Below are positions 1-64,000 of a stretch of DNA of 64,000 bases, piece after piece. Source of the DNA: Roseivirga echinicomitans. GTDB taxonomy: Bacteria; Bacteroidota; Bacteroidia; Cytophagales; Cyclobacteriaceae. Made by a program: the position numbers and the translations under genes. Positions within the stretch are counted from its first letter, which is position 1. Each line of letters starts with the position of its first letter. Location: the NCBI RefSeq assembly GCF_001592935.1, contig NZ_LRDB01000001.1:62001-126000 (forward strand), in the 5' to 3' direction. The notes beneath the pieces were generated by a model. The model had not been told where the DNA came from, made no database searches, and worked only from the letters and a program-made list of their open reading frames with translations.

Positions 1-1557
1 CTGCAAGTCGCCATAAAGGTTAATCTTATCATTGGCTTGATAGTTTACCTTCACAAAATTGTTGAAATCCGTTTTTTCTGAAGTGCTTTCGTAATACCTG
101 TCTCCAATGCGGCTGTTGCTTGCATATTCGGCCCAAATGATTTCACCAAAGTGATCGCCTTTGTACTCATTGTAGGCGCCACCAAAATTGGCTTGTAGGT
201 TTTCGGTTTCATAGTTCAAGCCGTAAGTCACTCCGTAAAAATCATTGTCCAACCAACGTCTTCTGATCAAATCTGTCGACTCTATGGTGGTTGCGCCTAC
301 AGTTACATTGTTCAAACCATAGTCTGCAAAATCTTCATTGGCCTTATATTCCTCAAAGAAACCAGCACCCTTGGTGTAGTGTAATGAAGTGTTAAAGCTC
401 AATGGCTCGTTAATCTGATGTGAAAAATGGGCTTGATAATGCGCTTGTTTGTAATCGTCTACTTGATTTCGATAGTCGTAGAAATTATAAGTTCTGCCAG
501 AATTACGAAGGTTAGCGGCCTGCTCGGCTGACAAACCATTGTTGGCAATTACCGCATCAATTCCTGCCGCATCGTTCTTGATTTTTGCTTCTGGCGTTCC
601 GTACCAACTTTGGTAGGTGCGCTCTTTACCCGCAAAGGTGATCAATTTCAGAATTGTTTTTTTTCCATAATAACCGCCAGATAGGTAGTAAGAACTAAGA
701 TCAGAAGATGCCCTGTCGATATAACCATCCGATGAAATGTTAGAGAGCCTACCTTCAAAAGCAAAGTTGTTTTCCAACAAACCCGTTTTGAACACTCCGT
801 TGTATTTCTGAGTGTTGAATGAACCTACTGAAGTGTTGATACTCGCTTCCGCATCTTGGCTCAAATTGTTGGTGGCAATGTTAATTGAACCCCCAAAAGC
901 ACCTGCACCATTGGTGGATGTTCCAACACCACGCTGCACTTGCACATTGTCTGTGGAAGTGGCCAAATCAGGCATGTTCACCCAAAAAGTACCCTGTGAT
1001 TCAGAGTCATTAACCGGAATACCGTTGATGGTCACGTTAATTCTGGCGCCATCGCTACCACGAATTCGAATACCTGTGTAACCTACACCAGCTCCCGCAT
1101 CAGAAGTGACCACTACAGAAGGCGTCCAGTTCAGTAGAAAGGGCAGGTCTTGTCCTAAATTCTGCTGCTCGATTTCTTCCTTTGATACTTCAGAAAAGGT
1201 AGTGGGTGTCTTTTCGCTTGCGCGAGTTCCAGTCACCACCACTGATTCTAACTTGGTTAAATCCGATTTCAGCTTGAGGTCAAGGTTCATACTACCAACG
1301 ACTTCTACTGTTCTGGTTAAGGCAGTATAGCTGATCATACTTACCTTGATATTGTAAGTGCCTGGAGGAATATTGTTCAACTCAAATTTACCTTCTGCAT
1401 TGGTAGAAGTACCTTTTTGAATCGACTCAATAGTCACATTGGCACCAAAAACTGGTGATCCGGTAGCGTCATCCACAACCGTTCCTTTCAGGGAGTGTTG
1501 CGCAAACACACCCGTTGCTGTCAGCACTAAAGCCAACGTCAAAATTAATTTTTGCAT
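1..1557 (-). CDS. TonB-dependent outer-membrane receptor, C-terminus beyond the window (probable thiamine-type receptor)
   Basis: This is the N-terminal part of a TonB-dependent receptor; the gene runs off the left edge, so the end of the barrel is missing. Translating back from the ATG at 1557 gives a signal peptide ending in VFAQ. A carboxypeptidase-regulatory-like domain follows (about residues 22-95, with GTVVDDATGSPVFGANV), then a plug domain that opens with LESVVVTGTRASEK and contains IRIRGSDGARINVTINGIPV. Such receptors bring large or scarce nutrients across the outer membrane using TonB energy. A TPP riboswitch in the leader links the gene to thiamine status, so thiamine or a thiamine phosphate is the likely substrate. 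That is inference from regulation; the family alone does not show the ligand. Confidence 0.9.
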   Translation of the reverse strand, partial: MQKLILTLALVLTATGVFAQHSLKGTVVDDATGSPVFGANVTIESIQKGTSTNAEGKFELNNIPPGTYNIKVSMISYTALTRTVEVVGSMNLDLKLKSDLTKLESVVVTGTRASEKTPTTFSEVSKEEIEQQNLGQDLPFLLNWTPSVVVTSDAGAGVGYTGIRIRGSDGARINVTINGIPVNDSESQGTFWVNMPDLATSTDNVQVQRGVGTSTNGAGAFGGSINIATNNLSQDAEASINTSVGSFNTQKYNGVFKTGLLENNFAFEGRLSNISSDGYIDRASSDLSSYYLSGGYYGKKTILKLITFAGKERTYQSWYGTPEAKIKNDAAGIDAVIANNGLSAEQAANLRNSGRTYNFYDYRNQVDDYKQAHYQAHFSHQINEPLSFNTSLHYTKGAGFFEEYKANEDFADYGLNNVTVGATTIESTDLIRRRWLDNDFYGVTYGLNYETENLQANFGGAYNEYKGDHFGEIIWAEYASNSRIGDRYYESTSEKTDFNNFVKVNYQANDKINLYGDLQ

Positions 1558-1621
1558 TTTGTAATTTTAAATGGTTCACAAACGAAGCGCCAGGGGAAGC
1601 ACTCCCTTTTTAAATGTTTAC

Positions 1622-1700
1622 CATACCTCCCTTCGGCAGCATTATCTGCATCAGGTTCAATGGGTATAATCTCAGCCCGTTGTTATAGGGCACCCCTTAA
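1622..1700 (-). ncRNA. TPP (thiamine pyrophosphate) riboswitch, THI element
   Basis: Read on the minus strand, the leader of the TonB-dependent receptor carries the THI-box landmarks in the right order. They are GGGGTGCC near the 5' end, CTGAGA (complement of 1670-1675), ACCTGATGCAGATAATGC (around 1639-1656) and CGAAGGGAG at the 3' side. The aptamer begins almost exactly where the upstream promoter would start transcription. Between aptamer and ATG (1558-1620) there is a second GGGAG followed by CTTCCCC that could form an alternative hairpin, with no U-run after it. This suggests control of translation rather than termination, although the platform was not resolved. Confidence 0.93.
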
Positions 1701-1707
1701 TTCGCGA

Positions 1708-1738
1708 CAAAGGTAAAATAGTTTTTAACTATAGCAAG
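1708..1738 (-). promoter_or_regulatory. Promoter of the riboswitch/TonB receptor transcript
   Basis: On the minus strand CTTG (1735-1738), a 19-nt spacer and TACCTTTG (1708-1715) match the Bacteroidota TTG-N19-TAnnTTTG promoter. It lies across the last codons of the NadR-like gene and just upstream of the riboswitch, so the receptor has its own transcript. Confidence 0.65.
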
Positions 1739-2238
1739 GCGCCAATGGCTTTCTTGGCTTGTTTGATACGCGTTTTTAAATCGCCCTGCGCCACAATGAA
1801 AGCTTTGTCATTGTCTTTCATCAAGTTGCGATAGATGTCAAAAAAATAAGATCTCATTTCTGGATGTTCACGCAACGGATCATCCTCATAGGGAATGTCA
1901 AAGTCAGTAATAATGTACAGATCGTAATATTGAACTTTAAGTTGGTTCAAGATCCATGGATCACAGCTTCCGTATTTGTGTTCGCTCCAAACTTTAATTA
2001 CGTGAAGGTCTGTATCACAGAAAAGGAGTTCGCGGGCTTCCTTTTTCTTTAGCTTCTGGCTGTCAATCTGCCCTTTGGCTATTTCCAAAAGGTCGGATTG
2101 CACATAAGGCCTATCGAGTTCGTTTAAATAGTCTCTCGCATATTCTGGCACCCAAACGGTATTGTATTGACCTGCCAATGCCTTTGTTAAAGTAGTTTTC
2201 CCCGTACTCTCTGGGCCAATAATCGCTACTTTAATCAT
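1729..2238 (-). CDS. NadR-like P-loop nucleoside kinase (ribosylnicotinamide kinase type)
   Basis: This 169-residue protein matches the kinase half of NadR. It has a Walker A GPESTGKTT at residues 8-16, then the family-typical VPEYARDYL, and a D-T-D segment in the middle. In NadR this domain phosphorylates nicotinamide riboside. The gene overlaps the 3' end of the pnuC-type transporter by 8 nt, so the two are translationally coupled and probably import and trap one vitamin. Two readings remain: nicotinamide riboside salvage, or thiamine phosphorylation, because the next gene downstream is under a TPP riboswitch. The sequence does not decide between them. There is no NMN adenylyltransferase domain and no DNA-binding domain, so this is not full-length NadR. 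Confidence 0.8.
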   Translation of the reverse strand: MIKVAIIGPESTGKTTLTKALAGQYNTVWVPEYARDYLNELDRPYVQSDLLEIAKGQIDSQKLKKKEARELLFCDTDLHVIKVWSEHKYGSCDPWILNQLKVQYYDLYIITDFDIPYEDDPLREHPEMRSYFFDIYRNLMKDNDKAFIVAQGDLKTRIKQAKKAIGALL

Positions 2239-2881
2239 GCTGTTCTTGGGTTTGTTTCATCATGGTTTTTTTCCAAGCCAAGTATCCAGCAATGGCCATA
2301 CCAATGTATAAGAAGTATAGAAAAGAGTAAAAATAAAGCTCTTTATAGAAGTAAACGCCAGTAGCAATTAGGTCCACCGCAAGCCAGTAATACCAGTTGT
2401 CAATTTTTTTTCTGGCCGTTAACCACATTCCAGTTACGCTTAAAATAGATGTGGTACTGTCCCAATAAGGCAATGCTGCTGGTTGCACACCTTCAAACAT
2501 GGAAGGAATATTGATGAGAAATTGAGCGAAGGTAAAAATCCCAATAATAGTAAGCGATAGAAAGATAACACTCCGTTTTGTGCTAGTATGAGTAATGATT
2601 ACTGCCGAATCTTCCTCGTCTTTCCCCTTCACCCAATAGTACCAACCATAAATATTAAGCACAAGGAAGAATACATGCAGAATGAAGTCGCCATACAATC
2701 GTGCTTCCCAAAAAACAAAAAAGGAAACAATGACATAAGCAATTCCCGAGGGCCAAGTCCAGATACTTTCTTTGATTAAAAAGAGGACAGCCAGAACCCC
2801 AAAGACCAGTCCTGAGAGCTCCCATACGCTAATTTCTTGCGCATAAGAAATGATGTCCTGCCAGATGTCGTTGAGTTGCAT
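2231..2881 (-). CDS. pnuC: PnuC-family vitamin transporter (nicotinamide riboside or thiamine)
   Basis: This is a 216-residue inner-membrane protein with about seven hydrophobic segments. It carries PnuC-family signatures such as IYGWYYWVKGK after the third or fourth helix, and DNWYYWLAVDLI with two tryptophans three apart in the C-terminal half. PnuC proteins move vitamins by facilitated diffusion and depend on a cytosolic kinase for trapping; the overlapping NadR-like kinase fits that role. The start at 2881 (MQLNDIW) is preferred because a TATCTTTG -7 element lies 5 nt upstream; the open frame runs further but would cross the divergent promoter. The thiamine-specific PnuT subgroup is an alternative because of the riboswitch gene next door. 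Confidence 0.85.
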   Translation of the reverse strand: MQLNDIWQDIISYAQEISVWELSGLVFGVLAVLFLIKESIWTWPSGIAYVIVSFFVFWEARLYGDFILHVFFLVLNIYGWYYWVKGKDEEDSAVIITHTSTKRSVIFLSLTIIGIFTFAQFLINIPSMFEGVQPAALPYWDSTTSILSVTGMWLTARKKIDNWYYWLAVDLIATGVYFYKELYFYSFLYFLYIGMAIAGYLAWKKTMMKQTQEQHD

Positions 2882-2886
2882 TACGT

Positions 2887-2902
2887 CAAAGATATAATTT
2901 TG
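2887..2902. promoter_or_regulatory. Abutting divergent -7 promoter boxes (pnuC / thioredoxin-like gene)
   Basis: CAAAGATA (2887-2894) is TATCTTTG on the minus strand, and TAATTTTG (2895-2902) follows directly on the plus strand. Both match TAnnTTTG exactly. The plus-strand box has a TTG at 2871-2873 (21-nt spacing). The minus-strand box has no clear -33 element. Confidence 0.45.
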
Positions 2903-2942
2903 TGGTATATTTCGTTTGTTGATTTTAAACAGAATGGAGATC

Positions 2943-3461
2943 ATGAAAGCGATTATTATGTTAATGGTGATTCTCGTTGCCTTCCCTTTGGTGATGAACG
3001 GGCAAGAGACCGAATACAATGTTGAGACGGAAAGTGTATCGACTCGTGTAGATAAAATATTGAATGGGCCAATCACCAAGGAAGGGCTACAACAAATGCC
3101 TTATAAGCTCTGGTTCAACACCAATTATAAGACCTATAGGGTTAACACCGAATTACTTAAAGACGCTAAGAAAAAGAAGATCAAAGACCTGAAAATACTT
3201 GCCTTTATGGGGACTTGGTGTCATGACAGTAACCGTGAAATACCTCGTTTAATGCGCATTATGGATGATATGGGAATAGCAGACCAGTTAGAATTATATG
3301 CACTGGACGTAGATAAGACCAGTTTGAAAGGAAAAGAAAAGGGCTATGATATTAAGAACACGCCCACCATTATTTTTTACCTGAACGGGGAGGAAGTTAA
3401 GCGTGTAATTGAAGAGCCAGAAGGTACTTTTGAAGAAGAGTTAGTACGCATTCTAAAATAG
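2943..3461 (+). CDS. Exported thioredoxin-like protein with a single active-site cysteine
   Basis: The protein is about 172 residues from the ATG at 2943, with an N-terminal signal peptide (MKAIIMLMVILVAFPLVMNG). A thioredoxin-like fold is indicated by ILAFMGTWCHDSNREIPRL and, near the C-terminus, the cis-proline segment NTPTIIFYLNG. The usual CxxC is replaced by CHDS, so a classical dithiol disulfide exchange is not expected. Bacteroidota carry many exported thioredoxin-like proteins with WCxDS. ATGs at 2934 and 2943 are both possible; the second gives the cleaner signal peptide. The aminotransferase gene starts 2 nt after its stop, so the two are probably co-transcribed. Confidence 0.75.
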   Translation: MKAIIMLMVILVAFPLVMNGQETEYNVETESVSTRVDKILNGPITKEGLQQMPYKLWFNTNYKTYRVNTELLKDAKKKKIKDLKILAFMGTWCHDSNREIPRLMRIMDDMGIADQLELYALDVDKTSLKGKEKGYDIKNTPTIIFYLNGEEVKRVIEEPEGTFEEELVRILK

Positions 3462-3463
3462 CC

Positions 3464-4615
3464 ATGCTCCAAAACCAAAGTCACCTTTTTAATTTACCGC
3501 AAGACATTACTTACCTCAACTGCGGTTATATGTCACCTATGCTCAAATCGGTGGCAGAAGTCGGAGTTAGGGCAGTGTACGGAAAGGAAGATCCGACCAC
3601 AATTAAGCCGGAGGACTTTTTTAAAAATGGCGAACTGCTCAGGGCAGAGTTTGCCAAACTGATCAACGTAAAAAACGAAAACCTTTGTGCCATAACGCCC
3701 TCAGCTTCTTACGGCATGGCCAATGTGGCCAAAAACCTTCAGGTAGAAAAAGGCGATAATATTATCATTCCCGAAGGGCAATTTCCCAGCAATGTATATG
3801 CTTGGAAGGAACTGGAGAAGGAAAAGGGAGTGAAACTACGCATTGTGAATGCTCCTGAAACTGCTGAAAACCGTGGCAAGCTTTGGAACGAACGCATCCT
3901 AGAAGCCATCGACAGTAAAACCAAAATGGTCGCCATTGGCCATATTCACTGGGCGGATGGCACTAAATTCGACCTGAAGAAAATTAGAGAACGCAGCAGG
4001 GAAGTAGGCGCGCTTTTGGTAATTGATGGCACACAATCCATTGGTGCTTTGCCCTTTGATGTGCAAGAATTTCAACCCGATGCTGTAGTGGCTTCTGGCT
4101 ACAAATGGCTGATGGGGCCTTACGCAACAGGCATGGCCTATTTTGGTGAATATTTTCAAAATGGAAAGCCCATTGAAAACAATTGGATGAACCGATTGGA
4201 TAGTCAGAATTTTGCCAATTTGGTGAACTATCAGGATGAATATCAGCCGGGGGCTATCCGCTATGAAGTAGGCGAAAGTGCCAATTTTATCCTTACCCCA
4301 ATGCTCACCGAATCGCTTCGCCAAGTAAATGCCTGGGGGCCAGCAAACATTCAGGCTTACTGTAAGTCGATTGCCCATGAAGCACAGCAAGCGTTGGCCA
4401 AAATGGGTTTTCAAGTTGAATCTGCTGATTATCGTAGCGAACACCTTTTTGGAATTCGATTGCCAAAAGGGCTAGATTTAGAAATGGTGAAAAACCGTCT
4501 GGCAGCCGATAAAGTTTTTGTTTCGGTACGCGGAAATTCCATCCGAGTGTCGCCTCATGTTTATAATACTAAAGAAGATTTTGGGTGTTTACTACATTCA
4601 CTGAAGCAGGTATAA
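3464..4615 (+). CDS. Class V PLP-dependent aminotransferase (CsdB / isopenicillin-N-epimerase-like)
   Basis: This 383-residue enzyme belongs to fold type I, class V. The PLP-binding lysine is in ASGYKWLMGPYATGMAYF, the cofactor aspartate in LLVIDGTQSIGALPFD, and the substrate region includes YLNCGYMSP near the N-terminus. The class covers cysteine desulfurases, selenocysteine lyases, kynureninases and isopenicillin-N-epimerase-like enzymes. No cysteine-bearing loop typical of IscS/SufS was seen, so a cysteine desulfurase role is not supported. It follows the thioredoxin-like gene with 2 nt between them. The true substrate cannot be read from the sequence. Confidence 0.8.
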   Translation: MLQNQSHLFNLPQDITYLNCGYMSPMLKSVAEVGVRAVYGKEDPTTIKPEDFFKNGELLRAEFAKLINVKNENLCAITPSASYGMANVAKNLQVEKGDNIIIPEGQFPSNVYAWKELEKEKGVKLRIVNAPETAENRGKLWNERILEAIDSKTKMVAIGHIHWADGTKFDLKKIRERSREVGALLVIDGTQSIGALPFDVQEFQPDAVVASGYKWLMGPYATGMAYFGEYFQNGKPIENNWMNRLDSQNFANLVNYQDEYQPGAIRYEVGESANFILTPMLTESLRQVNAWGPANIQAYCKSIAHEAQQALAKMGFQVESADYRSEHLFGIRLPKGLDLEMVKNRLAADKVFVSVRGNSIRVSPHVYNTKEDFGCLLHSLKQV

Positions 4616-4678
4616 GCGCACTTAAAAACACGTCAAAATTAAAATTTGCCCATAGTTTTTTTAATCAGTCAATCTCCG

Positions 4679-4686
4679 TAATTTTG
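4679..4686 (+). promoter_or_regulatory. guaB promoter, -7 box TAATTTTG
   Basis: TAATTTTG matches TAnnTTTG exactly, with a T-run about 19 nt upstream in place of a full TTTG. Transcription would start close to 4690. Confidence 0.5.
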
Positions 4687-4689
4687 TCC

Positions 4690-4716
4690 GGCAAATAAAC
4701 CCTGTTTTTATTTGCC
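4690..4716 (+). promoter_or_regulatory. guaB leader hairpin abutting the start codon
   Basis: GGCAAATAAA (4690-4699) and TTTATTTGCC (4707-4716) form a perfect 10-bp stem with a 7-nt loop. The 3' arm ends at the base before the guaB ATG (4717). Given the -7 box at 4679-4686, the hairpin could be the entire 5' leader. The stem is seen directly; a role in mRNA stability or translation control is inference. Confidence 0.6.
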
Positions 4717-6186
4717 ATGCTCGACACAAACAAATTCCTTTTTGAAGCACTGACCTACGATGACGTCCTGCTTCTCCCTGCTTACTCTGATATTTTACCC
4801 AGAGATACCAACACAAAAACTTTACTTACCAGAAATATTCAATTGAACATTCCATTGGTTTCGGCCGCAATGGATACCGTTACTGAATATGAATTGGCCA
4901 TTGCAATGGCGCTGGAAGGTGGCTTGGGCTTCATTCATAAAAACATGAATATCGCTGATCAAGCCCAGCAAGTGCGAAAAGTAAAACGTTCGCAAAGCGG
5001 AATGATTTTAGACCCAATTACCCTCGATGTAGAAAGTACGGCAAGGGATGCGGATAAAATCATGCGTGAGAATAAAATTGGTGGGATTCCCGTGGTGGAC
5101 AAAGATCAAAACTTGGTCGGAATTATCACCAACCGCGACATGCGCTTTATCAAAGACATGACCAAGCCAGTGCGCGATATCATGACCGTTGAAAACCTAA
5201 TTACCGCAAAAATGGGGATCAGTTTGGGTGAAGCGGAGAGCATTCTTCAGGAATTCAAAATCGAAAAACTTCCGATTATTGATGAGCATGGTAAGCTGAG
5301 TGGCTTGATTACTTATAAAGATATTCTAAAAAACAGAGACAGACCTAACGCTTGTAAAGACGAATACGGTCGTTTGAGAGTAGGCGCTGCTGTTGGGGTT
5401 ACTCCAGATATTATCGAAAGAATTGATGCATTGAAAAATGCAGGCGTAGATGTCATCTCTATCGATACGGCCCATGGTCATTCAAAGGGCGTGATTGATA
5501 TGGCAAAACGCGTGAAAGCTGCTTATCCTGACATGGAACTCATCATGGGAAATATTGCTACGGCTGCTGCAGCGAAAGCTTTGGTAGATGCCGGTGCCGA
5601 TGGCATCAAAGTAGGCGTTGGCCCAGGCAGTATCTGTACAACGCGAGTGATTGCGGGTGTGGGCATGCCACAGCTCTCGGCTGTATATGAGTCGGCTAAA
5701 GCCATTCAAGGCTCAGGCGTCCCGATCATAGCCGATGGCGGTATCCGTTACTCTGGTGACTTGGTAAAGGCCATTGCTGGTGGTGCGAGTACCATTATGA
5801 TTGGCTCTTTGCTTGCTGGAACTGAAGAAGCTCCGGGCGAAGTAATTCTTTACGAAGGAAGAAAATTCAAATCGTATAGAGGCATGGGATCTATAGAGGC
5901 CATGGAAGATGGATCGAAAGACCGTTACTTCCAAGATGCGGAAGATGACATTAAGAAGTTAGTACCGGAAGGAATTGTAGGCCGTGTACCTTACAAGGGA
6001 ACGGTTCAGGAAATGCTTTACCAACTAACAGGTGGTTTGAAAGCAGGAATGGGCTACTGTGGTGCTGGTACTATTGAGGATTTGCAAAAAGCGCAATTCG
6101 TGAAAATCACCAATGCGGGGATGAGCGAAAGCCATCCGCATGATATTATGATTACCCGCGAAGCGCCTAACTACAGCAGAAGATAA
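4717..6186 (+). CDS. guaB: Inosine-5'-monophosphate dehydrogenase
   Basis: GuaB oxidises IMP to XMP with NAD+, the committed step of GMP synthesis, in the cytoplasm. The 489 residues match the normal bacterial length. The N-terminal barrel part contains [19 protein letters not shown]. Two CBS domains follow (about residues 95-205, [14 protein letters not shown] to [14 protein letters not shown]). The catalytic loop [11 protein letters not shown] has Cys307, with GADGIKVG before it and the IMP-binding DGGIRYSGD after. The flap carries [10 protein letters not shown]. It has its own promoter, leader hairpin and terminator, so it is probably monocistronic. Confidence 0.98.
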
Positions 6187-6213
6187 ATTTGATTTACTCA
6201 GACCGATAATATT

Positions 6214-6241
6214 AAGGCCGCTCATTTGAGTGGCTTTTTGT
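6214..6241 (+). terminator. Intrinsic terminator after guaB
   Basis: AAGGCCGCTCA and TGAGTGGCTT pair around a 2-3 nt loop, with one G-U pair, and are followed by a T-run. Confidence 0.75.
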
Positions 6242-6250
6242 TTAAAATGA

Positions 6251-6300
6251 ACCGTCACTCTGAGTGTCTTGTCATTAAGGCAAGGCCGAAAGAGTCTGTT
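6251..6300 (+). repeat. Dispersed 50-bp hairpin repeat, copy A
   Basis: This copy is 46/50 identical to 7322-7371 in the same orientation. It contains CACTCTGAGTG and a hairpin GTCTTGTC-ATTAA-GGCAAGGC. Two of the four differences fall in the 8-bp stem and leave G-U pairs, so the fold is kept. The two copies bracket the lipoprotein gene. Confidence 0.75.
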
Positions 6301-6309
6301 TGATTAACA

Positions 6310-6993
6310 TCAATATGTCTGAGCCAACCTTATTATTACACCAGTCGAGTCTCTCCATTTGACCCAGCCACTCTCTTTTTCTTTCGGGCAGTCATTATAC
6401 TCTTTATCACATTCAAGGAAAAGCCAATCCCTCTGAAGCTTAGATGGCAGATAGTAAAACTCATCATAACCATCAACGATGGAAGCGGTATCATTTGGCT
6501 CACTTCTTAATGGAGTAACTTTACTTAAATCTGGCATTGATGAAAGCACAAAATCTTCTAGGTTTTCGAACTTAGCATACTTGTTTCTCATCGAAATAAG
6601 TTTGAAAACACCGTTCATTCTCACTCTATAAAAGTCATCAACTGCTCCCTCGCATTCTAAAATGAATATTTTATACTGTGGGTCAAAAGAATAGCTTGAA
6701 ACGTGTTTTCTAAGCGTGTCCCTTCTATCCTCCATCAGGTTATACTTATTACCTGCAACTTTCAGCGTGTCCCCTTTTATTCCAGCGTATAATGATTTGT
6801 CCAAGTTGAAAATATTAATCGTATCAGAATACAGCATAACCTTATCCAAGTCAACCCTTAAGTAACCAAGGTAATCACTTTGACTTTTCGTATCATTTGA
6901 AATTGTTTCGGCTTTCTCCTCTGACTTCTTTGGTTGGGAGCAACTTGAACAAAACAACAATACCAGAAGTATGATATTTAATTTTTTAATCAT
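6310..6993 (-). CDS. Hypothetical lipoprotein, 227 residues
   Basis: I do not recognise a domain. The N-terminus MIKKLNIILLVLLFCSSC is a lipoprotein signal with a lipobox-like FCSSC, so the mature protein is probably anchored to the inner or outer membrane. The rest is soluble and mixed, with a Trp/Glu/Lys-rich C-terminus. The gene stands alone between two copies of a 50-bp repeat and runs opposite to guaB. No clear promoter was found upstream of 6993. The coding region has the same character as its neighbours. Confidence 0.65.
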   Translation of the reverse strand: MIKKLNIILLVLLFCSSCSQPKKSEEKAETISNDTKSQSDYLGYLRVDLDKVMLYSDTINIFNLDKSLYAGIKGDTLKVAGNKYNLMEDRRDTLRKHVSSYSFDPQYKIFILECEGAVDDFYRVRMNGVFKLISMRNKYAKFENLEDFVLSSMPDLSKVTPLRSEPNDTASIVDGYDEFYYLPSKLQRDWLFLECDKEYNDCPKEKESGWVKWRDSTGVIIRLAQTY

Positions 6994-7386
6994 TTCAGTA
7001 TCACTTTTTATGTCTTTTCACACCGCAACGAAAAGATACACCCAATGTAAATCCGCAGTTGCTGTGCCTATTTCCAATTCCAATGCTGCCAAACGGTATC
7101 CTTTTCTATCAATACCAAACCACCATTTTTAAACTCATATTTCCCTATACTGATACGAAAATACACTTTAAGTAGATAAAATGGATAACTCTAGAGAGTT
7201 AAGCGCCAATAGCAGACGGATTCTTCCGAGGCTTCGGAACGGTCAATTCTCTACCGAGAAATATTCTCTCTCCACCTACGCTGAAGCTCCAGCGCAAGTG
7301 TACAGAATGACGATAAAACGGACCGTCACTCTGAGTGTCTTGCCATTAAGGCAAGACCGCGAGAGTCTGTTAAATGTACCTCCAAG
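6994..7386. other. Gene-free interval with hairpin-rich repeat sequence
   Basis: I see no convincing gene in these 393 bases. An open frame on the plus strand (7181-7390) is built from repeat sequence and has no recognisable product. The right half holds small hairpins: TTCCGA/TCGGAA near 7226-7241, CGCTG/CAGCG near 7280-7295, and the 50-bp repeat copy B at 7322-7371. It looks like a composite of REP-like units. Confidence 0.5.
7322..7371 (+). repeat. Dispersed 50-bp hairpin repeat, copy B
   Basis: This copy is 46/50 identical to 6251-6300. Its hairpin GTCTTGCC-ATTAA-GGCAAGAC is a perfect 8-bp stem. Confidence 0.75.
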
Positions 7387-8403
7387 TTAATTCCCCGGAA
7401 ATGTAGAATACCCCTTCACTTTTTCATAAGTATTATGGTCCATTTCGGCTAGTTTTTCTATGTTATGGTTTTTGTAGAAGTGCTCTCTGATTTCCAGCAT
7501 TTCATCGTAAGGCCCACGGCCAGAAATTAGTTTGGCTACAATGGGGGTACACTCTAGTAAAATGAAAAGCAGCATAATAAAAATATTGGCGAAATGAATG
7601 GCAGTGTTTTCTTCACCCAAAATTCTTAAGGCTTGTAATTGAGCCGCCATGCCATTCCATGGGTTACGTTTTAGGTTGGTGATTTCAGTTTGCTTGGCTG
7701 CGAAAAGGGCATCCCATTCCTGCTGTTTATCTGCAATGAGCGGTAAGTTGGTGGTCTGTAATTCAGCTAACTCCTTTTGTGCCTGATCGGCATCTGCTTT
7801 TTTGATTTGGTAAATAGGACCAGCATTTCTTTTTCCAGAACCACCAGTGCCATCAGCTTCTTGCTGAGCTGCTTTGGCTAGCTCATCACGCTTTTCAGTT
7901 TTGGCGACTATTTCATTTTTTAGACTACCAATTTGCCCGTCTATTGTAGCTAGTTGGGTGGTGTACCTTCGCTCTAAATCAATAATCTCTTTCTGATAAA
8001 TTTCTTCTTCGAGCGTAATCAGTTTTCGATCTATTTCTTTCGAGAAAACTCGGAGTTCAAGAGGTTTAGAAATCACGATGGCCAGCATAATGGCCAATAA
8101 TATTCGGGGAGAAGCAGTGAAGAATTCTCGACCAAAGCCCTTCTTGTTTTTCCGCATAGTGGAAACAATAAAGCGATCGAGGTTGAAAATAATCGTGCCC
8201 CAGAGTAGGCCAAAGGCCAGTGCCCACCAAACATTTTCGAAAACGGTATGAAAGGCATAACCGCCCGAAAGCGCGGCTAAAACGCCAGTGAAGAAAACGG
8301 CAGCCCCTATTCCGGTATATTTTGAAGCATCGGTCGGGCATCGGTTCAATAATGAGCGGTTGACCCCCGCACAGAACCAGAAAAATTCTTTGAGTTGTTG
8401 CAT
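7387..8403 (-). CDS. DUF4407 domain membrane protein
   Basis: The protein is 338 residues from the ATG at 8403 (MQQLKEFFWFCAGVNRSLL, the usual DUF4407 opening). The frame is open further upstream but only adds an unlikely leader. Two transmembrane segments lie in the first 110 residues and another near the C-terminus (IHFANIFIMLLFILLECTPIVAK). A long charged coiled-coil stretch, roughly residues 140-250, sits between them. DUF4407 proteins have no established function. The gene ends next to repeat copy B and is followed upstream by a gene-poor interval, so it is probably transcribed alone. Confidence 0.85.
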   Translation of the reverse strand: MQQLKEFFWFCAGVNRSLLNRCPTDASKYTGIGAAVFFTGVLAALSGGYAFHTVFENVWWALAFGLLWGTIIFNLDRFIVSTMRKNKKGFGREFFTASPRILLAIMLAIVISKPLELRVFSKEIDRKLITLEEEIYQKEIIDLERRYTTQLATIDGQIGSLKNEIVAKTEKRDELAKAAQQEADGTGGSGKRNAGPIYQIKKADADQAQKELAELQTTNLPLIADKQQEWDALFAAKQTEITNLKRNPWNGMAAQLQALRILGEENTAIHFANIFIMLLFILLECTPIVAKLISGRGPYDEMLEIREHFYKNHNIEKLAEMDHNTYEKVKGYSTFPGN

Positions 8404-9118
8404 GTTGTTTGTGTTGGTGACCCTTGGGCAGTTTGACCGTCCATTTTTAGGTTGTTGGAAGAACAACGTAATGCCTATTGCATATGTTGTGTTAACCAGT
8501 ACCTTTTTATACAAGGTAGTGATCTCAAATGTAAATCACTAGAAAACAGGAGTGTGAACTGGCTTAATACTCACTATCGGTAACCACTGTCTCCCTCACC
8601 TGAAAAAGATAGATTGGAGTAGCGAATTTTTTTGGAGGGGGTTAGGGGGAGGAATTCGGCCATGAATGAAAAACCAGCTACTCTTAACCCTCTACACTAG
8701 TTCACAATGGGCTTTCTCCCTAATAGATAGAAACAATGCGCTACAAGCGCATAAAAAGATAGTACTCGCCACAGGCTTGGAAGCACTAGTTTCGGCAGTG
8801 GGAGGGCTAAGATGGTAGAGTTTAAAGGGCATTTAACCACAATTGCGCTGAGTGACTGAACTTATCTATGAGCAAATGACTACGTAAAGCAATCTCAATC
8901 TTCTTTTAGGCTACGGTCTGACCTTCGGTACCGACCGACTACACAGGGGGCTATTCTATGGTCGGCACCGAAGGTCAGACCATGTATATCAACCTAAAAA
9001 CTTACTCTACTATGGTTCTATGAGTCACTCGGCAAAGCCATGATATTATTGGAGGGGATGCTATAAATAGAAATGAAATTAGGCACTCATCGAAGATGGG
9101 TGCTAATTGAAGCTGTGG
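8404..9118. other. Gene-poor interval of 715 bases with two repeat-like elements
   Basis: No credible coding region was found on either strand. The interval contains a G-rich motif GGAGGGGGTTAGGGGGAGG (about 8634-8652), a type I know as a common short repeat in Bacteroidota genomes, and a strong 22-bp inverted repeat at 8915-8981. No tRNA or known riboswitch pattern was recognised. An unrecognised small RNA cannot be excluded. Confidence 0.5.
8915..8981. repeat. 22-bp inverted repeat with 23-nt loop
   Basis: GGTCTGACCTTCGGTACCGACC (8915-8936, shown here as 22 positions) is the reverse complement of 8960-8981 except for one position, which would be a G-U pair in RNA. It is by far the strongest hairpin in the interval and is not followed by a T-run, so it does not look like a terminator. 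Confidence 0.7.
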
Positions 9119-10372
9119 TTACCTTTGATCCTCACCATTGTATTCCTCCAAAAGCAATTTCATCATTTCTTGGGCGCTTACTTTGCCTTTCTCTTTGATC
9201 AAATCTCTAGGGGTGTCATCGCCAATTTCGTAAGTAATGCCTTCGGCTTTAAATTGGCTATAGAACCAGTTTTTAGAAACGGCAGATCCTACTGCTGCAG
9301 CACTAATTCTGCCTTGGTCTTGAGGCACACGTTCAAAGATGCTTTCAATCCATTCTTTAGCAAAGCCTTGAATTACGGACTCTACGGTATCGTCATATGT
9401 GTAATACACATCGGAAAAAGTAGAATGGAAATCGAGGCCGAGTTTTACGTCACCACCAGAGGTGTTTACTTTCTCAACAATATCGGAACAGACTTGTTCT
9501 ATCTCCGGCTGTCTGTAGAAAGCCCAATCTCGGTTTAAATCTACCCCGCCTGTATTATGTCTCCAATGACCTAAATCTACACCATCGGGGTTAAGCATTG
9601 GATAAACGATCAGTCGGTATTGGTCCAAGAATTTATTACTGAGTTCGCTGTCGTTCACGATTTCTTCAAGAAAAGCCATCATGGCCAAGTTACCAGTTAC
9701 CTCTGGTGGGTGTTGCCTGCTGAGCACCACCACAATGTCTTTGCCTTCTGTGCTACCATTGGTAATGTCCATATTGAGTAAGTCACGACCAAGTTTAGAT
9801 TTTCCAATGACCTCGTGTTGAGTTTTGGCAGAAGTAAAAGTCTGTGTCCATTCCAGCATATCGGTAGAATTTATGATTTCTTGAGCTGCAATGTACAGCG
9901 TGTCTGCACTGAGGTTCACGGTCATGGTGGCACTTTGACGATCTTCTGCCACGGTAAACTTGGTGCTGTCTAAAGCGGTCCAATTTTCTCTATCGGTACT
10001 GGTTTTTGGCCAGTAACGATGTCTGCCAAACCCGTATTTCAGTGTAATGTCAACGGTCTTTTCATCTTCGGAATAAATTCTAAAAGCATACCAAGCGCTG
10101 GGGTTTATTGGCGTGTTTTCTGGACTAATTTCAACTTGATAATGGTTTTTACCTACAGAACTGAAGTTGTTCATTCGGGCACCGTCAAATAGATTATCGG
10201 CTGTTACGCCTTCCCCCATAAGGGTGTAACTGCGCTTTTCCTGTGGGGCTATTTCTTTATCGTTGGTGTCGTTTTTTTGTGCGTAATCAAATTCAGTAAG
10301 TACATACTGAGGTTTGCTTTCACAAGAAATGAGGAATAAGGCCAGAACGGCTATCGAAAAAAATGCTTTCAT
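9119..10372 (-). CDS. M14-family zinc carboxypeptidase, lipoprotein
   Basis: This 417-residue exported peptidase starts with a lipoprotein signal (lipobox LISC, Cys17). Residues about 25-185 form an N-terminal beta-rich domain. The M14 catalytic domain follows, with zinc ligands His221 and Glu224 in SRQHPPEVTGN and His316 in LDFHSTF, the substrate-binding NPDGVDLGHWRHN and GVDLNRDW, and a probable catalytic Glu in ITYEIGDD near residue 385. It should remove C-terminal residues from peptides at the cell surface or in the periplasm. It lies on the same strand as, and 57 nt downstream of, a small exported protein of the DUF3299-like type. Confidence 0.9.
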   Translation of the reverse strand: MKAFFSIAVLALFLISCESKPQYVLTEFDYAQKNDTNDKEIAPQEKRSYTLMGEGVTADNLFDGARMNNFSSVGKNHYQVEISPENTPINPSAWYAFRIYSEDEKTVDITLKYGFGRHRYWPKTSTDRENWTALDSTKFTVAEDRQSATMTVNLSADTLYIAAQEIINSTDMLEWTQTFTSAKTQHEVIGKSKLGRDLLNMDITNGSTEGKDIVVVLSRQHPPEVTGNLAMMAFLEEIVNDSELSNKFLDQYRLIVYPMLNPDGVDLGHWRHNTGGVDLNRDWAFYRQPEIEQVCSDIVEKVNTSGGDVKLGLDFHSTFSDVYYTYDDTVESVIQGFAKEWIESIFERVPQDQGRISAAAVGSAVSKNWFYSQFKAEGITYEIGDDTPRDLIKEKGKVSAQEMMKLLLEEYNGEDQR

Positions 10373-10429
10373 TCTTCAATATGACTATTGAAATGAAAGC
10401 ATGCAATTAAGTTCGTATAAGTGGTGTGG

Positions 10430-10876
10430 CTAGTCTTTCGCTTCTTCAACCTCAACATCGTTGAGAATGTACATCAATCGCAAAGGATCGTCTGAATTTA
10501 GAGTAAGAACTCCCGTTACTTTAATTTTCTTTTCGGTGTACTTTACCTCCTTTTTACTGAAAACTTCGGCTACCGTCTCTGGGCCTGCGCCCCCACAAAA
10601 AAAGCAATTGGCAAATGGCAAAGAAGACAACACAAAGTAGTTCTCACCTCTCAGTTCGTCCAAAGGAATAATCCAGCCTTCTAAACTAATTTTCTTTCCA
10701 TTAAGTGCTTTCACCTGACTGGCGAAATCGTAATGTTCAACATCAATACTTAAGATTTCATCGAAACTCTTTTCAACGGTTACATTGGAAAGCGTCTTCC
10801 ACATGTTTTGCTCTTGAGCAATGCTTGCCGATGAAATGCTTAAAACGAATAGTATGAAAATCAGTCCTTTACGCAT
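10430..10876 (-). CDS. DUF3299-like exported protein with CFFCGxxGPETV motif (copy 1)
   Basis: The protein has 148 residues and a signal peptide ending at SIAQ. The core has MWKTLSNVTVEKSFD, then GKKISLEGWIIPLDE, then SSLPFANCFFCGGAGPETVAEV, then KVTGVLTLNSDDPLRLMYIL. The layout (small beta domain, segment like G-Y-I-I-P, then a Cys-rich turn) resembles DUF3299 proteins, which accompany certain ABC transporter/FtsX-type permease pairs; this link is from memory. It is a clear paralogue of the protein at 14139-14600, sharing the whole motif series. Its ATG overlaps the lepB stop by 1 nt, so it is made from the lepB mRNA. The paired cysteines might bind metal, which is inference. Confidence 0.7.
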   Translation of the reverse strand: MRKGLIFILFVLSISSASIAQEQNMWKTLSNVTVEKSFDEILSIDVEHYDFASQVKALNGKKISLEGWIIPLDELRGENYFVLSSLPFANCFFCGGAGPETVAEVFSKKEVKYTEKKIKVTGVLTLNSDDPLRLMYILNDVEVEEAKD

Positions 10877-12069
10877 TATTTTATCAAATCAAATACTCTA
10901 TTCCAACGAATGTTTTCGAAGAATCCAGCGTCTGGGTTGGTTCTATCCACAGACCAGAAAATGAACAAGGGCTTGCCTACAATATGATCTGCAGGTACAA
11001 AGCCCCATGAGCGTGAATCTTCAGAGTTGTGTCTGTTATCGCCCATCATATAGTAATACCCTTGCTTGAAGGTGTATTCAGTAATTTTCTGTCCCTCGAT
11101 AAAAACTTCACTTCCTCTAATTTCTACATCGTCATTCCCTTCGTAATGCTCAATGGGAGTACGGTACAAATCTACGTTCTCGGGGGTTAACTGTATTGTT
11201 TGCCCTTCTTCAGGCATGGTCAAAGGGCCAAAGAAGTCGATTGTCCAATCAAAATCCGTTACTGGGGTGTAGGCAGTGTATTCCGCCCCTAAGTATTGCT
11301 GCGCTTCAGGGAAAGCATTGTATCCTTCTCCTTTTCTGTAAACTACTTTTTCAACACTGGTAACGAAATTCAATTTAGCCAACTCGTCCGCTTGTTCTTG
11401 GCTGGTGTTCATATAGAAACCTAATTTCCCATTGTACTGATAATTGGGAGAGGCCGTAGTTGCATAAGTGTCCATTGGGTTATCATCAGTATAGTCCGAG
11501 ATGCCCAACTCCCGCATATATCTCGGGTGAATTCCATTTTGAGTTTCCACGAAATAACTGGTTTGCATGTGTGGAGGATTCTCCATTGGCTCACCATTGA
11601 TGTATACTTGTTGGTCTCTTACTTCTAAAACATCACCAGGAATGGCTACGCAACGCTTTACATAAAACGTTTTAATGTCAGTTGGGTATTTTAAATCTGG
11701 TGGGTAGTTAAATACTACAGGCTCACCTCTTCTTACTTTTCTAAAACCAGGAAGTCTGTATTGTGGAAGTTGGATGCCGTCCCAGTAGGATGGAATGCCT
11801 GATCCCCAAAAGTCTTGGTGGGCCAAAGGAAATTTTATAGGTGTTTTAGGCGTTCGAGCGCCATAGTGCAATTTGCTTACAAAAAGGTGGTCGCCAATGA
11901 GCATGGAGTTCTCCATGGATCCCGTAGGAATAGCGTAGGCTTCGATAAATAGACCTCGGATAATAGTGACCGCTATTAGCGCGAAAAGCACGTCATTAAA
12001 GAGTTCTCTAAAGAAACCCTTCTTCTGTTTTGGTGCCTTGTCTTTTTTCTTTTTAAAGAAATCCAACAT
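10876..12069 (-). CDS. lepB: Signal peptidase I, long Bacteroidota form
   Basis: LepB cuts signal peptides from exported proteins at the outer face of the inner membrane. One transmembrane segment lies near residues 24-45. The catalytic serine is in IPTGSMENSMLIGD, the catalytic lysine in YVKRCVAIPGDVLEV, and the last conserved block is MGDNRHNSEDSRSWGFVP. At about 397 residues from the ATG at 12069 it is much longer than E. coli-type cores because of an insertion between the lysine box and the C-terminal box, as is usual in this phylum. The ATG at 12069 is preferred over a TTG at 12081. It heads a two-gene unit with the DUF3299-like protein. Confidence 0.95.
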   Translation of the reverse strand: MLDFFKKKKDKAPKQKKGFFRELFNDVLFALIAVTIIRGLFIEAYAIPTGSMENSMLIGDHLFVSKLHYGARTPKTPIKFPLAHQDFWGSGIPSYWDGIQLPQYRLPGFRKVRRGEPVVFNYPPDLKYPTDIKTFYVKRCVAIPGDVLEVRDQQVYINGEPMENPPHMQTSYFVETQNGIHPRYMRELGISDYTDDNPMDTYATTASPNYQYNGKLGFYMNTSQEQADELAKLNFVTSVEKVVYRKGEGYNAFPEAQQYLGAEYTAYTPVTDFDWTIDFFGPLTMPEEGQTIQLTPENVDLYRTPIEHYEGNDDVEIRGSEVFIEGQKITEYTFKQGYYYMMGDNRHNSEDSRSWGFVPADHIVGKPLFIFWSVDRTNPDAGFFENIRWNRVFDLIK

Positions 12070-12257
12070 ATAAATCTTCAATTTTGAGTAAGCTGTAAAG
12101 GTATTATTTATTCTTAAAAATTCGAGACATTCAAAAGGGGAATGACTTTCATTAAAACGAAGCAGTGCTATAATGGTTATTCTGGCCAGAAATCCACCAT
12201 CGGTTACCGTTTTAAGTCACAAGTTGGTTACTTAGCATTTGAATTTTTGAAAGGGAT

Positions 12258-12893
12258 ATGATCACCATAGAAAACCTAAATTTCGGATATTCAGAAAAGC
12301 GAATTCTGTCCATTTCCCACATGGAAATCAAGGAAAAGCAGCATCTGATGATTCTCGGTAAGTCGGGAAGTGGAAAAACCACCTTGCTCCACATTCTTGG
12401 TGGACTCTTAAAACCTGCTCAGGGCAAGGTACTCATTGACGATACCGATTTATATCAGCTTTCGGGAAGTGCAATGGACAAATACAGAGGTCAGAACATT
12501 GGTCTCGTTTTTCAGAAGGCACATTTGATTTCGGCACTTACCGTAAAGGATAACCTTTTACTGGCGCAGTATTTTTCCGGAATCCCTCAAGATAAAGGAC
12601 GCATCAAGGAAGTGTTGGACACCTTGAATTTGGGTGAAAAACTTAATTCTAAAGTACGGCAATTGAGCCAAGGAGAGCAACAACGTGTAACCATTGCTAG
12701 GGCTTTGCTGAATAAACCACGGGTGCTTTTGGCCGATGAACCTACTGCAAGTTTAGATGATGACAATGCGAACAGTGTAATTCAGTTGCTGAAAGAGCAG
12801 GCTGAAAATAACAATGCCTCATTGATTATCGCCACACATGATCAGCGTGTAAAAGATGCTTTTGATTTACAACTAAACCTGAACGAGCAATGA
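12258..12893 (+). CDS. ABC transporter ATPase, MacB/LolD type
   Basis: This 211-residue nucleotide-binding subunit has Walker A GKSGSGKT (residues 34-41), Q-loop VFQKAHLI, signature LSQGEQQR (136-143) and Walker B VLLADEP (156-162), followed by the D-loop SLDDD and the switch His in IATHDQ. It belongs to the LolD/MacB group that partners FtsX-type permeases. Its stop overlaps the permease start (ATGA), so the two form one transporter. These ATPases usually drive mechanotransmission or extraction from the membrane rather than ordinary import. The DUF3299-like protein downstream links it to Zrg-like loci associated with zinc in Vibrio (recalled). Confidence 0.92.
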   Translation: MITIENLNFGYSEKRILSISHMEIKEKQHLMILGKSGSGKTTLLHILGGLLKPAQGKVLIDDTDLYQLSGSAMDKYRGQNIGLVFQKAHLISALTVKDNLLLAQYFSGIPQDKGRIKEVLDTLNLGEKLNSKVRQLSQGEQQRVTIARALLNKPRVLLADEPTASLDDDNANSVIQLLKEQAENNNASLIIATHDQRVKDAFDLQLNLNEQ

Positions 12894-14137
12894 ATCTGTT
12901 TTTACTTAGTTGGAAATACATAAAGGACAAACCCCTCAATACATTTCTAAATGTGTTGCTGATGGGCTTAGGGATTGCCATCATTTTGGTATTGTTGATT
13001 CTGAACTCTCAGTTGGAAGAAAATCTATCCAAGAACAAAAGAGGAATTGATTTGGTAGTAGGGGCGAAGGGCAGTCCCTTGCAGTTGATTTTGGCGAATG
13101 TATATCATATCGATTTCCCTACGGGCAATATAAAATTGGACGAAGCCAAAGCTTTAACTCGAAACCGTCAGGTGAAATCGGCCATTCCTTTGGCTTTGGG
13201 AGATAATTACCAAGGTTTTAGAATTGTGGGGACTAACCACGATTATACAAAGCTTTATGAGGCAACTTTATCGGAAGGTGCGCTTTGGAAATACAATTTA
13301 GAATGCACCATTGGGTCTAACGTAGCCATGCAATTGGGGCTGAAGGTGGGAGATGTGTTTTTTGGAGCTCATGGGCTAAGCGATACCGATCTTGACCACG
13401 ATGAGGCCAGCTATAAAGTAGTGGGAATTCTCGAACCTAGTAACACCGCCTTGGACAACCTAATTTTAACCAATATTGAAAGTATTTGGCAGGTGCATGA
13501 CCATAGTGCAGAAGAAGGAGAGGAGGCAGAACACAGCAACGAACCTGTTTTAGGTTCTGCCTATGAAACGGGTTTGCCGGAAGGTGGCCCCGATGCTGAA
13601 ATTACCTCGATGCTGATTCAGTTCAGGTCGGCCATGGGGGCGGTTACCATGCCCCGAATGATTAACAGCAACACCAATATGCAAGCGGCTTCACCAGCTT
13701 TCGAAACCCAAAGGTTGTTTTCGCTTATGGGGATTGGTGTAAACATGATCAAAAGCTTTGCGTATATTATCATCGTAATCGCGGGATTGAGTATTTTCAT
13801 TTCCCTTTATAATGCCCTGAAAGACAGGAAGTACGATTTGGCTATTATGCGATCTTTGGGCGCTTCAAAAAGCAAGTTGTTTGTACATGTTATTTTTGAA
13901 GGCATCATCATCACCACGATTGGTGGAGTTTTAGGCTTTATTCTCGGCCACGGTTTGGTAGAATTCTTAACTGGGCTTTATGAGAAATCCGATGCCATTG
14001 GTATTTCAGGAATGGTTTTGGTGAAGGGTGAATTCTACGTATTGTTAATTAGTGTTGGTGTAGGGGTTTTAGCTTCCATTTTACCAGCCTTTAGCGCGTA
14101 TAGAACAGATATTTCAAAAGTATTAGCACAAGAGTGA
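12890..14137 (+). CDS. FtsX-type ABC permease with large periplasmic domain
   Basis: This 415-residue membrane protein has one transmembrane helix at the N-terminus (LNVLLMGLGIAIILVLLIL). A periplasmic domain of about 250 residues follows, then three helices at the C-terminus with the FtsX-core signature KYDLAIMRSLGASKSKLF. The periplasmic part opens with GIDLVVGAKGSPLQLILANVYHIDFPTGN and contains a short His/Glu-rich loop, VHDHSAEEGEEAEHSNEP (about residues 202-219), that could bind divalent metal. It overlaps the ATPase gene by 4 nt and is followed 1 nt later by a DUF3299-like gene. The VGAKGSPLQL subfamily is, from memory, the one that pairs with DUF3299 proteins. The substrate is not established. 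Confidence 0.88.
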   Translation: MNLFLLSWKYIKDKPLNTFLNVLLMGLGIAIILVLLILNSQLEENLSKNKRGIDLVVGAKGSPLQLILANVYHIDFPTGNIKLDEAKALTRNRQVKSAIPLALGDNYQGFRIVGTNHDYTKLYEATLSEGALWKYNLECTIGSNVAMQLGLKVGDVFFGAHGLSDTDLDHDEASYKVVGILEPSNTALDNLILTNIESIWQVHDHSAEEGEEAEHSNEPVLGSAYETGLPEGGPDAEITSMLIQFRSAMGAVTMPRMINSNTNMQAASPAFETQRLFSLMGIGVNMIKSFAYIIIVIAGLSIFISLYNALKDRKYDLAIMRSLGASKSKLFVHVIFEGIIITTIGGVLGFILGHGLVEFLTGLYEKSDAIGISGMVLVKGEFYVLLISVGVGVLASILPAFSAYRTDISKVLAQE

Positions 14138-14138
14138 T

Positions 14139-14600
14139 ATGAAAAAATTATTGACAGTACTATTAACCGCAGTTGTGTCTGTTGGGCTTAACGCTCAGGA
14201 GGTAAAGATCTCAGGAGCAAAATTATGGAAAACCTTAACCGAGGTGACATATGAAATCTCTAAAGATGAATATGGTGATGTGTACCTCCCTGTATTCAGT
14301 AAAGAAATTCAGGCAGTAGAAGGCCAAGAAGTGGAGGTTGATGGCTACATTATTCCCTTCGAAGGGATGTTCAAGCCTACTCAATTAATTATTTCATCGC
14401 TACCCATTAGTGAATGCTTTTTTTGTGGCTCTGGCGGGCCAGAAACGGTAATGGAAGTGACCATGAAAGAACAGATCAAATACACCACTAAACGGATAAG
14501 AATTAGGGGCAAACTGGCATTGAACAAGAAGGATCCAGACAAACTGATGTACATTTTAACCGATGGGGTTTTTGCTGGCCTAGCTTACGATAGTTACTAG
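14139..14600 (+). CDS. DUF3299-like exported protein with CFFCGxxGPETV motif (copy 2)
   Basis: The protein has 153 residues and a signal peptide ending at GLNAQ. It shares with copy 1 (10430-10876) the blocks LWKTLTEVTYE, VDGYIIPFEG, SSLPISECFFCGSGGPETVMEV, IRGKLALN and DPDKLMYIL. Here it directly follows the permease gene (1-nt gap), so it is the third gene of an ATPase-permease-DUF3299-like operon. A periplasmic partner or metal-handling accessory of the transporter is the best reading. The two cysteines in CFFC are conserved between copies, which supports a structural or metal-binding role. Function is unproven. Confidence 0.72.
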   Translation: MKKLLTVLLTAVVSVGLNAQEVKISGAKLWKTLTEVTYEISKDEYGDVYLPVFSKEIQAVEGQEVEVDGYIIPFEGMFKPTQLIISSLPISECFFCGSGGPETVMEVTMKEQIKYTTKRIRIRGKLALNKKDPDKLMYILTDGVFAGLAYDSY

Positions 14601-14619
14601 TTTATTCTTCATGAAATTC

Positions 14620-14651
14620 TTTGGGGCTTCGCTTCTCAGAAGTTAGCTTTG
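14620..14651 (+). promoter_or_regulatory. Promoter of the small lipoprotein gene
   Basis: TTTG (14620-14623), a 20-nt spacer and TAGCTTTG (14644-14651) match the phylum consensus. This separates the lipoprotein gene from the ABC operon. Confidence 0.6.
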
Positions 14652-14670
14652 CGCCATATCAATGACTGTT

Positions 14671-15075
14671 ATGAAAAGAGCTCTTTCGTTACTCGTAATT
14701 ATATTATTTGTTTTTGCTTGCGCGAAAAAAGAAGACAAATTCGAAACCCTAAAGACCGAAGTTTTTGCTATTCATGATGAGGTGATGCCAAAACTGGGCG
14801 AACTGATGTCGTTGAAAAAGAAGGTGCTTGACAAAGCAAATGCCAGTGAAAATCCAGATGAGCTTAGAGATATCGCTTTGAGCTTAGAGAAAGCGCAAGA
14901 AGGCATGATGAAGTGGATGAACGACTGGGGTGCCAACTCTACCCCTCACGTAAACAATGAATCTACAGAAGAGGAGAAAATGGCCTTTATCAATGCTGAG
15001 ATGGAAAGAGTAAAAAAGGTCAAAGAAGAAATCAATAGTAGTATTGCAGCAGCCAAAGAAGCCCTTAAAAACTAA
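14671..15075 (+). CDS. Small helical lipoprotein
   Basis: About 134 residues from the ATG at 14671 (MKRALSLLV); an ATG at 14662 is in frame but very near the predicted transcription start. The signal ends in a lipobox FACAKK. The mature part is almost entirely charged amphipathic helix, with KTEVFAIHDEVMPKLGELMSLKKK, then a spacer with WMNDWGAN, then a second coiled-coil-like helix. Proteins of this type are widespread in Bacteroidota and lack a known function. It lies just after the ABC/DUF3299-like operon but has its own promoter. It ends 3 nt before the convergent cytochrome c gene. Confidence 0.75.
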   Translation: MKRALSLLVIILFVFACAKKEDKFETLKTEVFAIHDEVMPKLGELMSLKKKVLDKANASENPDELRDIALSLEKAQEGMMKWMNDWGANSTPHVNNESTEEEKMAFINAEMERVKKVKEEINSSIAAAKEALKN

Positions 15076-15078
15076 GTT

Positions 15079-15534
15079 TCACTGTCCTTCTGAAAGACTA
15101 CTGATCACCTCTTCAGTAGTAAAGCTTCCAACCTCATTCCCCCAAGTATTCCCTATATAGGTTAGAATTTCGGCTACTTCAATGTCGGTTAATTTAGGAT
15201 TGGCTGGCATCGGCTGATTAAACTCGATCCCATTTACTATAACAGGGCCATGCAATCCATACTTTATTATGCGAGGCAAATCTGCTCTATGATTTTTTAG
15301 GTAATCAGATTTAGCCAAAGGCGGAATTAGTCTACCAAGCCCTTCACCGTTTTCCATGTGGCAGTTTTGGCATATCGTTTTGTAGAGCCTTCGTCCATTG
15401 GAGTAGTATTGCGTCTCCTTCTGATCAAAACCGCTCAGTGTACTACTTGGTATTTCGTTATCCGCTACTTTATTACCTGAGCAGCTCGTAGCCAAACCTA
15501 TAATGAAAGTGAATATGAATAGCTGTTTTTTCAT
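15079..15534 (-). CDS. Class I cytochrome c lipoprotein
   Basis: This 151-residue exported protein has a lipobox-like ATSC near residue 18, a heme-attachment motif CQNCH, a GEGLG turn, and the distal heme-ligand region with FNQPMPANPKLTDIEV. It is a small mono-heme c-type cytochrome anchored at the periplasmic face. Its ATG overlaps the SCO stop by 4 nt. Together with SCO (copper) and HemJ (heme) it forms an operon around respiratory metal centres. It may pass electrons to a terminal oxidase, but the oxidase is not in this window. Confidence 0.88.
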   Translation of the reverse strand: MKKQLFIFTFIIGLATSCSGNKVADNEIPSSTLSGFDQKETQYYSNGRRLYKTICQNCHMENGEGLGRLIPPLAKSDYLKNHRADLPRIIKYGLHGPVIVNGIEFNQPMPANPKLTDIEVAEILTYIGNTWGNEVGSFTTEEVISSLSEGQ

Positions 15535-16175
15535 TGGTCTTCGTATTCCTTTAACAACCTGTCGATGTCATTCATAAGAACATCCACCGCTGAGGCCACA
15601 GTGCCATCATAAAAACCTCTGACTCGTCTTTCTTTGTCAATCAAAATAAATGCGCCACTGTGGATGAACCCACCGTCTGCCGAAGCATCTTCGCCTACTT
15701 GAACCATATACCCAGCCGCAGTGCCCAGTTCATAGATTTCGGATTTGTTACCAGTTACAAAGTGCCAGACTTTATTGTCCATAATGCCAATGCGTTCTGA
15801 ATAGTCTTTTAAATAAGCAACGGTATCATGGTCTGGGTCGATCGTGTGTGAAATAATGCCGAACTCAGGGTTCGACTCAAATCGATCATAAACACGAAGC
15901 ATTTGCTGTTTCATTATAGGACAAATCGTTGGGCATGTACCGAAGAAGAAGTCGGCCACATATATTTTATTATCGAAGGTTTTAGGTGTTACCTCAACGC
16001 TATCTTGATCAACAAAACTGTAATCAGGAATGGTGTGGTAAACCGTGTCGATTGTACCGTTGGTTTCTACATAATCGGTTCTTCCCAAAATAGGGAGCCT
16101 AGCTTTTTGTTGAGAGTTACATGCCGAAAACCCGAACGCGAATACTAAAGTGATAATTGCTAATTGCTTTTTCAT
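15531..16175 (-). CDS. SCO1/SenC family copper chaperone, lipoprotein
   Basis: The protein has 214 residues, a lipobox FSAC, and a thioredoxin-like domain in which the copper site is complete: CPTIC in FFFGTCPTICPIMKQ, plus the distant His in FIHSGAFILIDKERRV. SCO proteins load copper into the CuA site of cytochrome oxidase or act as thiol-disulfide reductants. The gene lies 5 nt after hemJ and overlaps the cytochrome c gene by 4 nt, so all three are translated from one mRNA. No sign of truncation. Confidence 0.92.
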   Translation of the reverse strand: MKKQLAIITLVFAFGFSACNSQQKARLPILGRTDYVETNGTIDTVYHTIPDYSFVDQDSVEVTPKTFDNKIYVADFFFGTCPTICPIMKQQMLRVYDRFESNPEFGIISHTIDPDHDTVAYLKDYSERIGIMDNKVWHFVTGNKSEIYELGTAAGYMVQVGEDASADGGFIHSGAFILIDKERRVRGFYDGTVASAVDVLMNDIDRLLKEYEDQ

Positions 16176-16180
16176 AGCTA

Positions 16181-16726
16181 CTACTTTCCTTCTTTTTGAT
16201 TCCTTATCCTTTTGTAAATTCTTATGCCCAACATTAAAAGTACCGCGACCAGTATAAAACCAATCGTTCCTTTAATCCAGTTGAGTTCGTTCTTTAATAC
16301 GATTAAAAAGACAACTGAGATTAAGATTATCGTTGCGATCTCATTGAAAATTCGCAGTTGGGTAGAAGTGTATTTTATAATGTCGTTTTGAAGCTGTTTG
16401 TAGAGCTTATGACAGGCGAAATGATAGATGTATAAAATTAGTACAAAGCTGAGTTTGATCTGCATAAATGGCAGCGAGAGCATGGCAGGATTACTGATGA
16501 TCATCCAAGTTCCAAAAAATAGGGTGAGGACTGCCGAAGGCCAAGTAATAATGTACCACAATCGGTTGGACATTAACTTCAATTGAGTACCAAGGATGGA
16601 TCTGTCTGGCTCTGGTTTCTCAGAAGCTTCAACATGATATATAAAGAGCCTTACAATATAAAACAGCCCTGCAAACCAGGTGACTATAAAAATAATGTGT
16701 AACGCTTTAATATAAGGATCAGCCAT
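16181..16726 (-). CDS. hemJ: HemJ-type protoporphyrinogen IX oxidase
   Basis: This 181-residue inner-membrane protein has four to five hydrophobic helices. The family start is intact: KALHIIFIVTWFAGLFYIVRLFIYH with the conserved His near residue 10, and MQIKLSFVLILYIYHF with the conserved Lys. HemJ oxidises protoporphyrinogen IX to protoporphyrin IX, the penultimate step of heme synthesis. It is first in an operon with SCO and cytochrome c, so heme supply and cytochrome assembly are linked. A 14-bp palindrome sits just upstream of its -7 box. The family was formerly annotated UPF0093/CopD-like. Confidence 0.88.
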   Translation of the reverse strand: MADPYIKALHIIFIVTWFAGLFYIVRLFIYHVEASEKPEPDRSILGTQLKLMSNRLWYIITWPSAVLTLFFGTWMIISNPAMLSLPFMQIKLSFVLILYIYHFACHKLYKQLQNDIIKYTSTQLRIFNEIATIILISVVFLIVLKNELNWIKGTIGFILVAVLLMLGIRIYKRIRNQKEGK

Positions 16727-16740
16727 TTCACTTGTTTGTG

Positions 16741-16765
16741 CAAAGGTAAACCGAAAACGTTTTCG
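16741..16765 (-). promoter_or_regulatory. hemJ operon -7 box with adjoining palindromic operator-like site
   Basis: CAAAGGTA (16741-16748; TACCTTTG on the minus strand) is an exact -7 element 14 nt upstream of the hemJ ATG. Next to it, in the spacer, CGAAAACGTTTTCG (16752-16765) is a perfect 14-bp palindrome with the central CG seen in LacI-family operators. No good -33 element is present, which would fit a regulated promoter. Confidence 0.5.
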
Positions 16766-16857
16766 ACCTAAATATTCTGCTAAGAAAGCAGGTGAAATGG
16801 TTGATGCTCGCTAATTATTTTAGAACGAATGTTTAACTTGTTTGAAATGTAGAAATT

Positions 16858-17328
16858 ATGAAAACGATTTTGACCCTAGGAATAACCTTGATGATTTTGG
16901 TTGTTGCCCAAACTACACCCCTAAAGGCGCAGTCAGATGAAGATATGATCAAAGAAACGATTATGGCCATGTTTAATGGAATGAGAAAAGGAGATAGCAC
17001 AATGGTGCGTTCCGCTTTTGCAGACAATGCCATTATGCAAGGCATTGACAAAGACAGAGCTGGAAAAACCGTTGTCAGGGATGGTGGAGGCTTGAAGAAT
17101 TTTTTGAATGCGGTTGGAACCCCACACGATCAAATTTGGGACGAGCAGATTGAATTTGGTAGCATTCTAATCGATGGCGCAATGGCATCCGTTTGGACAC
17201 CCTATGAATTTCATCTTGGCGGAAAATTTTCACACTGTGGAGTGAACTCTTTTCAACTTTTTAAAGGAGAAGAGGGCTGGAAAATCATTTACCTGGTGGA
17301 CACCAGAAGAAAAGATGCATGCAAATAG
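16858..17328 (+). CDS. Exported NTF2-like (SnoaL/DUF4440 type) protein
   Basis: The protein has 156 residues and a signal peptide ending at PLKAQ. One NTF2-like domain follows: IKETIMAMFNGMRKGDSTMVRSAFADNAIM at the N-terminus, then VWTPYEFHLGGKFSHCGVNSFQLFKGEEGWKIIYLVDTRR. Such cone-shaped domains bind small ligands or act as simple enzymes, and no catalytic set can be assigned here. It is divergent from the hemJ operon, with 131 nt between the starts. No operon partner follows. Confidence 0.75.
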   Translation: MKTILTLGITLMILVVAQTTPLKAQSDEDMIKETIMAMFNGMRKGDSTMVRSAFADNAIMQGIDKDRAGKTVVRDGGGLKNFLNAVGTPHDQIWDEQIEFGSILIDGAMASVWTPYEFHLGGKFSHCGVNSFQLFKGEEGWKIIYLVDTRRKDACK

Positions 17329-17332
17329 AATA

Positions 17333-17494
17333 CTATCGAGTTCGTTTGTAGTGGTTGTCAATTATATCTCGAACAGATACTCTTTGACGACTGATTACCT
17401 CTGTAGATAGAATACTGTTATATTTTTGAGAATTGGTCTTAGATTTCTCTGTGCCAGACTCATTTTGCTTGCGGTTCGGGCTAAATTGTTCCAT
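17333..17494 (-). CDS. Predicted small protein, 53 residues
   Basis: I do not recognise it. An ATG at 17494 opens a 53-codon frame ending in TAG. The product is hydrophilic and basic at the C-terminus (ends DNHYKRTR), has no signal peptide or membrane segment, and is rich in Ser/Asn/Lys at the start. Support comes from a promoter match 54 nt upstream (17548-17578) and a lack of any other gene in the interval. It is convergent with the NTF2-like gene, with 4 nt between the stops. A chance open frame is possible. Confidence 0.4.
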   Translation of the reverse strand: MEQFSPNRKQNESGTEKSKTNSQKYNSILSTEVISRQRVSVRDIIDNHYKRTR

Positions 17495-17547
17495 TAGTTT
17501 TTCGTTTAACTACTGCTTAAAATTTAACAAACTGGTTGAGTCTCAAT

Positions 17548-17578
17548 CGAAAGTACACATTTGGGAGTGATAATCAAA
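17548..17578 (-). promoter_or_regulatory. Promoter-like site upstream of the 53-residue gene
   Basis: On the minus strand TTTG (17575-17578), exactly 19 nt, then TACTTTCG (17548-17555), one base from TAnnTTTG. The remaining interval, 17579-17699, shows nothing I can identify. Confidence 0.45.
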
Positions 17579-17699
17579 CTTTATTGACAAGAGTCCTTTA
17601 CGATCTTCGATCAGTTTACACGGCTTTCGACATTACGGAATTGATACGATTAGCATTCGTCAATACCCTACCAAATGATTGACCCCGTTGATGAATGGT

Positions 17700-18098
17700 T
17701 TATTGGGCGTAAACACCTTTGAGGCCTAACTCCTGAATTTCTTGCAGCTCGAACTCGTTAAAAGGAGTAACTATGAATTTTTTGTCGAACAACTCCCCCA
17801 CAATGTAATAGCTGATCCAAAACTCATTTTGAAATGAAAATACTTCAGGGCTTATCATTTCAATGGGAGATGTGCATTGGGCTTCAATGGTTCCTAAAGT
17901 ATGCCTTAGTGTTGATGTCTCCCTTCCTCGGCCATTTGGTTTTTCTTGGCCTTTCGAAACTATAAGTACACCGGTTAATTCAATCAAGTTTTTATTAATA
18001 ACATAGGCATACCATTCGCTTTCGCCTAAACTATTTGAGCTTTTGGCAATCGCTATTTTAACACCGGTTACTTCAGGGAATTGGATGTCTTTTTTCAT
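17700..18098 (-). CDS. Hypothetical protein, 132 residues
   Basis: I do not recognise the family. The protein is soluble and acidic, with no signal peptide. It reads as a compact beta-rich domain (VKIAIAKS, WYAYVINKN, LTGVLIVSKGQEKPNGRGRETSTLRH, FWISYYIVGELFDKKFIVTPF). The mid-segment with GRGRETSTLRH could be a flexible loop. A -7-like CAAAATTA lies 34 nt upstream (18133-18140) without a good -33 element. It appears to be a stand-alone gene between the glycoside hydrolase gene and the small-ORF interval. Confidence 0.65.
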   Translation of the reverse strand: MKKDIQFPEVTGVKIAIAKSSNSLGESEWYAYVINKNLIELTGVLIVSKGQEKPNGRGRETSTLRHTLGTIEAQCTSPIEMISPEVFSFQNEFWISYYIVGELFDKKFIVTPFNEFELQEIQELGLKGVYAQ

Positions 18099-18165
18099 TA
18101 CAAGATCTTGAAGGGCTTTCTTTCTGATAATGCAAAATTAATAATCAGGAACTAAAAGCCTTAGC

Positions 18166-19275
18166 TTATTTGAATTTCGAGAAGGAATCGATAATCACTT
18201 GTTCGGCTTGCTTTTGCTGGGGGGTGAAGTCGATGTTGAATTCGCTAGAATTTCGAGAATTAGTATAGTTTGGATACCATTTCCAAATGTGTACACCCGC
18301 AAACCAGGGCTCATCCATTACTTCATCAAAAAGGGCTTGATACGCATTGGCCTGAGTTTCTTCTGAAAATATTTTTTCTCGCTCTTCAGCATTAATTCTC
18401 TGCGGCCACTCCCAAGGATCGATGCCCGCATCTTTAGTGCTTTTATAACCTACCTCCGTAAAGAGGATGGGTTTATTGAATTGAATTGAAAATTCCTTTA
18501 AATCCTCAAGTGGTTTTGCCCAGCCTTTTCTAAGGTCTTCCACTGTGGGGTTTTCCTTGTCCGTTAACGGAAAGTAGCCTTGAACCCCTATGTAATCCAG
18601 CGCATCCCAGAATTTAACATCTTGATATTCGTCCGAAAAGTTAGCCGCATAAGTAAGTGGGCCAGAATAGATTGTTCTTATTTTGGCAATTAGCTTTCTC
18701 CAGTCTTCTTCTCTCTCAATACAGGTTTGATGTAGTTCAGTACCGATGCAAAGCATTTCCATTTCAGCATCTTCTGCCACTTGGGCATAGTGGAGCATAA
18801 AATCTTCATAATCTGAAAACCATTTTTGCCAATCTTCTTCGGTTTTCATTTTGATTTCACCACGCCACTTCCCTTCTTGGTCACGAAGCCAAATGTGTGG
18901 TTTCAGAATGGTTTTAATGCCGTTTTCTTTGGCGTATTGGGTAGTTATTTTGAGCCCTTCATCTCTTTCTCCCCACCAGCCATTTTGCTCTCCTCGACTG
19001 TGGTTTCCAGTCACTTCAGGGTTGTCATATCCAGTTTGCCAGCCAAAAGGAGTTTGGGAAATCCAGTTGATGTTTTTTGCAACCAATGCTTTTATTTCTG
19101 CTTCGGCAACCTCTCTGGAACTACCAACCCAGCAAACGCCACGGTGTTTTTCGTGGTTAGCTATGTTGATTAATGATTTGGGGGCGAAATAAGAATCTGA
19201 GGAAATAAAATAGAAAGCCGCTATCAAAAGGACAGGGATAATGGTAATGCCAAGTTTTTTGTAATGCTTTCTCAA
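18166..19275 (-). CDS. GH113-like glycoside hydrolase (TIM barrel), membrane-anchored
   Basis: This 369-residue protein has an N-terminal signal anchor (LGITIIPVLLIAAFYFI), so the barrel faces the periplasm. The fold resembles glycoside hydrolase family 113 beta-mannanases: GVCWVGSSREV at the start, then ILKPHIWLRD, the acid/base candidate in IGTELHQT, and the nucleophile candidate in ILFTEVGYKS. The last barrel strand has GVHIWKWYPN. The substrate may be a mannan or another polysaccharide; the exact specificity cannot be read. Its ATG overlaps the lipB stop by 4 nt, so it is co-translated with lipB, with no obvious functional link. Confidence 0.8.
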   Translation of the reverse strand: MRKHYKKLGITIIPVLLIAAFYFISSDSYFAPKSLINIANHEKHRGVCWVGSSREVAEAEIKALVAKNINWISQTPFGWQTGYDNPEVTGNHSRGEQNGWWGERDEGLKITTQYAKENGIKTILKPHIWLRDQEGKWRGEIKMKTEEDWQKWFSDYEDFMLHYAQVAEDAEMEMLCIGTELHQTCIEREEDWRKLIAKIRTIYSGPLTYAANFSDEYQDVKFWDALDYIGVQGYFPLTDKENPTVEDLRKGWAKPLEDLKEFSIQFNKPILFTEVGYKSTKDAGIDPWEWPQRINAEEREKIFSEETQANAYQALFDEVMDEPWFAGVHIWKWYPNYTNSRNSSEFNIDFTPQQKQAEQVIIDSFSKFK

Positions 19276-19994
19276 AGAATATCCATTTGGAATACTTCAG
19301 CAATATGGTGAATTAATTTTTGCTGAATCTCTGCCATGTCTACGTTATGGCCTAGTTCTTTGTTCAAAGAAGTGACTTGTTTGTCATCTATACCACAAGG
19401 AACGATATGTCCAAAGTAGCTTAAATCAGTATTAACATTGAGGGCCAAGCCGTGCATGGTTACCCATCGGCTTGTCTTTACCCCCATTGCACATATCTTA
19501 CGTGGATTTTGGGCACCTTCTTCAAAGTCTACCCAGACACCTGTAAGCCCATCAATACGGCCAGTATTCAGACCATATTCCCGTAGAGTGAGGATTACTG
19601 CTTCTTCTAGATATCTCAAATATTTATGAATATCTGTGAAGAAATTTTCGAGATCAATTATCGGGTAAGCAACTAATTGCCCAGGACCGTGATATGTAAT
19701 ATCACCACCTCTGTTAATCCGATAAAATTTCGCAAAATGCTTTTCTAATCCATGCTCATCTAAGAGCAGGTTTTCCATAGACCCACTTTTGCCAAGAGTA
19801 TAGACATGAGGATGTTCGCACAGAATAAGATAGTTGTCTGTAAGAGTTTGTAATTCAGCCTTTTCAAGCTTTCTATTTTCAATTTTCCGATCCACCGTTT
19901 TCTTAAAAACAGTTTCCTGGTAATCCCATACACGTTGATAATCCTCTGCACCCAGATTGATTACCTCAACAGCCTTATTAGTTAGAATATTCAT
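19272..19994 (-). CDS. lipB: Octanoyl-(acyl carrier protein):protein N-octanoyltransferase
   Basis: LipB moves octanoate from ACP onto lipoyl domains, the first step of lipoate assembly. The 240-residue protein has the LipB motifs RGGDITYHGPGQLVAYPII (residues about 85-103) and GVKTSRWVTMHGLALNVN with the catalytic Lys. The final block is IVPCGIDDKQVTSLN, containing the catalytic Cys. It precedes and overlaps the glycoside hydrolase gene. LipA is not in this window. The start at 19994 gives a normal-length N-terminus. Confidence 0.95.
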   Translation of the reverse strand: MNILTNKAVEVINLGAEDYQRVWDYQETVFKKTVDRKIENRKLEKAELQTLTDNYLILCEHPHVYTLGKSGSMENLLLDEHGLEKHFAKFYRINRGGDITYHGPGQLVAYPIIDLENFFTDIHKYLRYLEEAVILTLREYGLNTGRIDGLTGVWVDFEEGAQNPRKICAMGVKTSRWVTMHGLALNVNTDLSYFGHIVPCGIDDKQVTSLNKELGHNVDMAEIQQKLIHHIAEVFQMDIL

Positions 19995-20028
19995 GTCTTA
20001 CGCGAAACAGCTTTTATACACACACACT

Positions 20029-20220
20029 TTATTGAGCTGACACTTCAGTAGCTTCTACTTGGTCAACAGACAAAACACGAACGTTTTTCGTGATCAATCG
20101 GTTCGCCTTGCGAAGGGCTGAAGTATGATTTCGCGCTGGAAACTCTTTCTTTACCACAGTCTCATCCTTTAGGTTTAAGAAGGTGGCTTCGAAGTTTTTC
20201 ATATTCTTTTTTCCAGCCAT
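20029..20220 (-). CDS. Small conserved-looking protein, about 63 residues
   Basis: I do not recognise a family. The ATG at 20220 gives MAGKKNMKNFEATFLNLK; an internal ATG at 20202 would give a 57-residue form and cannot be excluded. The product is soluble, with a basic middle (RNHTSALRKANRLITKNVRV). The shape suggests a small beta-alpha domain. It lies 13 nt after manA and 34 nt before lipB on the same strand, so it is probably part of a pgi-manA-small protein-lipB transcript. Confidence 0.6.
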   Translation of the reverse strand: MAGKKNMKNFEATFLNLKDETVVKKEFPARNHTSALRKANRLITKNVRVLSVDQVEATEVSAQ

Positions 20221-20233
20221 GCCCAAAAGTAGG

Positions 20234-21223
20234 TTAAGGGAAGTAGGTTTCCAACATTTTAAAGCTCGAATTTGTCTTAATGTGTACTTCTGGAAACTTT
20301 TGTGGCACTAAAACTGCATTTCCCACTCTAATTTTTGCTGTTTGACCCAAAGTTGTAATTTCTGCTTCACCTTCAACGCATACATATATTACGAACGAGT
20401 CTTTGTTGTAATGCTCGCGGATAATACCAGTTGAAAAATCCAAAAGGTTGGTTTGAAAATATTCAGATTCTACCAAAGGAACCACCTCGTTAAGACTTTT
20501 TTGAACTTGAATTTTGTAGTTGGAATATGCATTGTAATCTAATGCGTCAATGGCTTCTTCTCTGTGTAGTTCGCGTTTGTTTCCTTGCTCATCTGCTCTG
20601 TCGAAATCATATATTCGATAGGTAATATCTGAAGATTGCTGTATTTCTGCAATTAGCAATCCTTTGCCAATGGTGTGCACTCGGCCAGCTGGTAGGTAAA
20701 ATGCGTCTCCAGCCTTAACAGGCTCTTCGTTCAGAATATCTAGTAATCGACCGCTATTCAGGTATTCTAGGTACTCCTCTTTTGAAGTGTCTTTACTGAA
20801 GCCACTGATGAGTTTAGCGCCTTTATCGGCTTGCATTACATACCACATTTCGGTTTTGCCCAATGAGTTATGTCTTTCCTTGGCAAGTTTGTCATTTGGG
20901 TGAACTTGGATGCTTAAATCCTTAGCTGCATCAATAAACTTGATGAGTAATGGGAAATTGTTACCATACTTCTCGTAGACTTTTTTGCCAACGAATTCTT
21001 CTTTAAACAAGGCAGTTATTTCTGGAATAGTCATGCCTTGAAGTGGGCCTTCGCTTACTTTAGAAAGGTTTCCTTCAACCCCTGATATTTCCCAAGTTTC
21101 ACCACAATTTTTAAGGGGTGAAAAATCTTTGCCTAGTACATCTCTTATTTTTGTTCCTCCCCAGATTTTCTCTTTAAAAATGGTATCGAACTTTAATGGG
21201 TAGAGGTATTTTTTATCAGCCAT
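20234..21223 (-). CDS. manA: Class I mannose-6-phosphate isomerase
   Basis: The enzyme interconverts mannose 6-phosphate and fructose 6-phosphate. The 329-residue cupin protein has zinc-site motifs: [10 protein letters not shown] with a Gln and a His, GKTEMWYVM with a Glu, and [13 protein letters not shown] with a His; [11 protein letters not shown] follows. The C-terminal cupin half is the short Bacteroidota/Firmicutes type. Its start overlaps the pgi stop by 8 nt. With Pgi upstream it links glycolysis to mannose supply for the manC product at the far end of the window. Confidence 0.93.
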
Positions 21224-22880
21224 TATCTCGAATCATTATTTTGTACGTATTGATTAAACCATTGGTGGAGCTATCATGACTTTGTACGGGACTTTCATCT
21301 TGTAGTTCAGGAAGAATCTTTGTTGCTAAAACCTTACCCAACTCCACACCCCATTGGTCAAAACTAAAGATATTCCAAATAATTCCTTGCGCGAAGATTT
21401 TGTGTTCATAAAGGGCGATAAGAGAGCCCAAGGTTTTTGGGTCGAGTTTCTTGACTAGAATTGAATTGGTTGGGATATTTCCTTCAAACACTTTAAATGG
21501 TGCTGTTTCTTCAATCTCGGACTCAGATTTTCCAGCTTGGGCCAATTCATCCCTAACTTCATCCCACCCTTTGCCATTCATAAGGGCTTCGGTTTGTGCA
21601 AAGAAATTAGAAAGCAAAATAGAATGGTGATTACCTATTGGGTTTTGACTGATGGCCGGAGCAAGGAAATCACAAGGAATTAACTTTGTTCCTTGGTGAA
21701 TAAGCTGATAGAAGGCGTGCTGTCCATTTGTGCCTGGTTCTCCCCATACAATCGGCCCCGTTTGATAATTGATTTTCTGCCCCGATCGATCAACTGACTT
21801 TCCATTACTCTCCATATTCCCCTGCTGAAAATAGGCTGCAAAACGGTGCATATATTGGTCATAAGGAAGTATTGCCTCTGTTTCGGTTCCGAAGAAGTTT
21901 GTATACCAAATGCCCAGCAAAGCGAGGATCACAGGAGTGTTTTTTTCGAATGGTGTCTTTCTGAAGTGTTCATCCATTTCGAATGCCCCAATCAATAATT
22001 GCTCAAAATTATCGTAGCCAATAGTACAAGCAATTGAAAGTCCAATAGACGACCAAAGCGAGTAGCGGCCACCCACCCAATCCCAAAAAACAAACATGTT
22101 ATCAGGATCGATTCCAAAATCCACCACCGACTCTTGATTGGTAGAAATGGCAACAAAATGCTTAGCAATGTCTGTTTGATTTCCGCCTTGACTTAAAAAC
22201 CATGTTTTGGCCGTGTTGGCATTGGTCATGGTTTCTTGAGTAGTGAAAGTCTTTGAGGCAATCATGAACAGGGTTTCCTCTGCTTTAACCTTCTTTAAAA
22301 CTTCAGAAATGTGGGTTCCATCCACGTTCGACACAAAATGCGCTTCAATCCCAAAGGTGTTATAATTCTTTAATGCTTCGGTGACCATTGCGGGGCCTAA
22401 ATCGGAACCGCCAATACCGATGTTGACAATGTACTTGACTGGTTTTCCTGTATGCCCGAGCCATTGGCCTCCTGTAACTTTGTCCGCGAAAGCCTTCATT
22501 TTAGCCAAAGCACTTCCGACTTCAGGCATCACATCTTTACCATCTACCAATACTGGCTGACTTGATTGGTTTCGGAGTGCGGTATGAAGTACAGGTCGTT
22601 CTTCTGTCTGATTGATTGTTTCTCCATTAAACATGGAGTCAATCGCATTTTTCAATTGACATTCTTCTGCCAAGCTGAGCAGCAGTTTTAGTGTTTCATC
22701 AGTAATTCTATTTTTAGAATAGTCAATTAAGATGTCGCTAAACCGAATGGAGAATTTCTCAAAACGTTTAGGGTCTTCAGAAAATAGTTGCTTCATGTGT
22801 ACATCGGCCATCACACTAAAATGTTCAGAGAGCGCTGTCCACGATTTAGTCTGGGTAGGGTTAATGGATTGAAGCATCAT
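21216..22880 (-). CDS. pgi: Glucose-6-phosphate isomerase
   Basis: Pgi interconverts glucose 6-phosphate and fructose 6-phosphate. The 554-residue protein is full length. Seen motifs include [46 protein letters not shown] (signature) and [15 protein letters not shown] with the catalytic Glu/His region, and [11 protein letters not shown] near the end. Two ATGs stand side by side at 22880 and 22877. The gene is divergent from the YraN-type gene and overlaps manA by 8 nt downstream. Confidence 0.97.
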
Positions 22881-22942
22881 TGCGTTTTTTAATTGACAAC
22901 ATCTTTATAATGCCTAAATTAAGGAGGACTTGTTTCGATACA

Positions 22943-23287
22943 ATGCAATCGTTTGGAAAAAAAGGAGAAGATTTAGCGGTAAGCCTTTTACAGAAGAAGG
23001 GTTACCAAGTGTTACATCGAAATTTCAGGTATAAGAAGTCTGAGATTGATATTATTTGTTCCAAGGCTGGACTGTTGGTTTTTGTTGAAGTGAAATCTAG
23101 GTCGAGTAAAGCTTTTGGCTCCCCAGAAACCTTTGTCTCAAAGAACCAGGAGCAGTCGATTTTAAAGGCCTCTGAGGCTTATGTAATGGATGAAGACTGG
23201 CATGGAGATATTCGATTCGACATTATCGCCATTTACAAAAAAGGGGAAATTGAAGAAATTGAGCACTTTGAAGATGCCTTTTATTAG
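22943..23287 (+). CDS. YraN/UPF0102-family endonuclease-like protein
   Basis: From the ATG at 22943 the protein has 114 residues, the usual size. The family pattern is complete: SFGKKGEDLAVSLLQKKGYQVLHRNFRYKKSEIDIIC with the EIDII segment, then LLVFVEVKSRSSKAFG, the PD-(D/E)xK-like EVK. The fold is that of Holliday-junction-resolvase-like nucleases, but no activity is firmly established. An ATG at 22910 would extend the protein by 11 residues, and an AAGGAGG at 22921-22927 lies too far from the chosen ATG to decide. It is divergent from pgi. Confidence 0.8.
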   Translation: MQSFGKKGEDLAVSLLQKKGYQVLHRNFRYKKSEIDIICSKAGLLVFVEVKSRSSKAFGSPETFVSKNQEQSILKASEAYVMDEDWHGDIRFDIIAIYKKGEIEEIEHFEDAFY

Positions 23288-23297
23288 AATGTAGGCT

Positions 23298-24122
23298 CTA
23301 TTTTATTCTAGGGGATTCGTAAAGCGGATTTGCAAACCTATCCCATTCTTTTCGAATATAAGTTCTAAAACGCTTTTGATAAGGGTCTGGAGCAAACTGG
23401 ATTTCACGCTTGGCAATTACCCGGGTAGTATTATAGTATTCTGTCCAAATACCTATTTTCTTATCGAACTCATAATAACCACGCACAGCGACACGCCCAT
23501 TTTCATAGAAGTAATAATAGGTGCCTTCTTTCTTTCCGTATTGAATAGGGATCACTTCTTTCACTTTCGTCTTCTCAGGATCGTAATAGGTAATTTCAGA
23601 ATCTCGATACCAGCCTTTTGAATAATGCTCTTTGCTGTTAAGCATTTGGTCTCTTGTCAGGTTCAGCCATCTTTCATGCTTTACCCCGTGAAAGTACATG
23701 CCTTCTTCCACCACCTTGTCATTGATGAGTCTTTTGTAAGGGCCATGCAGCACGTTTTCTATCAAGCCGTTTCTCGTTTTTGCATTTGCGATTTGTCTTT
23801 TGTCGTGATCATAAACATACACAAAGGGTGCGTAAGCATTAACTTCAACAGCTTCTTTTAGGGTATAAAAATCTTCGATTTGAGTACGTCCTTGCACATC
23901 CGTTACTGTCCACCTTCTTTTGGTCTTTTCGCCATAGAAGGTGTTTTTTTTCACTTTCAAGTCTACATCAGCCAGCGTGTCTTCTGGGGTCAAGTCAATA
24001 GAAATATTGGGTTTGTCTATTTCTTCGGTTTTCGCCTTTTCATTCTTCTTCTCCTTTTTGCTTTGTGCAACGAGAAGTATCGGAGAGGCAATTAAGAATA
24101 TGAAAAGAATGAATTTTTGCAT
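23298..24122 (-). CDS. Exported MORN-like repeat protein
   Basis: This 274-residue protein has a signal peptide (FILFIFLIASPILLVAQ). A Lys/Glu-rich stretch follows, then short beta-hairpin repeats of the MORN/YwqK type: NGLIENVLHGPYKRL, EEGMYFHGVKHERWLNL, GKKEGTYYYFYENGRVAVRGYYEF, KIGIWTEYY. Such repeats are common in Bacteroidota exported proteins and probably make a surface for protein contact. No enzyme domain is present. A -7 box CAAAAATA (24127-24134) lies 4 nt upstream of the ATG, which suggests a nearly leaderless mRNA. Confidence 0.75.
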   Translation of the reverse strand: MQKFILFIFLIASPILLVAQSKKEKKNEKAKTEEIDKPNISIDLTPEDTLADVDLKVKKNTFYGEKTKRRWTVTDVQGRTQIEDFYTLKEAVEVNAYAPFVYVYDHDKRQIANAKTRNGLIENVLHGPYKRLINDKVVEEGMYFHGVKHERWLNLTRDQMLNSKEHYSKGWYRDSEITYYDPEKTKVKEVIPIQYGKKEGTYYYFYENGRVAVRGYYEFDKKIGIWTEYYNTTRVIAKREIQFAPDPYQKRFRTYIRKEWDRFANPLYESPRIK

Positions 24123-24174
24123 TGCTCAAAAATAACGAAAAAAATATGGGAGTATTTCTTTAGGGGCTTAAAAC

Positions 24175-24210
24175 AAAAAAGCCAATTACTATGAAAGTAA
24201 CTGGCTTTTT
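24175..24210 (-). terminator. Intrinsic terminator after tRNA-Asn
   Basis: On the minus strand AAAAAGCCAGTTACTTTC pairs with GTAATTGGCTTTTTT, a strong stem followed by T residues, directly after the tRNA gene. Confidence 0.8.
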
Positions 24211-24213
24211 AAG

Positions 24214-24287
24214 CTCCTCCTCTTGGACTCGAACCAAGGACCCTCTGATTAACAGTCAGATGCTCTAACCAGCTGAGCTAAGGAGGA
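24214..24287 (-). tRNA. tRNA-Asn (anticodon GTT)
   Basis: Read on the minus strand the 74 bases fold as a standard cloverleaf. The acceptor TCCTCCT pairs with AGGAGGA, the D arm has GCTCAGCTGGTTAGAGC, the anticodon stem-loop has CTGACTGTTAATCAG with GTT, and the T arm has the TTCGAGTC loop. The discriminator is G and CCA is not encoded. Confidence 0.97.
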
Positions 24288-24326
24288 ATTTTCTGGTTTG
24301 TTTCACTCTTCTTGCGAAACGGAGTG

Positions 24327-24357
24327 CAATATTAGTGCTTGGTTAAATATATTCCAA
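24327..24357 (-). promoter_or_regulatory. Candidate promoter of tRNA-Asn
   Basis: On the minus strand TTG (24355-24357), a 20-nt spacer and TAATATTG (24327-24334), one base off TAnnTTTG, lie about 40 nt upstream of the tRNA. Confidence 0.45.
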
Positions 24358-24382
24358 TACCTTCTTGACTTTTTTTTTAAGA

Positions 24383-25633
24383 TTATAAAAAGAAGTACAC
24401 AACAATATAAATGATAGCAAAAACTGTGAGGAAGACAATGCCGCTCTTGGCCAGTAAAAGCAGTTTTTTACCAGGTTTATAGTCTTCTGGAATCTGCTTA
24501 GACGTAATTACTCTGTAATTAATTATTGCAATAATAGGGGCAATAACAAAAGATAGCGTAGTGGCAAGGTCAACCAAGTCTTTTAAATTGGATGAAAGCA
24601 GCAGAATAAATAAAAATGAAACGGCTGAAACGATAATCATCATCCATTTATAAGTGCTTTTAGCATCTGCTTTTTTGAAGAACAACAATCGGGTTGTTTC
24701 TCCCATGGCCCTCCCAAATCCGTCCACAACAGTGATGGTAGTACTGAACATCACACTGAAGGCTGCAATAGCAATGATGAAATAAGCCCAGTCGCCTAGT
24801 GCCGAAGTGTAAAGTGTCACAACTTGATCGGAGAAAACGGTTGAGTTATCTGATAACTCAACGCCAGTTCCATACATTACTTTTGCCCCTAACGTCAGGA
24901 AGCAAATGGCTAAGACTGCCGTAATGATGTAGCCAAAGTTGAAATCGGCAAGGATCTCTTTTAGCTTAGGAACATACCCAGTTTGCTTCATCCTTTCAAT
25001 CGTCCAAAGGCTGTTCCAAGTAGAAAGGTCAACTGCAGTCGGCATCCATCCCATTAGGGCAATTATGAAAATAATGCTGTCGCGCTCAAAGATATCCTTC
25101 GGAACAAAATTGTCAACAGGAGTCACTTGTGCTTTGGAGACTGCTCCGAAAAAAGCAACCAAGGTTGATATCAATAATACAGAACCTATTACTTTAAGTA
25201 GTGTATCGAGTATGCTGTATTTCCCCAATGCTAGGATCAGGGTACAGATGACCAAGATAATTCCTGAAACATAGGCAGGATTTAAGGTAATCCCGGTCAA
25301 GTTATTGAACATACCTGCGGTAACAAAAGTAACGGCTGCGGTAACGGTGAACATAGAGGCCAAGCTCAAAATAAAATACACCCACAACACCCATTTACCC
25401 TCGGCCAGATAACCCTCTAATAAGTTCTTTTTTGTCGCTGCGGCAAAACGCGAACCGAATTCGAAGAATGGATATTTGAAAAGATTGGCCAATAGAATAA
25501 AGGCAACCAATTGGAATCCAAAATCGGCCCCTGCTCTTGTTGATTGAACCAAATGTGAAACGCCTATACAGGTGCTGGCAAAAAGTATCCCTGGGCCAAA
25601 AGCCTTCAGCTTGTTACTAAGTTCTGATTTCAT
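24383..25633 (-). CDS. Nramp-superfamily transporter lacking the DPGN metal motif
   Basis: The protein is 416 residues with about eleven transmembrane helices; the ATG at 25633 gives the family N-terminus KAFGPGILFAS. The architecture follows Nramp (GPG start, AGADFGFQL after helix 1, conserved ends of helix 6). However, the helix-1 DPGN is replaced by GVSH (residues 24-27) and the helix-6 MPH by MPT (197-199). In Nramp the Asp, Asn and Met bind Mn2+ or Fe2+. Only Met is left here, so the substrate may differ. Annotation as an Mn/Fe transporter would be overconfident. It is flanked by tRNA-Asn and hsp20 and appears monocistronic. Confidence 0.8.
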   Translation of the reverse strand: MKSELSNKLKAFGPGILFASTCIGVSHLVQSTRAGADFGFQLVAFILLANLFKYPFFEFGSRFAAATKKNLLEGYLAEGKWVLWVYFILSLASMFTVTAAVTFVTAGMFNNLTGITLNPAYVSGIILVICTLILALGKYSILDTLLKVIGSVLLISTLVAFFGAVSKAQVTPVDNFVPKDIFERDSIIFIIALMGWMPTAVDLSTWNSLWTIERMKQTGYVPKLKEILADFNFGYIITAVLAICFLTLGAKVMYGTGVELSDNSTVFSDQVVTLYTSALGDWAYFIIAIAAFSVMFSTTITVVDGFGRAMGETTRLLFFKKADAKSTYKWMMIIVSAVSFLFILLLSSNLKDLVDLATTLSFVIAPIIAIINYRVITSKQIPEDYKPGKKLLLLAKSGIVFLTVFAIIYIVVYFFL

Positions 25634-25837
25634 AAACTCGCAAAAGTTAAAAATAGAGATTCTTTTCGTATCAACATAACCGCTCAAAAAACTACCATTT
25701 TAAGACATTATGTCTCGATAATAAAATCAATAGCAGCTAATTCGGACATAGTGGCGTATTTTTGGGGCAAAAATCGATTGGTACAGTTTTGAATTATAGG
25801 AGTGAAAATGAAACATAAACTTAAAAATATAAACGAT

Positions 25838-26263
25838 ATGAACTTAGTTAAGAGAAATCCAGAATGGTTTGGTCCAGCATCGGTAGATCTTCTTTTTGAT
25901 CGATTCTTTAATGATTCCTTGCAGAAAAGCCCGAATGCTTTTTCCCCAAAAGTAGACATTGCTGAAACAGCTTCAGCATTTGAGATTCAAGTAGCAGTAC
26001 CAGGTTTTAGTAAAGGGGATTTCAATATTGATTTGAAAGACGGAAAGTTGAGTATTGCTGGTGAACGCAAGCTAGAGAAGGAAAGCAAAGAGAAGAACTT
26101 CATTTCTATTCAAACTGAATATGGAAAGTTCTTTAAGAGCTTCCAGCTTCCAGATAACATTGACGAAAAGGGAATTGAAGCTGCTTACGAGAACGGTATT
26201 CTAGCATTGAGAATCCCTAAGGATGAAACAAAGAAAGTAGAGTCTAAAATAGCAGTGAAGTAG
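25838..26263 (+). CDS. Small heat shock protein, Hsp20/alpha-crystallin family
   Basis: The protein has about 141 residues from the ATG at 25838 (MNLVKRNPEWFG); an ATG at 25808 is in frame and possible. The alpha-crystallin domain spans about residues 36-141, with PKVDIAETASAFEIQVAVPGF, the DGKLSIAGERK strand and the closing AAYENGILALRIPK, the conserved GIL region. Hsp20 proteins bind unfolding proteins without ATP. A TATTTTTG box at 25757-25764 may be the promoter, though its -33 partner is poor. A terminator follows. Confidence 0.93.
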   Translation: MNLVKRNPEWFGPASVDLLFDRFFNDSLQKSPNAFSPKVDIAETASAFEIQVAVPGFSKGDFNIDLKDGKLSIAGERKLEKESKEKNFISIQTEYGKFFKSFQLPDNIDEKGIEAAYENGILALRIPKDETKKVESKIAVK

Positions 26264-26287
26264 TTTGAGTTTGGTTGTGTAGACGGA

Positions 26288-26318
26288 AGAGCCTCAATTT
26301 ATTGGGGCTCTTTTTTTG
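26288..26318 (+). terminator. Intrinsic terminator after hsp20
   Basis: AGAGCCTCAA (26288-26297) pairs with TTGGGGCTCT (26302-26311), followed by seven T residues. Confidence 0.85.
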
Positions 26319-26420
26319 TTAAATGGGGTTAATTCTTACTTTAAATTGAATAAATTAGAACACCTGTACAAAAAAGCGCGTTAGTGATTTTGGAAAGGTA
26401 AATCTTAAAGTCATGGTTTT

Positions 26421-27911
26421 ATGAGTAAGAGACAGTTTATTCTGGGCATGTTGGCCTCCTCACTGCTAGGTGGCTTAGTTGTTTTGGTTGGAATTAGTTT
26501 TTTGGGCGGTGGAGATAGCGTTAATGGCTCCTTTTCATTGAACCGTTCTAATTCAGTGGCGACTAGTTTTGGCACTATAAGTGATGAGCCTCACGACTAT
26601 TCAGTGCCAGCAGGGGTGAATTTTATCGATGCGTCAAGAAAAATTGTTCCGGCCGTAGTTCATATTACTAATCGAGAAGAAATTAAAGGGACGTCCAGTC
26701 GCTGGAGAAGATTACTTAGAAGTGGGGTGAAATTTAGAGAGTCAACCGGTTCTGGGGTGCTGATTTCAGAAGATGGATACATAACCACTAATTATCATGT
26801 AGTAGAAGGAGCTGATGAGCTTGAGGTGAGGTTGGATGATAATAGAAGACTTAAGGCAGAATTAATAGGGGCAGATCCTGATACAGATTTGGCGCTAATT
26901 AAGATAAAGGCAGGGGATTTACCTTACATAGATTTTGGCAATTCTGATCAAGTGGAGATTGGCGAATGGGTGCTGGCAGTAGGCAATCCTTTCGACCTAA
27001 ATAATACAGTGACTGCTGGCATAATCAGTGCCAAGGCAAGAAATATCAACCTAATTTCAGGAGTAGAGAATCAGAATCGTTATGGCATTGAATCGTTTTT
27101 ACAAACAGATGCTGTCGTGAACCGAGGTAATAGTGGAGGAGCATTGGTGAATTTACAAGGAGAGCTTATTGGTATCAATACGGCAATTGCTACAAATACA
27201 GGTACATTTAGTGGTTATTCTTTTGCTGTTCCATCCATTCTGGTGAAAAAGGTAATGGACGATTTACTCGAATTCGGAGAGGTGAAAAGAGGCCTCTTAG
27301 GAGTTACTATTCGCGATGCGGATGGTGTGGGTACCGTAGAACTTTCAGGTGTTCGTATTATGGGGACTTCTCCTGGTGGAGCAGCCGATCAGGCTGGTTT
27401 AAAGGCCGAGGATGTGATTACTGGGGTAGACGGAAAGGTCGTGAAAACCACAAGTCAGTTGCAAGAGCTAATTGCCAGAAAACGACCAGGAGATGCGGTG
27501 TCAATTAGCTTTAAAAGAAAAGGTGATGACAAGGAGACATCTCTAAAACTTCAGAATAGGGAATCTTTAGCCGCCATAGAGCTTGCCGAACCAGAGTTAG
27601 TTCTGGAAAGAGAAGGAGATTTTTCAGAAAACACATTAACATATGAAATAGCAGGAGCCGAATTTAAGGACTTGAGCAATGGCTTGAAAAAGAGCTTAAA
27701 AATTGAGGCGGGTGTTCAATTATCAAAACTGGAGGAAGGGGCTTGGAAAGCAAGTGGAGTGAAAGAAGGCTTTATCGTAACCAAAGTGGGCGATGATGAT
27801 ATCACTAGCTTAGAGCAGTTTCAGAAAATTATTGACACCAAAACAAAGGATTTCTTTGTGATGGGTAAATACCCTAACGGAGAGAAAGAATATTACAGAA
27901 TTACTTGGTAA
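26421..27911 (+). CDS. Periplasmic serine protease of the HtrA/DegP family
   Basis: This 496-residue protein has an N-terminal signal anchor (ILGMLASSLLGGLVVLVGI). The trypsin-like domain has the full triad: His126 in ITTNYHVVEG, Asp156 in DTDLALIK and Ser238 in NRGNSGGALV. Two PDZ domains follow: about residues 285-380, with SPGGAADQAGLKAEDVI; and a more divergent one from about 400 to the end, with GVKEGFIVTKVGDDDI. It should degrade or refold damaged envelope proteins. It follows hsp20 on the same strand but behind a terminator, so the two stress genes are neighbours rather than an operon. It could be called degP or degQ; the sequence does not decide. Confidence 0.94.
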   Translation: MSKRQFILGMLASSLLGGLVVLVGISFLGGGDSVNGSFSLNRSNSVATSFGTISDEPHDYSVPAGVNFIDASRKIVPAVVHITNREEIKGTSSRWRRLLRSGVKFRESTGSGVLISEDGYITTNYHVVEGADELEVRLDDNRRLKAELIGADPDTDLALIKIKAGDLPYIDFGNSDQVEIGEWVLAVGNPFDLNNTVTAGIISAKARNINLISGVENQNRYGIESFLQTDAVVNRGNSGGALVNLQGELIGINTAIATNTGTFSGYSFAVPSILVKKVMDDLLEFGEVKRGLLGVTIRDADGVGTVELSGVRIMGTSPGGAADQAGLKAEDVITGVDGKVVKTTSQLQELIARKRPGDAVSISFKRKGDDKETSLKLQNRESLAAIELAEPELVLEREGDFSENTLTYEIAGAEFKDLSNGLKKSLKIEAGVQLSKLEEGAWKASGVKEGFIVTKVGDDDITSLEQFQKIIDTKTKDFFVMGKYPNGEKEYYRITW

Positions 27912-27930
27912 GCGTTAATGCCAAGTATTC

Positions 27931-27966
27931 AAAAGCCAGGCCTATTCGGGTTTGGCTTTTTTGTTT
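27931..27966 (+). terminator. Intrinsic terminator after the HtrA gene
   Basis: AAAAGCCAGGCC pairs with GGTTTGGCTTTT (two G-U pairs) around a short loop, followed by T residues. Confidence 0.8.
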
Positions 27967-28050
27967 TATTCTGAATTAGTTGAAGCCTTTTTTGCAGTCC
28001 TTTGAAAATTCCCGTAACTATGAATTCTATTAATTGACAGATAAAATATT

Positions 28051-29601
28051 ATGAATATTCAAACTGAATTTGGTATTACTGAGGCCTTAAAAAACCTAGG
28101 TGTAGCAGCTAAAAACAACGGAACCTCTACAGGTTTGCAGTCGCATGGCGGAGATAATTTTTTAGAATCCTATTCCCCTGTAGATGGCGCCCTAATAGGT
28201 AAGGTGAGTGTGACAACACAAGCTCAGTATGATAAGGTGATTGAAACAGCTCAGGCTGCCTTTAAGGATTGGAGAGATGCTCCGGCACCTTTAAGAGGAG
28301 AAATTGTTCGTCAGTTCGGTCAAAAATTAAGAGAGCACAAAGCCGATTTGGGTAAGCTAGTTTCCTATGAAATGGGGAAATCTTATCAAGAAGGTTTAGG
28401 CGAAGTACAAGAAATGATCGACATCTGTGATTTTGCAGTGGGTCTTTCTCGTCAGCTTCACGGCCTTACCATTAAGTCAGAACGACCATTACATCACATG
28501 CAAGAGCAATATCACCCACTTGGTATTGTTGGAATCATTTCGGCATTCAATTTCCCGGTAGCAGTTTGGGCTTGGAACACCGCCTTGGCTTGGGTTTGTG
28601 GTGACGTATGTGTTTGGAAGCCTTCAGAAAAAACACCATTAACAGGTGTGGCTTGCCAAAATATAATTGCTGAAGTATTAAAAGAAAACGATTTACCAGA
28701 GGGTATCAGCTGCTTAATTAACGGTGACTACAATGTGGGTTCGTGGATGACGAAAGATGAGCGTGTGCCATTAATTTCGGCAACAGGCTCTACTCGTATG
28801 GGTAAAATTGTTGGCCAAACTGTGGCAGCTCGTTTGGGGAAGTCTATCCTTGAGTTGGGAGGTAACAATGCGATTATCGTAACGCCAGATGCCGATATTA
28901 AAATGACAGTGATCGGTGCTGTATTTGGTGCTGTAGGAACTGCTGGTCAAAGATGTACTTCAACCCGTAGGTTGATTGTTCACGAAGATATTTATGATAA
29001 AGTAAGAGATGCCGTTGTTGGTGCTTACGGTCAGCTGAGAATTGGAAATCCATTGGATGAAAAGAATCACGTTGGGCCTGTTATCGACAAGGATTCAGTA
29101 AATAATTATAATAAAGCCATTGAAGCAGCAAAAGCTGAAGGCGGTAAGGTGTTGGTTGAAGGAGGGGTGCTTTCTGGTGAAGGCTTCGAAAGCGGCTGTT
29201 ACGTGAAGCCGTGTATTATTGAAGCAGAAAACAGCTTCAAGATCGTTCAGTCAGAAACTTTTGCACCTATACTCTACATATTAAAGTATAAAGGTGATGT
29301 ACATGATGGAATCGCAGTTCAAAACGGAGTAGCGCAAGGATTGTCATCAGCTATTATGACAAACAGCATGCGCGATGCGCATCAATTCCTTTCTGCGGTA
29401 GGTTCCGATTGCGGAATTGCCAACGTAAATATTGGTACTTCTGGTGCCGAGATTGGTGGTGCATTTGGTGGAGAAAAAGAAACTGGTGGAGGACGAGAGT
29501 CTGGCTCAGATGCTTGGAAAGCCTACATGCGTAGACAAACAAATACATTGAATTACTCTACCGAGCTGCCATTAGCCCAAGGCATTAAGTTCGATTTATA
29601 A
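28051..29601 (+). CDS. ALDH7-type aldehyde dehydrogenase (aminoadipate-semialdehyde/P6C dehydrogenase-like)
   Basis: This 516-residue NAD(P)-dependent dehydrogenase has the full catalytic set: Asn167 in SAFNFPVAVWAWN, Glu268 in SILELGGNNAII and Cys302 in GTAGQRCTSTRR. The sequence after the nucleophile and the block RPLHHMQEQYHPLGIVG match the ALDH7/antiquitin group. That group oxidises alpha-aminoadipate semialdehyde (lysine breakdown) or related aldehydes. No lysine-degradation neighbours are seen, so the substrate is inference. The gene has its own terminator and appears monocistronic. Confidence 0.88.
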   Translation: MNIQTEFGITEALKNLGVAAKNNGTSTGLQSHGGDNFLESYSPVDGALIGKVSVTTQAQYDKVIETAQAAFKDWRDAPAPLRGEIVRQFGQKLREHKADLGKLVSYEMGKSYQEGLGEVQEMIDICDFAVGLSRQLHGLTIKSERPLHHMQEQYHPLGIVGIISAFNFPVAVWAWNTALAWVCGDVCVWKPSEKTPLTGVACQNIIAEVLKENDLPEGISCLINGDYNVGSWMTKDERVPLISATGSTRMGKIVGQTVAARLGKSILELGGNNAIIVTPDADIKMTVIGAVFGAVGTAGQRCTSTRRLIVHEDIYDKVRDAVVGAYGQLRIGNPLDEKNHVGPVIDKDSVNNYNKAIEAAKAEGGKVLVEGGVLSGEGFESGCYVKPCIIEAENSFKIVQSETFAPILYILKYKGDVHDGIAVQNGVAQGLSSAIMTNSMRDAHQFLSAVGSDCGIANVNIGTSGAEIGGAFGGEKETGGGRESGSDAWKAYMRRQTNTLNYSTELPLAQGIKFDL

Positions 29602-29636
29602 GGACTTAGTGAAGTTTAAATTTATTAATACTCGAG

Positions 29637-29669
29637 AAGAGCAGCCTATGGCTGCTCTTTCTTTGTTTA
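29637..29669 (+). terminator. Intrinsic terminator after the aldehyde dehydrogenase gene
   Basis: AAGAGCAGCC (29637-29646) and GGCTGCTCTT (29650-29659) form a perfect 10-bp stem with loop TAT, followed by a T-rich run. Confidence 0.88.
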
Positions 29670-29769
29670 GTAGAGAATACTGAACTCTTCTCTCAAACAT
29701 TAATTCATAAACTATCTTTTTTGAGACCTTTCTGTAAATTATTCTTACTTTGAAAGAAAGAATTTAAGC

Positions 29770-30420
29770 ATGAAACCATTCCTGTACACCTTCAGTATTT
29801 GCCTATTCCTGACATTTCAAACCAACTCTGTCTTTGCTCAAAAAATGGTAGAGAAGTATGAGAATGGCGAGAAGAAGTATCAGGGTAGAATGGCAGATGG
29901 AATCAAAATAGGCAAGCATTCATTTTGGTATGAAGACGGTTCGAAAAAGCGCGAGGAGAAATATAACGATCGTGGAATCTTAATTCAGTTAAAGGAATGG
30001 AACGAAATCGGGGAAGTTGTAACGGATGAAAACCCAGAAGAAAAATTTGAAAAAATACGAGAAGATCAGTTCAACAGTATGACTTGGGTTATGGTTAAAA
30101 ACAACTTGGAGCTCTCAAAAGTGAAAGGAGAAATCTACACAGAACCCATTTTGGAACCCAGCGATATGGTTTTACATTATGCCACCTACTTATTGAATGG
30201 AAAAGAAATTGACAGCTCATTTAGAACAAAAAAACCCATTGGCATTAACCTAAAAAAGAGTGATTTGATTGATGGTTTTCAGGATGGCCTCAAGTATTTT
30301 CAAGAAGGAGACAATGGTTTTATAAAAGTGCCTGCACGAATGGCTTATGGACCAGAAGGCACTAGAGAAGTACCCCCAAATGCCACGCTTATTTTTCAGG
30401 TGTACATTTTAAGGCGGTAG
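29770..30420 (+). CDS. Exported MORN-repeat / FKBP-type prolyl isomerase fusion
   Basis: This 216-residue protein has a signal peptide ending at VFAQ (residue 24). Residues about 26-85 hold MORN/YwqK-like repeats (VEKYENGEKKYQGRMADG, GKHSFWYEDGSKKREEKY, KEWNEIGEVV). Residues about 125-216 are an FKBP domain: DMVLHYATYLLNGKEIDSS, LIDGFQDGLKYFQEGDNG, the KVPARMAYG turn and VPPNATLIFQVYIL. The FKBP elements are the expected ones, so prolyl isomerase activity is likely in the periplasm or at the surface. The MORN part may target or bind clients. A terminator follows directly after the stop. Confidence 0.88.
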   Translation: MKPFLYTFSICLFLTFQTNSVFAQKMVEKYENGEKKYQGRMADGIKIGKHSFWYEDGSKKREEKYNDRGILIQLKEWNEIGEVVTDENPEEKFEKIREDQFNSMTWVMVKNNLELSKVKGEIYTEPILEPSDMVLHYATYLLNGKEIDSSFRTKKPIGINLKKSDLIDGFQDGLKYFQEGDNGFIKVPARMAYGPEGTREVPPNATLIFQVYILRR

Positions 30421-30424
30421 GAGG

Positions 30425-30446
30425 AAAACAGCTGGCTGTTTTTTTA
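30425..30446 (+). terminator. Intrinsic terminator after the FKBP gene
   Basis: AAAACAGC (30425-30432) pairs with GCTGTTTT (30435-30442), followed by more T residues. The loop is very short, so the top pair is probably open. Confidence 0.7.
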
Positions 30447-30569
30447 TACAATCATTTTAAGAAGTTAAACCCTTGAAAGAAAAATTTAATAACGGGCCCA
30501 GCCCACCCGAATGATAATCATTTCCCCTATGCTTTCAATCGTCATTTTAGAATATTAAAATATACCCTG

Positions 30570-31853
30570 ATGTATAAATTAGTCGTACTATTTATCGCTT
30601 TTACAGTGTTCGGATGTACTCCAAAAGTGGAGAAATTCACTCTAGAGGAGCTACCCATTACCGTCCCTACCAAAGGAAATACTTGGATTGAGGGATTGAA
30701 TTCTCAACAAGATCGCAATCTACTCGACAATGGAGTCAAGAATTGGAATCCAAATGGCACATCGGCCAAGACCTATTTTTATATTGCTGAGACTGGGGAA
30801 ATCAAAATTGGGATGAGGGCAAAGTTAACTAATGCCACAACTTTGAAAGTCAGTTTTGATGGAAAAAATCAAAGCGTAAAACTCTCCAATACTGAACTCG
30901 ATTTGGTTTCAATTGCTACTTTCAATATTAAAAGACCAGGCTATCATACGCTCGAAATTACAGGAGAGGACAACTCATCACAAATAGATATTTCGGAAAT
31001 ATTAGTTGGTGGAGCAGCAACCCAAGGCAAAGTCTATTTTGCAAAAGAAGACTTTTACTGGGGGCGAAGAGGCCCTTCTGTTCACCTGACATATCAAGTA
31101 CCTGAAGCAGCAGCAGATGTGCTCTATTTCTATAATGAAATCAATGTGCCCGAAGGCGAAGATGTTTTGGGTAGTTATTTTATGGCCAACGGATTTGCAG
31201 AAGGCTATTTCGGGATTCAAGTAAATGGCGCTGATGAAAGAAGAATTCTCTTCTCAGTGTGGAGTCCGTTCAAAACGGATAACCCAAAAGACATTCCTGA
31301 AGACCAACAGATTAAAATGTTGAAAAAAGGAGATCGCATTTATACGGGCGAATTTGGCAATGAAGGATCGGGTGGGCAAAGCTACCGCAAATACATGTGG
31401 AAAACTGGAACAAGCTATCGTTTCCTTTTGAAGGCGGAGCCTGCTGGAAATAACAGCACTGATTTTACTGCCTATTTCTTTGCTCCCGAAATTGACAAGT
31501 GGGAATTGATCGCCTCTTTCAGAAGACCTAAAACCGACACTTATTTAAAAAGACCTCATTCATTCTTAGAGAATTTTCATACAGAGACGGGCAATCAAAC
31601 GCGCAAAGGGCTCTACTCAAATCAATGGGTGTACGACACCAAAGGTAACTGGTATGAAATGACCACCGCGAAGTTTACAGCTGATGCTACTGCTCGAAAA
31701 GAATCCAGAATGGACTATGCTGGTGGCGCTGAAGGCACTTCCTTCTTTATGCAAAACTGTGGCTTCTTCTCCGGCTGGACAACCATTGATAGTATGATTG
31801 AACGTGAACCATTAGGCATCGCTCCCAATATTGATTTCAGCCTATTGCCTTAA
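30570..31853 (+). CDS. DUF3472/DUF5077-type lipoprotein
   Basis: This 427-residue lipoprotein (lipobox VFGC) has a beta-sandwich N-terminal part, about residues 35-150, of DUF5077 type (KVSFDGKNQSVKLSN, GYHTLEITGED). A DUF3472-like domain follows and includes AKEDFYWGRRGPSVHLTYQVP, RRPKTDTYLKRPHSFLENF and a run starting at NQWVYDTKGNWYE. The C-terminal part has FFMQNCGFFSGW. These domains occur together in Bacteroidota surface lipoproteins and are suspected to bind carbohydrate, without proven activity. It is convergent with the purF-like gene. Confidence 0.82.
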   Translation: MYKLVVLFIAFTVFGCTPKVEKFTLEELPITVPTKGNTWIEGLNSQQDRNLLDNGVKNWNPNGTSAKTYFYIAETGEIKIGMRAKLTNATTLKVSFDGKNQSVKLSNTELDLVSIATFNIKRPGYHTLEITGEDNSSQIDISEILVGGAATQGKVYFAKEDFYWGRRGPSVHLTYQVPEAAADVLYFYNEINVPEGEDVLGSYFMANGFAEGYFGIQVNGADERRILFSVWSPFKTDNPKDIPEDQQIKMLKKGDRIYTGEFGNEGSGGQSYRKYMWKTGTSYRFLLKAEPAGNNSTDFTAYFFAPEIDKWELIASFRRPKTDTYLKRPHSFLENFHTETGNQTRKGLYSNQWVYDTKGNWYEMTTAKFTADATARKESRMDYAGGAEGTSFFMQNCGFFSGWTTIDSMIEREPLGIAPNIDFSLLP

Positions 31854-31864
31854 AAATTCAGACA

Positions 31865-31890
31865 TAAAAAAAGGGCTTAATAAGCCCTTC
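31865..31890 (-). terminator. Intrinsic terminator overlapping the stop of the PurF-like gene
   Basis: AAGGGCTTA/TAAGCCCTT form the stem. On the minus strand it is followed by a run of T residues. The stop codon (31877-31879) lies inside the hairpin, so the last codons of the gene build its 5' arm. Confidence 0.8.
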
Positions 31891-33769
31891 CTTCTTTTCC
31901 TTCGTAGAAATTCATAAACGATTTATTTACGACTCGGTGACCACCCGGAGTGGGGTAGTTACCTGTGAAGTACCAATCACCAGAATTATTAGGACAAGCC
32001 TTGTGCAAATTATCAACCGTTTGATAAACCACTTCCAATTCAGCTTTCATTCCTTTAGGCCTTACTATATCCGTGATTTTCGCTGAAATCTCATCATCAG
32101 TAAACTGATCGTACAAGCTCTGAATATAGTTCGCCTGTTCTTTGTCATTTATGTGTTGGTTCGCAATATCATATGCCTTTTGAAGTTCTGTGTGGTCTTT
32201 ACCATATTTCTCTTCTAGTAAAAGAAGCATGGCCCTAAAGGCAACAAACTCCTTCATTTTCGACATATCAATTCCGTAACAATCAGGGTAACGAATTTGA
32301 GGAGCAGAAGAAACAATCACAATCTTTTTAGGCTCAAGCAAGTCGAGCATTTTTAGAATACTCTTCTCAAGAGTAGTTCCTCGAACAATCGAATCATCGA
32401 CCACAACAATCGTATCCACATTCTTCTTAATTACTTCGTAAGTAGTGTCGTAAACACTGGCCACCAACTGATCGCGACTTTCATCACTCGCAATGAAAGT
32501 CCTGAGTTTGGCATCTTTGATTACCAATTTCTCAACTCTAGGTTGAAAGCTTAAAAGCTCTTCAACATCATCAATGTGAGGTTTCCCGTCAATAATAATG
32601 TCTTTCCTTTTGCGAAGTAGATATTCATCCACTCCCTGCATCATTCCCAAGAAAGAAATTTCAGCTGTATTCGGAATGAAAGAGAAAACCGTATTCTTCA
32701 GGTCGAAATTAACCGCCTTCAAAATTTGAGGAATCAAGAGCTTACCAAGTTCCTTTCTTTCACGATAGATATCCGGATCGGTTCCTTTCGAGAAATAAAT
32801 TCTTTCGAAAGAACAAGCCTTAAGCTCACGCTTCTTCATGATCGGCACTTCATCCCATTCACCGTCCTTGTGCACAATCAGTGCATGGCCTGGCTCTACT
32901 TCAGAAATGTCGGAATAGTTTACGTTGAAAGCCGCTTTGATTGCCTGCTTTTCAGAGGCTACTACGATCACTTCATCATCAATATATTTGAAGGCTGGAC
33001 GAATTCCATTTGGATCGCGCACGACAAAAGAAGCTCCGTGACCCAATAAGCCTACCATGGCATAACCGCCATCAAAATCTTTGAATGAACGTTTCAGCAC
33101 ACGCTGAATATTCAATTCATTTTCTATAATCTCTGTAATTTCAGCGTTGCTCTTTTTCTTCTTATACTTATCGAAAATACGCTGATTTTCCTCGTCCATA
33201 AAGTGACCGATTTTTTCCATTACAGTAACGGTATCGGTTTTTTCTTTAGGGTGCTGGCCAAGGCTTACCAATAGATCGAAGAGTTCGTCTACGTTGGTCA
33301 TGTTGAAGTTGCCCGCCATTACTAGGTTACGGCTTCTCCAGTTATTTTGTCTTAAAAATGGGTGGCAGCTTTCTATACTATTCTTTCCGTGAGTTCCATA
33401 TCGAAGGTGTCCTAACCAAAGCTCTCCAGTAAAACCCATGTTATTTTTCAGCCACTGGGCATCCTTAGGGTTGTAGCCTTCCTTCTTCTTCGCCTTTTCG
33501 AATTTCTTAGAAATTTTCCCAAAAATACTGGTAATTGGCTGTTGCTCAATGGTTCTGTAACGACTTATATATCGAATTCCCGGGTCCACTCCTAGCTTGA
33601 TGTTCGCCACTCCAACCCCATCTTGACCGCGGTTGGCTTGCTTTTGCATCATGATGTAGAGTTTACTTATGGCGTAGGTGGCTGAGCCATACTTGTCGAT
33701 GTAGTATTGGAGGGGTTTTCGAAGACGGATTTTTGCAATCCCGCACTCGTGTTTAATCTGTTCGCTCAT
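31877..33769 (-). CDS. Long amidophosphoribosyltransferase-like protein (class II glutamine amidotransferase)
   Basis: This 630-residue protein has a class II amidotransferase half, with Cys9 in KHECGIAKI (exposed after removal of an 8-residue propeptide), NRGQDGVG and GNFNMTNVDEL. A phosphoribosyltransferase half carries the PRPP loop VVVDDSIVRGTT at residues 455-466. True PurF converts PRPP and glutamine to phosphoribosylamine, the first purine step, but is about 470-510 residues. Here a basic insert (about residues 83-110), another (about 200-220) and a C-terminal extension of about 100 residues are added. It may be a paralogue of the housekeeping PurF. Its own promoter lies inside the nuoN 3' end. 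Confidence 0.82.
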   Translation of the reverse strand: MSEQIKHECGIAKIRLRKPLQYYIDKYGSATYAISKLYIMMQKQANRGQDGVGVANIKLGVDPGIRYISRYRTIEQQPITSIFGKISKKFEKAKKKEGYNPKDAQWLKNNMGFTGELWLGHLRYGTHGKNSIESCHPFLRQNNWRSRNLVMAGNFNMTNVDELFDLLVSLGQHPKEKTDTVTVMEKIGHFMDEENQRIFDKYKKKKSNAEITEIIENELNIQRVLKRSFKDFDGGYAMVGLLGHGASFVVRDPNGIRPAFKYIDDEVIVVASEKQAIKAAFNVNYSDISEVEPGHALIVHKDGEWDEVPIMKKRELKACSFERIYFSKGTDPDIYRERKELGKLLIPQILKAVNFDLKNTVFSFIPNTAEISFLGMMQGVDEYLLRKRKDIIIDGKPHIDDVEELLSFQPRVEKLVIKDAKLRTFIASDESRDQLVASVYDTTYEVIKKNVDTIVVVDDSIVRGTTLEKSILKMLDLLEPKKIVIVSSAPQIRYPDCYGIDMSKMKEFVAFRAMLLLLEEKYGKDHTELQKAYDIANQHINDKEQANYIQSLYDQFTDDEISAKITDIVRPKGMKAELEVVYQTVDNLHKACPNNSGDWYFTGNYPTPGGHRVVNKSFMNFYEGKEGRAY

Positions 33770-33778
33770 TTAGTCGAT

Positions 33779-35290
33779 TCAAAGGGCAAAGTTAATACTA
33801 TTCAAAACGTTCAACAACCAATCTGATTTAAAGAATAACAATAACAGGGGTGCGACTAAAATAGTGCCCAAGATTTTGTCGGTTAAATTACCTACTACTG
33901 AGCTAACAGCTTCCTCACTACCCTTAAAAAACATGTAATAAGGTATTTTTAGATAAAAGAAGAGCGAAACAACGGTATTGAACAAACCGAAAATAAAAGC
34001 CCAAATTAAAATGCTAGAACCTTCAATTTGCCACGTTTCCCAAAGGCTTGAGAAAATATAAAGTTTGGCATTAAAACCAGCCATAGGCGGAAGCCCCGTC
34101 AACGAAATCATGACAATAAGAAGCAACACTCCTAAATAGGGCACTTTCGACCCCATTCCTTTAAAAGCATCAAAAGAAGTTTTGCCTTCATTATCTTCAA
34201 ATAACTGAACCAAGAAAAAAGCCCCAAAATTCATCAGCAAATAAATACTTCCGTAAAATAATGCGGAAGTCTCCCCACTTTCAGAAAAAGCTAAAACCCC
34301 TACCAAAAGGAAACCCGCATGGGCAATGGAAGAGTAGGCCAACATTCGTTTGACATCCTTTTGCCATAAGGCTGAAAAATTACCCACCGTCATGCTGGCA
34401 ATGGCAATAATACCTAACCACAATTGCCAATCAACTAATGCTAAATCAAGGCTTGCTACAAAGCGGAATAAAATGGCCAAGGCCGCCAATTTTGGTAAAG
34501 AAGAAAAAATAGCGACAATAGGTGTTGGGCTGGCCTCGTATACATCGGGTGACCAAATATGAAAAGGAAAAGCGCCTAATTTGAAAACGAAACCTCCAAT
34601 AGTCATTATTAAGGCCAAGGAAAGCGGAAATACCGCCACTTGAGAAATCCCTTCTGCAAAGGCAGTTGAAGTAAAATCTAATGTCCCCGTAAAGCCATAC
34701 AACCAGCTCATTCCGTAAATCATTACAGCTGAAGCCACTGCTCCAAACAGCAAATATTTCATGGCTGCTTCAGAATTTCTTTTGCTTTTGAAAAGCCCCG
34801 TGAGCACATAAGAGCAAATAGAAACCAGTTCGATAGCCACATACACCATTAAAAAATTAATGACCATTGTCATCAAGAAAGTGCCCAAAACCAAACCGAA
34901 GAACAACAATAGCGTTTCGCTTGATTTAAAGAACTTCTCTTTCTGCTTAGAGCGAAGCATCATCACTAAACCGATCAATCCACCAATACTGAAAAATGCT
35001 TTTAGGTAAATGGCTACTCCATCCAAACGGATCATTCCGTCCATAAGGATTCTATCCTCTTCAATATTTCCCCAACCAGCGATAAGTAAAGCCAAAGTGA
35101 AGGTCATGCCTGCAAAAGCAATGGCTGCCAAACCAACTGATTTATTTTCTTTGAAAATTAGATCGTAAATCAACAAAAGCACTGCTGTGATGACCAAAGT
35201 AATCTCTGGCGCTAACCAAGCAATATCAGCTGAAATACCTTGAATTTGCTCCTTCAGCCCGAGTGTCATATTGGATTGCAGCAATATCAT
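33779..35290 (-). CDS. nuoN: NADH-quinone oxidoreductase subunit N
   Basis: NuoN is one of three antiporter-like proton-pumping subunits of complex I. The 503 residues form about 14 helices. The helix-5 Glu region is in LMVYVAIELVSICSYVLTG, and the helix-7/8 region in LGAFPFHIWSPDVYEASPTP with the conserved Lys/His pattern. The gene is last in nuoHIJKLMN, with its start overlapping the nuoM stop by 4 nt (ATGA). Length and hydrophobicity match the family. Confidence 0.95.
   Translation of the reverse strand: MILLQSNMTLGLKEQIQGISADIAWLAPEITLVITAVLLLIYDLIFKENKSVGLAAIAFAGMTFTLALLIAGWGNIEEDRILMDGMIRLDGVAIYLKAFFSIGGLIGLVMMLRSKQKEKFFKSSETLLLFFGLVLGTFLMTMVINFLMVYVAIELVSICSYVLTGLFKSKRNSEAAMKYLLFGAVASAVMIYGMSWLYGFTGTLDFTSTAFAEGISQVAVFPLSLALIMTIGGFVFKLGAFPFHIWSPDVYEASPTPIVAIFSSLPKLAALAILFRFVASLDLALVDWQLWLGIIAIASMTVGNFSALWQKDVKRMLAYSSIAHAGFLLVGVLAFSESGETSALFYGSIYLLMNFGAFFLVQLFEDNEGKTSFDAFKGMGSKVPYLGVLLLIVMISLTGLPPMAGFNAKLYIFSSLWETWQIEGSSILIWAFIFGLFNTVVSLFFYLKIPYYMFFKGSEEAVSSVVGNLTDKILGTILVAPLLLLFFKSDWLLNVLNSINFAL
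33787..33817 (-). promoter_or_regulatory. Promoter of the PurF-like gene within nuoN
   Basis: On the minus strand TTG (33815-33817), a 20-nt spacer and TAACTTTG (33787-33794) lie 17 nt upstream of the ATG at 33769, inside the last codons of nuoN. Confidence 0.5.
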
Positions 35291-37002
35291 TCAACCGAAA
35301 GGATTAAAAGTTGCGTGAAACCTTCCACTGAATTATTAATGAGGTTGAGCAGGGTTGCTGGGTAAATACCGAACCAAATGATCAGGATTACCAACGGAAC
35401 CAGCATTACATATTCTCTGGCGTTCAAATCCACCAAAGTCTCTCTCCAAGCCTTGTCTTTCACCCAAAACTTGCCAAAAAACATACGCTGAAGTGTCCAC
35501 AAATAATAGCCTGCGCCTAATACCAAGCCTAAAGTGGCCACCACTGGCATCCAATATGGAATGGCGCCAATAACAGTTGAAGATTTGAAAGCTCCGATAA
35601 ACACCATCAGTTCGGCAATGAAGCCCGAGAAGCCTGGCAAGCCTAATGAGGCAAAGAAAGCGATGGTAATGAGAATGGTGAATTTCGGCATTTTAGAAGC
35701 CAAACCTCCATAGTTTTCGATTCCACGGTCATGGGTTCTATCGTACAACACGCCTACCAGAAGGAAGAGCATACTCGATATTAATCCGTGGCTGAACATT
35801 TGATAAATTGCTCCAGTGACACCCTCTACCGTCATAGCGGCCAAACCTAGTAGTACGAAGCCCATGTGAGAAACGGAACTGTAAGCGATCAGTCGCTTTA
35901 AATCTTTTTGTGCCAAGGCGTTCATGGCGCCATATAATATGGAGAATAAGCCAAAGAATCCGATCAGCCAAGTATAGTGAAATGCACTATCGGGGAAGAA
36001 ACTAAAGGCCGTTCGAATGATTCCGTAACCGCCAATTTTCAATAGAATTCCTGCCAGCACTACCGAAACTGCGGTTGGTGCTTCTACGTGTGCATCGGGT
36101 AGCCAAGTATGGAATGGGAAAACCGGAAGCTTAATCGCAAAACCGATCAACAAGGCTAAAAAAGCCATCCATCGTGCAGATTGGCCGAAGATTTCACCAT
36201 AACTGTTCTTACCTAAAAATGAATCAGGCAGGTAGTTAGCGTCATCCGCCATTGAAATCATGTTGAATGACTTCACAATATTTTCACTTTCCATTTGCCC
36301 CGATTGCACCGCAAATTGGATACTGCTGATCATGTCTGGAGAAGCCTCAGAAACATTTTCGATCACTCCCGCTTCCATACCGGTTTTTACAGGATCGTAT
36401 ACTGAGTTGTAAAGCCCAATCATGACGATCAGGATTAAGATAGAACCGACTAGTGTATAAAGAAAGAATTTAATGGCAGCGTATTCTCTTCTCGGTCCAC
36501 CCCAAATTCCGATAAGGAAGTACATGGGTAAAAGCATAAACTCGAAAAAGAGGTAGAAAAGGAAGAAATCTAGCGCTACAAAACAACCTAAAACCGAAGT
36601 AGAAAGCAGCAAGTACAACCCAAAATAACCCTTCTGTTTTTGCTTAATTCCGAAGGAAGAAATGGCGCCAATAAAGAGCACAATGGCTGCCAAAAGCAAT
36701 AGTGACAGATTCAGTCCATCAACCCCTACAAAATAATCAACTGAAAATTTACCGAGGGAACCCAGTTGGACTGAAAACCATTCGGCTTTATCCACCAACT
36801 GAAGCTGATCTTCAGAATTGGTAAGCCCTTCCACCGAGGCATCGAAACTAGTAACTGCCAATACGGATAGTACAAGCGTAACGCCCAATGCCACAAGGGC
36901 AACCCATTTGAAGCTACTGGTTTTCGACTTCGGTAAAAACAAGACCACAAGCGCGCCAAGCAGCGGGGTAAATATGATATAGGTTAAAAGATTTTCTATC
37001 AT
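35287..37002 (-). CDS. nuoM: NADH-quinone oxidoreductase subunit M
   Basis: NuoM is an antiporter-like, proton-pumping membrane subunit of complex I. At 571 residues it is longer than the common ~500 because of a loop insertion of about 70 residues (around residues 200-270, with YDPVKTGMEAGVIENV and DSFLGKNSYGEIFGQSARW). Core motifs include YLFFEFMLLPMYFLIGIWGG with the key Glu, KLPVFPFHTWLPDAHVEAPT, and LKRLIAYSSVSHMGFVLLG. It starts 4 nt after nuoL. The extended loop may be lineage-specific. Confidence 0.95.
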   Translation of the reverse strand: MIENLLTYIIFTPLLGALVVLFLPKSKTSSFKWVALVALGVTLVLSVLAVTSFDASVEGLTNSEDQLQLVDKAEWFSVQLGSLGKFSVDYFVGVDGLNLSLLLLAAIVLFIGAISSFGIKQKQKGYFGLYLLLSTSVLGCFVALDFFLFYLFFEFMLLPMYFLIGIWGGPRREYAAIKFFLYTLVGSILILIVMIGLYNSVYDPVKTGMEAGVIENVSEASPDMISSIQFAVQSGQMESENIVKSFNMISMADDANYLPDSFLGKNSYGEIFGQSARWMAFLALLIGFAIKLPVFPFHTWLPDAHVEAPTAVSVVLAGILLKIGGYGIIRTAFSFFPDSAFHYTWLIGFFGLFSILYGAMNALAQKDLKRLIAYSSVSHMGFVLLGLAAMTVEGVTGAIYQMFSHGLISSMLFLLVGVLYDRTHDRGIENYGGLASKMPKFTILITIAFFASLGLPGFSGFIAELMVFIGAFKSSTVIGAIPYWMPVVATLGLVLGAGYYLWTLQRMFFGKFWVKDKAWRETLVDLNAREYVMLVPLVILIIWFGIYPATLLNLINNSVEGFTQLLILSVE

Positions 37003-37006
37003 TTCA

Positions 37007-39145
37007 CTAAAATAGAAGCCAGATTAACATGAGTATTAAAAAGGCTAAAGCAGCCATAATATATGCTTGTACATTGCCCGACTGCACCGAACGTGTCAGT
37101 TGCCCAACGCGTCCAGTTGTATAAGTCGTCAAATGTACGAATCCATCAATGATATTCCTGTCGAACCAAGCAATGAGGTGCGCAAACACCACCTGAAACT
37201 TGGCGATAAAGTTGATGAAACCGTCCAAAATCACGCGGTCGAACCAAGCAATACGCTTCGCACTCCACATTATAAATTTCAATATAACTTTTTCGTAAAG
37301 CGCATTCTGATACCAGTGGTAAAATGAAACCTGACCGACTAACCCAATTGGTTCGCGCTTTTCTGCAAATGAAGCTGAGTATTTCGCTCCTGGTTTGAAT
37401 AAGAAATAGGCAATAACTAGCCCCGACAGAGCCAAACCAATTGAAATGGTTGCTACACGAAAATGCAAATTCTCGAACCATTCATGAGGCAAATCCATAA
37501 GGTTGAATGCTGCGTAACTTTCCGGTACCAAGAAAATTGGATCTTGAATTAATTGATAGAACCATGTGTCTTCGGCCTTCATGGTGAAGCCAAAAATCAC
37601 GCTCAGAGAACCAATCGCCAATAACACCATCGGCAATTTCAAGAAACCGTTTCCTTCCTTTAAAGGCTTTAGTGTAGCGTTCGCTGGGATAAGTTTTGGC
37701 AACCTAAAATCACCCGTAAACACCAAGAAGATCATTCTGAAAGTGTAGAATGCAGTAATCAACACTGTAGCAAAAGCAAGCACTTCAATAAAATAGAAGC
37801 CTCCACCCTTTTCATCAACCCACACCGCAGTGTTTAGTAAAATGGCATCTTTTGAAAGGAAGCCTGAAAAACCTGGTAAACCCGCCAAGGCCAATGCGCA
37901 AATCAAAAAGCAAATGAAGGTCACTGGCATGTACTTCCGAAGCCCACCCATCACACGCATGTCTTGCGGATCGAAATTGATATCCTTGCCCTCAAGCTGA
38001 TGCAATTGATGAATGATGGTTCCAGCACTTAAGAACAATCCAGCCTTAAACATGGCGTGCGTTACCAGATGAAAAAGCCCTGCTGTGTAAGCACCCACTC
38101 CCATGGCCAAAACCATATAACCCAATTGTGAAATGGTGCTATAAGCCAATACTTTTTTAATGTCGAATTGTGAAAAGGCAGCAACGGCCGCCATAAAGGC
38201 AGTAATGGCACCTACAACGGCTACAACTTCCAACGCCTGAGCATCTAAAATCACAAAGATCCGTGCGATCATAAACACACCAGCCGCCACCATGGTAGCC
38301 GCGTGAATCAATGCCGAAACTGGCGTTGGCCCTTCCATGGCATCGGGAAGCCAGACTTGTAATGGGAATTGAGCCGATTTACCTACAGCCCCACAAAACA
38401 GCGCAATACCAGCCGCACTCAGCCATCGACCATCGAGGCTATTTCTGACCAATTCGCCATTTTTAAAGTATTCGGCTACCCAATTTCCATCTTCGATACT
38501 GCTGAGCACCGTCAATGATTTTATGCCTTCTAAATCGAAAGTTTGGAACTGAGAATAGAGAATCATCAAACCAGTGATGAAACCTAAATCACCAATGCGG
38601 TTCATGATAAAGGCTTTGTTGGCAGCCAGAGAAGCGGATTTCTTTTCGAACCAAAAACCAATAAGCAGGAAAGAAGATAAACCCACCAGTTCCCAAAAAA
38701 TGAAAATGAAGAGCAAATCGTAAAACAGAATAATGCCCAGCATGGAGAAGGTAAATAGTCCAAGCAAACCAAAATAGCGGGACTTGTTCTCATCATGGCG
38801 CATATATTCCATAGAAAAGAAATGCACCAACACCGAAATAAAATTAACCACCACCAGCATAATCAGCGCCAGTTGGTCAATCAGAAAAGAATAAGTGAGT
38901 TGCGTATCGCCAATGCTAAACCAATTTCCACGAATTGACACTCCCGTAGTGTCCCAATATTGCGAAGCCAGGTAAATGGAAATCAAAAGGTTAACTCCCA
39001 ATAACAGTGTGGCCCAAGCAGGCGCTATTTTCTTTATAAAAGTAGTAGTGAAAAACGACAGTAACGGAATGGCCATCAAAGCGATTATCCAATAAATCAA
39101 AGGATTAAATTCCGTGGTCGATATGATGTCGTTCAAATCAATCAT
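37007..39145 (-). CDS. nuoL: NADH-quinone oxidoreductase subunit L
   Basis: NuoL is the distal proton-pumping subunit of complex I, with the long lateral helix that braces the membrane arm. The 712 residues contain FIFWELVGLSSFLLIGFW with the key Glu, FPLQVWLPDAMEGPTPVSALIHAATMV (in two overlapping blocks) and KKVLAYSTISQLGYMVLA. The C-terminus has two similar blocks, RIAWFDRVILDGFINFIA (631-648) and LIAWFDRNIIDGFVHLTT (657-674), followed by the last helix. The gene starts 4 nt before the nuoK stop. Confidence 0.96.
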   Translation of the reverse strand: MIDLNDIISTTEFNPLIYWIIALMAIPLLSFFTTTFIKKIAPAWATLLLGVNLLISIYLASQYWDTTGVSIRGNWFSIGDTQLTYSFLIDQLALIMLVVVNFISVLVHFFSMEYMRHDENKSRYFGLLGLFTFSMLGIILFYDLLFIFIFWELVGLSSFLLIGFWFEKKSASLAANKAFIMNRIGDLGFITGLMILYSQFQTFDLEGIKSLTVLSSIEDGNWVAEYFKNGELVRNSLDGRWLSAAGIALFCGAVGKSAQFPLQVWLPDAMEGPTPVSALIHAATMVAAGVFMIARIFVILDAQALEVVAVVGAITAFMAAVAAFSQFDIKKVLAYSTISQLGYMVLAMGVGAYTAGLFHLVTHAMFKAGLFLSAGTIIHQLHQLEGKDINFDPQDMRVMGGLRKYMPVTFICFLICALALAGLPGFSGFLSKDAILLNTAVWVDEKGGGFYFIEVLAFATVLITAFYTFRMIFLVFTGDFRLPKLIPANATLKPLKEGNGFLKLPMVLLAIGSLSVIFGFTMKAEDTWFYQLIQDPIFLVPESYAAFNLMDLPHEWFENLHFRVATISIGLALSGLVIAYFLFKPGAKYSASFAEKREPIGLVGQVSFYHWYQNALYEKVILKFIMWSAKRIAWFDRVILDGFINFIAKFQVVFAHLIAWFDRNIIDGFVHLTTYTTGRVGQLTRSVQSGNVQAYIMAALAFLILMLIWLLF

Positions 39146-39444
39146 CCTTTCAGTTCATTGATTTTATCCAGATTGGCCGTTTGGAAATGTTGATACACTT
39201 TAATGACGATTGCCAGTGCAACAGCAGCTTCGGCAGCGGCTACGGTAATGACGAAAAGCGCAAAAACCTGGCCTTGCAACTCTACCGCATCAAAACGGCT
39301 AAAAGCGACTAAGTTTAAGTTGGTAGCATTCAACATGAGTTCAATGCCAATCAAAACGGCAATGGCATTTTTGCGAGTAACCACAACGGCCAAACCGATA
39401 CAGAATAAGGCGGCACCCAGCAGCAAAACGGTATTAAGCGGCAT
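39142..39444 (-). CDS. nuoK: NADH-quinone oxidoreductase subunit K
   Basis: NuoK is a three-helix complex I subunit with two membrane-buried Glu residues near the quinone/proton channel. The ATG at 39444 (MPLNTVLLLGAALFCIG) gives 100 residues, the normal length; an extended frame to 39489 is unlikely. The family blocks VLIGIELMLNATNLNLVAFS and VAAAEAAVALAIVI hold the two Glu. It overlaps nuoJ by 11 nt and nuoL by 4 nt. Confidence 0.96.
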   Translation of the reverse strand: MPLNTVLLLGAALFCIGLAVVVTRKNAIAVLIGIELMLNATNLNLVAFSRFDAVELQGQVFALFVITVAAAEAAVALAIVIKVYQHFQTANLDKINELKG

Positions 39445-39961
39445 CAGTTCCCTCCTCTCTTGTATTACCTGCAATGCGCACTGCGCCAATTAAAGCCAGC
39501 AAAAGCAAAATGCCAATCACTTCGAAAACCAGTACATAATCTGTCATGATTTTCATTCCTAAATCACTAACACTTGAAGGTGCTGAAGGCGTATTTTTCA
39601 TCCAACCCATATTGGCAAAATCAGCCATTTCAATGGCTTTGGCCAAAATATAAAACAGCCCTGCCGAGATTAATATGCCAAAGAATTTATTATACACCTC
39701 CGTCTCCACTTTGGCTTGCGACAAGCGATTGGTGAGCATAATGCCAAAAACCATCAATATGAGGACACCACCGACATAGACTAAAATTTGAGTGATGGCC
39801 ACAAATTCGGCTCCGAGTAAAACGAAAATACCCGCCATTCCAATAAAAGTGGCAATCAGCGCAAATGCCGAATACAGAATATTCTTCGACAAGAGAATAA
39901 ACAATGCCGACAGACCCGTAAGTCCTAAAAACGCATAGAATATGATGTTCTCTATTGGCAT
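39434..39961 (-). CDS. nuoJ: NADH-quinone oxidoreductase subunit J
   Basis: NuoJ is a five-helix membrane subunit of complex I at the junction with the peripheral arm. The 175 residues include SAFALIATFIGMAGIFVLLG, QILVYVGGVLILMVFGIML (the helix-3 pi-bulge region) and YVLVFEVIGILLLLALIGAV. The C-terminus is short and polar. It lies 3 nt after nuoI and overlaps nuoK. Confidence 0.95.
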   Translation of the reverse strand: MPIENIIFYAFLGLTGLSALFILLSKNILYSAFALIATFIGMAGIFVLLGAEFVAITQILVYVGGVLILMVFGIMLTNRLSQAKVETEVYNKFFGILISAGLFYILAKAIEMADFANMGWMKNTPSAPSSVSDLGMKIMTDYVLVFEVIGILLLLALIGAVRIAGNTREEGTDAA

Positions 39962-39964
39962 CCG

Positions 39965-40996
39965 TTAATCGTTTGTCTCATTTTTATCTTCATCATCCTT
40001 TTTCTTCGGTTGGATTTTTGGCCGCATTATCGGGCGAGGTTTTGGTTTCGCTTCTTCCGAAGAACCTTCCTCCTCTTTCTTCCGCACATGAATTTTAGGT
40101 CGAATGACCACGCGCTGCACAGGCTTTTCTTCCGAAGCCTCAGCTTTTGGTGCAGCAGGAATTTTCGGCTTCATCGGTATTTTCGGCCTTGCAGTGTTCG
40201 GAACACCTTCCACTTTAGTTTCTTCCTTTGGCTCCTCTATTTTCTTGGCCTGAATTTTCGGTTTCATCACCACTTTTGGCCTTACTGGCTTAGCTGCATC
40301 ATCCGATTTTTCTTCAGTAGAAGTAGCTGCCGTCTTCGGCTTCATTGCTTTCGGCCTAAAAACTGGCTTTGCACCTGCAGGTTTTGCAGCAGCTTCTGAG
40401 GTAGGTTTGCTTTTGGCAAAGGCCGCCATTTTCTCTTTCTCTTCTTCCTTCTTTTTATTGAACTCTTCTAAAGCCTGTCTTTTCTCAATAATTTCTAGCG
40501 GAGTCATTTCGCCAAAAACAAAGTTATGCTCGGCAAAATCGAAAGCACTGAAATCGTATTCCTTGGTCATGGTGAGGCATTCCGTAGGGCAAACGGTAGT
40601 GCATAAACCACAGAAGCAGCATTTTGCCATATCGATATCGAACTTGGCGGCATGAATCCGTTTTGGGGTGCCATCTGAAGTCTTCCCGATTTCTTCTACC
40701 GCCCTTACTGGCTCAATGTCAATGCAGTCTACAGGGCAAATTTTAGCGCACTTGTCGCAGACAATGCAGTCTTCAATTTCATTGTGAAGCTTATAGCGCC
40801 CATTGTCGGGCACCGGAATAATTTCTTTAGGGTATTGTGTGGCGAAAATTCCAATCTGTTTCTCGAAGTAATTTTCATCGTCCACATACAATGGATCGCG
40901 CTGAGTAGTCGCATCCTTCATGTGCTCAAAAGTAACCTTGAGCCCTTCTTTCAGGGTTTTTGTAGCAATGGCGATATTTTTCCAGTACTTACTCAT
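39965..40996 (-). CDS. nuoI: NADH-quinone oxidoreductase subunit I with long Lys/Pro-rich C-terminal tail
   Basis: NuoI carries the two [4Fe-4S] clusters (N6a/N6b) that pass electrons towards NuoB. Both motifs are intact: CIVCDKCAKICP (residues 77-88) and CCFCGLCTTVCP (126-137). The ATG at 40996 is chosen because its ATGA overlap with the nuoH stop matches the other nuo junctions. The 343 residues are far more than the usual 160-200. After about residue 180 comes a tail of about 160 residues, rich in Lys, Pro, Glu and Ala, with five variants of RPKxxMKPKI. The tail is in frame, with no stop or shift, so it looks real. Its function is unknown. Confidence 0.93.
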   Translation of the reverse strand: MSKYWKNIAIATKTLKEGLKVTFEHMKDATTQRDPLYVDDENYFEKQIGIFATQYPKEIIPVPDNGRYKLHNEIEDCIVCDKCAKICPVDCIDIEPVRAVEEIGKTSDGTPKRIHAAKFDIDMAKCCFCGLCTTVCPTECLTMTKEYDFSAFDFAEHNFVFGEMTPLEIIEKRQALEEFNKKKEEEKEKMAAFAKSKPTSEAAAKPAGAKPVFRPKAMKPKTAATSTEEKSDDAAKPVRPKVVMKPKIQAKKIEEPKEETKVEGVPNTARPKIPMKPKIPAAPKAEASEEKPVQRVVIRPKIHVRKKEEEGSSEEAKPKPRPIMRPKIQPKKKDDEDKNETND

Positions 40997-42090
40997 ATCA
41001 TCAGCAATCTCCACAAAGCACTCACCAAAACCAAAATTATAGCGCCAGGAGTCAGGTATTTCCAGCTTAAATTCATGAGCTGATCTAGCCTTAACCTAGG
41101 GTAAGTCCAACGGATCCAGATTTGCAAACCTACTGTAAGCAAAGCCTTCGATACCAACCAAAATGCACCCCATAAATGTCCCGCAACCGTGCCGGGTTCG
41201 CCACTGGTCCAATCGGCCAAGGCCACAGAACCAATATTAGGCAGAGGGGTGTTCCAACCACCCCAAAACAGAATTGCTCCTAAAAATGAAATCAAGAGCA
41301 TCATACCATACTCTGAAAGCATGATCATGGCCCACCTGAAGCCAGAATATTCTACATGAAAACCAGCGACCAATTCCGATTCTGCAATCGGAATATCGAA
41401 GGGAGCACGGTTGGCTTCCGCCAAAGAGGCAATGAAAAAGATAAGGTAGGCCAAGAAGAAAAATGGAATTCTAAAAATGTTCCAAGTCAGGAAACCGCCA
41501 ATATGAGTGGTTTCAATCCCTAAAGCCTTAATGCCGAAAAGGAAGTTCTGAGCATTCGGGTCGATGGCATTGATAAATATCCCTTGCTGATAAACGATCT
41601 CTTGCAAGTTGAGCGACTGAGAAACCATGATGACGCAAACCACAGACAGTCCCAACGGAATTTCATAAGAAATAATTTGAGCCACAGAACGCATGGCGCC
41701 CAGCAAAGCATATTTACTGTTGGAACCCCAGCCTGCCATCAAAATACCAATCACATCTAGCGAAACGATGGCCAATAGGTAGAAAATTCCAGTTTCAATT
41801 TGAGAACCGCCAAAATCCGAAGTGAGCGGAAGCACTGCAAAACCAGCAAATACCGAAGTAAAAATGATGAGGGGAGCTACTTTGAAGATCCTTTTATCGG
41901 CTGCTAAAGGAACAATATCTTCCTTTTGGAGCAATTTGAGCAAATCGGCTACGGTTTGGAGTAAACCATAAGGACCAGTTTCCATTGGCCCATACCTGTC
42001 CTGAATGAATGCAGAGATTTTTCTTTCCGCATACACCGCAAAAATGGTATAGATGAGCACAAAATTTAAAAAGAATAAAAATGCGTACAC
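40993..42090 (-). CDS. nuoH: NADH-quinone oxidoreductase subunit H
   Basis: NuoH forms most of the quinone chamber at the base of complex I. The 365 residues contain AVYAERKISAFIQDRYGPMETGPYG, in two overlapping conserved stretches, and the loop EANRAPFDIPIAESELVAGF. A GTG at 42090 is the only start that leaves the first helix intact, because the frame upstream meets a stop at once. It is the first gene of the HIJKLMN block. The nuoD gene that would precede it in a standard operon is 4.4 kb away. Confidence 0.94.
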   Translation of the reverse strand: MYAFLFFLNFVLIYTIFAVYAERKISAFIQDRYGPMETGPYGLLQTVADLLKLLQKEDIVPLAADKRIFKVAPLIIFTSVFAGFAVLPLTSDFGGSQIETGIFYLLAIVSLDVIGILMAGWGSNSKYALLGAMRSVAQIISYEIPLGLSVVCVIMVSQSLNLQEIVYQQGIFINAIDPNAQNFLFGIKALGIETTHIGGFLTWNIFRIPFFFLAYLIFFIASLAEANRAPFDIPIAESELVAGFHVEYSGFRWAMIMLSEYGMMLLISFLGAILFWGGWNTPLPNIGSVALADWTSGEPGTVAGHLWGAFWLVSKALLTVGLQIWIRWTYPRLRLDQLMNLSWKYLTPGAIILVLVSALWRLLMI

Positions 42091-42198
42091 GATCCGATTT
42101 TCCCTTGTTCACTGCAAAGAAAGTATATAATTCGTTAAGTCGTAAAGTAAAGTCTACAAGAGGTGTAGGATAAAGTTATAAAAGAGGAAGACCGCATT

Positions 42199-43188
42199 TT
42201 ATTTGCTAAAAACCGGCACTAAATAGAAGCAGTTAAACTTCTTCTTCCTATCAAGCGCTATCTCCTTCTTTACTAAAATCTGGTCATTGACAATTGCATC
42301 GTAAAAACCCTGTTGTGTACTTACCAAGGCCTTCTTGTTGGTCTTTAAGTCTATGTGGTAAATTGAAAATTGATCATCACCCATATCGCCTACTAGATAG
42401 GTCGTACCGGTGACCTTATCAACGGTTAGAAACCAACTATTGGCACCTTCAGTGGGGTAAAGCACCGTTCTCACCTTGCCAGCTTGGGGATTTAAGATAT
42501 AGCAAGTGCCAATCATAGGGATGTTAAAGTAGATTTCACCTTTATAAGAAGTCACTTCACCCAGAGCAAACGTAGGTTGATCTAAAAACGACTTCCACTG
42601 ATCTCCAACAACTTCTTCCTTACCCGAGTTGATCCACCGCTTTTCACCATCCTCGTCTAAATAATAGTATCTCGGAATATTTTTTTTCTCCCGTTTTTTT
42701 GTTCTGTCCTTAGCTTTTGTTTCGTAGCCTACTTCAAGTCCGTAAAAGTAACCCAAACGATTCTGATTAAAATTTGAAGTAGCAACAAGGTCATTGAAGG
42801 CTTCGATATTTGTTGTATTCGAAACTAGTGTGAATTGGTCATTCGCAACCTTGTAAGTAGCCGTTGCAAAGCTTGCCACCAAGGTGAAGGAATTATTTTC
42901 TCTAACATTTAAGGAGTTAAGGAAGCCACCTAAGACATACACAGTATCCACAATTAAATGTGATTTATTTAACAGCAAAAGCAATTCTGAAGAAGGCCCA
43001 CTCTTGGACCTATCCTTCACATTTGCCACAAAGTAGTCCTCACTTAATGGCCAAATAAACTCGATATCAACACTCTCATTACAATAGAATAAATTCTTGT
43101 CATCGAAATCGTCTTGTGCAATTAAGTTGTTTGTAGCTAGTAGCAAGCCTAACAGCATCAAGGTATATTTACTTTTTAACCAACTCAT
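42199..43188 (-). CDS. Hypothetical exported protein, possible beta-propeller
   Basis: The protein has about 329 residues from the ATG at 43188 (MSWLKSKYTLMLLGLLLATNNLIAQ), with a clear signal peptide. The mature part shows repeated beta-strand and turn segments (STQQGFYDAIVNDQ, TYLVGDMGDDQFSIYHIDL, GEIYFNIPMIGTCYILNP) that suggest a propeller. I do not recognise a named family. It overlaps the stop of the next gene upstream by 20 nt, so the two are co-translated. Both lie in the interval between the two complex I blocks. Confidence 0.6.
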   Translation of the reverse strand: MSWLKSKYTLMLLGLLLATNNLIAQDDFDDKNLFYCNESVDIEFIWPLSEDYFVANVKDRSKSGPSSELLLLLNKSHLIVDTVYVLGGFLNSLNVRENNSFTLVASFATATYKVANDQFTLVSNTTNIEAFNDLVATSNFNQNRLGYFYGLEVGYETKAKDRTKKREKKNIPRYYYLDEDGEKRWINSGKEEVVGDQWKSFLDQPTFALGEVTSYKGEIYFNIPMIGTCYILNPQAGKVRTVLYPTEGANSWFLTVDKVTGTTYLVGDMGDDQFSIYHIDLKTNKKALVSTQQGFYDAIVNDQILVKKEIALDRKKKFNCFYLVPVFSK

Positions 43189-44347
43189 AGTAATAATTGT
43201 ATTTAAAGTAATCGTCTCCATTACCCGTATCGCACTTGCCAGGAAGAAGATAGCCAGAAGAAACCGCCAAGGCTTTACTCCACATGTCTTTATTTCCTAA
43301 CTCAATCTCATTGATCAAATTTAGATCAGCATTGAAAACCAATAGTGAATATTCATTTTTGCAACTCGACACTTTTGCATCTTCACTGGGTTCATGAAAA
43401 ACCAACCTAGTAAATAAGTTTAAATCCTTATGAAAATTGACTTGACCATAATATGGACTGCTAATCTGAAAATTAATTTGCTCTTGTAACCCTACAGTTT
43501 TCCTCAACGGGTCAGGTAATCTCTTGATATTGGAACTACTTACACAGGATGAGTTAACCAGCTCGCTGGTGTTTAAATCATACTTATAAACCTGATGATC
43601 TAAAGGATAAGAAGCGTAGACGTATTCGCCCTCCACAGCTAAATATGGAAATGTGTATTTATCTGGAACTTCAAAATCACCCTGGGTCATAAAATTTTTT
43701 CTTTCACCAAAATTGGAAATCACGGTGTTTGAGGTTGGATCATATTCTACAATGAGCTTAATCTTTGTTTGATCTGGGTAGTACCAAAAATCGAATGGGT
43801 CATTCACAAAAACCATTCGACTCCCATTATTTCTAATTAATATATTGCCTTGTTGCCTATTGTTATGCAAACCAAAAGGAGACCCTTCCATCATCCAGTC
43901 TAATTTTAGATTGCTCATATCAATATTCTCTCTAATAATTCCAGCACTATCGAATCTAATCAGCTTGGAGCGCACTGGCATTTGAAAATAAATAGAGTCG
44001 AAGCTTTTAAAGGTTGGCAGCCCCACTGTCACATCTATTGTCTGTAATGAGTCATGGCGAAGAATAGCTCCGTTTTTCATATCGTAGATTGTAAAGCTCA
44101 GGCTGCTTTCTGATGTTTCACAGATATACCAATTATCATCCTTTTCCAATACTGAATAAAGGGCACGTTGCTTAAAGTGCTTGGGTAAAATTTCTATTTT
44201 TTCTAGCTGTGTTCTTTTCACCCCTACAGTAAAACCGAGATCAACCTCCATGTTTTCACAGGATTCCAAATAGCTATTTCTTCCCCCATCTGAGCAGCCT
44301 GTAAAGATCAAAATAGTAAACAACAGATATAAGGGAATATTCTTCAT
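43169..44347 (-). CDS. Hypothetical lipoprotein, possible beta-propeller (DUF4221-like)
   Basis: The protein has 392 residues from the ATG at 44347, where MKNIPLYLLFTILIFTGCSD gives a clear lipobox (FTGC). The frame upstream only adds an unlikely leader. The mature part is beta-rich, with LIVEYDPTSNTVISNFGERK and YKYDLNTSELVNSSC. It is similar in style to Bacteroidota 6-bladed propeller or DUF4221 lipoproteins, but I cannot be certain. It is the upstream partner of the gene at 42199-43188, overlapping it by 20 nt. Confidence 0.62.
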   Translation of the reverse strand: MKNIPLYLLFTILIFTGCSDGGRNSYLESCENMEVDLGFTVGVKRTQLEKIEILPKHFKQRALYSVLEKDDNWYICETSESSLSFTIYDMKNGAILRHDSLQTIDVTVGLPTFKSFDSIYFQMPVRSKLIRFDSAGIIRENIDMSNLKLDWMMEGSPFGLHNNRQQGNILIRNNGSRMVFVNDPFDFWYYPDQTKIKLIVEYDPTSNTVISNFGERKNFMTQGDFEVPDKYTFPYLAVEGEYVYASYPLDHQVYKYDLNTSELVNSSCVSSSNIKRLPDPLRKTVGLQEQINFQISSPYYGQVNFHKDLNLFTRLVFHEPSEDAKVSSCKNEYSLLVFNADLNLINEIELGNKDMWSKALAVSSGYLLPGKCDTGNGDDYFKYNYYYELVKK

Positions 44348-44549
44348 AGGGATTGTAATGCTATGCATGAAACCAAGCTTTGACAATAGAGCCATGACTA
44401 TGACTGACCTAAAAGTGTCATTTCAATTTAAATATAAACCTAGAAAATAATTATAATCTTAATTATACATTAAATTATATTAATGTAGAGATTAAAATAA
44501 TGGAAGAGGGATAAGAAGTATTTTTGAAAAAAATATGAAGTAGACCTAC

Positions 44550-45359
44550 TTACTCCCACAAAACGTGTTTCTCTAATTTAATTTCTTCTTGGAAAAAGAG
44601 TTCGGCAGCGGCCTGAAAAGAAGGGGTAAAGTCAGAAACCAAGAACCTGTTCTTTCCTGAGCGCTCATTGGCAAGTAAGTCACTTTCCTGAAGCATATTT
44701 TGCAATGCCTGAGCTACTATGGTGGAAGAATCAATCACTTCGATTTTATCCTTAAAAAATGCCGACACCTGCTTTTTGATCAAAGGGTAATGTGTACAGC
44801 CTAAAATCAATGCTTCAATCCCTTCAAGCTCTTCTCTTCCTAAGTACTGATTGATGATTTGCTCTGAAATATCATTTTTGTAAAAGCCCTCTTCAATCAT
44901 GGGTACCAAAAGCGGTGTTGCTAAAGCCCCAAAGTTAATTTCTGGGTTTTCACTCTTTAGCTTTAGTTCATAAACGCCAGAACCCACGGTTTGCTTGGTG
45001 CCTATCAAACCAATGTTAGCATCATCACTATATTTCTCAGCCACATAAGCCACCACAGGGTCGATAACATTGAGCACTTGAGCCTTGCTGCCCACGTAAG
45101 CTTTAACGAGCTCGTAAGCAGCCGCAGAAGCCGAATTACAGGCAATCAAAATCACCTTACATCCTTGCTGCAATAATACATCGCAAATCTTGACAGAATA
45201 AGCCTGAATGGTAGCCGCAGATTTATCACCATAAGGTAAATGAGCACTGTCGCCAAAATAGATGAGTTGCTCATTCGGAAGAAGGTTTTTTACGGCATGT
45301 GCCACAGTAAGCCCGCCCATTCCGCTGTCAAAAATTCCTATGGGTTGATTTTTGGTCAT
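44550..45359 (-). CDS. murI: Glutamate racemase
   Basis: MurI makes D-glutamate for peptidoglycan from L-glutamate without a cofactor. The 269 residues contain IFDSGMGGLTVAHAV at the N-terminus, the first catalytic Cys in LIACNSASAAAYE and the second in ALILGCTHYPLIKKQ. Length and order match the family. The gene lies in the interval between nuoD and nuoH on the same strand as the complex I genes. No operon partner is evident. Confidence 0.96.
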   Translation of the reverse strand: MTKNQPIGIFDSGMGGLTVAHAVKNLLPNEQLIYFGDSAHLPYGDKSAATIQAYSVKICDVLLQQGCKVILIACNSASAAAYELVKAYVGSKAQVLNVIDPVVAYVAEKYSDDANIGLIGTKQTVGSGVYELKLKSENPEINFGALATPLLVPMIEEGFYKNDISEQIINQYLGREELEGIEALILGCTHYPLIKKQVSAFFKDKIEVIDSSTIVAQALQNMLQESDLLANERSGKNRFLVSDFTPSFQAAAELFFQEEIKLEKHVLWE

Positions 45360-45571
45360 GTATAACTGCTAAGGTATTTGTTTCGAATAAAAACTTAACG
45401 CAGCCCCGCCAAATTATTATTGACTTTCTGAAGGAAGGGAATCCGCGCATTTATTTTTTTACCTGCCGTTAAATAATGTGAAAGGCGAGTAGACTGCCGT
45501 TTGACCTTACTATCTTCGTGGATGCTAAATCACGGAAAAAACGCGAGTCCAAAGCAGAAAAGTAGAGGCAT

Positions 45572-45602
45572 AAAAAAAGTCTCAACTTTCGCTGAGACTT
45601 TT
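45572..45602 (-). terminator. Intrinsic terminator after tRNA-Lys
   Basis: On the minus strand AAAAGTCTCA pairs with TGAGACTTTT around GCGAAAGT, followed by a long T-run, right after the tRNA gene. Confidence 0.85.
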
Positions 45603-45607
45603 AGAAG

Positions 45608-45680
45608 TGATCTGGCTGGGGCTCGAACCCAGGACCCTCTCCTTAAAAGGGAGATGCTCTACCAACTGAGCTACCAAATC
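45608..45680 (-). tRNA. tRNA-Lys (anticodon TTT)
   Basis: The 73 bases on the minus strand fold as a cloverleaf. The acceptor GATTTGG pairs with CCAGATC (one G-U), the anticodon loop is CTTTTAA with TTT, and the T arm has GGTTCGAGCC. The discriminator is A and CCA is not encoded. It sits about 70 nt from the divergent SH3-domain gene. Confidence 0.97.
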
Positions 45681-45727
45681 AAAATGTTTTCTTGTTGAAT
45701 TAAGGGCGTTTTCCTTAATTGCGACTG

Positions 45728-45758
45728 CAAAGGTAAGAGGTAAATAATTAAATGCAAG
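45728..45758 (-). promoter_or_regulatory. Promoter of tRNA-Lys
   Basis: On the minus strand CTTG (45755-45758), exactly 19 nt, then TACCTTTG (45728-45735). The -33 element lies inside the first codons of the divergent gene at 45752. The same two boxes and spacing occur at the riboswitch promoter (1708-1738). Confidence 0.6.
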
Positions 45759-46489
45759 CACGAAATTTTAAAATTCTCACATTCGTTTTATTGACACTTT
45801 TTTGTCTTCAAGAAAACGCTAATTCTCAAGGAGTTACAAACGACTTAAAAATTGCAGATTCTTTATTCCAAAAGAAACTATATACGCAATCACTCACGCT
45901 CTACGAAAAAATAGCGCGTGAAGAGAAGGTTGCATCGCCAGCAATGCTCCTAAAAATGGCATTTGTGTACGAAAGTTTGGAGGATTTAGGAAATGCACTT
46001 TACACTTTGAACAACTATTACAAACTCACTTCGGATAAAAAAGTGCTCGTCAAAATGAATGAAATGGCGCAGCAAAATAATCTGGAGGGTTACTCTACCA
46101 GTGACTTCAATCTATTCTTAAAATTCTTTGATGAAAACCGAAATTACTTTGCGTTGGTATGTCTTGCATTGAGTGTTCTTATTCTAAGTATGATTTTAAA
46201 ACGGAAGAAAAAGCTAGAAGAGAAATCGGCCGGATTGACCATTGGCTTGGTATTTTCACTTCTACTCACTACCTATTTAATCAATTTTTCGCAATTGGCT
46301 ACCAAAGGAATTATTACTTCGGCCAATGCTTATTTAATGAGCGGCCCTTCCGCTGGAGCCGATTTAATCGAAATTACTGGTGAAGGCCATAAAGTAGAAA
46401 TTGTGGGTCAAAAGGACATTTGGGTAGAAATCAAATGGAAAAACAGCCGAGCATATATCAGGGAAAACAACCTTAAAGAATTGCCTTAG
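45752..46489 (+). CDS. BatE-like exported protein with TPR-type and SH3b domains
   Basis: This 245-residue protein has a signal peptide (FVLLTLFCLQENANSQ). A TPR-like helical part follows (ADSLFQKKLYTQSLTLYEKI, MLLKMAFVYESLEDLGNALYTL), then two membrane helices around residues 132-185. A bacterial SH3 domain closes the protein (residues about 195-245, SGPSAGADLIEITGEGHKVEIV, WVEIKW). The order TPR-two helices-SH3b resembles BatE proteins of Bacteroidota, but no batABCD genes are nearby. It is the only plus-strand gene between the two nuo blocks. Confidence 0.75.
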   Translation: MQARNFKILTFVLLTLFCLQENANSQGVTNDLKIADSLFQKKLYTQSLTLYEKIAREEKVASPAMLLKMAFVYESLEDLGNALYTLNNYYKLTSDKKVLVKMNEMAQQNNLEGYSTSDFNLFLKFFDENRNYFALVCLALSVLILSMILKRKKKLEEKSAGLTIGLVFSLLLTTYLINFSQLATKGIITSANAYLMSGPSAGADLIEITGEGHKVEIVGQKDIWVEIKWKNSRAYIRENNLKELP

Positions 46490-46544
46490 GGGAATAAGGC
46501 ATCCTTGCAAATTTAAAACTGCACTTTAAATTTGCAAGGATCGT

Positions 46545-47762
46545 CTAGCGATCCACTTCGCCCAAAACAATATCAATAGAGCCAATAACAGCCACCAAAT
46601 CTGATATTAAACCACCTTTTGCCAGTTCGTTAATAATAGAGAGATTCACGAAACTTGCTCCCCGTGCTTTGCAACGGAACGGCACGTCAGATCTTCCATC
46701 GGCACGGAAGAAGAAGCCAGTTTCACCTTTTGGATTTTCGGCTCGAATGTAGAAATCTTGTGCTTTTGGTCTGATTTTCTTTGGTGCTAATGCTCGCGGA
46801 TCGAAGTCACGGGTCCTCTTGTGCTCAGTGATCAGTTTTTCTAAGCATTGCTCAATAATCTTTATCGACTCGTAGCACTCTTGCACACGCACCCAAGTTC
46901 TGTCCCAGCAATCGCCTAAGGTTCCTGCTTCGCCCTTGCCCACTGGTATATCAAAATCTATTTCTGGATAAACTGAATAGCCATCCACTTTCCTTAGGTC
47001 ATACTTCAAACCAGAACCACGCAGCATCGGGCCAGTGATGCCATAGTTAATCGCTAAATCGACAGGTAAAACACCCACATTGGCAGTTCGGTCAATGAAT
47101 ATTTTATTATCAATAACTACTCTTTCTAGCTCCCTAATTTTAGGTTTTAAGTAGGTAGTAAACTCAAGGCATCTTTCTTCGAAACCTACGGGCAAATCGT
47201 AAAACAAGCCACCCACCCAAATGTAATTGTAAAGCATTCGTGCACCAGAAGCCCATTCTAACAAACGAACAATGTGCTCTCTGTCTCGGGTCATCCAGAA
47301 AAATGCGGTAACCGCACCAATGTCCATTCCGTAGGAACCGAGTGCAATAAAATGTGAAGCCAATCGATTCAATTCCGCTACCAAAACACGGATATACTCT
47401 ACCCGCTTTGGAATAATTTTATCGATACCCAACATCCGCTCCACGCCCATGGCGTAAGCGTGTTCGGTATTCATAGCGGCCAAATAATCCATTCGATCTA
47501 CAAAAGGAATGATCTGATTATAAGGTAGTTTCTCCGCGTGTTTTTCGAAGCAGCGGTGCAAATAACCTAAGTGCGGAACCACTTCAATTACTTCTTCGCC
47601 TTTGGCCAAAACCTCTAAACGAAGTACCCCATGGGTAGAGGGGTGTTGCGGACCAATATTGACAATCATCTCCTCTCTTTTCAAATCTTCAGACTTGAAT
47701 TTTTGAGGAGCCGACTTGCGCAAATTCTCCTTATCGAAGATATATTGTACCTGATTCGCCAC
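46545..47762 (-). CDS. nuoD: NADH-quinone oxidoreductase subunit D
   Basis: NuoD is the 49-kDa-type subunit that forms one side of the quinone-binding site in complex I. The 405 residues carry [17 protein letters not shown] near residue 33 (the His/Tyr quinone region), a central block with GVERMLGID, and the C-terminal [18 protein letters not shown] ending. It is last in the nuoABCD block, with the nuoC stop directly before its ATG. The expected nuoE does not follow. Confidence 0.97.
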
Positions 47763-48248
47763 TTAATATTCTACTTTAATTCCGCGATAGTATTCTTGTT
47801 CTTGGTAGTCTTTTCTGAGAGGGAAACCGTCCCAATCGGCTGGCATTAAAATCCTTCGTAAATCGGGATGATTGTTGAAGTGAATGCCGTACAGATCGTA
47901 GACTTCACGTTCTTGCCAATCGGCAGTTCTCCATAAACCACAAAGCGAGTCGATAACTGGTTTTTCCCTTGACAATTCCACCTTCACCATCAAATGATGA
48001 TTGAAAGGAATGGAGTATAGGTTGTAAATCATCTCCATTGTATTCGCTTCTGGACCGTTGTCTAGGCCAGTAATACAGGAAAGAGAATCGATATAGAGTT
48101 GGTCATCTTTCTGAAGGAAATCCATGATCTCCACCAAATTTTCAGCCTTGACAATAATGGCCTTTGGCGAAGCATTTTCGTCTGTCGAAAGAATAAATTC
48201 TTCTCCCAAACTGGTTTTAATATGGGCTACGATTTGCTCGAAATTCAT
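47763..48248 (-). CDS. nuoC: NADH-quinone oxidoreductase subunit C
   Basis: NuoC is the 30-kDa-type peripheral-arm subunit. The 161 residues include [47 protein letters not shown], read here as consecutive family blocks beginning WREREVYDL-like and ending in GFPLRKDY. It is a separate gene, not fused to nuoD as in E. coli. It overlaps nuoB by 4 nt. Confidence 0.96.
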
Positions 48249-48772
48249 GCTACTTTGGCTTTCTTTTCCAACAACTTTTCAATGGACTTTGGCGCCACAA
48301 TGGTTTCTTGTCTTATTTTTTCTTGAAGCTTCAGCAAACCACCAATCAAAGCTTCTGGCCTTGGTGGGCAACCCGGCACGTAAACGTCTACAGGAATTAT
48401 TCTATCCACCCCTTTTACCACATGGTAGCCATGCTCCCAATAAGGGCCTCCACAATTAGAACATGAGCCCATGGATACAACATAACGTGGTTCAGCCATT
48501 TGCTCATAAAGTCTTCTTACACGGTCGGCCATTTTAAAAGTTACCGTACCCGCTACAATCATTACATCCGCTTGGCGCGGACTGGCGAAAGGCACTATAC
48601 CGAATCGATCTAAATCATAGGGGGTGGATTGAGCACCCATAAATTCAATGGCGCAACAGGCCGTTCCGAAGGCCATAGGCCACATGGAAGACAGTCTCGC
48701 CCAGTTGATGAGGTCATCTAACTTGGAAATAACAATACCGCTCTTCTGTACATTTCGATCTAAAAGCCCCAT
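48245..48772 (-). CDS. nuoB: NADH-quinone oxidoreductase subunit B
   Basis: NuoB holds cluster N2, the last Fe-S centre before quinone. The four cysteine ligands are in [15 protein letters not shown] (tandem Cys), [14 protein letters not shown] and [12 protein letters not shown]. The 175 residues match the family. The start overlaps the nuoA stop by 1 nt and the stop overlaps nuoC by 4 nt. Confidence 0.97.
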
Positions 48773-49239
48773 TAGTCTTTATACTTTTGATATGCTTCTG
48801 TAGGGATTGGCGATTTGAAATCGGAAACTCGATTGACAGGTTTTACCCAATCTAAATAACATTTTCGCCAAGCATAAGCCAAGCCCAAGGCCAATATAAA
48901 GATGAAAATGAACATCTCTGTAATCGCAAACCAAGCCCAGGCATAATCAGTACCTTGAATCAATTCCTTGTCTCCAAAAATAACTGCCCAGGGAAATAAG
49001 TAGATGATTTCGACTTCGAAAAGCAAGAAGATTATGGCGACAATATAAAACTTGATGTTGAACTGTCCCCAAGCATTACCGATGGTTTCTTCCCCTGACT
49101 CGTAGGTTGTCAGTTTTTCGTAATTAGGTTTTTTAGGGCGAATAATGCTGGCCGCAATAAGCCCCACCGACACGAAGGTGATGGCGCCTAAAATAAAAAT
49201 CAATACCGTTCCAAATTCTGTAAGGTTAGGCTCTATCAT
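48772..49239 (-). CDS. nuoA: NADH-quinone oxidoreductase subunit A
   Basis: NuoA is a three-helix membrane subunit of complex I next to NuoH. The 155 residues include [41 protein letters not shown], which is the family signature across helices 1-2 (read in two blocks). The C-terminus is extended by about 20 residues ([15 protein letters not shown]). It begins 6 nt after the LON-domain gene. Confidence 0.96.
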
Positions 49240-49245
49240 TCTAAT

Positions 49246-49875
49246 TTAAAACTTCAATGGGTCGATATGCTGGAAATGTCCATTCAATTGAATCCGTTCC
49301 TTGGCACGCTCCATCTCTTTCACAAAAGGAATGGCACGTTCCATATGACTGATCAAAAATTCGTATCGCTGCGACTGGTTTTCCATTTGCAACATATCGT
49401 ATTCTTGCGCTAAAGATAAGCCCAATTTATGAGCTAGTTGATATTCTTCGGTCAAATCCGCAACATTGAGTTTGTGGTCCATCCTGAGAATCTCAACCAA
49501 TTGGGCGGCCAACTCCTTTAAACGAGACCATTGCGCAGCTTCACCATTTTTATTATTCTCAATAAAAGTAACCTTACCTCCAGCGTAGAGCTTTCCCGCA
49601 ACCATTTCTTGGAAAGTCACCAATTCAAAAACTCTTGTGCAACGAGCAACAATGTCCATTTCTCCGTTGGGGTAAGCTTTCACTACTTTCTCCACTATCA
49701 TCTCGGAGCCAAACTCCATAATCCCTGTATCGAACACAGGAACCCCAAAGCTTTTACCTTCGGCTACACATTCGCTCACCAGCTGTTTATAGCGAGGTTC
49801 GAAAACATGAAGATTGAGTTTTTCGTCAGGAAAAACGACAAGTTTTAAAGGAAAAAAAGGGAGGAATTCTTCCAT
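49246..49875 (-). CDS. LON-substrate-binding-domain protein
   Basis: The protein is 209 residues from the ATG at 49875 (MEEFLPFFPLKLVVFP), the family-typical start; ATGs further upstream begin close to the icd terminator. The domain matches the N-terminal part of Lon protease: FPLKLVVFPDEKLNLHVFEPRYKQLV, then GIMEFGSEMIVEKVV. There is no AAA+ or protease part, as in many stand-alone Bacteroidota proteins. It lies 6 nt before nuoA on the same strand and is probably the first gene of the nuoABCD mRNA. Whether it affects complex I assembly is unknown. Confidence 0.85.
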   Translation of the reverse strand: MEEFLPFFPLKLVVFPDEKLNLHVFEPRYKQLVSECVAEGKSFGVPVFDTGIMEFGSEMIVEKVVKAYPNGEMDIVARCTRVFELVTFQEMVAGKLYAGGKVTFIENNKNGEAAQWSRLKELAAQLVEILRMDHKLNVADLTEEYQLAHKLGLSLAQEYDMLQMENQSQRYEFLISHMERAIPFVKEMERAKERIQLNGHFQHIDPLKF

Positions 49876-49901
49876 TGCTAAATTGGTTGGCATGAAAAAC
49901 A

Positions 49902-49925
49902 AAAGCCCCTTTCGGGGCTTATTGT
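49902..49925 (-). terminator. Intrinsic terminator after icd
   Basis: AAGCCCC and GGGGCTT form a strong stem around a 3-4 nt loop. On the minus strand it is followed by TTTTGTTTTT. Confidence 0.85.
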
Positions 49926-51152
49926 TTACATATTCTTAATGATTTCATCTCCAAATTCAGAGCATTTAAGGAGTGTTGCTCCATCCATCAGTCGCTCGAA
50001 ATCGTAGGTGACTCGTTTTTTAGCAATTGAAGCTTCCAGGCCTTTATAGATCAAATTAGCCGCTTCTTGCCAGCCCATGTATTCTAACATCATAGCGCCA
50101 GAAAGAATTACTGAACCTGGATTCACCTTGTCTTGACCAGCATATTTTGGAGCTGTACCGTGTGTCGCTTCAAAAATTGCAGTTCCAGTTAGGTAGTTAA
50201 TGTTCGCGCCAGGAGCAATACCAATACCACCAACAATAGCAGCCAAAGCATCAGAAACATAGTCACCATTTAGGTTCAATGTTGCGATCACAGAATACTC
50301 CGCTGGTCTTAGAAGGATTTGCTGAAGGAATGCATCGGCAATCACATCTTTAATGATCACTTGATGTCCATCCTTCTCAATGACTTGCCAAGGGCCACCT
50401 TGGTAATCTTTGGCTCCGTAGCTATTTTTAGCCAATTCGTAACCCCAAGTTTTGAAAGCACCTTCGGTGTATTTCATGATGTTACCCTTATGTACTAGGG
50501 TAACAGAGTCTCTTTTTTGCTCGAAAGCGAAATCGATGGCACTTTTCACCAAACGATGTGTTCCTTCTTCTGAAACTGGCTTTAAACCATAACCTGAAGA
50601 TTCAGGGAATCTAACTTTTGCGAATTTTTTAGGGAAGTTTGACTTTAAAAAGTCATTCATTTTTTTAGCATCGTCAGTTCCTTGTTCGAACTCGATACCC
50701 GCATAAATATCTTCCGTGTTTTCTCTAAAAATCACCATGTCGCAAAGCCCTGGCTCTTTTACTGGAGAAGGTGTTCCTTCAAACCATCTTACTGGACGAA
50801 CACAAGCGTATAAATCCAATTCTTGGCGAAGGGCAACATTCAATGAACGAATTCCACCTCCTACTGGAGTAGTCAAGGGGCCTTTAATTCCTACCAAATA
50901 TTCTCTGAAAGCATCTAGCGTAGCGGTAGGCATCCACTCGCCTGTTGCGTTGAAGGCTTTTTCTCCAGCCAAAACTTCTTTCCACGCTAAGCTTTTCGCA
51001 CCCTTGTAGGCTTTTTCTACAGCGCTGTCCAATACTTTTTGGGCGGCTGGCCAAATATCTACACCAATGCCATCTCCTTCAATAAATGGAACTGTAGGGT
51101 TGTTGGGTACATTTAGAACCCCGTTACTAATGGTTATTTTTTGTTCGCTCAT
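49926..51152 (-). CDS. icd: NADP-dependent isocitrate dehydrogenase
   Basis: Icd converts isocitrate to 2-oxoglutarate in the TCA cycle. The 408 residues contain [20 protein letters not shown] at the N-terminus, the substrate loop [27 protein letters not shown] (read as consecutive blocks), the catalytic region [23 protein letters not shown], and [18 protein letters not shown]. These match the E. coli-type homodimeric enzyme. It has its own terminator and stands alone. Confidence 0.96.
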
Positions 51153-51275
51153 TTCGTTAAACGGTTATGTGATTCGTAATTCGAGTTATTGATGCTAAGG
51201 TAAGAAATTATCTAGGTTGAAAGTTCCCCAACTTGGACTTTCCCTGTAATTTTAGCCCCTCAGTTTTAAGCCCTT

Positions 51276-52094
51276 TTAATAGCTTTCTTTGTCGTTAGGG
51301 AAGTCTTTCGCTTTTACATCTTTCACATAGTTGGTCACCGCATTTTTAATGGTGGTTCCCAAATCCGCATACTGCCTTAAGAAACGCGGTTTAAACTCCG
51401 TAGTAATGCCCAGCATATCGTGAATCACCAAAACCTGACCGTCTACATGTGGGCCAGCCCCGATACCGATGGTTGGGATATTAATTTCTTCCGAAACACG
51501 TTTGGCGAGTTCAGCAGGTATTTTTTCTAGTACAATTGCGTAGCAACCGCAAGCCTCTAAAAGCTTAGCATCTTCAATGAGCTTATCGGCTTCGTCTTCT
51601 TCCTTCGCCCTTACAGAGTAAGTACCGAATTTATAAATGGACTGAGGGGTTAAACCCAAATGCCCCATTACAGGAACACCAGCACTCAAAATTCTAGTGA
51701 CTGACTCTTTGATTTCGGCTCCACCTTCCATCTTCACACTATGTGCACCAGATTCCTTCATTATTCTGATGGCAGAACGTAGAGCCTCCGAGCTATTTCC
51801 TTGATATGAACCAAAGGGAATATCTACGGCTACAAAAGCACGCTTGACTGCTCGAACCACTGAACTGGCATGGTAGATCATTTGATCGAGTGTGATAGGC
51901 AAAGTGGTTTCGTGGCCAGCCATTACATTAGAAGCTGAATCACCCACGAGGATGATATCTATACCCGCTTCATCCACCAAAGAGGCCATTGAATAATCAT
52001 AAGCCGTAAGCATAGATATTTTCTCACCACGATCTTTCATGGCTTGCAACTGGTGCGTGGTAATTTTCTTTATTTCCGATTTGTGTATTGACAT
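51276..52094 (-). CDS. panB: 3-methyl-2-oxobutanoate hydroxymethyltransferase
   Basis: PanB adds a hydroxymethyl group from methylene-tetrahydrofolate to 2-oxoisovalerate, the first committed step to pantothenate. The 272 residues include [39 protein letters not shown] with metal-binding Asp residues, [29 protein letters not shown] (two family blocks) and [15 protein letters not shown]. Other pan genes are not in this window. A terminator lies upstream, so it has its own transcript. Confidence 0.96.
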
Positions 52095-52106
52095 GTCGAT
52101 AAAATT

Positions 52107-52135
52107 AAAGGGGTAAATATAAACATTTACCCCTT
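52107..52135 (-). terminator. Intrinsic terminator between the MscS-type gene and panB
   Basis: AAGGGGTAAAT (52108-52118) and ATTTACCCCTT (52125-52135) form an 11-bp stem with a 6-nt loop. On the minus strand a moderately T-rich stretch follows. Confidence 0.7.
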
Positions 52136-52170
52136 CTTGTTTTGTAAAGAATAGCGATGGCTATCTACGG

Positions 52171-53004
52171 TTATTTTTCATTGAAAATGTGAATATCTCT
52201 TTGCGGGAAAGGAATTGAAATTCCTTCGGCATCGAATGCTTTTTTCACTTTCTCAATCATATCCCAGTTTACGTTCCAATATTCAGGAGTTTCTACCCAA
52301 GCACGCACCGTAATATCTACACTGCTGTCTCCTAAATTTCCTACTCTAACCATTGGTGCTGGATCTTTTAAAAAGCGGCTATCAGTTTCAATTATTTTCA
52401 AGATAATGCCTTTTGCTTTTTCAAAATCATCTCCATAACCAATTCCAAAAACTTTGTCCCATCTACGTTTTGGTTCCAAAGAAAAGTTAACAATATTGGC
52501 GCCTGCAACCTTCCCGTTAGGCAAAAATATAGTTCTGTTATCAGGTGTTTTCAATACAGTCGTCATAATAGAAACACCATTTACAGCACCTCCAGTACCA
52601 TCTATTTCCACATAATCTCCCGCTTTAAAAGGCTTCAGTGTTAATATTAATATTCCGCCAGCAAAATTGGCCAAACTGCCCTGAAGGGCTAAACCAATGG
52701 CCAAAGCAGCTCCACCAAAAACAGCTAAAAATCCTGAAGTTTCAATTCCTATTTGAGCAATTACAGCAAAAATTAAGGCCGCGTAAAGTGCCACTCTTAC
52801 CACACCGACCAAGGTTGGAATTAGTATTACGTCAATATCTCTCTTTAAAAGAGTTTTATGAGACAGTTTTACGAGACGCTTTATAACCCAAGAGCCAATA
52901 ATTAGAGTGACTATTGCCCCTAAAACTTCTAGGCCATAACCTACTACATAGCTCACTATAAGATCCCATGTGCCAGTTACACTTTCTTGTAAATCAGATT
53001 CCAT
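52171..53004 (-). CDS. mscS: MscS-type mechanosensitive channel
   Basis: MscS channels open under membrane tension to release solutes during osmotic downshock. The 277 residues have three N-terminal helices. The pore helix TM3 is in GFLAVFGGAALAIGLALQGSLANFAGGILIL, with the glycine/alanine zipper read in two blocks. The beta domain contains FKAGDYVEIDG and IFLPNGKVAGANIVNFS, and the C-terminal cytosolic cage closes the protein. It is the short E. coli MscS size. Terminator downstream; no operon partner is seen. Confidence 0.93.
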   Translation of the reverse strand: MESDLQESVTGTWDLIVSYVVGYGLEVLGAIVTLIIGSWVIKRLVKLSHKTLLKRDIDVILIPTLVGVVRVALYAALIFAVIAQIGIETSGFLAVFGGAALAIGLALQGSLANFAGGILILTLKPFKAGDYVEIDGTGGAVNGVSIMTTVLKTPDNRTIFLPNGKVAGANIVNFSLEPKRRWDKVFGIGYGDDFEKAKGIILKIIETDSRFLKDPAPMVRVGNLGDSSVDITVRAWVETPEYWNVNWDMIEKVKKAFDAEGISIPFPQRDIHIFNEK

Positions 53005-53061
53005 TCTTTATATGTTTAAGGTTTTGTAGGTCTAACATGAGGTCAAACCTGATATTAAAAA

Positions 53062-53565
53062 TCAATACAAATGTGCGGAAAAATCAGAGTCCGTCAAATT
53101 CACTTGTATGTGTTCTTGAATGGTAGTGGCCAATTCAAGGCCTTTATAGTCTACCGAAATTGGATAGCGTTTGTGACTTCTATTTACCAATACCGCAGTT
53201 TGTATTTTTTTTGCCCCCATTTTCAGGAAGGGATCAAGGGCGTAGATCATGGTTCTTCCAGAGTTCATTACATCATCAACAAGCACCATGGTAAACTGTT
53301 CGATCTTCGGGAAATCCGAAAATTCTACATGAGGCTGTACTGGAGCATCTTTTTCCACACTTAACTTAGCCACATGTACAGTAATTTTGGAAATAGCCTC
53401 TATTTCCTTTTTCAACATTGACGATATCTTGAGTCCATTTTCAGCCACTCCTGCCAAAATAATCTCTTTGAGCTCATGATTCTGCTCATAGATTTCGTAG
53501 GCCATTCGTCTGATCTTCTGTTCGATCTGGCTTTTATCTAAAATCTGCTTTTTTCCTTTTAACAT
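53062..53565 (-). CDS. PyrR-like phosphoribosyltransferase
   Basis: This 167-residue type I phosphoribosyltransferase has the PRPP loop MVLVDDVMNSGRTMIYAL and an N-terminal region like PyrR (IEQKIRRMAYEIYEQNHELKEIILAGVAENG, read as blocks). PyrR proteins act as uracil phosphoribosyltransferases and/or pyrimidine-dependent RNA-binding regulators. No pyr genes or PyrR-binding leader are nearby, so either role is open. It lies 11 nt downstream of the Lrp/AsnC gene on the same strand and may be co-transcribed with it. Confidence 0.82.
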   Translation of the reverse strand: MLKGKKQILDKSQIEQKIRRMAYEIYEQNHELKEIILAGVAENGLKISSMLKKEIEAISKITVHVAKLSVEKDAPVQPHVEFSDFPKIEQFTMVLVDDVMNSGRTMIYALDPFLKMGAKKIQTAVLVNRSHKRYPISVDYKGLELATTIQEHIQVNLTDSDFSAHLY

Positions 53566-53576
53566 ATAGTTATGAG

Positions 53577-54059
53577 CTACTCCCCTCCGGATAGTGGCAT
53601 TACTTTGCTATCCTTAAAAGTAGAGAGTATGACCATAGACTGCAAGTTATCTACCACAGATATATCACTTACTTTCTCTAACATGAGTTTTTGATAGGCC
53701 GCAATGTCAGCGGCAATCACTTTTAGAACGAAATCACCAGATCCTGTAACATGATGACACTCGATGACTTCATCTATTTTATTAATTTCTTCCAAGAAAA
53801 CATCAATGTTTCCTCTGTTATGCCCTTTGAGTGTAGCATATACAAAAGTGCTCACACCAAGACCAATCTTATCAGTATCAAGCTTGGCATGATAACTCTT
53901 GATTATTCCTGAAACTTCTAGTTTTTTCACACGCTCCAAGGTTGGTGCAGGAGATAGCCCTATTTCTTTGGAGAGTTGTGCATTGGTGATTTTTGCATTT
54001 GACTGAAGAATCTCTAAGATTTTTCTATCAATTTTATCAAGTTTGATATTTTGACCCAT
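53577..54059 (-). CDS. Lrp/AsnC-family transcriptional regulator
   Basis: The 160 residues have an N-terminal winged helix-turn-helix (KIDRKILEILQSNAKITNAQLSKEIGLSPAPTLERVKKLE, read as blocks) and a C-terminal RAM domain with VIECHHVTGSGDFVLKVIA, the amino-acid binding turn. Lrp/AsnC proteins sense amino acids as multimers and bind DNA near target genes. It precedes the PyrR-like gene by 11 nt. Its targets and ligand cannot be inferred from this window. Confidence 0.92.
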   Translation of the reverse strand: MGQNIKLDKIDRKILEILQSNAKITNAQLSKEIGLSPAPTLERVKKLEVSGIIKSYHAKLDTDKIGLGVSTFVYATLKGHNRGNIDVFLEEINKIDEVIECHHVTGSGDFVLKVIAADIAAYQKLMLEKVSDISVVDNLQSMVILSTFKDSKVMPLSGGE

Positions 54060-54144
54060 CTTTAAGTATTTGACGAAATAATATTCTGTATACTAAGCAT
54101 TTATTAAAATAAAAACAATATGAAATTGCTGAAACGGAGTATTT

Positions 54145-55347
54145 TCAATCTCTATTCTTTTTAATTTCCTTTTCTAATTCTCTGGCCTTTTTATTCGTGT
54201 CATCCCTGCGCTTGGTGTTGTCTCTTATCATATCAAGCATAGGAGAGGCCTCATCGTACCGTTTTTCTTGAACATAATATTCTGATAGGTAAAGCAACGA
54301 ATAGATGTAATACCCAGATTCCTCAAGTTCCAACGCGTTTGAATAGGCAATGGTTTGGAGATAGTACTCCTCGGCATTATCCCAGTCGTTTCTTTTCCTA
54401 TTTATATCCGCCAAAAAGAAACTGGCATACCTACCGCTCATTTCCTCGTATCCCACAGCCCCTGCCTTAATTCTGTTCATGATTTCTAAAGAGACTTTCT
54501 CAGCACCTTGAAATTGCCCAGCATTGTATAGCATTTGAGCATAAAAGCGATGAAAGTATGGGTTTTGTGGGTATTCCTCTTTTATGTATTCCGCCCACCT
54601 CAAGGCATCAGAAGTTTCGTTCAGCTCAAATGCCTTAATTCGCATTAAAAAGTAGATGGCTTCTACCCTAGTATAAAATGCGTTAGTCGCTACCGTTTTC
54701 ATTTGTTCAACGCCTAATTTTTTATCTCCTTTTGGGAAAAAAAATAAGACTGGTCTCAACAAGGGGTATTCTTCCCTAATCCAAACCGAGTAATAATTAA
54801 ATAGGGCATCCCCAAAGAGGATTTCTGGGCTAAAGCTTTCATTGCCGTGCGTTCTCTCCAAATATTTCAGGGCCAATCTTCCAGCATTGGTTGCTCGCCC
54901 CCAGTTCTTTTTTTCAGAATGATATCGGCCTTGAAAACCATAAGAACCCGCTAAGAAGAAATTAGCCTCAATATTATCCTTATCAATGTCTATCATGGCC
55001 TCTGCCTTTGTAATGGCGGTATCCATATAGGCCAAAAACTCCTCACCTAACGGAGATTCCTTTTCCAAATTGGGCATCATTTGCCACCATGTACTAATTC
55101 CGTACAAAAAATAACCAAGGGGGTGTTCTGGGAAATTATACTTGATCCAATTGAACTCAACTTCCGCTTTACGAAAGTCAAAGTTGTACATATAGTCAAC
55201 TGCATCTGTAATCTCTTTTTGAAGGTTCATGTTGAGCAAAAGATACTTGGCAGTATCACCCAAAACTTTGTCCTTCTGTACCTGAGCATTCAACACATGA
55301 GGTACGAATAAAAATAGCACAAATACCCCTATAATAACCTTCTTCAA
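54145..55347 (-). CDS. Exported TPR-rich protein with a TTG start
   Basis: The protein has about 400 residues from a TTG at 55347 (MKKVIIGVFVLFLFVPHVLNAQ when initiated there). No in-frame ATG is available before the signal peptide. A GTG at 55407 would lie inside the -33 box of a strong promoter (55380-55410), so it would not be in the mRNA; a TTG at 55356 is the other option. The mature part is helical with TPR-like pairs (FDFRKAEVEFNWIKYNFPEHPLGYFLYG, FYRHRFYAQ-type segments, DWDNAEEYYLQTIAYSNALE, KRYDEASPMLDMI). It probably acts as a protein-binding scaffold in the periplasm. Confidence 0.72.
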   Translation of the reverse strand: MKKVIIGVFVLFLFVPHVLNAQVQKDKVLGDTAKYLLLNMNLQKEITDAVDYMYNFDFRKAEVEFNWIKYNFPEHPLGYFLYGISTWWQMMPNLEKESPLGEEFLAYMDTAITKAEAMIDIDKDNIEANFFLAGSYGFQGRYHSEKKNWGRATNAGRLALKYLERTHGNESFSPEILFGDALFNYYSVWIREEYPLLRPVLFFFPKGDKKLGVEQMKTVATNAFYTRVEAIYFLMRIKAFELNETSDALRWAEYIKEEYPQNPYFHRFYAQMLYNAGQFQGAEKVSLEIMNRIKAGAVGYEEMSGRYASFFLADINRKRNDWDNAEEYYLQTIAYSNALELEESGYYIYSLLYLSEYYVQEKRYDEASPMLDMIRDNTKRRDDTNKKARELEKEIKKNRD

Positions 55348-55379
55348 ACCCTTCAATTGATTTATGTGCAACAGACGTG

Positions 55380-55410
55380 CAAAAGTACTGCCGCACAGCC
55401 GATTCACAAT
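55380..55410 (-). promoter_or_regulatory. Promoter of the TPR-rich gene
   Basis: On the minus strand ATTG (55407-55410), exactly 19 nt, then TACTTTTG (55380-55387), an exact TAnnTTTG. It rules out the upstream GTG start of the gene. Confidence 0.65.
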
Positions 55411-55450
55411 ACGCTTAACTAATTTTATTATTGCATTTAGCCATTAATCG

Positions 55451-55458
55451 TAGATTTG
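55451..55458 (+). promoter_or_regulatory. -7 box TAGATTTG upstream of the membrane-protein gene
   Basis: This is an exact TAnnTTTG match 17 nt upstream of the ATG at 55476. A TTG lies 17 nt before it, shorter than the usual spacing. It supports the ATG at 55476 over an earlier in-frame start at 55431. Confidence 0.4.
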
Positions 55459-55475
55459 TCCGAAATTGTTTTGCT

Positions 55476-56120
55476 ATGCCAAGAGAATACACCCCGTTAG
55501 AAGCTAAAATGAAGGAGTACACGTCCATCAATAAAACGATGGTGTTTATACTCATGTGTATTATCTCTACTCTGCTACTATACATTCAGCAGACTTTTAT
55601 TTTATATGAGATTACCGCATTTAAATTCATGGACGGGGTAGACCTAATGCTTTTAAAGGCAATTTCCGGACTGAAATACCTTGGCATTCCAATAATGTTT
55701 GCCTTGAAGTTCACCGTCACTGGTTTTATTTTATGGACAGGCTGTTTTCTATGGGGCTACAGGGTGACTTATAAACAATGTTGGCAGATTGCCATGTTTG
55801 CTGAAATGATCTTTTTTATTCCTGAAATTCTGACGATTCTTTGGTTCTTTTTTATTGATGTCGACCCAACCTACCAAGACTTTCTTGCCTTTGAGCCACT
55901 TTCGTATATGAACTTCTTCAACCATGAGCAAGTCGCGGAAAAATACTGGTATGTAAATTCCTCTCTTAATGTTTTTGAGATAGGTTACTGGATACTACTT
56001 ACCTATGGGATAAATTTTGCTGCTCGGAAAAAGAAGTCCATCGCAAATGCCATTGTCTTCACTTCTTATGTACCTCTTTTCTTACTTTGGCTGTGGTTTT
56101 ACTTAGGTGTCTACAAATAA
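55476..56120 (+). CDS. Multi-pass membrane protein of unknown function
   Basis: The protein has 214 residues from the ATG at 55476 (MPREYTPLEAKMKEYTSI). Five hydrophobic segments are visible: MVFILMCIISTLLLYI, YLGIPIMFALKFTVTGFILWTG, CWQIAMFAEMIFFIPEILTILWF, YWILLTYGINFA and IVFTSYVPLFLLWLWFYLG. The topology is like Yip1-type or small sulfatase-associated membrane proteins of Bacteroidota, but I cannot name the family with confidence. It is divergent from the TPR-rich gene, with promoters on both strands in the short interval. Confidence 0.7.
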   Translation: MPREYTPLEAKMKEYTSINKTMVFILMCIISTLLLYIQQTFILYEITAFKFMDGVDLMLLKAISGLKYLGIPIMFALKFTVTGFILWTGCFLWGYRVTYKQCWQIAMFAEMIFFIPEILTILWFFFIDVDPTYQDFLAFEPLSYMNFFNHEQVAEKYWYVNSSLNVFEIGYWILLTYGINFAARKKKSIANAIVFTSYVPLFLLWLWFYLGVYK

Positions 56121-56314
56121 AAGACTAAGAAACTCCTTCGCTTTTCTGTCTGTATTTCACATAACAACTCACCTTTCACCGTATTAATAAAATTTAACCC
56201 TTCTACAATCTAAATTTTACTAATTTCACGCCCTGCAAATAGGTTTATAATTGCTCATGGTGTCCTGTTCGTTACTGCTTTTTAAGAAATGAACCCACCA
56301 TTAAAAATACTGAA

Positions 56315-59284
56315 ATGACAGATTTTAAGAAATTCAATAATCTCACCGGATGGGCGGTTTTCATAGCTTCCTTGATTGTCTACATTTTGACTCTCGAAGA
56401 AACCGCTAGTTTTTGGGATTCAGGAGAGTTTATCGCCATTGCCTATAAACTGGAAGTATCTCACCCTCCAGGTGCACCTCTATACATGCTTATTGGGCGC
56501 ATGTTCTCGCTTTTTGCCTTTGGCGATGTAACTCAGGTGGCCTATTGGATCAACATGGTGAGTGCGGTATCGAGTGCTTTTGCCGTACTTTTTCTGTATT
56601 GGACCATCGTAATGTTGGGTAGAAAATTAATCAATGCTGAACTAGGTAACGAAACCCATGTTCAAAAAATATTACTTGCTGGAGCGGGTGTGGTGGGGGC
56701 AATGAGCTTTGCCTTTACAGACTCTTTCTGGTTCTCTGCTGTTGAAGGCGAAGTATACGGAATGTCTTCATTCTTTACCGCCTTTGTGTTTTGGGCCATG
56801 CTCAAATGGGAAATTGTGGAAGATGAAAGTGGAAGAAATAAATGGATCATACTTATTTTTTACATGCTGGGTCTTTCAACAGGAGCCCACCTTTTAGGTT
56901 TAGTTACTTTGCCTGCATTGGGCTTAATCTACTATTTTAAGAAATACGAGAACCCAAATTGGAAAGGTGCTTTTGCTGCGATGGGTATATCACTCTTTTT
57001 AGTGATGCTGATTAACTCCTTTATTATTCCTGGCTTACCCACCTTGGCCGGAAAGTTCGAGATCACTTTCGTAAACACCCTTGGTTTACCTTTCGGTTCA
57101 GGCGCATTATTTATGATTGCCTTGTTGATCGCGGCAATTGTTTTTGGGTTGAAATGGACGCGAAGAAAAGAATTTGTTACCCTAAACACTTTGATGTTAG
57201 GAATTACTTTCGTGTTGATAGGCTATTCTTGTTACGCTGTAATTCTAATTCGCTCTAAGGAAAATCCGGCAATAGACCAAAACAACCCAGAGAATGTAAT
57301 GACATTCATCTCTTACCTTAAAAGAGAGCAATATGGTAGCAGGCCACTTCTTTACGGTCAGTATTATAATGCCCCACAACCAGAGCAGAAACAGGGCGCT
57401 CCAATATATTATAAGGATGAAGACGGGTATAAAATCTCTGACTATAAAGTAGAAACTACCTATGATGATGCTTGGTCTACTTTTTTGCCAAGGATGTATA
57501 GTTCTTCCCCTGCCCATATTCAAAAATACATGGCCATTACAGGCCTCAGAGAAGGAGAAAAACCAACATTTTTAGACAACATGGCTTTCATGTTCTCTCA
57601 CCAGATCGGCCATATGTATGTCCGCTACTTTATGTTCAACTTTTCGGGTAGAGAAAGTGACATTCAAGATGCAGACTACTTAACAGCCCTAGATGGCGAT
57701 AAGGATGTTCCCGACTTTATTAAGAATAATAAATCTAGGAATCAGTATTATATGATTCCATTGATTCTCGGTCTGATTGGATTCTTCTTCCAATTTAACC
57801 GTGATCCAAAACGTTTCTCAGCTACACTCCTCTTCTTTATTCTAACAGGCTTGGCATTGGTAATTTATCTGAATTCACCACCAATAGAACCACGAGAACG
57901 AGACTATATCTACACTGGCTCCTACTATGCATTTGCCATTTGGATCGGTTTTGCGGTATTGGCCATTGGCAGTGCTGCAATGAAGCGCGGTAAGACCTTG
58001 GCGTATGGTGCTTTGGCGCTCTGTCTCGTTTCCCCGATTATTTTGGCTTCTGAAAACTGGGACGATCATGATAGAACTGGGAGATTTTTCTCCGTAGATT
58101 CTGCTAGAAACTTCTTGGCTTCATGTGCTCCAAATGCCATACTCTTTACAGGAGGTGACAATGACACTTTCCCACTTTGGTATGTTCAGGAAGTTGAAGG
58201 CTTTAGAACCGATGTTCGAGTAATTGTACTCAGTTATTATAATACAGACTGGTATGTGGATCAAACCAAGGTGAAGATGAATGAATCTGATGCCTTCCCT
58301 TACACTCTGGGGATTGAGAATTATAGACAAGGAACAAATGACTACTTATATGTAGACGAACGCCCTCAGTACAAAGGCAAAGCCATTGATCTAAAAGATT
58401 ATATTTCTCTTGTAAAACGTGAGAGCCCAGCAATCCAAAGAACACTTGGTTCGGGTACCATAATCAATACCGTTCCGGCCCGTTCATTATTCCTAAATAT
58501 CGATTCTACGCAAGTCTCAAAGCTTGGAGTTATCCCTAATAGCCTTAAGAAGTATGAGACCAATCGGATTACTTTCACCTTTAAGCAAGGAGAGAACTTC
58601 TTAGAGAAAGCCCATTTGATGATGCTTGATATGATTGCCTCCAACAACTGGGAAAGACCAATCTATTTCAATTACACATCTGTGAGCTCTGTGCCTTTTG
58701 ATTTGGATGATTACTTGGTCCAAGAAGGAATGGCCTATCGACTTCTTCCAGTTCAAAAACCTGGAAGTATGAGAGAAATAGTCAATACTGATTTGATGTA
58801 TGACAATGTGATGAACAAGTTCCAGTTCAGGGGGTTAGACAACCCAAAAACTAACCTAAATGGAGATTACAGAGGTTTTGCTCAGAATCACAGGTCTACT
58901 TTTACCACGTTAGCCGATGCGTTGATTAGCGAGGGGGATACCGCTAGAGCCAAAACCGTTTTGGACTATGGTATGAGAGTGATGCCGAAAGAGTCACTTC
59001 CTTACGATATTGCTTCTGTCAGTTTTGTTCAAGCTTACTTGAATATTGGTGAGGAAGAAAAAGCACTCGCGATGGGCATGGAGATTGCAGAAATGTTCAA
59101 CGACATGGCTACTTACCAGCAGAAGAAAATGCGCTATGATTATGAGTTTAGAAAGTACTTAAACGGGCTTCAGTACTTACAATCTATATTCTCACAGTAT
59201 GGCTACCCTGAGCAAGCAGCAAGGCTAAGAGAAATGCTCGATGGACAGAACACAATGCTGACCATCGACCGAAGTAATTTCTAA
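56315..59284 (+). CDS. DUF2723 large membrane protein (putative glycosyltransferase-like)
   Basis: This 989-residue protein has a DUF2723 N-terminal region: TLEETASFWDSGEFIAIAYKLEVSHPPGAPLY with the conserved Asp-Ser-Gly-Glu and HPPG, read as blocks. About a dozen transmembrane helices run to residue 600. A soluble C-terminal half follows, with LFTGGDNDTFPLWYVQEVEG and YYNTDWYVDQ; the end is helical and TPR-like (SEGDTARAKTVLDYGMRV). The helix arrangement and DxGE-type loop resemble GT-C (O-mannosyltransferase-like) enzymes that use lipid-linked sugars, so glycosylation of exported proteins is plausible but unproven. Confidence 0.85.
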   Translation: MTDFKKFNNLTGWAVFIASLIVYILTLEETASFWDSGEFIAIAYKLEVSHPPGAPLYMLIGRMFSLFAFGDVTQVAYWINMVSAVSSAFAVLFLYWTIVMLGRKLINAELGNETHVQKILLAGAGVVGAMSFAFTDSFWFSAVEGEVYGMSSFFTAFVFWAMLKWEIVEDESGRNKWIILIFYMLGLSTGAHLLGLVTLPALGLIYYFKKYENPNWKGAFAAMGISLFLVMLINSFIIPGLPTLAGKFEITFVNTLGLPFGSGALFMIALLIAAIVFGLKWTRRKEFVTLNTLMLGITFVLIGYSCYAVILIRSKENPAIDQNNPENVMTFISYLKREQYGSRPLLYGQYYNAPQPEQKQGAPIYYKDEDGYKISDYKVETTYDDAWSTFLPRMYSSSPAHIQKYMAITGLREGEKPTFLDNMAFMFSHQIGHMYVRYFMFNFSGRESDIQDADYLTALDGDKDVPDFIKNNKSRNQYYMIPLILGLIGFFFQFNRDPKRFSATLLFFILTGLALVIYLNSPPIEPRERDYIYTGSYYAFAIWIGFAVLAIGSAAMKRGKTLAYGALALCLVSPIILASENWDDHDRTGRFFSVDSARNFLASCAPNAILFTGGDNDTFPLWYVQEVEGFRTDVRVIVLSYYNTDWYVDQTKVKMNESDAFPYTLGIENYRQGTNDYLYVDERPQYKGKAIDLKDYISLVKRESPAIQRTLGSGTIINTVPARSLFLNIDSTQVSKLGVIPNSLKKYETNRITFTFKQGENFLEKAHLMMLDMIASNNWERPIYFNYTSVSSVPFDLDDYLVQEGMAYRLLPVQKPGSMREIVNTDLMYDNVMNKFQFRGLDNPKTNLNGDYRGFAQNHRSTFTTLADALISEGDTARAKTVLDYGMRVMPKESLPYDIASVSFVQAYLNIGEEEKALAMGMEIAEMFNDMATYQQKKMRYDYEFRKYLNGLQYLQSIFSQYGYPEQAARLREMLDGQNTMLTIDRSNF

Positions 59285-59315
59285 ATAGAGTGTATTGAAA
59301 TGACCTAGAAATCGG

Positions 59316-60089
59316 TTATTTCTCTAAAATCAAAAATAAATCTAATGCAGTATCTGCATCATCAGTCAGGAGGTAATCTTCCTGACTGATTTCGTTTACG
59401 AGCTTGGTATTCCCATCATTTAGCTTGTTACGGTTTAGTCTGTTGAGAATATCGTAAGGAATTCTGAGTAAAGGCGCAGGCAAATTGTATTGTAAATTGA
59501 AAATATCAAAACGAGTGATTCGCTGGACTGATCGCTTATTTTCTTCATAATAAGCCATTACCTTTTCATTGCCTGCTACCCCCTTCATTTCCACTTTAGT
59601 GAAAATATCAGAAGCTAAATCAGTCAACTGCTGAGCCGTATATTCCCTCACATGCCAAGGGTTTCTGGTCAGGGTTTTCTTAATATTAGGAGTGGTTAAA
59701 ATGGCTTTACCTCCAGGCTTTAGAACACGGTAGATTTCTTTCAAAAACTCTTTGTCTTTCTTTACATGTTCAATGACTTGAAAAGAAACAATAGAATCGA
59801 AACTGTTATCGGCTAAATCAGAAAAAGGCGGAAACACTGCCTGACGAAAATCCAGATCAGCGTATTTACTTTTCAAGTCATCAATTACAGATTGAATTTT
59901 ATCTAAGGCCACATAGCTATCTGCCAAAGGCGCTAATAGTTCTACACCACGCCCTTCGCCACAGCCCAGCTCCAATAAATCCCCTTTTATATAGGGTATA
60001 GCCAAATAATAAGCCCTCAATAGTCTTTGATGTATGGGGTTATCAGAGGCAATTTTGTCTGATGCGATTTCTGTAGTATAGGTAGCCAT
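59316..60089 (-). CDS. Class I SAM-dependent methyltransferase
   Basis: This 257-residue soluble enzyme has the SAM-binding set: motif I LLELGCGEGRGVELLA, motif II-like VALDKI, motif IV SFDSIVSFQVIEHV and motif VI LKPGGKAILTTPN. It belongs to the broad UbiE/Methyltransf_11 group. The methyl acceptor is not evident; sugar, lipid or quinone precursors are possible. It is convergent with the DUF2723 gene (31 nt between stops). A CAAAAATA box (60104-60111) lies 14 nt upstream of the ATG. Confidence 0.88.
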   Translation of the reverse strand: MATYTTEIASDKIASDNPIHQRLLRAYYLAIPYIKGDLLELGCGEGRGVELLAPLADSYVALDKIQSVIDDLKSKYADLDFRQAVFPPFSDLADNSFDSIVSFQVIEHVKKDKEFLKEIYRVLKPGGKAILTTPNIKKTLTRNPWHVREYTAQQLTDLASDIFTKVEMKGVAGNEKVMAYYEENKRSVQRITRFDIFNLQYNLPAPLLRIPYDILNRLNRNKLNDGNTKLVNEISQEDYLLTDDADTALDLFLILEK

Positions 60090-60190
60090 TCTTAACTTTT
60101 GCCCAAAAATAAACCATTTAGCTTACAATGAGCTAATGAAGACAGCATTCCCCTACAATTTGATTACATTTGTCGTCAGTTTTGCTTCGC

Positions 60191-61411
60191 ATGAAAAGGC
60201 TCGTACTTACATTAATTCTTACAATTTGCGCTCAATGGCTGTTTTCACAAAGCAGAATGAGCTCCGCGGATGTTAGTTTTCTTTACAACCAAGACCATGA
60301 ATTTCTGATTGACCATAGGCTTGCGCAAGATGGTAATCGTGTAAAAGTATACCTTCGTTTTATACTGAACAGTGGTGTGGTTAAAATCAGTGATTACGAA
60401 ATTCAATATGATATTCGCAATAGCTACATTGATGAAAAGCACGTGAATGCCACCACAAGATTAGATTCCTCCACATTAATTGCCACTGGCTTTCGTGAGT
60501 TTATTTATTTATTTGAGTTTGAAAAAACTCTCGACCAAAACCTCATTGTGGTTGAGGTCAATAATGTTTTACGGAATAGAAAATTTTTAATTGACATTCC
60601 GATTGAAAAGAATAAAACAACCAAAAACCAGCCTTTTCTTATTTTTGAGGCACAAAGAAATGTGCCTTATTTCTCTCGCTTTATCAACCTAGATCAATCT
60701 GTCAGATTAGTAAATGTTTTTGGAAACAATGGTAAATATAAAATTCAAGGAGTTGTCAACAACCAAGCGGTAGCCATTCCTACTTTTGACGATTCGAGAA
60801 TAAAAGCACCGGCCAAAATAGAAATTGATACGCTCTATAGTCCCGTAGAAAACGAGATTATACAATTTTCAACACCTGGGTATTATGTTATTAATGACTC
60901 CACAGAACCATCAAATGGCCTTGGAGTGCTGGTAACAGATCCATTTTACCCCTATTTTGGACAGTTTGAAAAAATGATTGAACCACTGATTTTCATTACC
61001 ACAAACGATGAGTTTAAAACCATGAAAACAGCTTCTGATTCGCGCATGGGCTTCGAAGGTTTTATAACCACCCGTATTTCGAATGGAGGAAGAGTAGCTC
61101 AAGATTTTGTGAAATATTATTATAGAAGAGTCAGGAAATCGGCACATCTCTTCACTTCCAATAAAGATGGATGGAAAACCGACCGTGGAATGGTGTACCA
61201 GATTTATGGAAATCCATTACAGGTATTCCGAAATGAAGAACAAGAATTATGGGTGTTCGCTGCTCCAAATGGAGGGAGAATACGCTTTAACTTTGAAATT
61301 ATTTCAGAGGAAAATAATCTTTTGAATTACAGTTTAATAAGAGAAAGTAAGTACAAAGAATCATGGATGGACGCTGTGACCAGTTGGCGTAGTGGAAAAG
61401 TAATTGAATGA
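60191..61411 (+). CDS. GWxTD-domain exported protein
   Basis: The protein has about 406 residues from the ATG at 60191 (MKRLVLTLILTICAQWLFSQ), with a signal peptide. The C-terminal GWxTD domain, about residues 310-406, has the namesake GWKTDRGMVYQIYGNP. A preceding beta-rich part has VYLRFILNSGVVKISDYEIQY. GWxTD proteins are common in Bacteroidota and are suspected to work in the envelope, without a proven role. A TACATTTG box (60165-60172) fits this start. The stop overlaps the rlmB start (ATGA). Confidence 0.87.
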   Translation: MKRLVLTLILTICAQWLFSQSRMSSADVSFLYNQDHEFLIDHRLAQDGNRVKVYLRFILNSGVVKISDYEIQYDIRNSYIDEKHVNATTRLDSSTLIATGFREFIYLFEFEKTLDQNLIVVEVNNVLRNRKFLIDIPIEKNKTTKNQPFLIFEAQRNVPYFSRFINLDQSVRLVNVFGNNGKYKIQGVVNNQAVAIPTFDDSRIKAPAKIEIDTLYSPVENEIIQFSTPGYYVINDSTEPSNGLGVLVTDPFYPYFGQFEKMIEPLIFITTNDEFKTMKTASDSRMGFEGFITTRISNGGRVAQDFVKYYYRRVRKSAHLFTSNKDGWKTDRGMVYQIYGNPLQVFRNEEQELWVFAAPNGGRIRFNFEIISEENNLLNYSLIRESKYKESWMDAVTSWRSGKVIE

Positions 61412-62154
61412 TGATAAGCCAACCGAAAGAGGACTTCATATACGGAAGCCGAGCAATAATTGAAGCTATAAATTCTGGGAAAGAAATTGATAAGCTGCTT
61501 CTACAAAAGGACGTTAAAAACGAACTTACTACTGAACTACTTATAGCAGCGCGCGACTTCAATATTCCAGTTCAAAAAGTACCGATCGAAAAACTCAACC
61601 GCATTACCAGAAAAAATCATCAAGGGGTAATTGCTTTTATTTCATCGGTAGAGTATGCTTCTTTAGACAACATTATTTCCGAAGCTTACAGCAAGGGTGA
61701 AGTACCCCTTTTAATTGTATTGGACCGCATTACTGATGTTAGAAATTTTGGTGCCATTGCCAGAACTGCCGAATGTGTTGGCGCCCATGGCATCGTAATC
61801 CCATCTAGAGGAAGTGCTCAAATAGGTAGTGATGCCATGAAAACCTCTGCTGGTGCTTTAAACTTTATCCCTGTTTGCCGAGCGGATAATTTAAAAACTA
61901 CCCTAAGAGAAATTAGAGATAACGGAATTACGGTTTTAGCCTGTACCGAAAAAGCTACGGATTTAGTCTATCAACACGACCTTACCGTGCCTATTGCTTT
62001 ACTTATGGGTTCAGAAGAAGATGGAATTTCGCCTGAGTATCTAAAGCTTTCAGATCAGCTGTGTAAACTTCCAATTAAGGGAAAAATAGAATCACTGAAT
62101 GTTTCTGTGGCTACTTCAGTTGTCTTATACGAAGTAGTAAGACAACGCAGCTAA
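61408..62154 (+). CDS. rlmB: 23S rRNA 2'-O-methyltransferase of the SpoU/TrmH family
   Basis: RlmB methylates the ribose of G2251 in 23S rRNA in E. coli. The 248-residue protein has an N-terminal substrate-binding domain (DFIYGSRAIIEAINSGKEIDKLLLQ, read as blocks). The SPOUT knot domain carries motif 1 LDRITDVRNFGAIARTAEC, motif 2 LLMGSEEDGIS and motif 3 IKGKIESLNVSVATSVVLYE. The fold and order match TrmH/RlmB; the exact target rRNA position is inferred from family. It is translated with the GWxTD gene. Confidence 0.9.
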   Translation: MMISQPKEDFIYGSRAIIEAINSGKEIDKLLLQKDVKNELTTELLIAARDFNIPVQKVPIEKLNRITRKNHQGVIAFISSVEYASLDNIISEAYSKGEVPLLIVLDRITDVRNFGAIARTAECVGAHGIVIPSRGSAQIGSDAMKTSAGALNFIPVCRADNLKTTLREIRDNGITVLACTEKATDLVYQHDLTVPIALLMGSEEDGISPEYLKLSDQLCKLPIKGKIESLNVSVATSVVLYEVVRQRS

Positions 62155-62173
62155 AGAATTTATGACTGAGAAT

Positions 62174-62211
62174 AAAAATGGCTAGCCTGATTTAGAGTAG
62201 CCATTTTTTGT
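62174..62211. terminator. Bidirectional intrinsic terminator between rlmB and manC
   Basis: AAAAATGGCTA and TAGCCATTTTT form the stem; T-runs lie on both strands. It serves the two convergent genes. Confidence 0.82.
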
Positions 62212-62230
62212 TTGGCCTTAGTGCTAGAGT

Positions 62231-63301
62231 CTAGCTAAACTCTTCTCCTTTAGCTTTGGCATCGTGTAAAAATTCACGAAATTTTTTCTCAGCATCCTTC
62301 TTACAAATGAGAACTACATTATCGCTTTGCGTAATAAGATACCCATCTAAATCTTGAGCCACTATTAATGTATCGTTCGGGCCCTTTACATAGCAGTTCT
62401 TGGAGTTATATAAGAGTGCTTTTCCATCTACTACATTGCCTTGATCGTCCTTAGTCTTAATCTCATGTAAAGAATTCCAACTCCCTAAGTCTGACCAATC
62501 GAAAGTACCTTTCACCATAAAGACATTACCCGCTTTTTCCATAATGCCATAGTCAATTGAAATGCTCTTGCACTGAGCATAAGCGCCATTGACAAACTTT
62601 TGCTCGTCTTGAGTATAATAGGCATCATTACCCTCCTCAAAAATCACTGCTAAATCAGTGAGATGCTCATGCAAGGCAGCAATAATGGTTTCTACAGACC
62701 AAATAAAGATCCCCGCATTCCATACAAAATCTCCGCTTTCAACGAACTTTTGAGCCAGCTCTAATTCAGGTTTTTCAGTAAATGTTTTTACCTTTTTCAC
62801 CTTTTTTAAAGGGCTAGAATGGTACTGAATATAGCCATACCCCGTCTCTGGTCTAGTAGGAACAATTCCCAGCGTGATCAACTTGTCCGAGCTATCCGCT
62901 GCTTTTATAGCCGTTTTCAAATTTTGAGTAAATAAGCCCTCTTTAAAAACAACATGATCAGAAGGAGCCACAATCATTACTCCCTTAGGGTCTTTCTTCC
63001 TTATTTTAAAAGCTGGATAGGCCACAGCCGCAGCGGTATTTCTTCCTATTGGCTCCAAAAGAATTTGATCTTCAGAAAGTGTGGGGAGTTGCTCTTTAAC
63101 TAAATCGTGATATCGCTTATTGGTAACTATATAAAAATTCTCTTCAGGGCAAATGGTCAAAAAACGATCATAGGTCATTTGGAGCAAAGTACGCCCCGTA
63201 CCCAAAACATCTAAGAATTGTTTTGGCTTGTCCGCACGACTATAAGGCCAGAAACGACTTCCAATGCCGCCAGCCATAATCACTACATAATGATGTTTCA
63301 T
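62231..63301 (-). CDS. manC: Mannose-1-phosphate guanylyltransferase
   Basis: ManC makes GDP-mannose from mannose 1-phosphate and GTP. The 356-residue protein has the nucleotidyltransferase signature IMAGGIGSRFWPYSRADKPKQFLD, then APSDHVVF and TFTEKPELELAQKFV with the conserved Lys. It is the short form, without a C-terminal isomerase domain; ManA at 20.2-21.2 kb would supply mannose 6-phosphate. It starts 1 nt after the kdsD stop, so the two are co-transcribed. Confidence 0.93.
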   Translation of the reverse strand: MKHHYVVIMAGGIGSRFWPYSRADKPKQFLDVLGTGRTLLQMTYDRFLTICPEENFYIVTNKRYHDLVKEQLPTLSEDQILLEPIGRNTAAAVAYPAFKIRKKDPKGVMIVAPSDHVVFKEGLFTQNLKTAIKAADSSDKLITLGIVPTRPETGYGYIQYHSSPLKKVKKVKTFTEKPELELAQKFVESGDFVWNAGIFIWSVETIIAALHEHLTDLAVIFEEGNDAYYTQDEQKFVNGAYAQCKSISIDYGIMEKAGNVFMVKGTFDWSDLGSWNSLHEIKTKDDQGNVVDGKALLYNSKNCYVKGPNDTLIVAQDLDGYLITQSDNVVLICKKDAEKKFREFLHDAKAKGEEFS

Positions 63302-63302
63302 G

Positions 63303-64000
63303 CTATACTATTCCTTCGTTAATCAAATCCTGGATATGAATAAAGCCAACTATATTCTCAACGCTATCTAAAACTACCAAATGATTGATTGAATATTCTC
63401 TCATTTGGTTCATTGCACGTAATGCAAACTCTCCCTTTAGTATTGTCTTAGGGTGCCTAGTCATCACCTCTGCTACGGTTCTGCGCTCAAAGCTCATGTC
63501 TTTTTCGATCATTCGCCTAATATCACCGTCCGTAAAAATCCCAGTTAGCTTCCCCGTATCATCCACAACGGCTGTAGCGCCTAAACGGTTTTTCGAAATT
63601 TCAAGAATACTTTCTTTTACTAAATCTGATTGCTTAACAATTGGCAAGCCGTTCTTAGGATAAATATCTTCTACTTTCAAGTATAGCTGCTTGCCCAATG
63701 AACCTCCAGGATGATATTTTGCAAAGTCCTCGCTGGTAAAACCTCGGGACTCTAGAAGGCAAACAGCCAAAGCATCGCCCAATGCCATATGGACAGTAGT
63801 ACTTGTAGTGGGCGCTAAATTATTTGGGTCTGCTTCTTTGTCAATTGTTGCGTTCAGTACGTGGTCCGCTTGCTTGGCCAAGTCGGAATCTAGGTTACTC
63901 ACCAGAGCGATAAGCTTGGCTCCCGTTCTTTTAATCAGCGGAACCAACACTTTAATTTCAGGAGTATTTCCACTTTTCGAAATACAAATAACAACATCAT
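63303..64000 (-). CDS. kdsD: Arabinose-5-phosphate isomerase (KdsD/GutQ/KpsF type), N-terminus beyond the window
   Basis: The enzyme converts ribulose 5-phosphate to arabinose 5-phosphate for Kdo in lipopolysaccharide. The right edge cuts the N-terminus. The visible part starts in the SIS domain (SKSGNTPEI, then ADHVLNATIDKEADPNNLAPT) and ends with two CBS domains (DDTGKLTGIFTDGDIRRMIEKD and the block with YSINHLVVLDSVENIVGFIH). This order is that of KdsD-type proteins. It is followed after 1 nt by manC, pairing Kdo and GDP-mannose supply for surface glycans. Confidence 0.92.
   Translation of the reverse strand, partial: DVVICISKSGNTPEIKVLVPLIKRTGAKLIALVSNLDSDLAKQADHVLNATIDKEADPNNLAPTTSTTVHMALGDALAVCLLESRGFTSEDFAKYHPGGSLGKQLYLKVEDIYPKNGLPIVKQSDLVKESILEISKNRLGATAVVDDTGKLTGIFTDGDIRRMIEKDMSFERRTVAEVMTRHPKTILKGEFALRAMNQMREYSINHLVVLDSVENIVGFIHIQDLINEGIV

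Follow-up and report, generated by a model that had tools for sequence, protein, structure and literature searches.

Two CFFC-type exported proteins beside a Zrg-like ABC transporter in Roseivirga: a possible route of metal supply to exported enzymes

The described systems closest to this locus are zrgABCDE of Vibrio and PA4063-PA4066 of Pseudomonas aeruginosa, which have in common with it an ABC ATPase, a MacB-like permease and an OB-fold exported protein of the DUF3299 type. Operons of the order alkaline phosphatase-CPFC-ATPase-permease are found in Deinococcus radiodurans, Allomeiothermus, Paracoccus, Roseomonas, Rhizobium and Ensifer, where the CPFC gene is annotated as hypothetical. Like the present locus, they contain a CxxC protein of the same family (CFFC profile against CPFC profile, probability 98.8, E 1e-16) and a homologous permease, but they differ from it in the phosphatase linkage, the CPFC motif and the lack of GPETV. 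The FtsX/MacB core is also common, by profile, to the mechanotransmission systems MacB and LolCDE; unlike these, the permease family studied here has invariant metal-type histidines, and its ATPase and permease are separate. The LolCDE equivalog cut-offs of NCBIfam were missed (lolCE, 49 vs 362 bits; LolD, 177 vs 308), and the locus does not encode a fused ATPase-permease as in MacAB-TolC: the two genes are separate here and the permease scored 25 vs 966 bits for MacB.

The window (the whole stretch of 64,000 nucleotides of Roseivirga echinicomitans that was analysed) contained the following features at this locus:

9119..10372, minus strand: M14 zinc carboxypeptidase lipoprotein (PF00246, 7.2e-22), adjoining P1
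10430..10876, minus strand: P1, exported CFFC protein of 148 aa, directly 3' of lepB
10876..12081, minus strand: lepB, signal peptidase I (PF10502, 1.5e-39; TIGR02227, 2e-36)
12082..12257, no strand: region of divergent promoters separating lepB-P1 from the ABC operon, without a Zur-like box in the motif scan
12258..12893, plus strand: ABC ATPase of the LolD/MacB type (PF00005, 2.4e-36)
12890..14137, plus strand: FtsX/MacB-type permease (profile matches to FtsX and MacB_PCD domains)
14139..14600, plus strand: P2, exported CFFC protein of 153 aa with an OB-type fold (predicted structure and sequence)
14662..15075, plus strand: small lipoprotein of 137 aa, predicted three-helix bundle (alignment and predicted structure)
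15079..16726, minus strand: cytochrome c, SCO1/SenC and UPF0093 membrane protein (PF00034, 3.2e-9; PF02630, 8.1e-24; PF03653, 1.1e-39; conserved synteny)

A preliminary description of this DNA had reported twin exported proteins around lepB and an ABC transporter, and its coordinates, overlaps and motifs were confirmed. P1 and P2 were paralogous (42% identity and 62% positives over 143 aa), both contained CFFCG..GPETV, and a signal peptide was predicted in each when read from the sequence; an N-terminal Gln, present in at least 90% of 57 aligned rows, is expected in P1 once this peptide is cleaved. The stop of lepB and the start of P1 overlapped by 1 nt at TAATG, the ATPase and permease genes overlapped by 4 nt, and P2 followed the permease after 1 nt. 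The zinc carboxypeptidase lipoprotein described beside P1 was an M14 enzyme, encoded 57 nt 3' of P1 on the same strand, with HPPE at residue 221 and DFHS at 314.

The assignment of both proteins to DUF3299 (PF11736) did not pass the profile check, in which P1 reached 15.9 bits against a gathering cut-off of 22 and P2 gave no match. No match to this profile was obtained in the genome of the strain either, in a search that also matched 0 of 14 controls, and 11 of 22 relatives matched at E<=1 (best 3e-5). With the AF2 model of P2 (pLDDT 88.8), a fold search of the PDB gave PA4066, a DUF3299 protein, at the first rank (PDB 4hsp; E 6.9e-5, probability 1.00, TM 0.47-0.49). A sequence search of the PDB with P2 found nothing significant, and a profile search placed 4hsp third at E 0.32, which is not evidence by itself. 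P1 and P2 are predicted OB-fold CxxC proteins related to DUF3299. The family of PA4066 and ZrgE shares with them this top PDB fold, a profile-profile match of E 2.8e-5 and the aligned first Cys. At the place where annotated members carry GACIHxPPPPxNQ (seen in 6), P1 and P2 carry CFFCGxGGPETV; that is, Cys-x-His in the relatives is set against CxxC here, together with GPETV and a score below the curated cut-off.

The kinship with the Zrg/PA4063-PA4066 core held, given the fold match to PA4066, the homologous permease and the order ATPase-permease-DUF3299-type gene. The comparison with Zrg stood in kind, but not in regulation or in the complete set, as ZrgA/PA4063 was not found at this locus, nor was a Zur-like box. 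The locus further differs from these systems in having CFFCG..GPETV in place of GACIHxPPPPxNQ, an extra CFFC gene linked to lepB, and a lipoprotein of the His/Met/Trp kind. The ATPase and permease are the core common to Zrg-type and alkaline-phosphatase operons, and annotated operons of the order ZrgA-ATPase-permease-DUF3299 encode homologues of the permease in the window. H161, H170 and H203, in the predicted periplasmic part, did not vary among 15 permeases from three phyla (21-48% identity to P0003); the presence of three His among the 18 invariant columns had a hypergeometric P of about 0.005, calculated post hoc. The His/Glu-rich loop noted earlier is real (residues 198-237, after H203) and has 3 His in the window, but is variable, with 1 to 36 His across 75 aligned permease rows. 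The metal flavour given to the locus was borne out by the invariant histidines and by the zinc exopeptidases beside P1.

The twin CFFC pair, lepB and the ABC genes were found in 18 of the 18 Roseivirga genomes searched, the locus being broken by contig ends in two of them (G010 and G017); kept in this way within the genus, the twin layout is more than chance. The linkage to lepB, presented as new, was real and restricted to the genus in the genomes examined: a CFFC gene was present in 8 of 20 other relatives, with lepB on another contig in seven and more than 1 Mb away in one. The duplication of the accessory protein could not be maintained as a novelty, since tandem DUF3299 pairs are already annotated in Sulfitobacter and on a Rhodobacteraceae plasmid; CFFC pairs were also found in Saprospiraceae. 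A quick tree, with an arbitrary root and unsupported deepest forks, suggested that P1 and P2 are separate clades, with SH-aLRT values of 97 for the P2 copies (78 rows), 96 for the copies with a Zur-like box (15 rows) and 97 for the Roseivirga P1 copies (21 rows). A recent tandem duplication as the origin of the twins was rejected, as the P2 and box copies group apart from the Roseivirga P1 copies. The tree program warned of meeting long branches in the case of L066 with L071 and of some Saprospiraceae rows. When 13 genomes of other genera were searched with P1, the best match was an already known P2-type copy in 11; Nafulsella (G046) had its own P1 copy and G047 another copy.

Zinc regulation of the locus had also been proposed. 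The Zur-like box used here is a palindrome inferred in this analysis, with putative sites TGCAACAnTGTTGCA. No box at <=1 mismatch was found in any of 20 loci (19 twin loci from the 18 genomes and one from a sister genus), matches to the pattern within the window were at chance level, and Zur control of the twin locus was rejected on the motif scan. By contrast, all 12 extra-copy CFFC loci had a box. A further CFFC copy (32-36%) occurred in seven genomes: four of these copies had a box within <=1 mismatch, two had one at 2 mismatches and one had none. Upstream of the ABC-CFFC operon itself, a box was seen at L071 (1 mismatch) and L066 (2 mismatches), out of 77. In the strain's own genome, the pattern at <=2 mismatches occurred at 15 places vs 5 for the backward control; two of these places, on C12 (two neighbouring sites) and C3, were read in context. 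These results suggest that zinc regulation belongs to particular branches and not to the whole family. Nor was the Zrg set complete: ZrgA (PF10986) was detected in 0 of 38 genomes, including this one, by a genome search that matched 0 of 14 controls, while the PF10986 model does match L166 (1.7e-48).

The flank of P1 was readable in 17 same-genus genomes: in 15 of these, P1 was followed in the same orientation by an M28 exopeptidase gene, and in the other two by M14, as in the window; M28 also followed P1 in Nafulsella, of another family. A glutaminyl cyclase gene lay 3' of the CFFC gene in nine Lewinella-type loci. For L140, the CFFC position was taken separately because the frame missed the motif filter. 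The cyclase copy of L135 matched solved cyclases (E 6e-91), and zinc has been described in the Porphyromonas gingivalis enzyme (according to passages of PMC7948796). In Deinococcota and Alphaproteobacteria, alkaline phosphatase (PF00245) was directly 5' of the CPFC gene in all seven such loci read, with ATPase-permease next in six. Neither M28 nor cyclase was matched in 44 P2 loci (L076-L119). What appears to be new, judging by gene order, is the position of CFFC/CPFC genes next to those of exported zinc enzymes (M28/M14, glutaminyl cyclase, alkaline phosphatase). This adjacency was noticed after the fact and, counting each genus as one event, amounts to an estimated four or so independent events. 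Since this little-studied family travels with an unusual pump and adjoins secreted zinc enzymes in several other bacteria, it may help to supply extracellular enzymes with metal.

On the P2 side, the gene was followed by the lipoprotein, cytochrome c, SCO1 and UPF0093 in 39 of the same 44 loci, the other five being short. C20, H38, D39, M42, M82, W85 and M86 of the lipoprotein were invariant in 66 aligned rows, and the pairing of P2 with a predicted three-helix lipoprotein bearing this invariant His/Met/Trp set also appears to be new. The model of this lipoprotein had no PDB match at E<=0.001, and no copy was matched in the Lewinella-type loci. Homology to the HEGHDHGH lipoprotein of the zinc clusters was not supported, the profile alignment (probability 94) having its start within the signal peptide.

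We tentatively favour, as possible though somewhat short of probable, an ABC machine of the MacB/FtsX type that works with its own periplasmic metal shuttle to serve exported metalloproteins, the metal and the direction being putative. Metal, most likely zinc, would be caught at the permease histidines and the His-rich loop; ATP-driven motion of the periplasmic domain, a mechanotransmission as in MacB and LolCDE, would hand it to the CFFC shuttle, or strip it from the shuttle, through the Cys pair. From P2 the metal would go on to the lipoprotein, and from P1 to the exopeptidases whose genes accompany it. Linkage to lepB may provide steady co-expression with secretion, and an action of P1 on signal peptidase need not follow. 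Against metal supply, the twin locus has no Zur-like box; in V. cholerae, knocking out zrgE or zrgD singly was without effect, as told in a passage of PMC9820375; and the data from P. aeruginosa speak rather for a pyochelin-cobalt complex being exported (in the relevant parts of PMC11481552). Against zinc in particular, the lipoprotein, cytochrome c and SCO1 beside P2 point to copper just as much.

Copper delivery to respiratory enzymes, in which P2 and the lipoprotein would relay Cu(I) towards SCO1 and a cytochrome oxidase, is unlikely. The conserved neighbours after P2 fit it, as do an annotated PCu(A)C close to the Ensifer set and the lipoprotein invariants, which by residue count lie in one layer of helices; H38, M42, M82, W85 and M86 resemble His36, Met47, Met49 and Trp44 of CusF (as presented in part of PMC9302797). 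The invariant permease ligands are His, the relatives beside zinc enzymes and with Zur-like boxes favour zinc, and no lipoprotein was matched in the Lewinella-type loci. We also doubt a second zinc importer of the kind proposed for V. cholerae ZrgABCDE, whose ABC core would import zinc to the cytoplasm, the CFFC protein being an accessory: the Zur-like boxes at the paralogous operons L066 and L071 speak for it, but no box was found at the twin loci and no ZrgA in the 38 genomes, and MacB-type permeases are not known to have an ion channel. Low-zinc growth of a znuA background needs the zrg operon, and ZrgA behaves like a binding protein (from passages of PMC9820375 and PMC9817125), whereas deletion of PA4065 caused no further zinc drop in P. 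aeruginosa (in the corresponding part of PMC11481552). A MacB- or Lol-type system exporting a small molecule, a metallophore or a lipoprotein, in which P2 would be the periplasmic adaptor, is quite improbable: the MacB_PCD and FtsX domains and the proposal of PA4064-4065 as a pyochelin-cobalt exporter (same source, in part) agree with it, but the lolCE and LolD scores fall under their cut-offs, no metallophore genes were recognised by eye among the window ORFs, and the invariant histidines are left unexplained. Finally, a thiol-disulfide role of the CxxC pair, with P1 and P2 as redox partners in the periplasm and metal incidental, is very improbable. CxxC was present in 147 of 147 rows, though these were selected by CxxC; the model matched OB-type and not thioredoxin-type folds, AhpC-TSA matched only at E 0.06-0.16, and the corresponding residues in DUF3299 relatives are Cys-x-His.

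To our knowledge, how zinc enzymes outside the cytoplasm of Gram-negative bacteria acquire their metal is largely open, and the CFFC/CPFC family is a concrete candidate for this supply. Zrg operons, phosphatase operons and Bacteroidota CFFC genes, annotated apart, are joined by one permease with invariant histidines. A wider form of the metal-supply reading, which we put forward as rather doubtful, is that the CFFC/CPFC/DUF3299 and MacB-type core would be a general loader of zinc (or copper) into exported envelope enzymes, with alkaline phosphatase, M28/M14 exopeptidases and glutaminyl cyclase as clients; in Roseivirga, one shuttle would be under the signal peptidase promoter, metal supply following secretion. 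Easy reporters are available in the alkaline phosphatase activity of D. radiodurans R1 and the exopeptidase activity of Roseivirga.

Elsewhere in the strain's own genome, no close copy of M28 was found (best 33%), and the nearest glutaminyl cyclase homolog (48%) was located at C1:790002, more than 700 kb away and therefore unlinked to this locus. A DUF4407 gene was also met in the comparison of the same-genus loci.

The genes considered were arranged as follows:

9119-10372 (-), M14 carboxypeptidase
10430-10876 (-), CFFC protein P1
10876-12081 (-), lepB
12258-12893 (+), ABC ATPase
12890-14137 (+), FtsX/MacB-type permease P0003
14139-14600 (+), CFFC protein P2
14662-15075 (+), P2-linked lipoprotein

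As the preliminary description had claimed, P1 and P2 were paralogous exported proteins (42% identity, CFFCG..GPETV in both), P1 overlapped lepB by one base (junction TAATG) and P2 started one base downstream of the permease. A search of the own genome found two CFFC genes, both inside the window, and P2 was 95% identical to its copy in a record titled R. ehrenbergii. CFFC matches were obtained in 27 of 39 genomes: the own, 18/18 of the same genus and 8/20 others. The twin arrangement, with P1-lepB divergent from ATPase-permease-P2-lipoprotein, was kept in all 18 same-genus genomes, including one whose contig ended within lepB (G010) and another with P1 cut by the contig end (G017), but the lepB linkage was without any case in the 8 others, where lepB lay on a different contig (7) or more than 1 Mb away (G033). 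Since lepB was apart from the CFFC gene in these genomes, its linkage is, as far as seen, a trait of the genus.

The proposed assignment to DUF3299 failed as membership, with P1 under the cut-off of the profile search and P2 without a hit, but held as kinship through fold and profile comparison. Of 22 relatives, 11 matched the DUF3299 profile at E<=1, the lowest E being 3e-5. A structure predicted for P2 with AF2 from 57 sequences (pLDDT 88.8, pTM 0.78) gave two PDB hits in all at E<=0.001, the first being PA4066, the DUF3299 structure 4hsp (E 6.9e-5, probability 1.00, TM 0.47). The CFFC profile matched six annotated DUF3299 proteins (E 2.8e-5, probability 74), C93 falling close to the GACIH cysteine, and more strongly the CPFC proteins encoded after alkaline phosphatase (E 1e-16, probability 98.8). 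P1 and P2 are relatives of DUF3299, not members, and this family placement is firm.

Plasmid records matched by the permease in tblastn numbered 85 at E<=1e-15 and 115 at 1e-10; the neighbourhoods in 10 of them, plus one from the P2 search, were inspected, and 4 contained annotated DUF3299 genes. The Phaeobacter order was Fur-ZrgA(DUF2796)-ATPase-permease-DUF3299; Sulfitobacter and a Rhodobacteraceae plasmid had DUF2796-ATPase-permease followed by two DUF3299 genes each, and Catenovulum had MerC, a DUF3299 gene on the opposite strand and the ATPase-permease pair. When 15 permeases were aligned, 14 of them 21-48% identical to P0003, three of the 18 invariant columns were His (H161, H170 and H203), kept in 100, 94 and 100% of 75 aligned Bacteroidota-locus rows. 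H161 and H170 lie on either side of a short run of residues set between conserved segments, and may be near each other in the fold. The loop after H203 held 1 to 36 His in the same rows (median three, as in the window).

In the loci compared, the lipoprotein had 65 relatives. Each was encoded downstream of a CFFC gene and in the same direction, the distances running from -14 to 3827 nt (no more than 2500 nt in 63 cases); many Cyclobacteriaceae loci, such as L080, carried an extra gene in between. C20, H38, D39, M42, M82, W85 and M86 were invariant in 66 rows (mean pair identity 39%); in a 47-row set including two added Nafulsella rows, C20, D39 and W85 were invariant and the others kept in at least 90%. 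The predicted structure was a three-helix bundle (pLDDT 90.8), in which, by residue count, H38/M42 would lie opposite M82/W85/M86 across the first hairpin. The invariant residues recall the CusF metal-site set, as presented in an excerpt of PMC9302797, and this resemblance is the best argument for copper. A metal role of the CFFC/ABC system is likely. Excerpts of PMC9817125, PMC11481552, PMC8561739 and PMC9820375 contained no description of the Bacteroidota branch.

Exported enzymes were also encoded next to CFFC and CPFC genes, a pattern noticed after the fact. A gene for an M28 exopeptidase, with PF04389 verified in three cases, followed P1 on the same strand in 15/17 same-genus genomes with a readable flank, with M14 in its place in the window and its two closest relatives; in Nafulsella, P1 and M28 were 5 nt apart, without lepB. 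Nine Lewinella-type loci had a glutaminyl cyclase-type gene 44-408 nt after the CFFC tblastn match, either the L135 cyclase itself or 58-79% identical to it; the L135 protein matched solved cyclases at E 6e-91. According to excerpts of the literature, the P. gingivalis cyclase has a catalytic zinc (PMC7948796), and the enzyme is thought to act on signal peptidase I-cut proteins (PMC7948796, PMC5837995). P1 and P2 would both expose Gln after the expected cut, a residue kept in at least 90% of 57 rows. Seven loci of Deinococcota and Alphaproteobacteria had the CPFC gene after a PF00245 alkaline phosphatase, and ATPase-permease continued six of them, being absent within the stretch read in D. aetherius (L167). 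None of the 44 P2 loci L076-L119, all from other genera, gave an M28 or cyclase hit, which counts against the pattern, and no literature was found on FtsX-like permease, alkaline phosphatase and zinc together.

Twelve loci, L052-L063, held extra CFFC copies; 11 belonged to the genus and the remaining one to a sister genus. Their neighbours varied: MerC, COG0523-type GTPase, His-rich lipoprotein, Fur-family regulators and ABC-2 genes, named as seen in the loci; for Fur, MerC and cobW, one gene apiece was checked with Pfam. The palindrome TGCAACAnTGTTGCA at <=1 mismatch, a putative Zur box, occurred at least once in all 12 loci, with 31 sites in 149 kb versus none in five shuffles; the site was not directly upstream of the CFFC gene in L052 and for the second copy in L062. 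At the same threshold there was none in 234 kb of twin and sister-genus loci (L032-L051), and the 44 other-genus P2 loci had one, before an inserted MerC gene (L109). The best match in the own genome (1 mismatch, second site adjacent) preceded a lipoprotein of the zinc-cluster kind, and another, at 2 mismatches, a ZIP transporter. The box was upstream of the ATPase in only 2/77 ABC loci (L071, L066), so control by zinc looks like a trait of a single branch.

The candidate operator occurred in Cytophagales loci L052-L063, L192-L197, L066 and L071, near MerC, COG0523 GTPase, ZIP, TonB/lipoprotein and CFFC genes, and in the own genome at C12:345185 and C3:33766; no obvious earlier description of it showed among the papers listed for Zur motifs. 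A lipoprotein type, SDDPEPVNEEELITT...DEHQVFF (L163:6531-7106, similar genes in L052, L061, L066 and L151), stood beside TonB receptors or zinc clusters, close to the box in L163, L052 and L151; two copies tested had no Pfam hit, and it is possibly a surface zinc partner. A GTP cyclohydrolase I gene (L066:8049-8798) was divergent from the boxed ABC-CFFC operon, with the box in between.

A 149-row tree placed Roseivirga P1 in one group, P2 in a second and the boxed copies in a third. Since ABC-linked members accompanied each of the three (L070 beside P1, with support 82, not starred; P2 itself; L066/L071 among the boxed copies), the ABC link is probably old, and P1 probably arose as a copy, lost this link and came to lie with lepB, both readings depending on weak deep forks. 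A record titled Rickettsiales MAG (L123) carried a Cytophagales-type locus and two titled Spirosoma fluviale (L078, L091) clustered with Algoriphagus; these are probably mislabelled bins.

Elsewhere in the window, complex I genes named by eye (33779-49239, -) were interrupted by others, including a murI-like one at 42199-46489, and nuoE, F and G were not recognised by eye between nuoD and nuoH. The NuoI-like ferredoxin at 39965-41014 (-) had a Pro/Lys-rich tail extending about 200 aa past its Fer4 domains.
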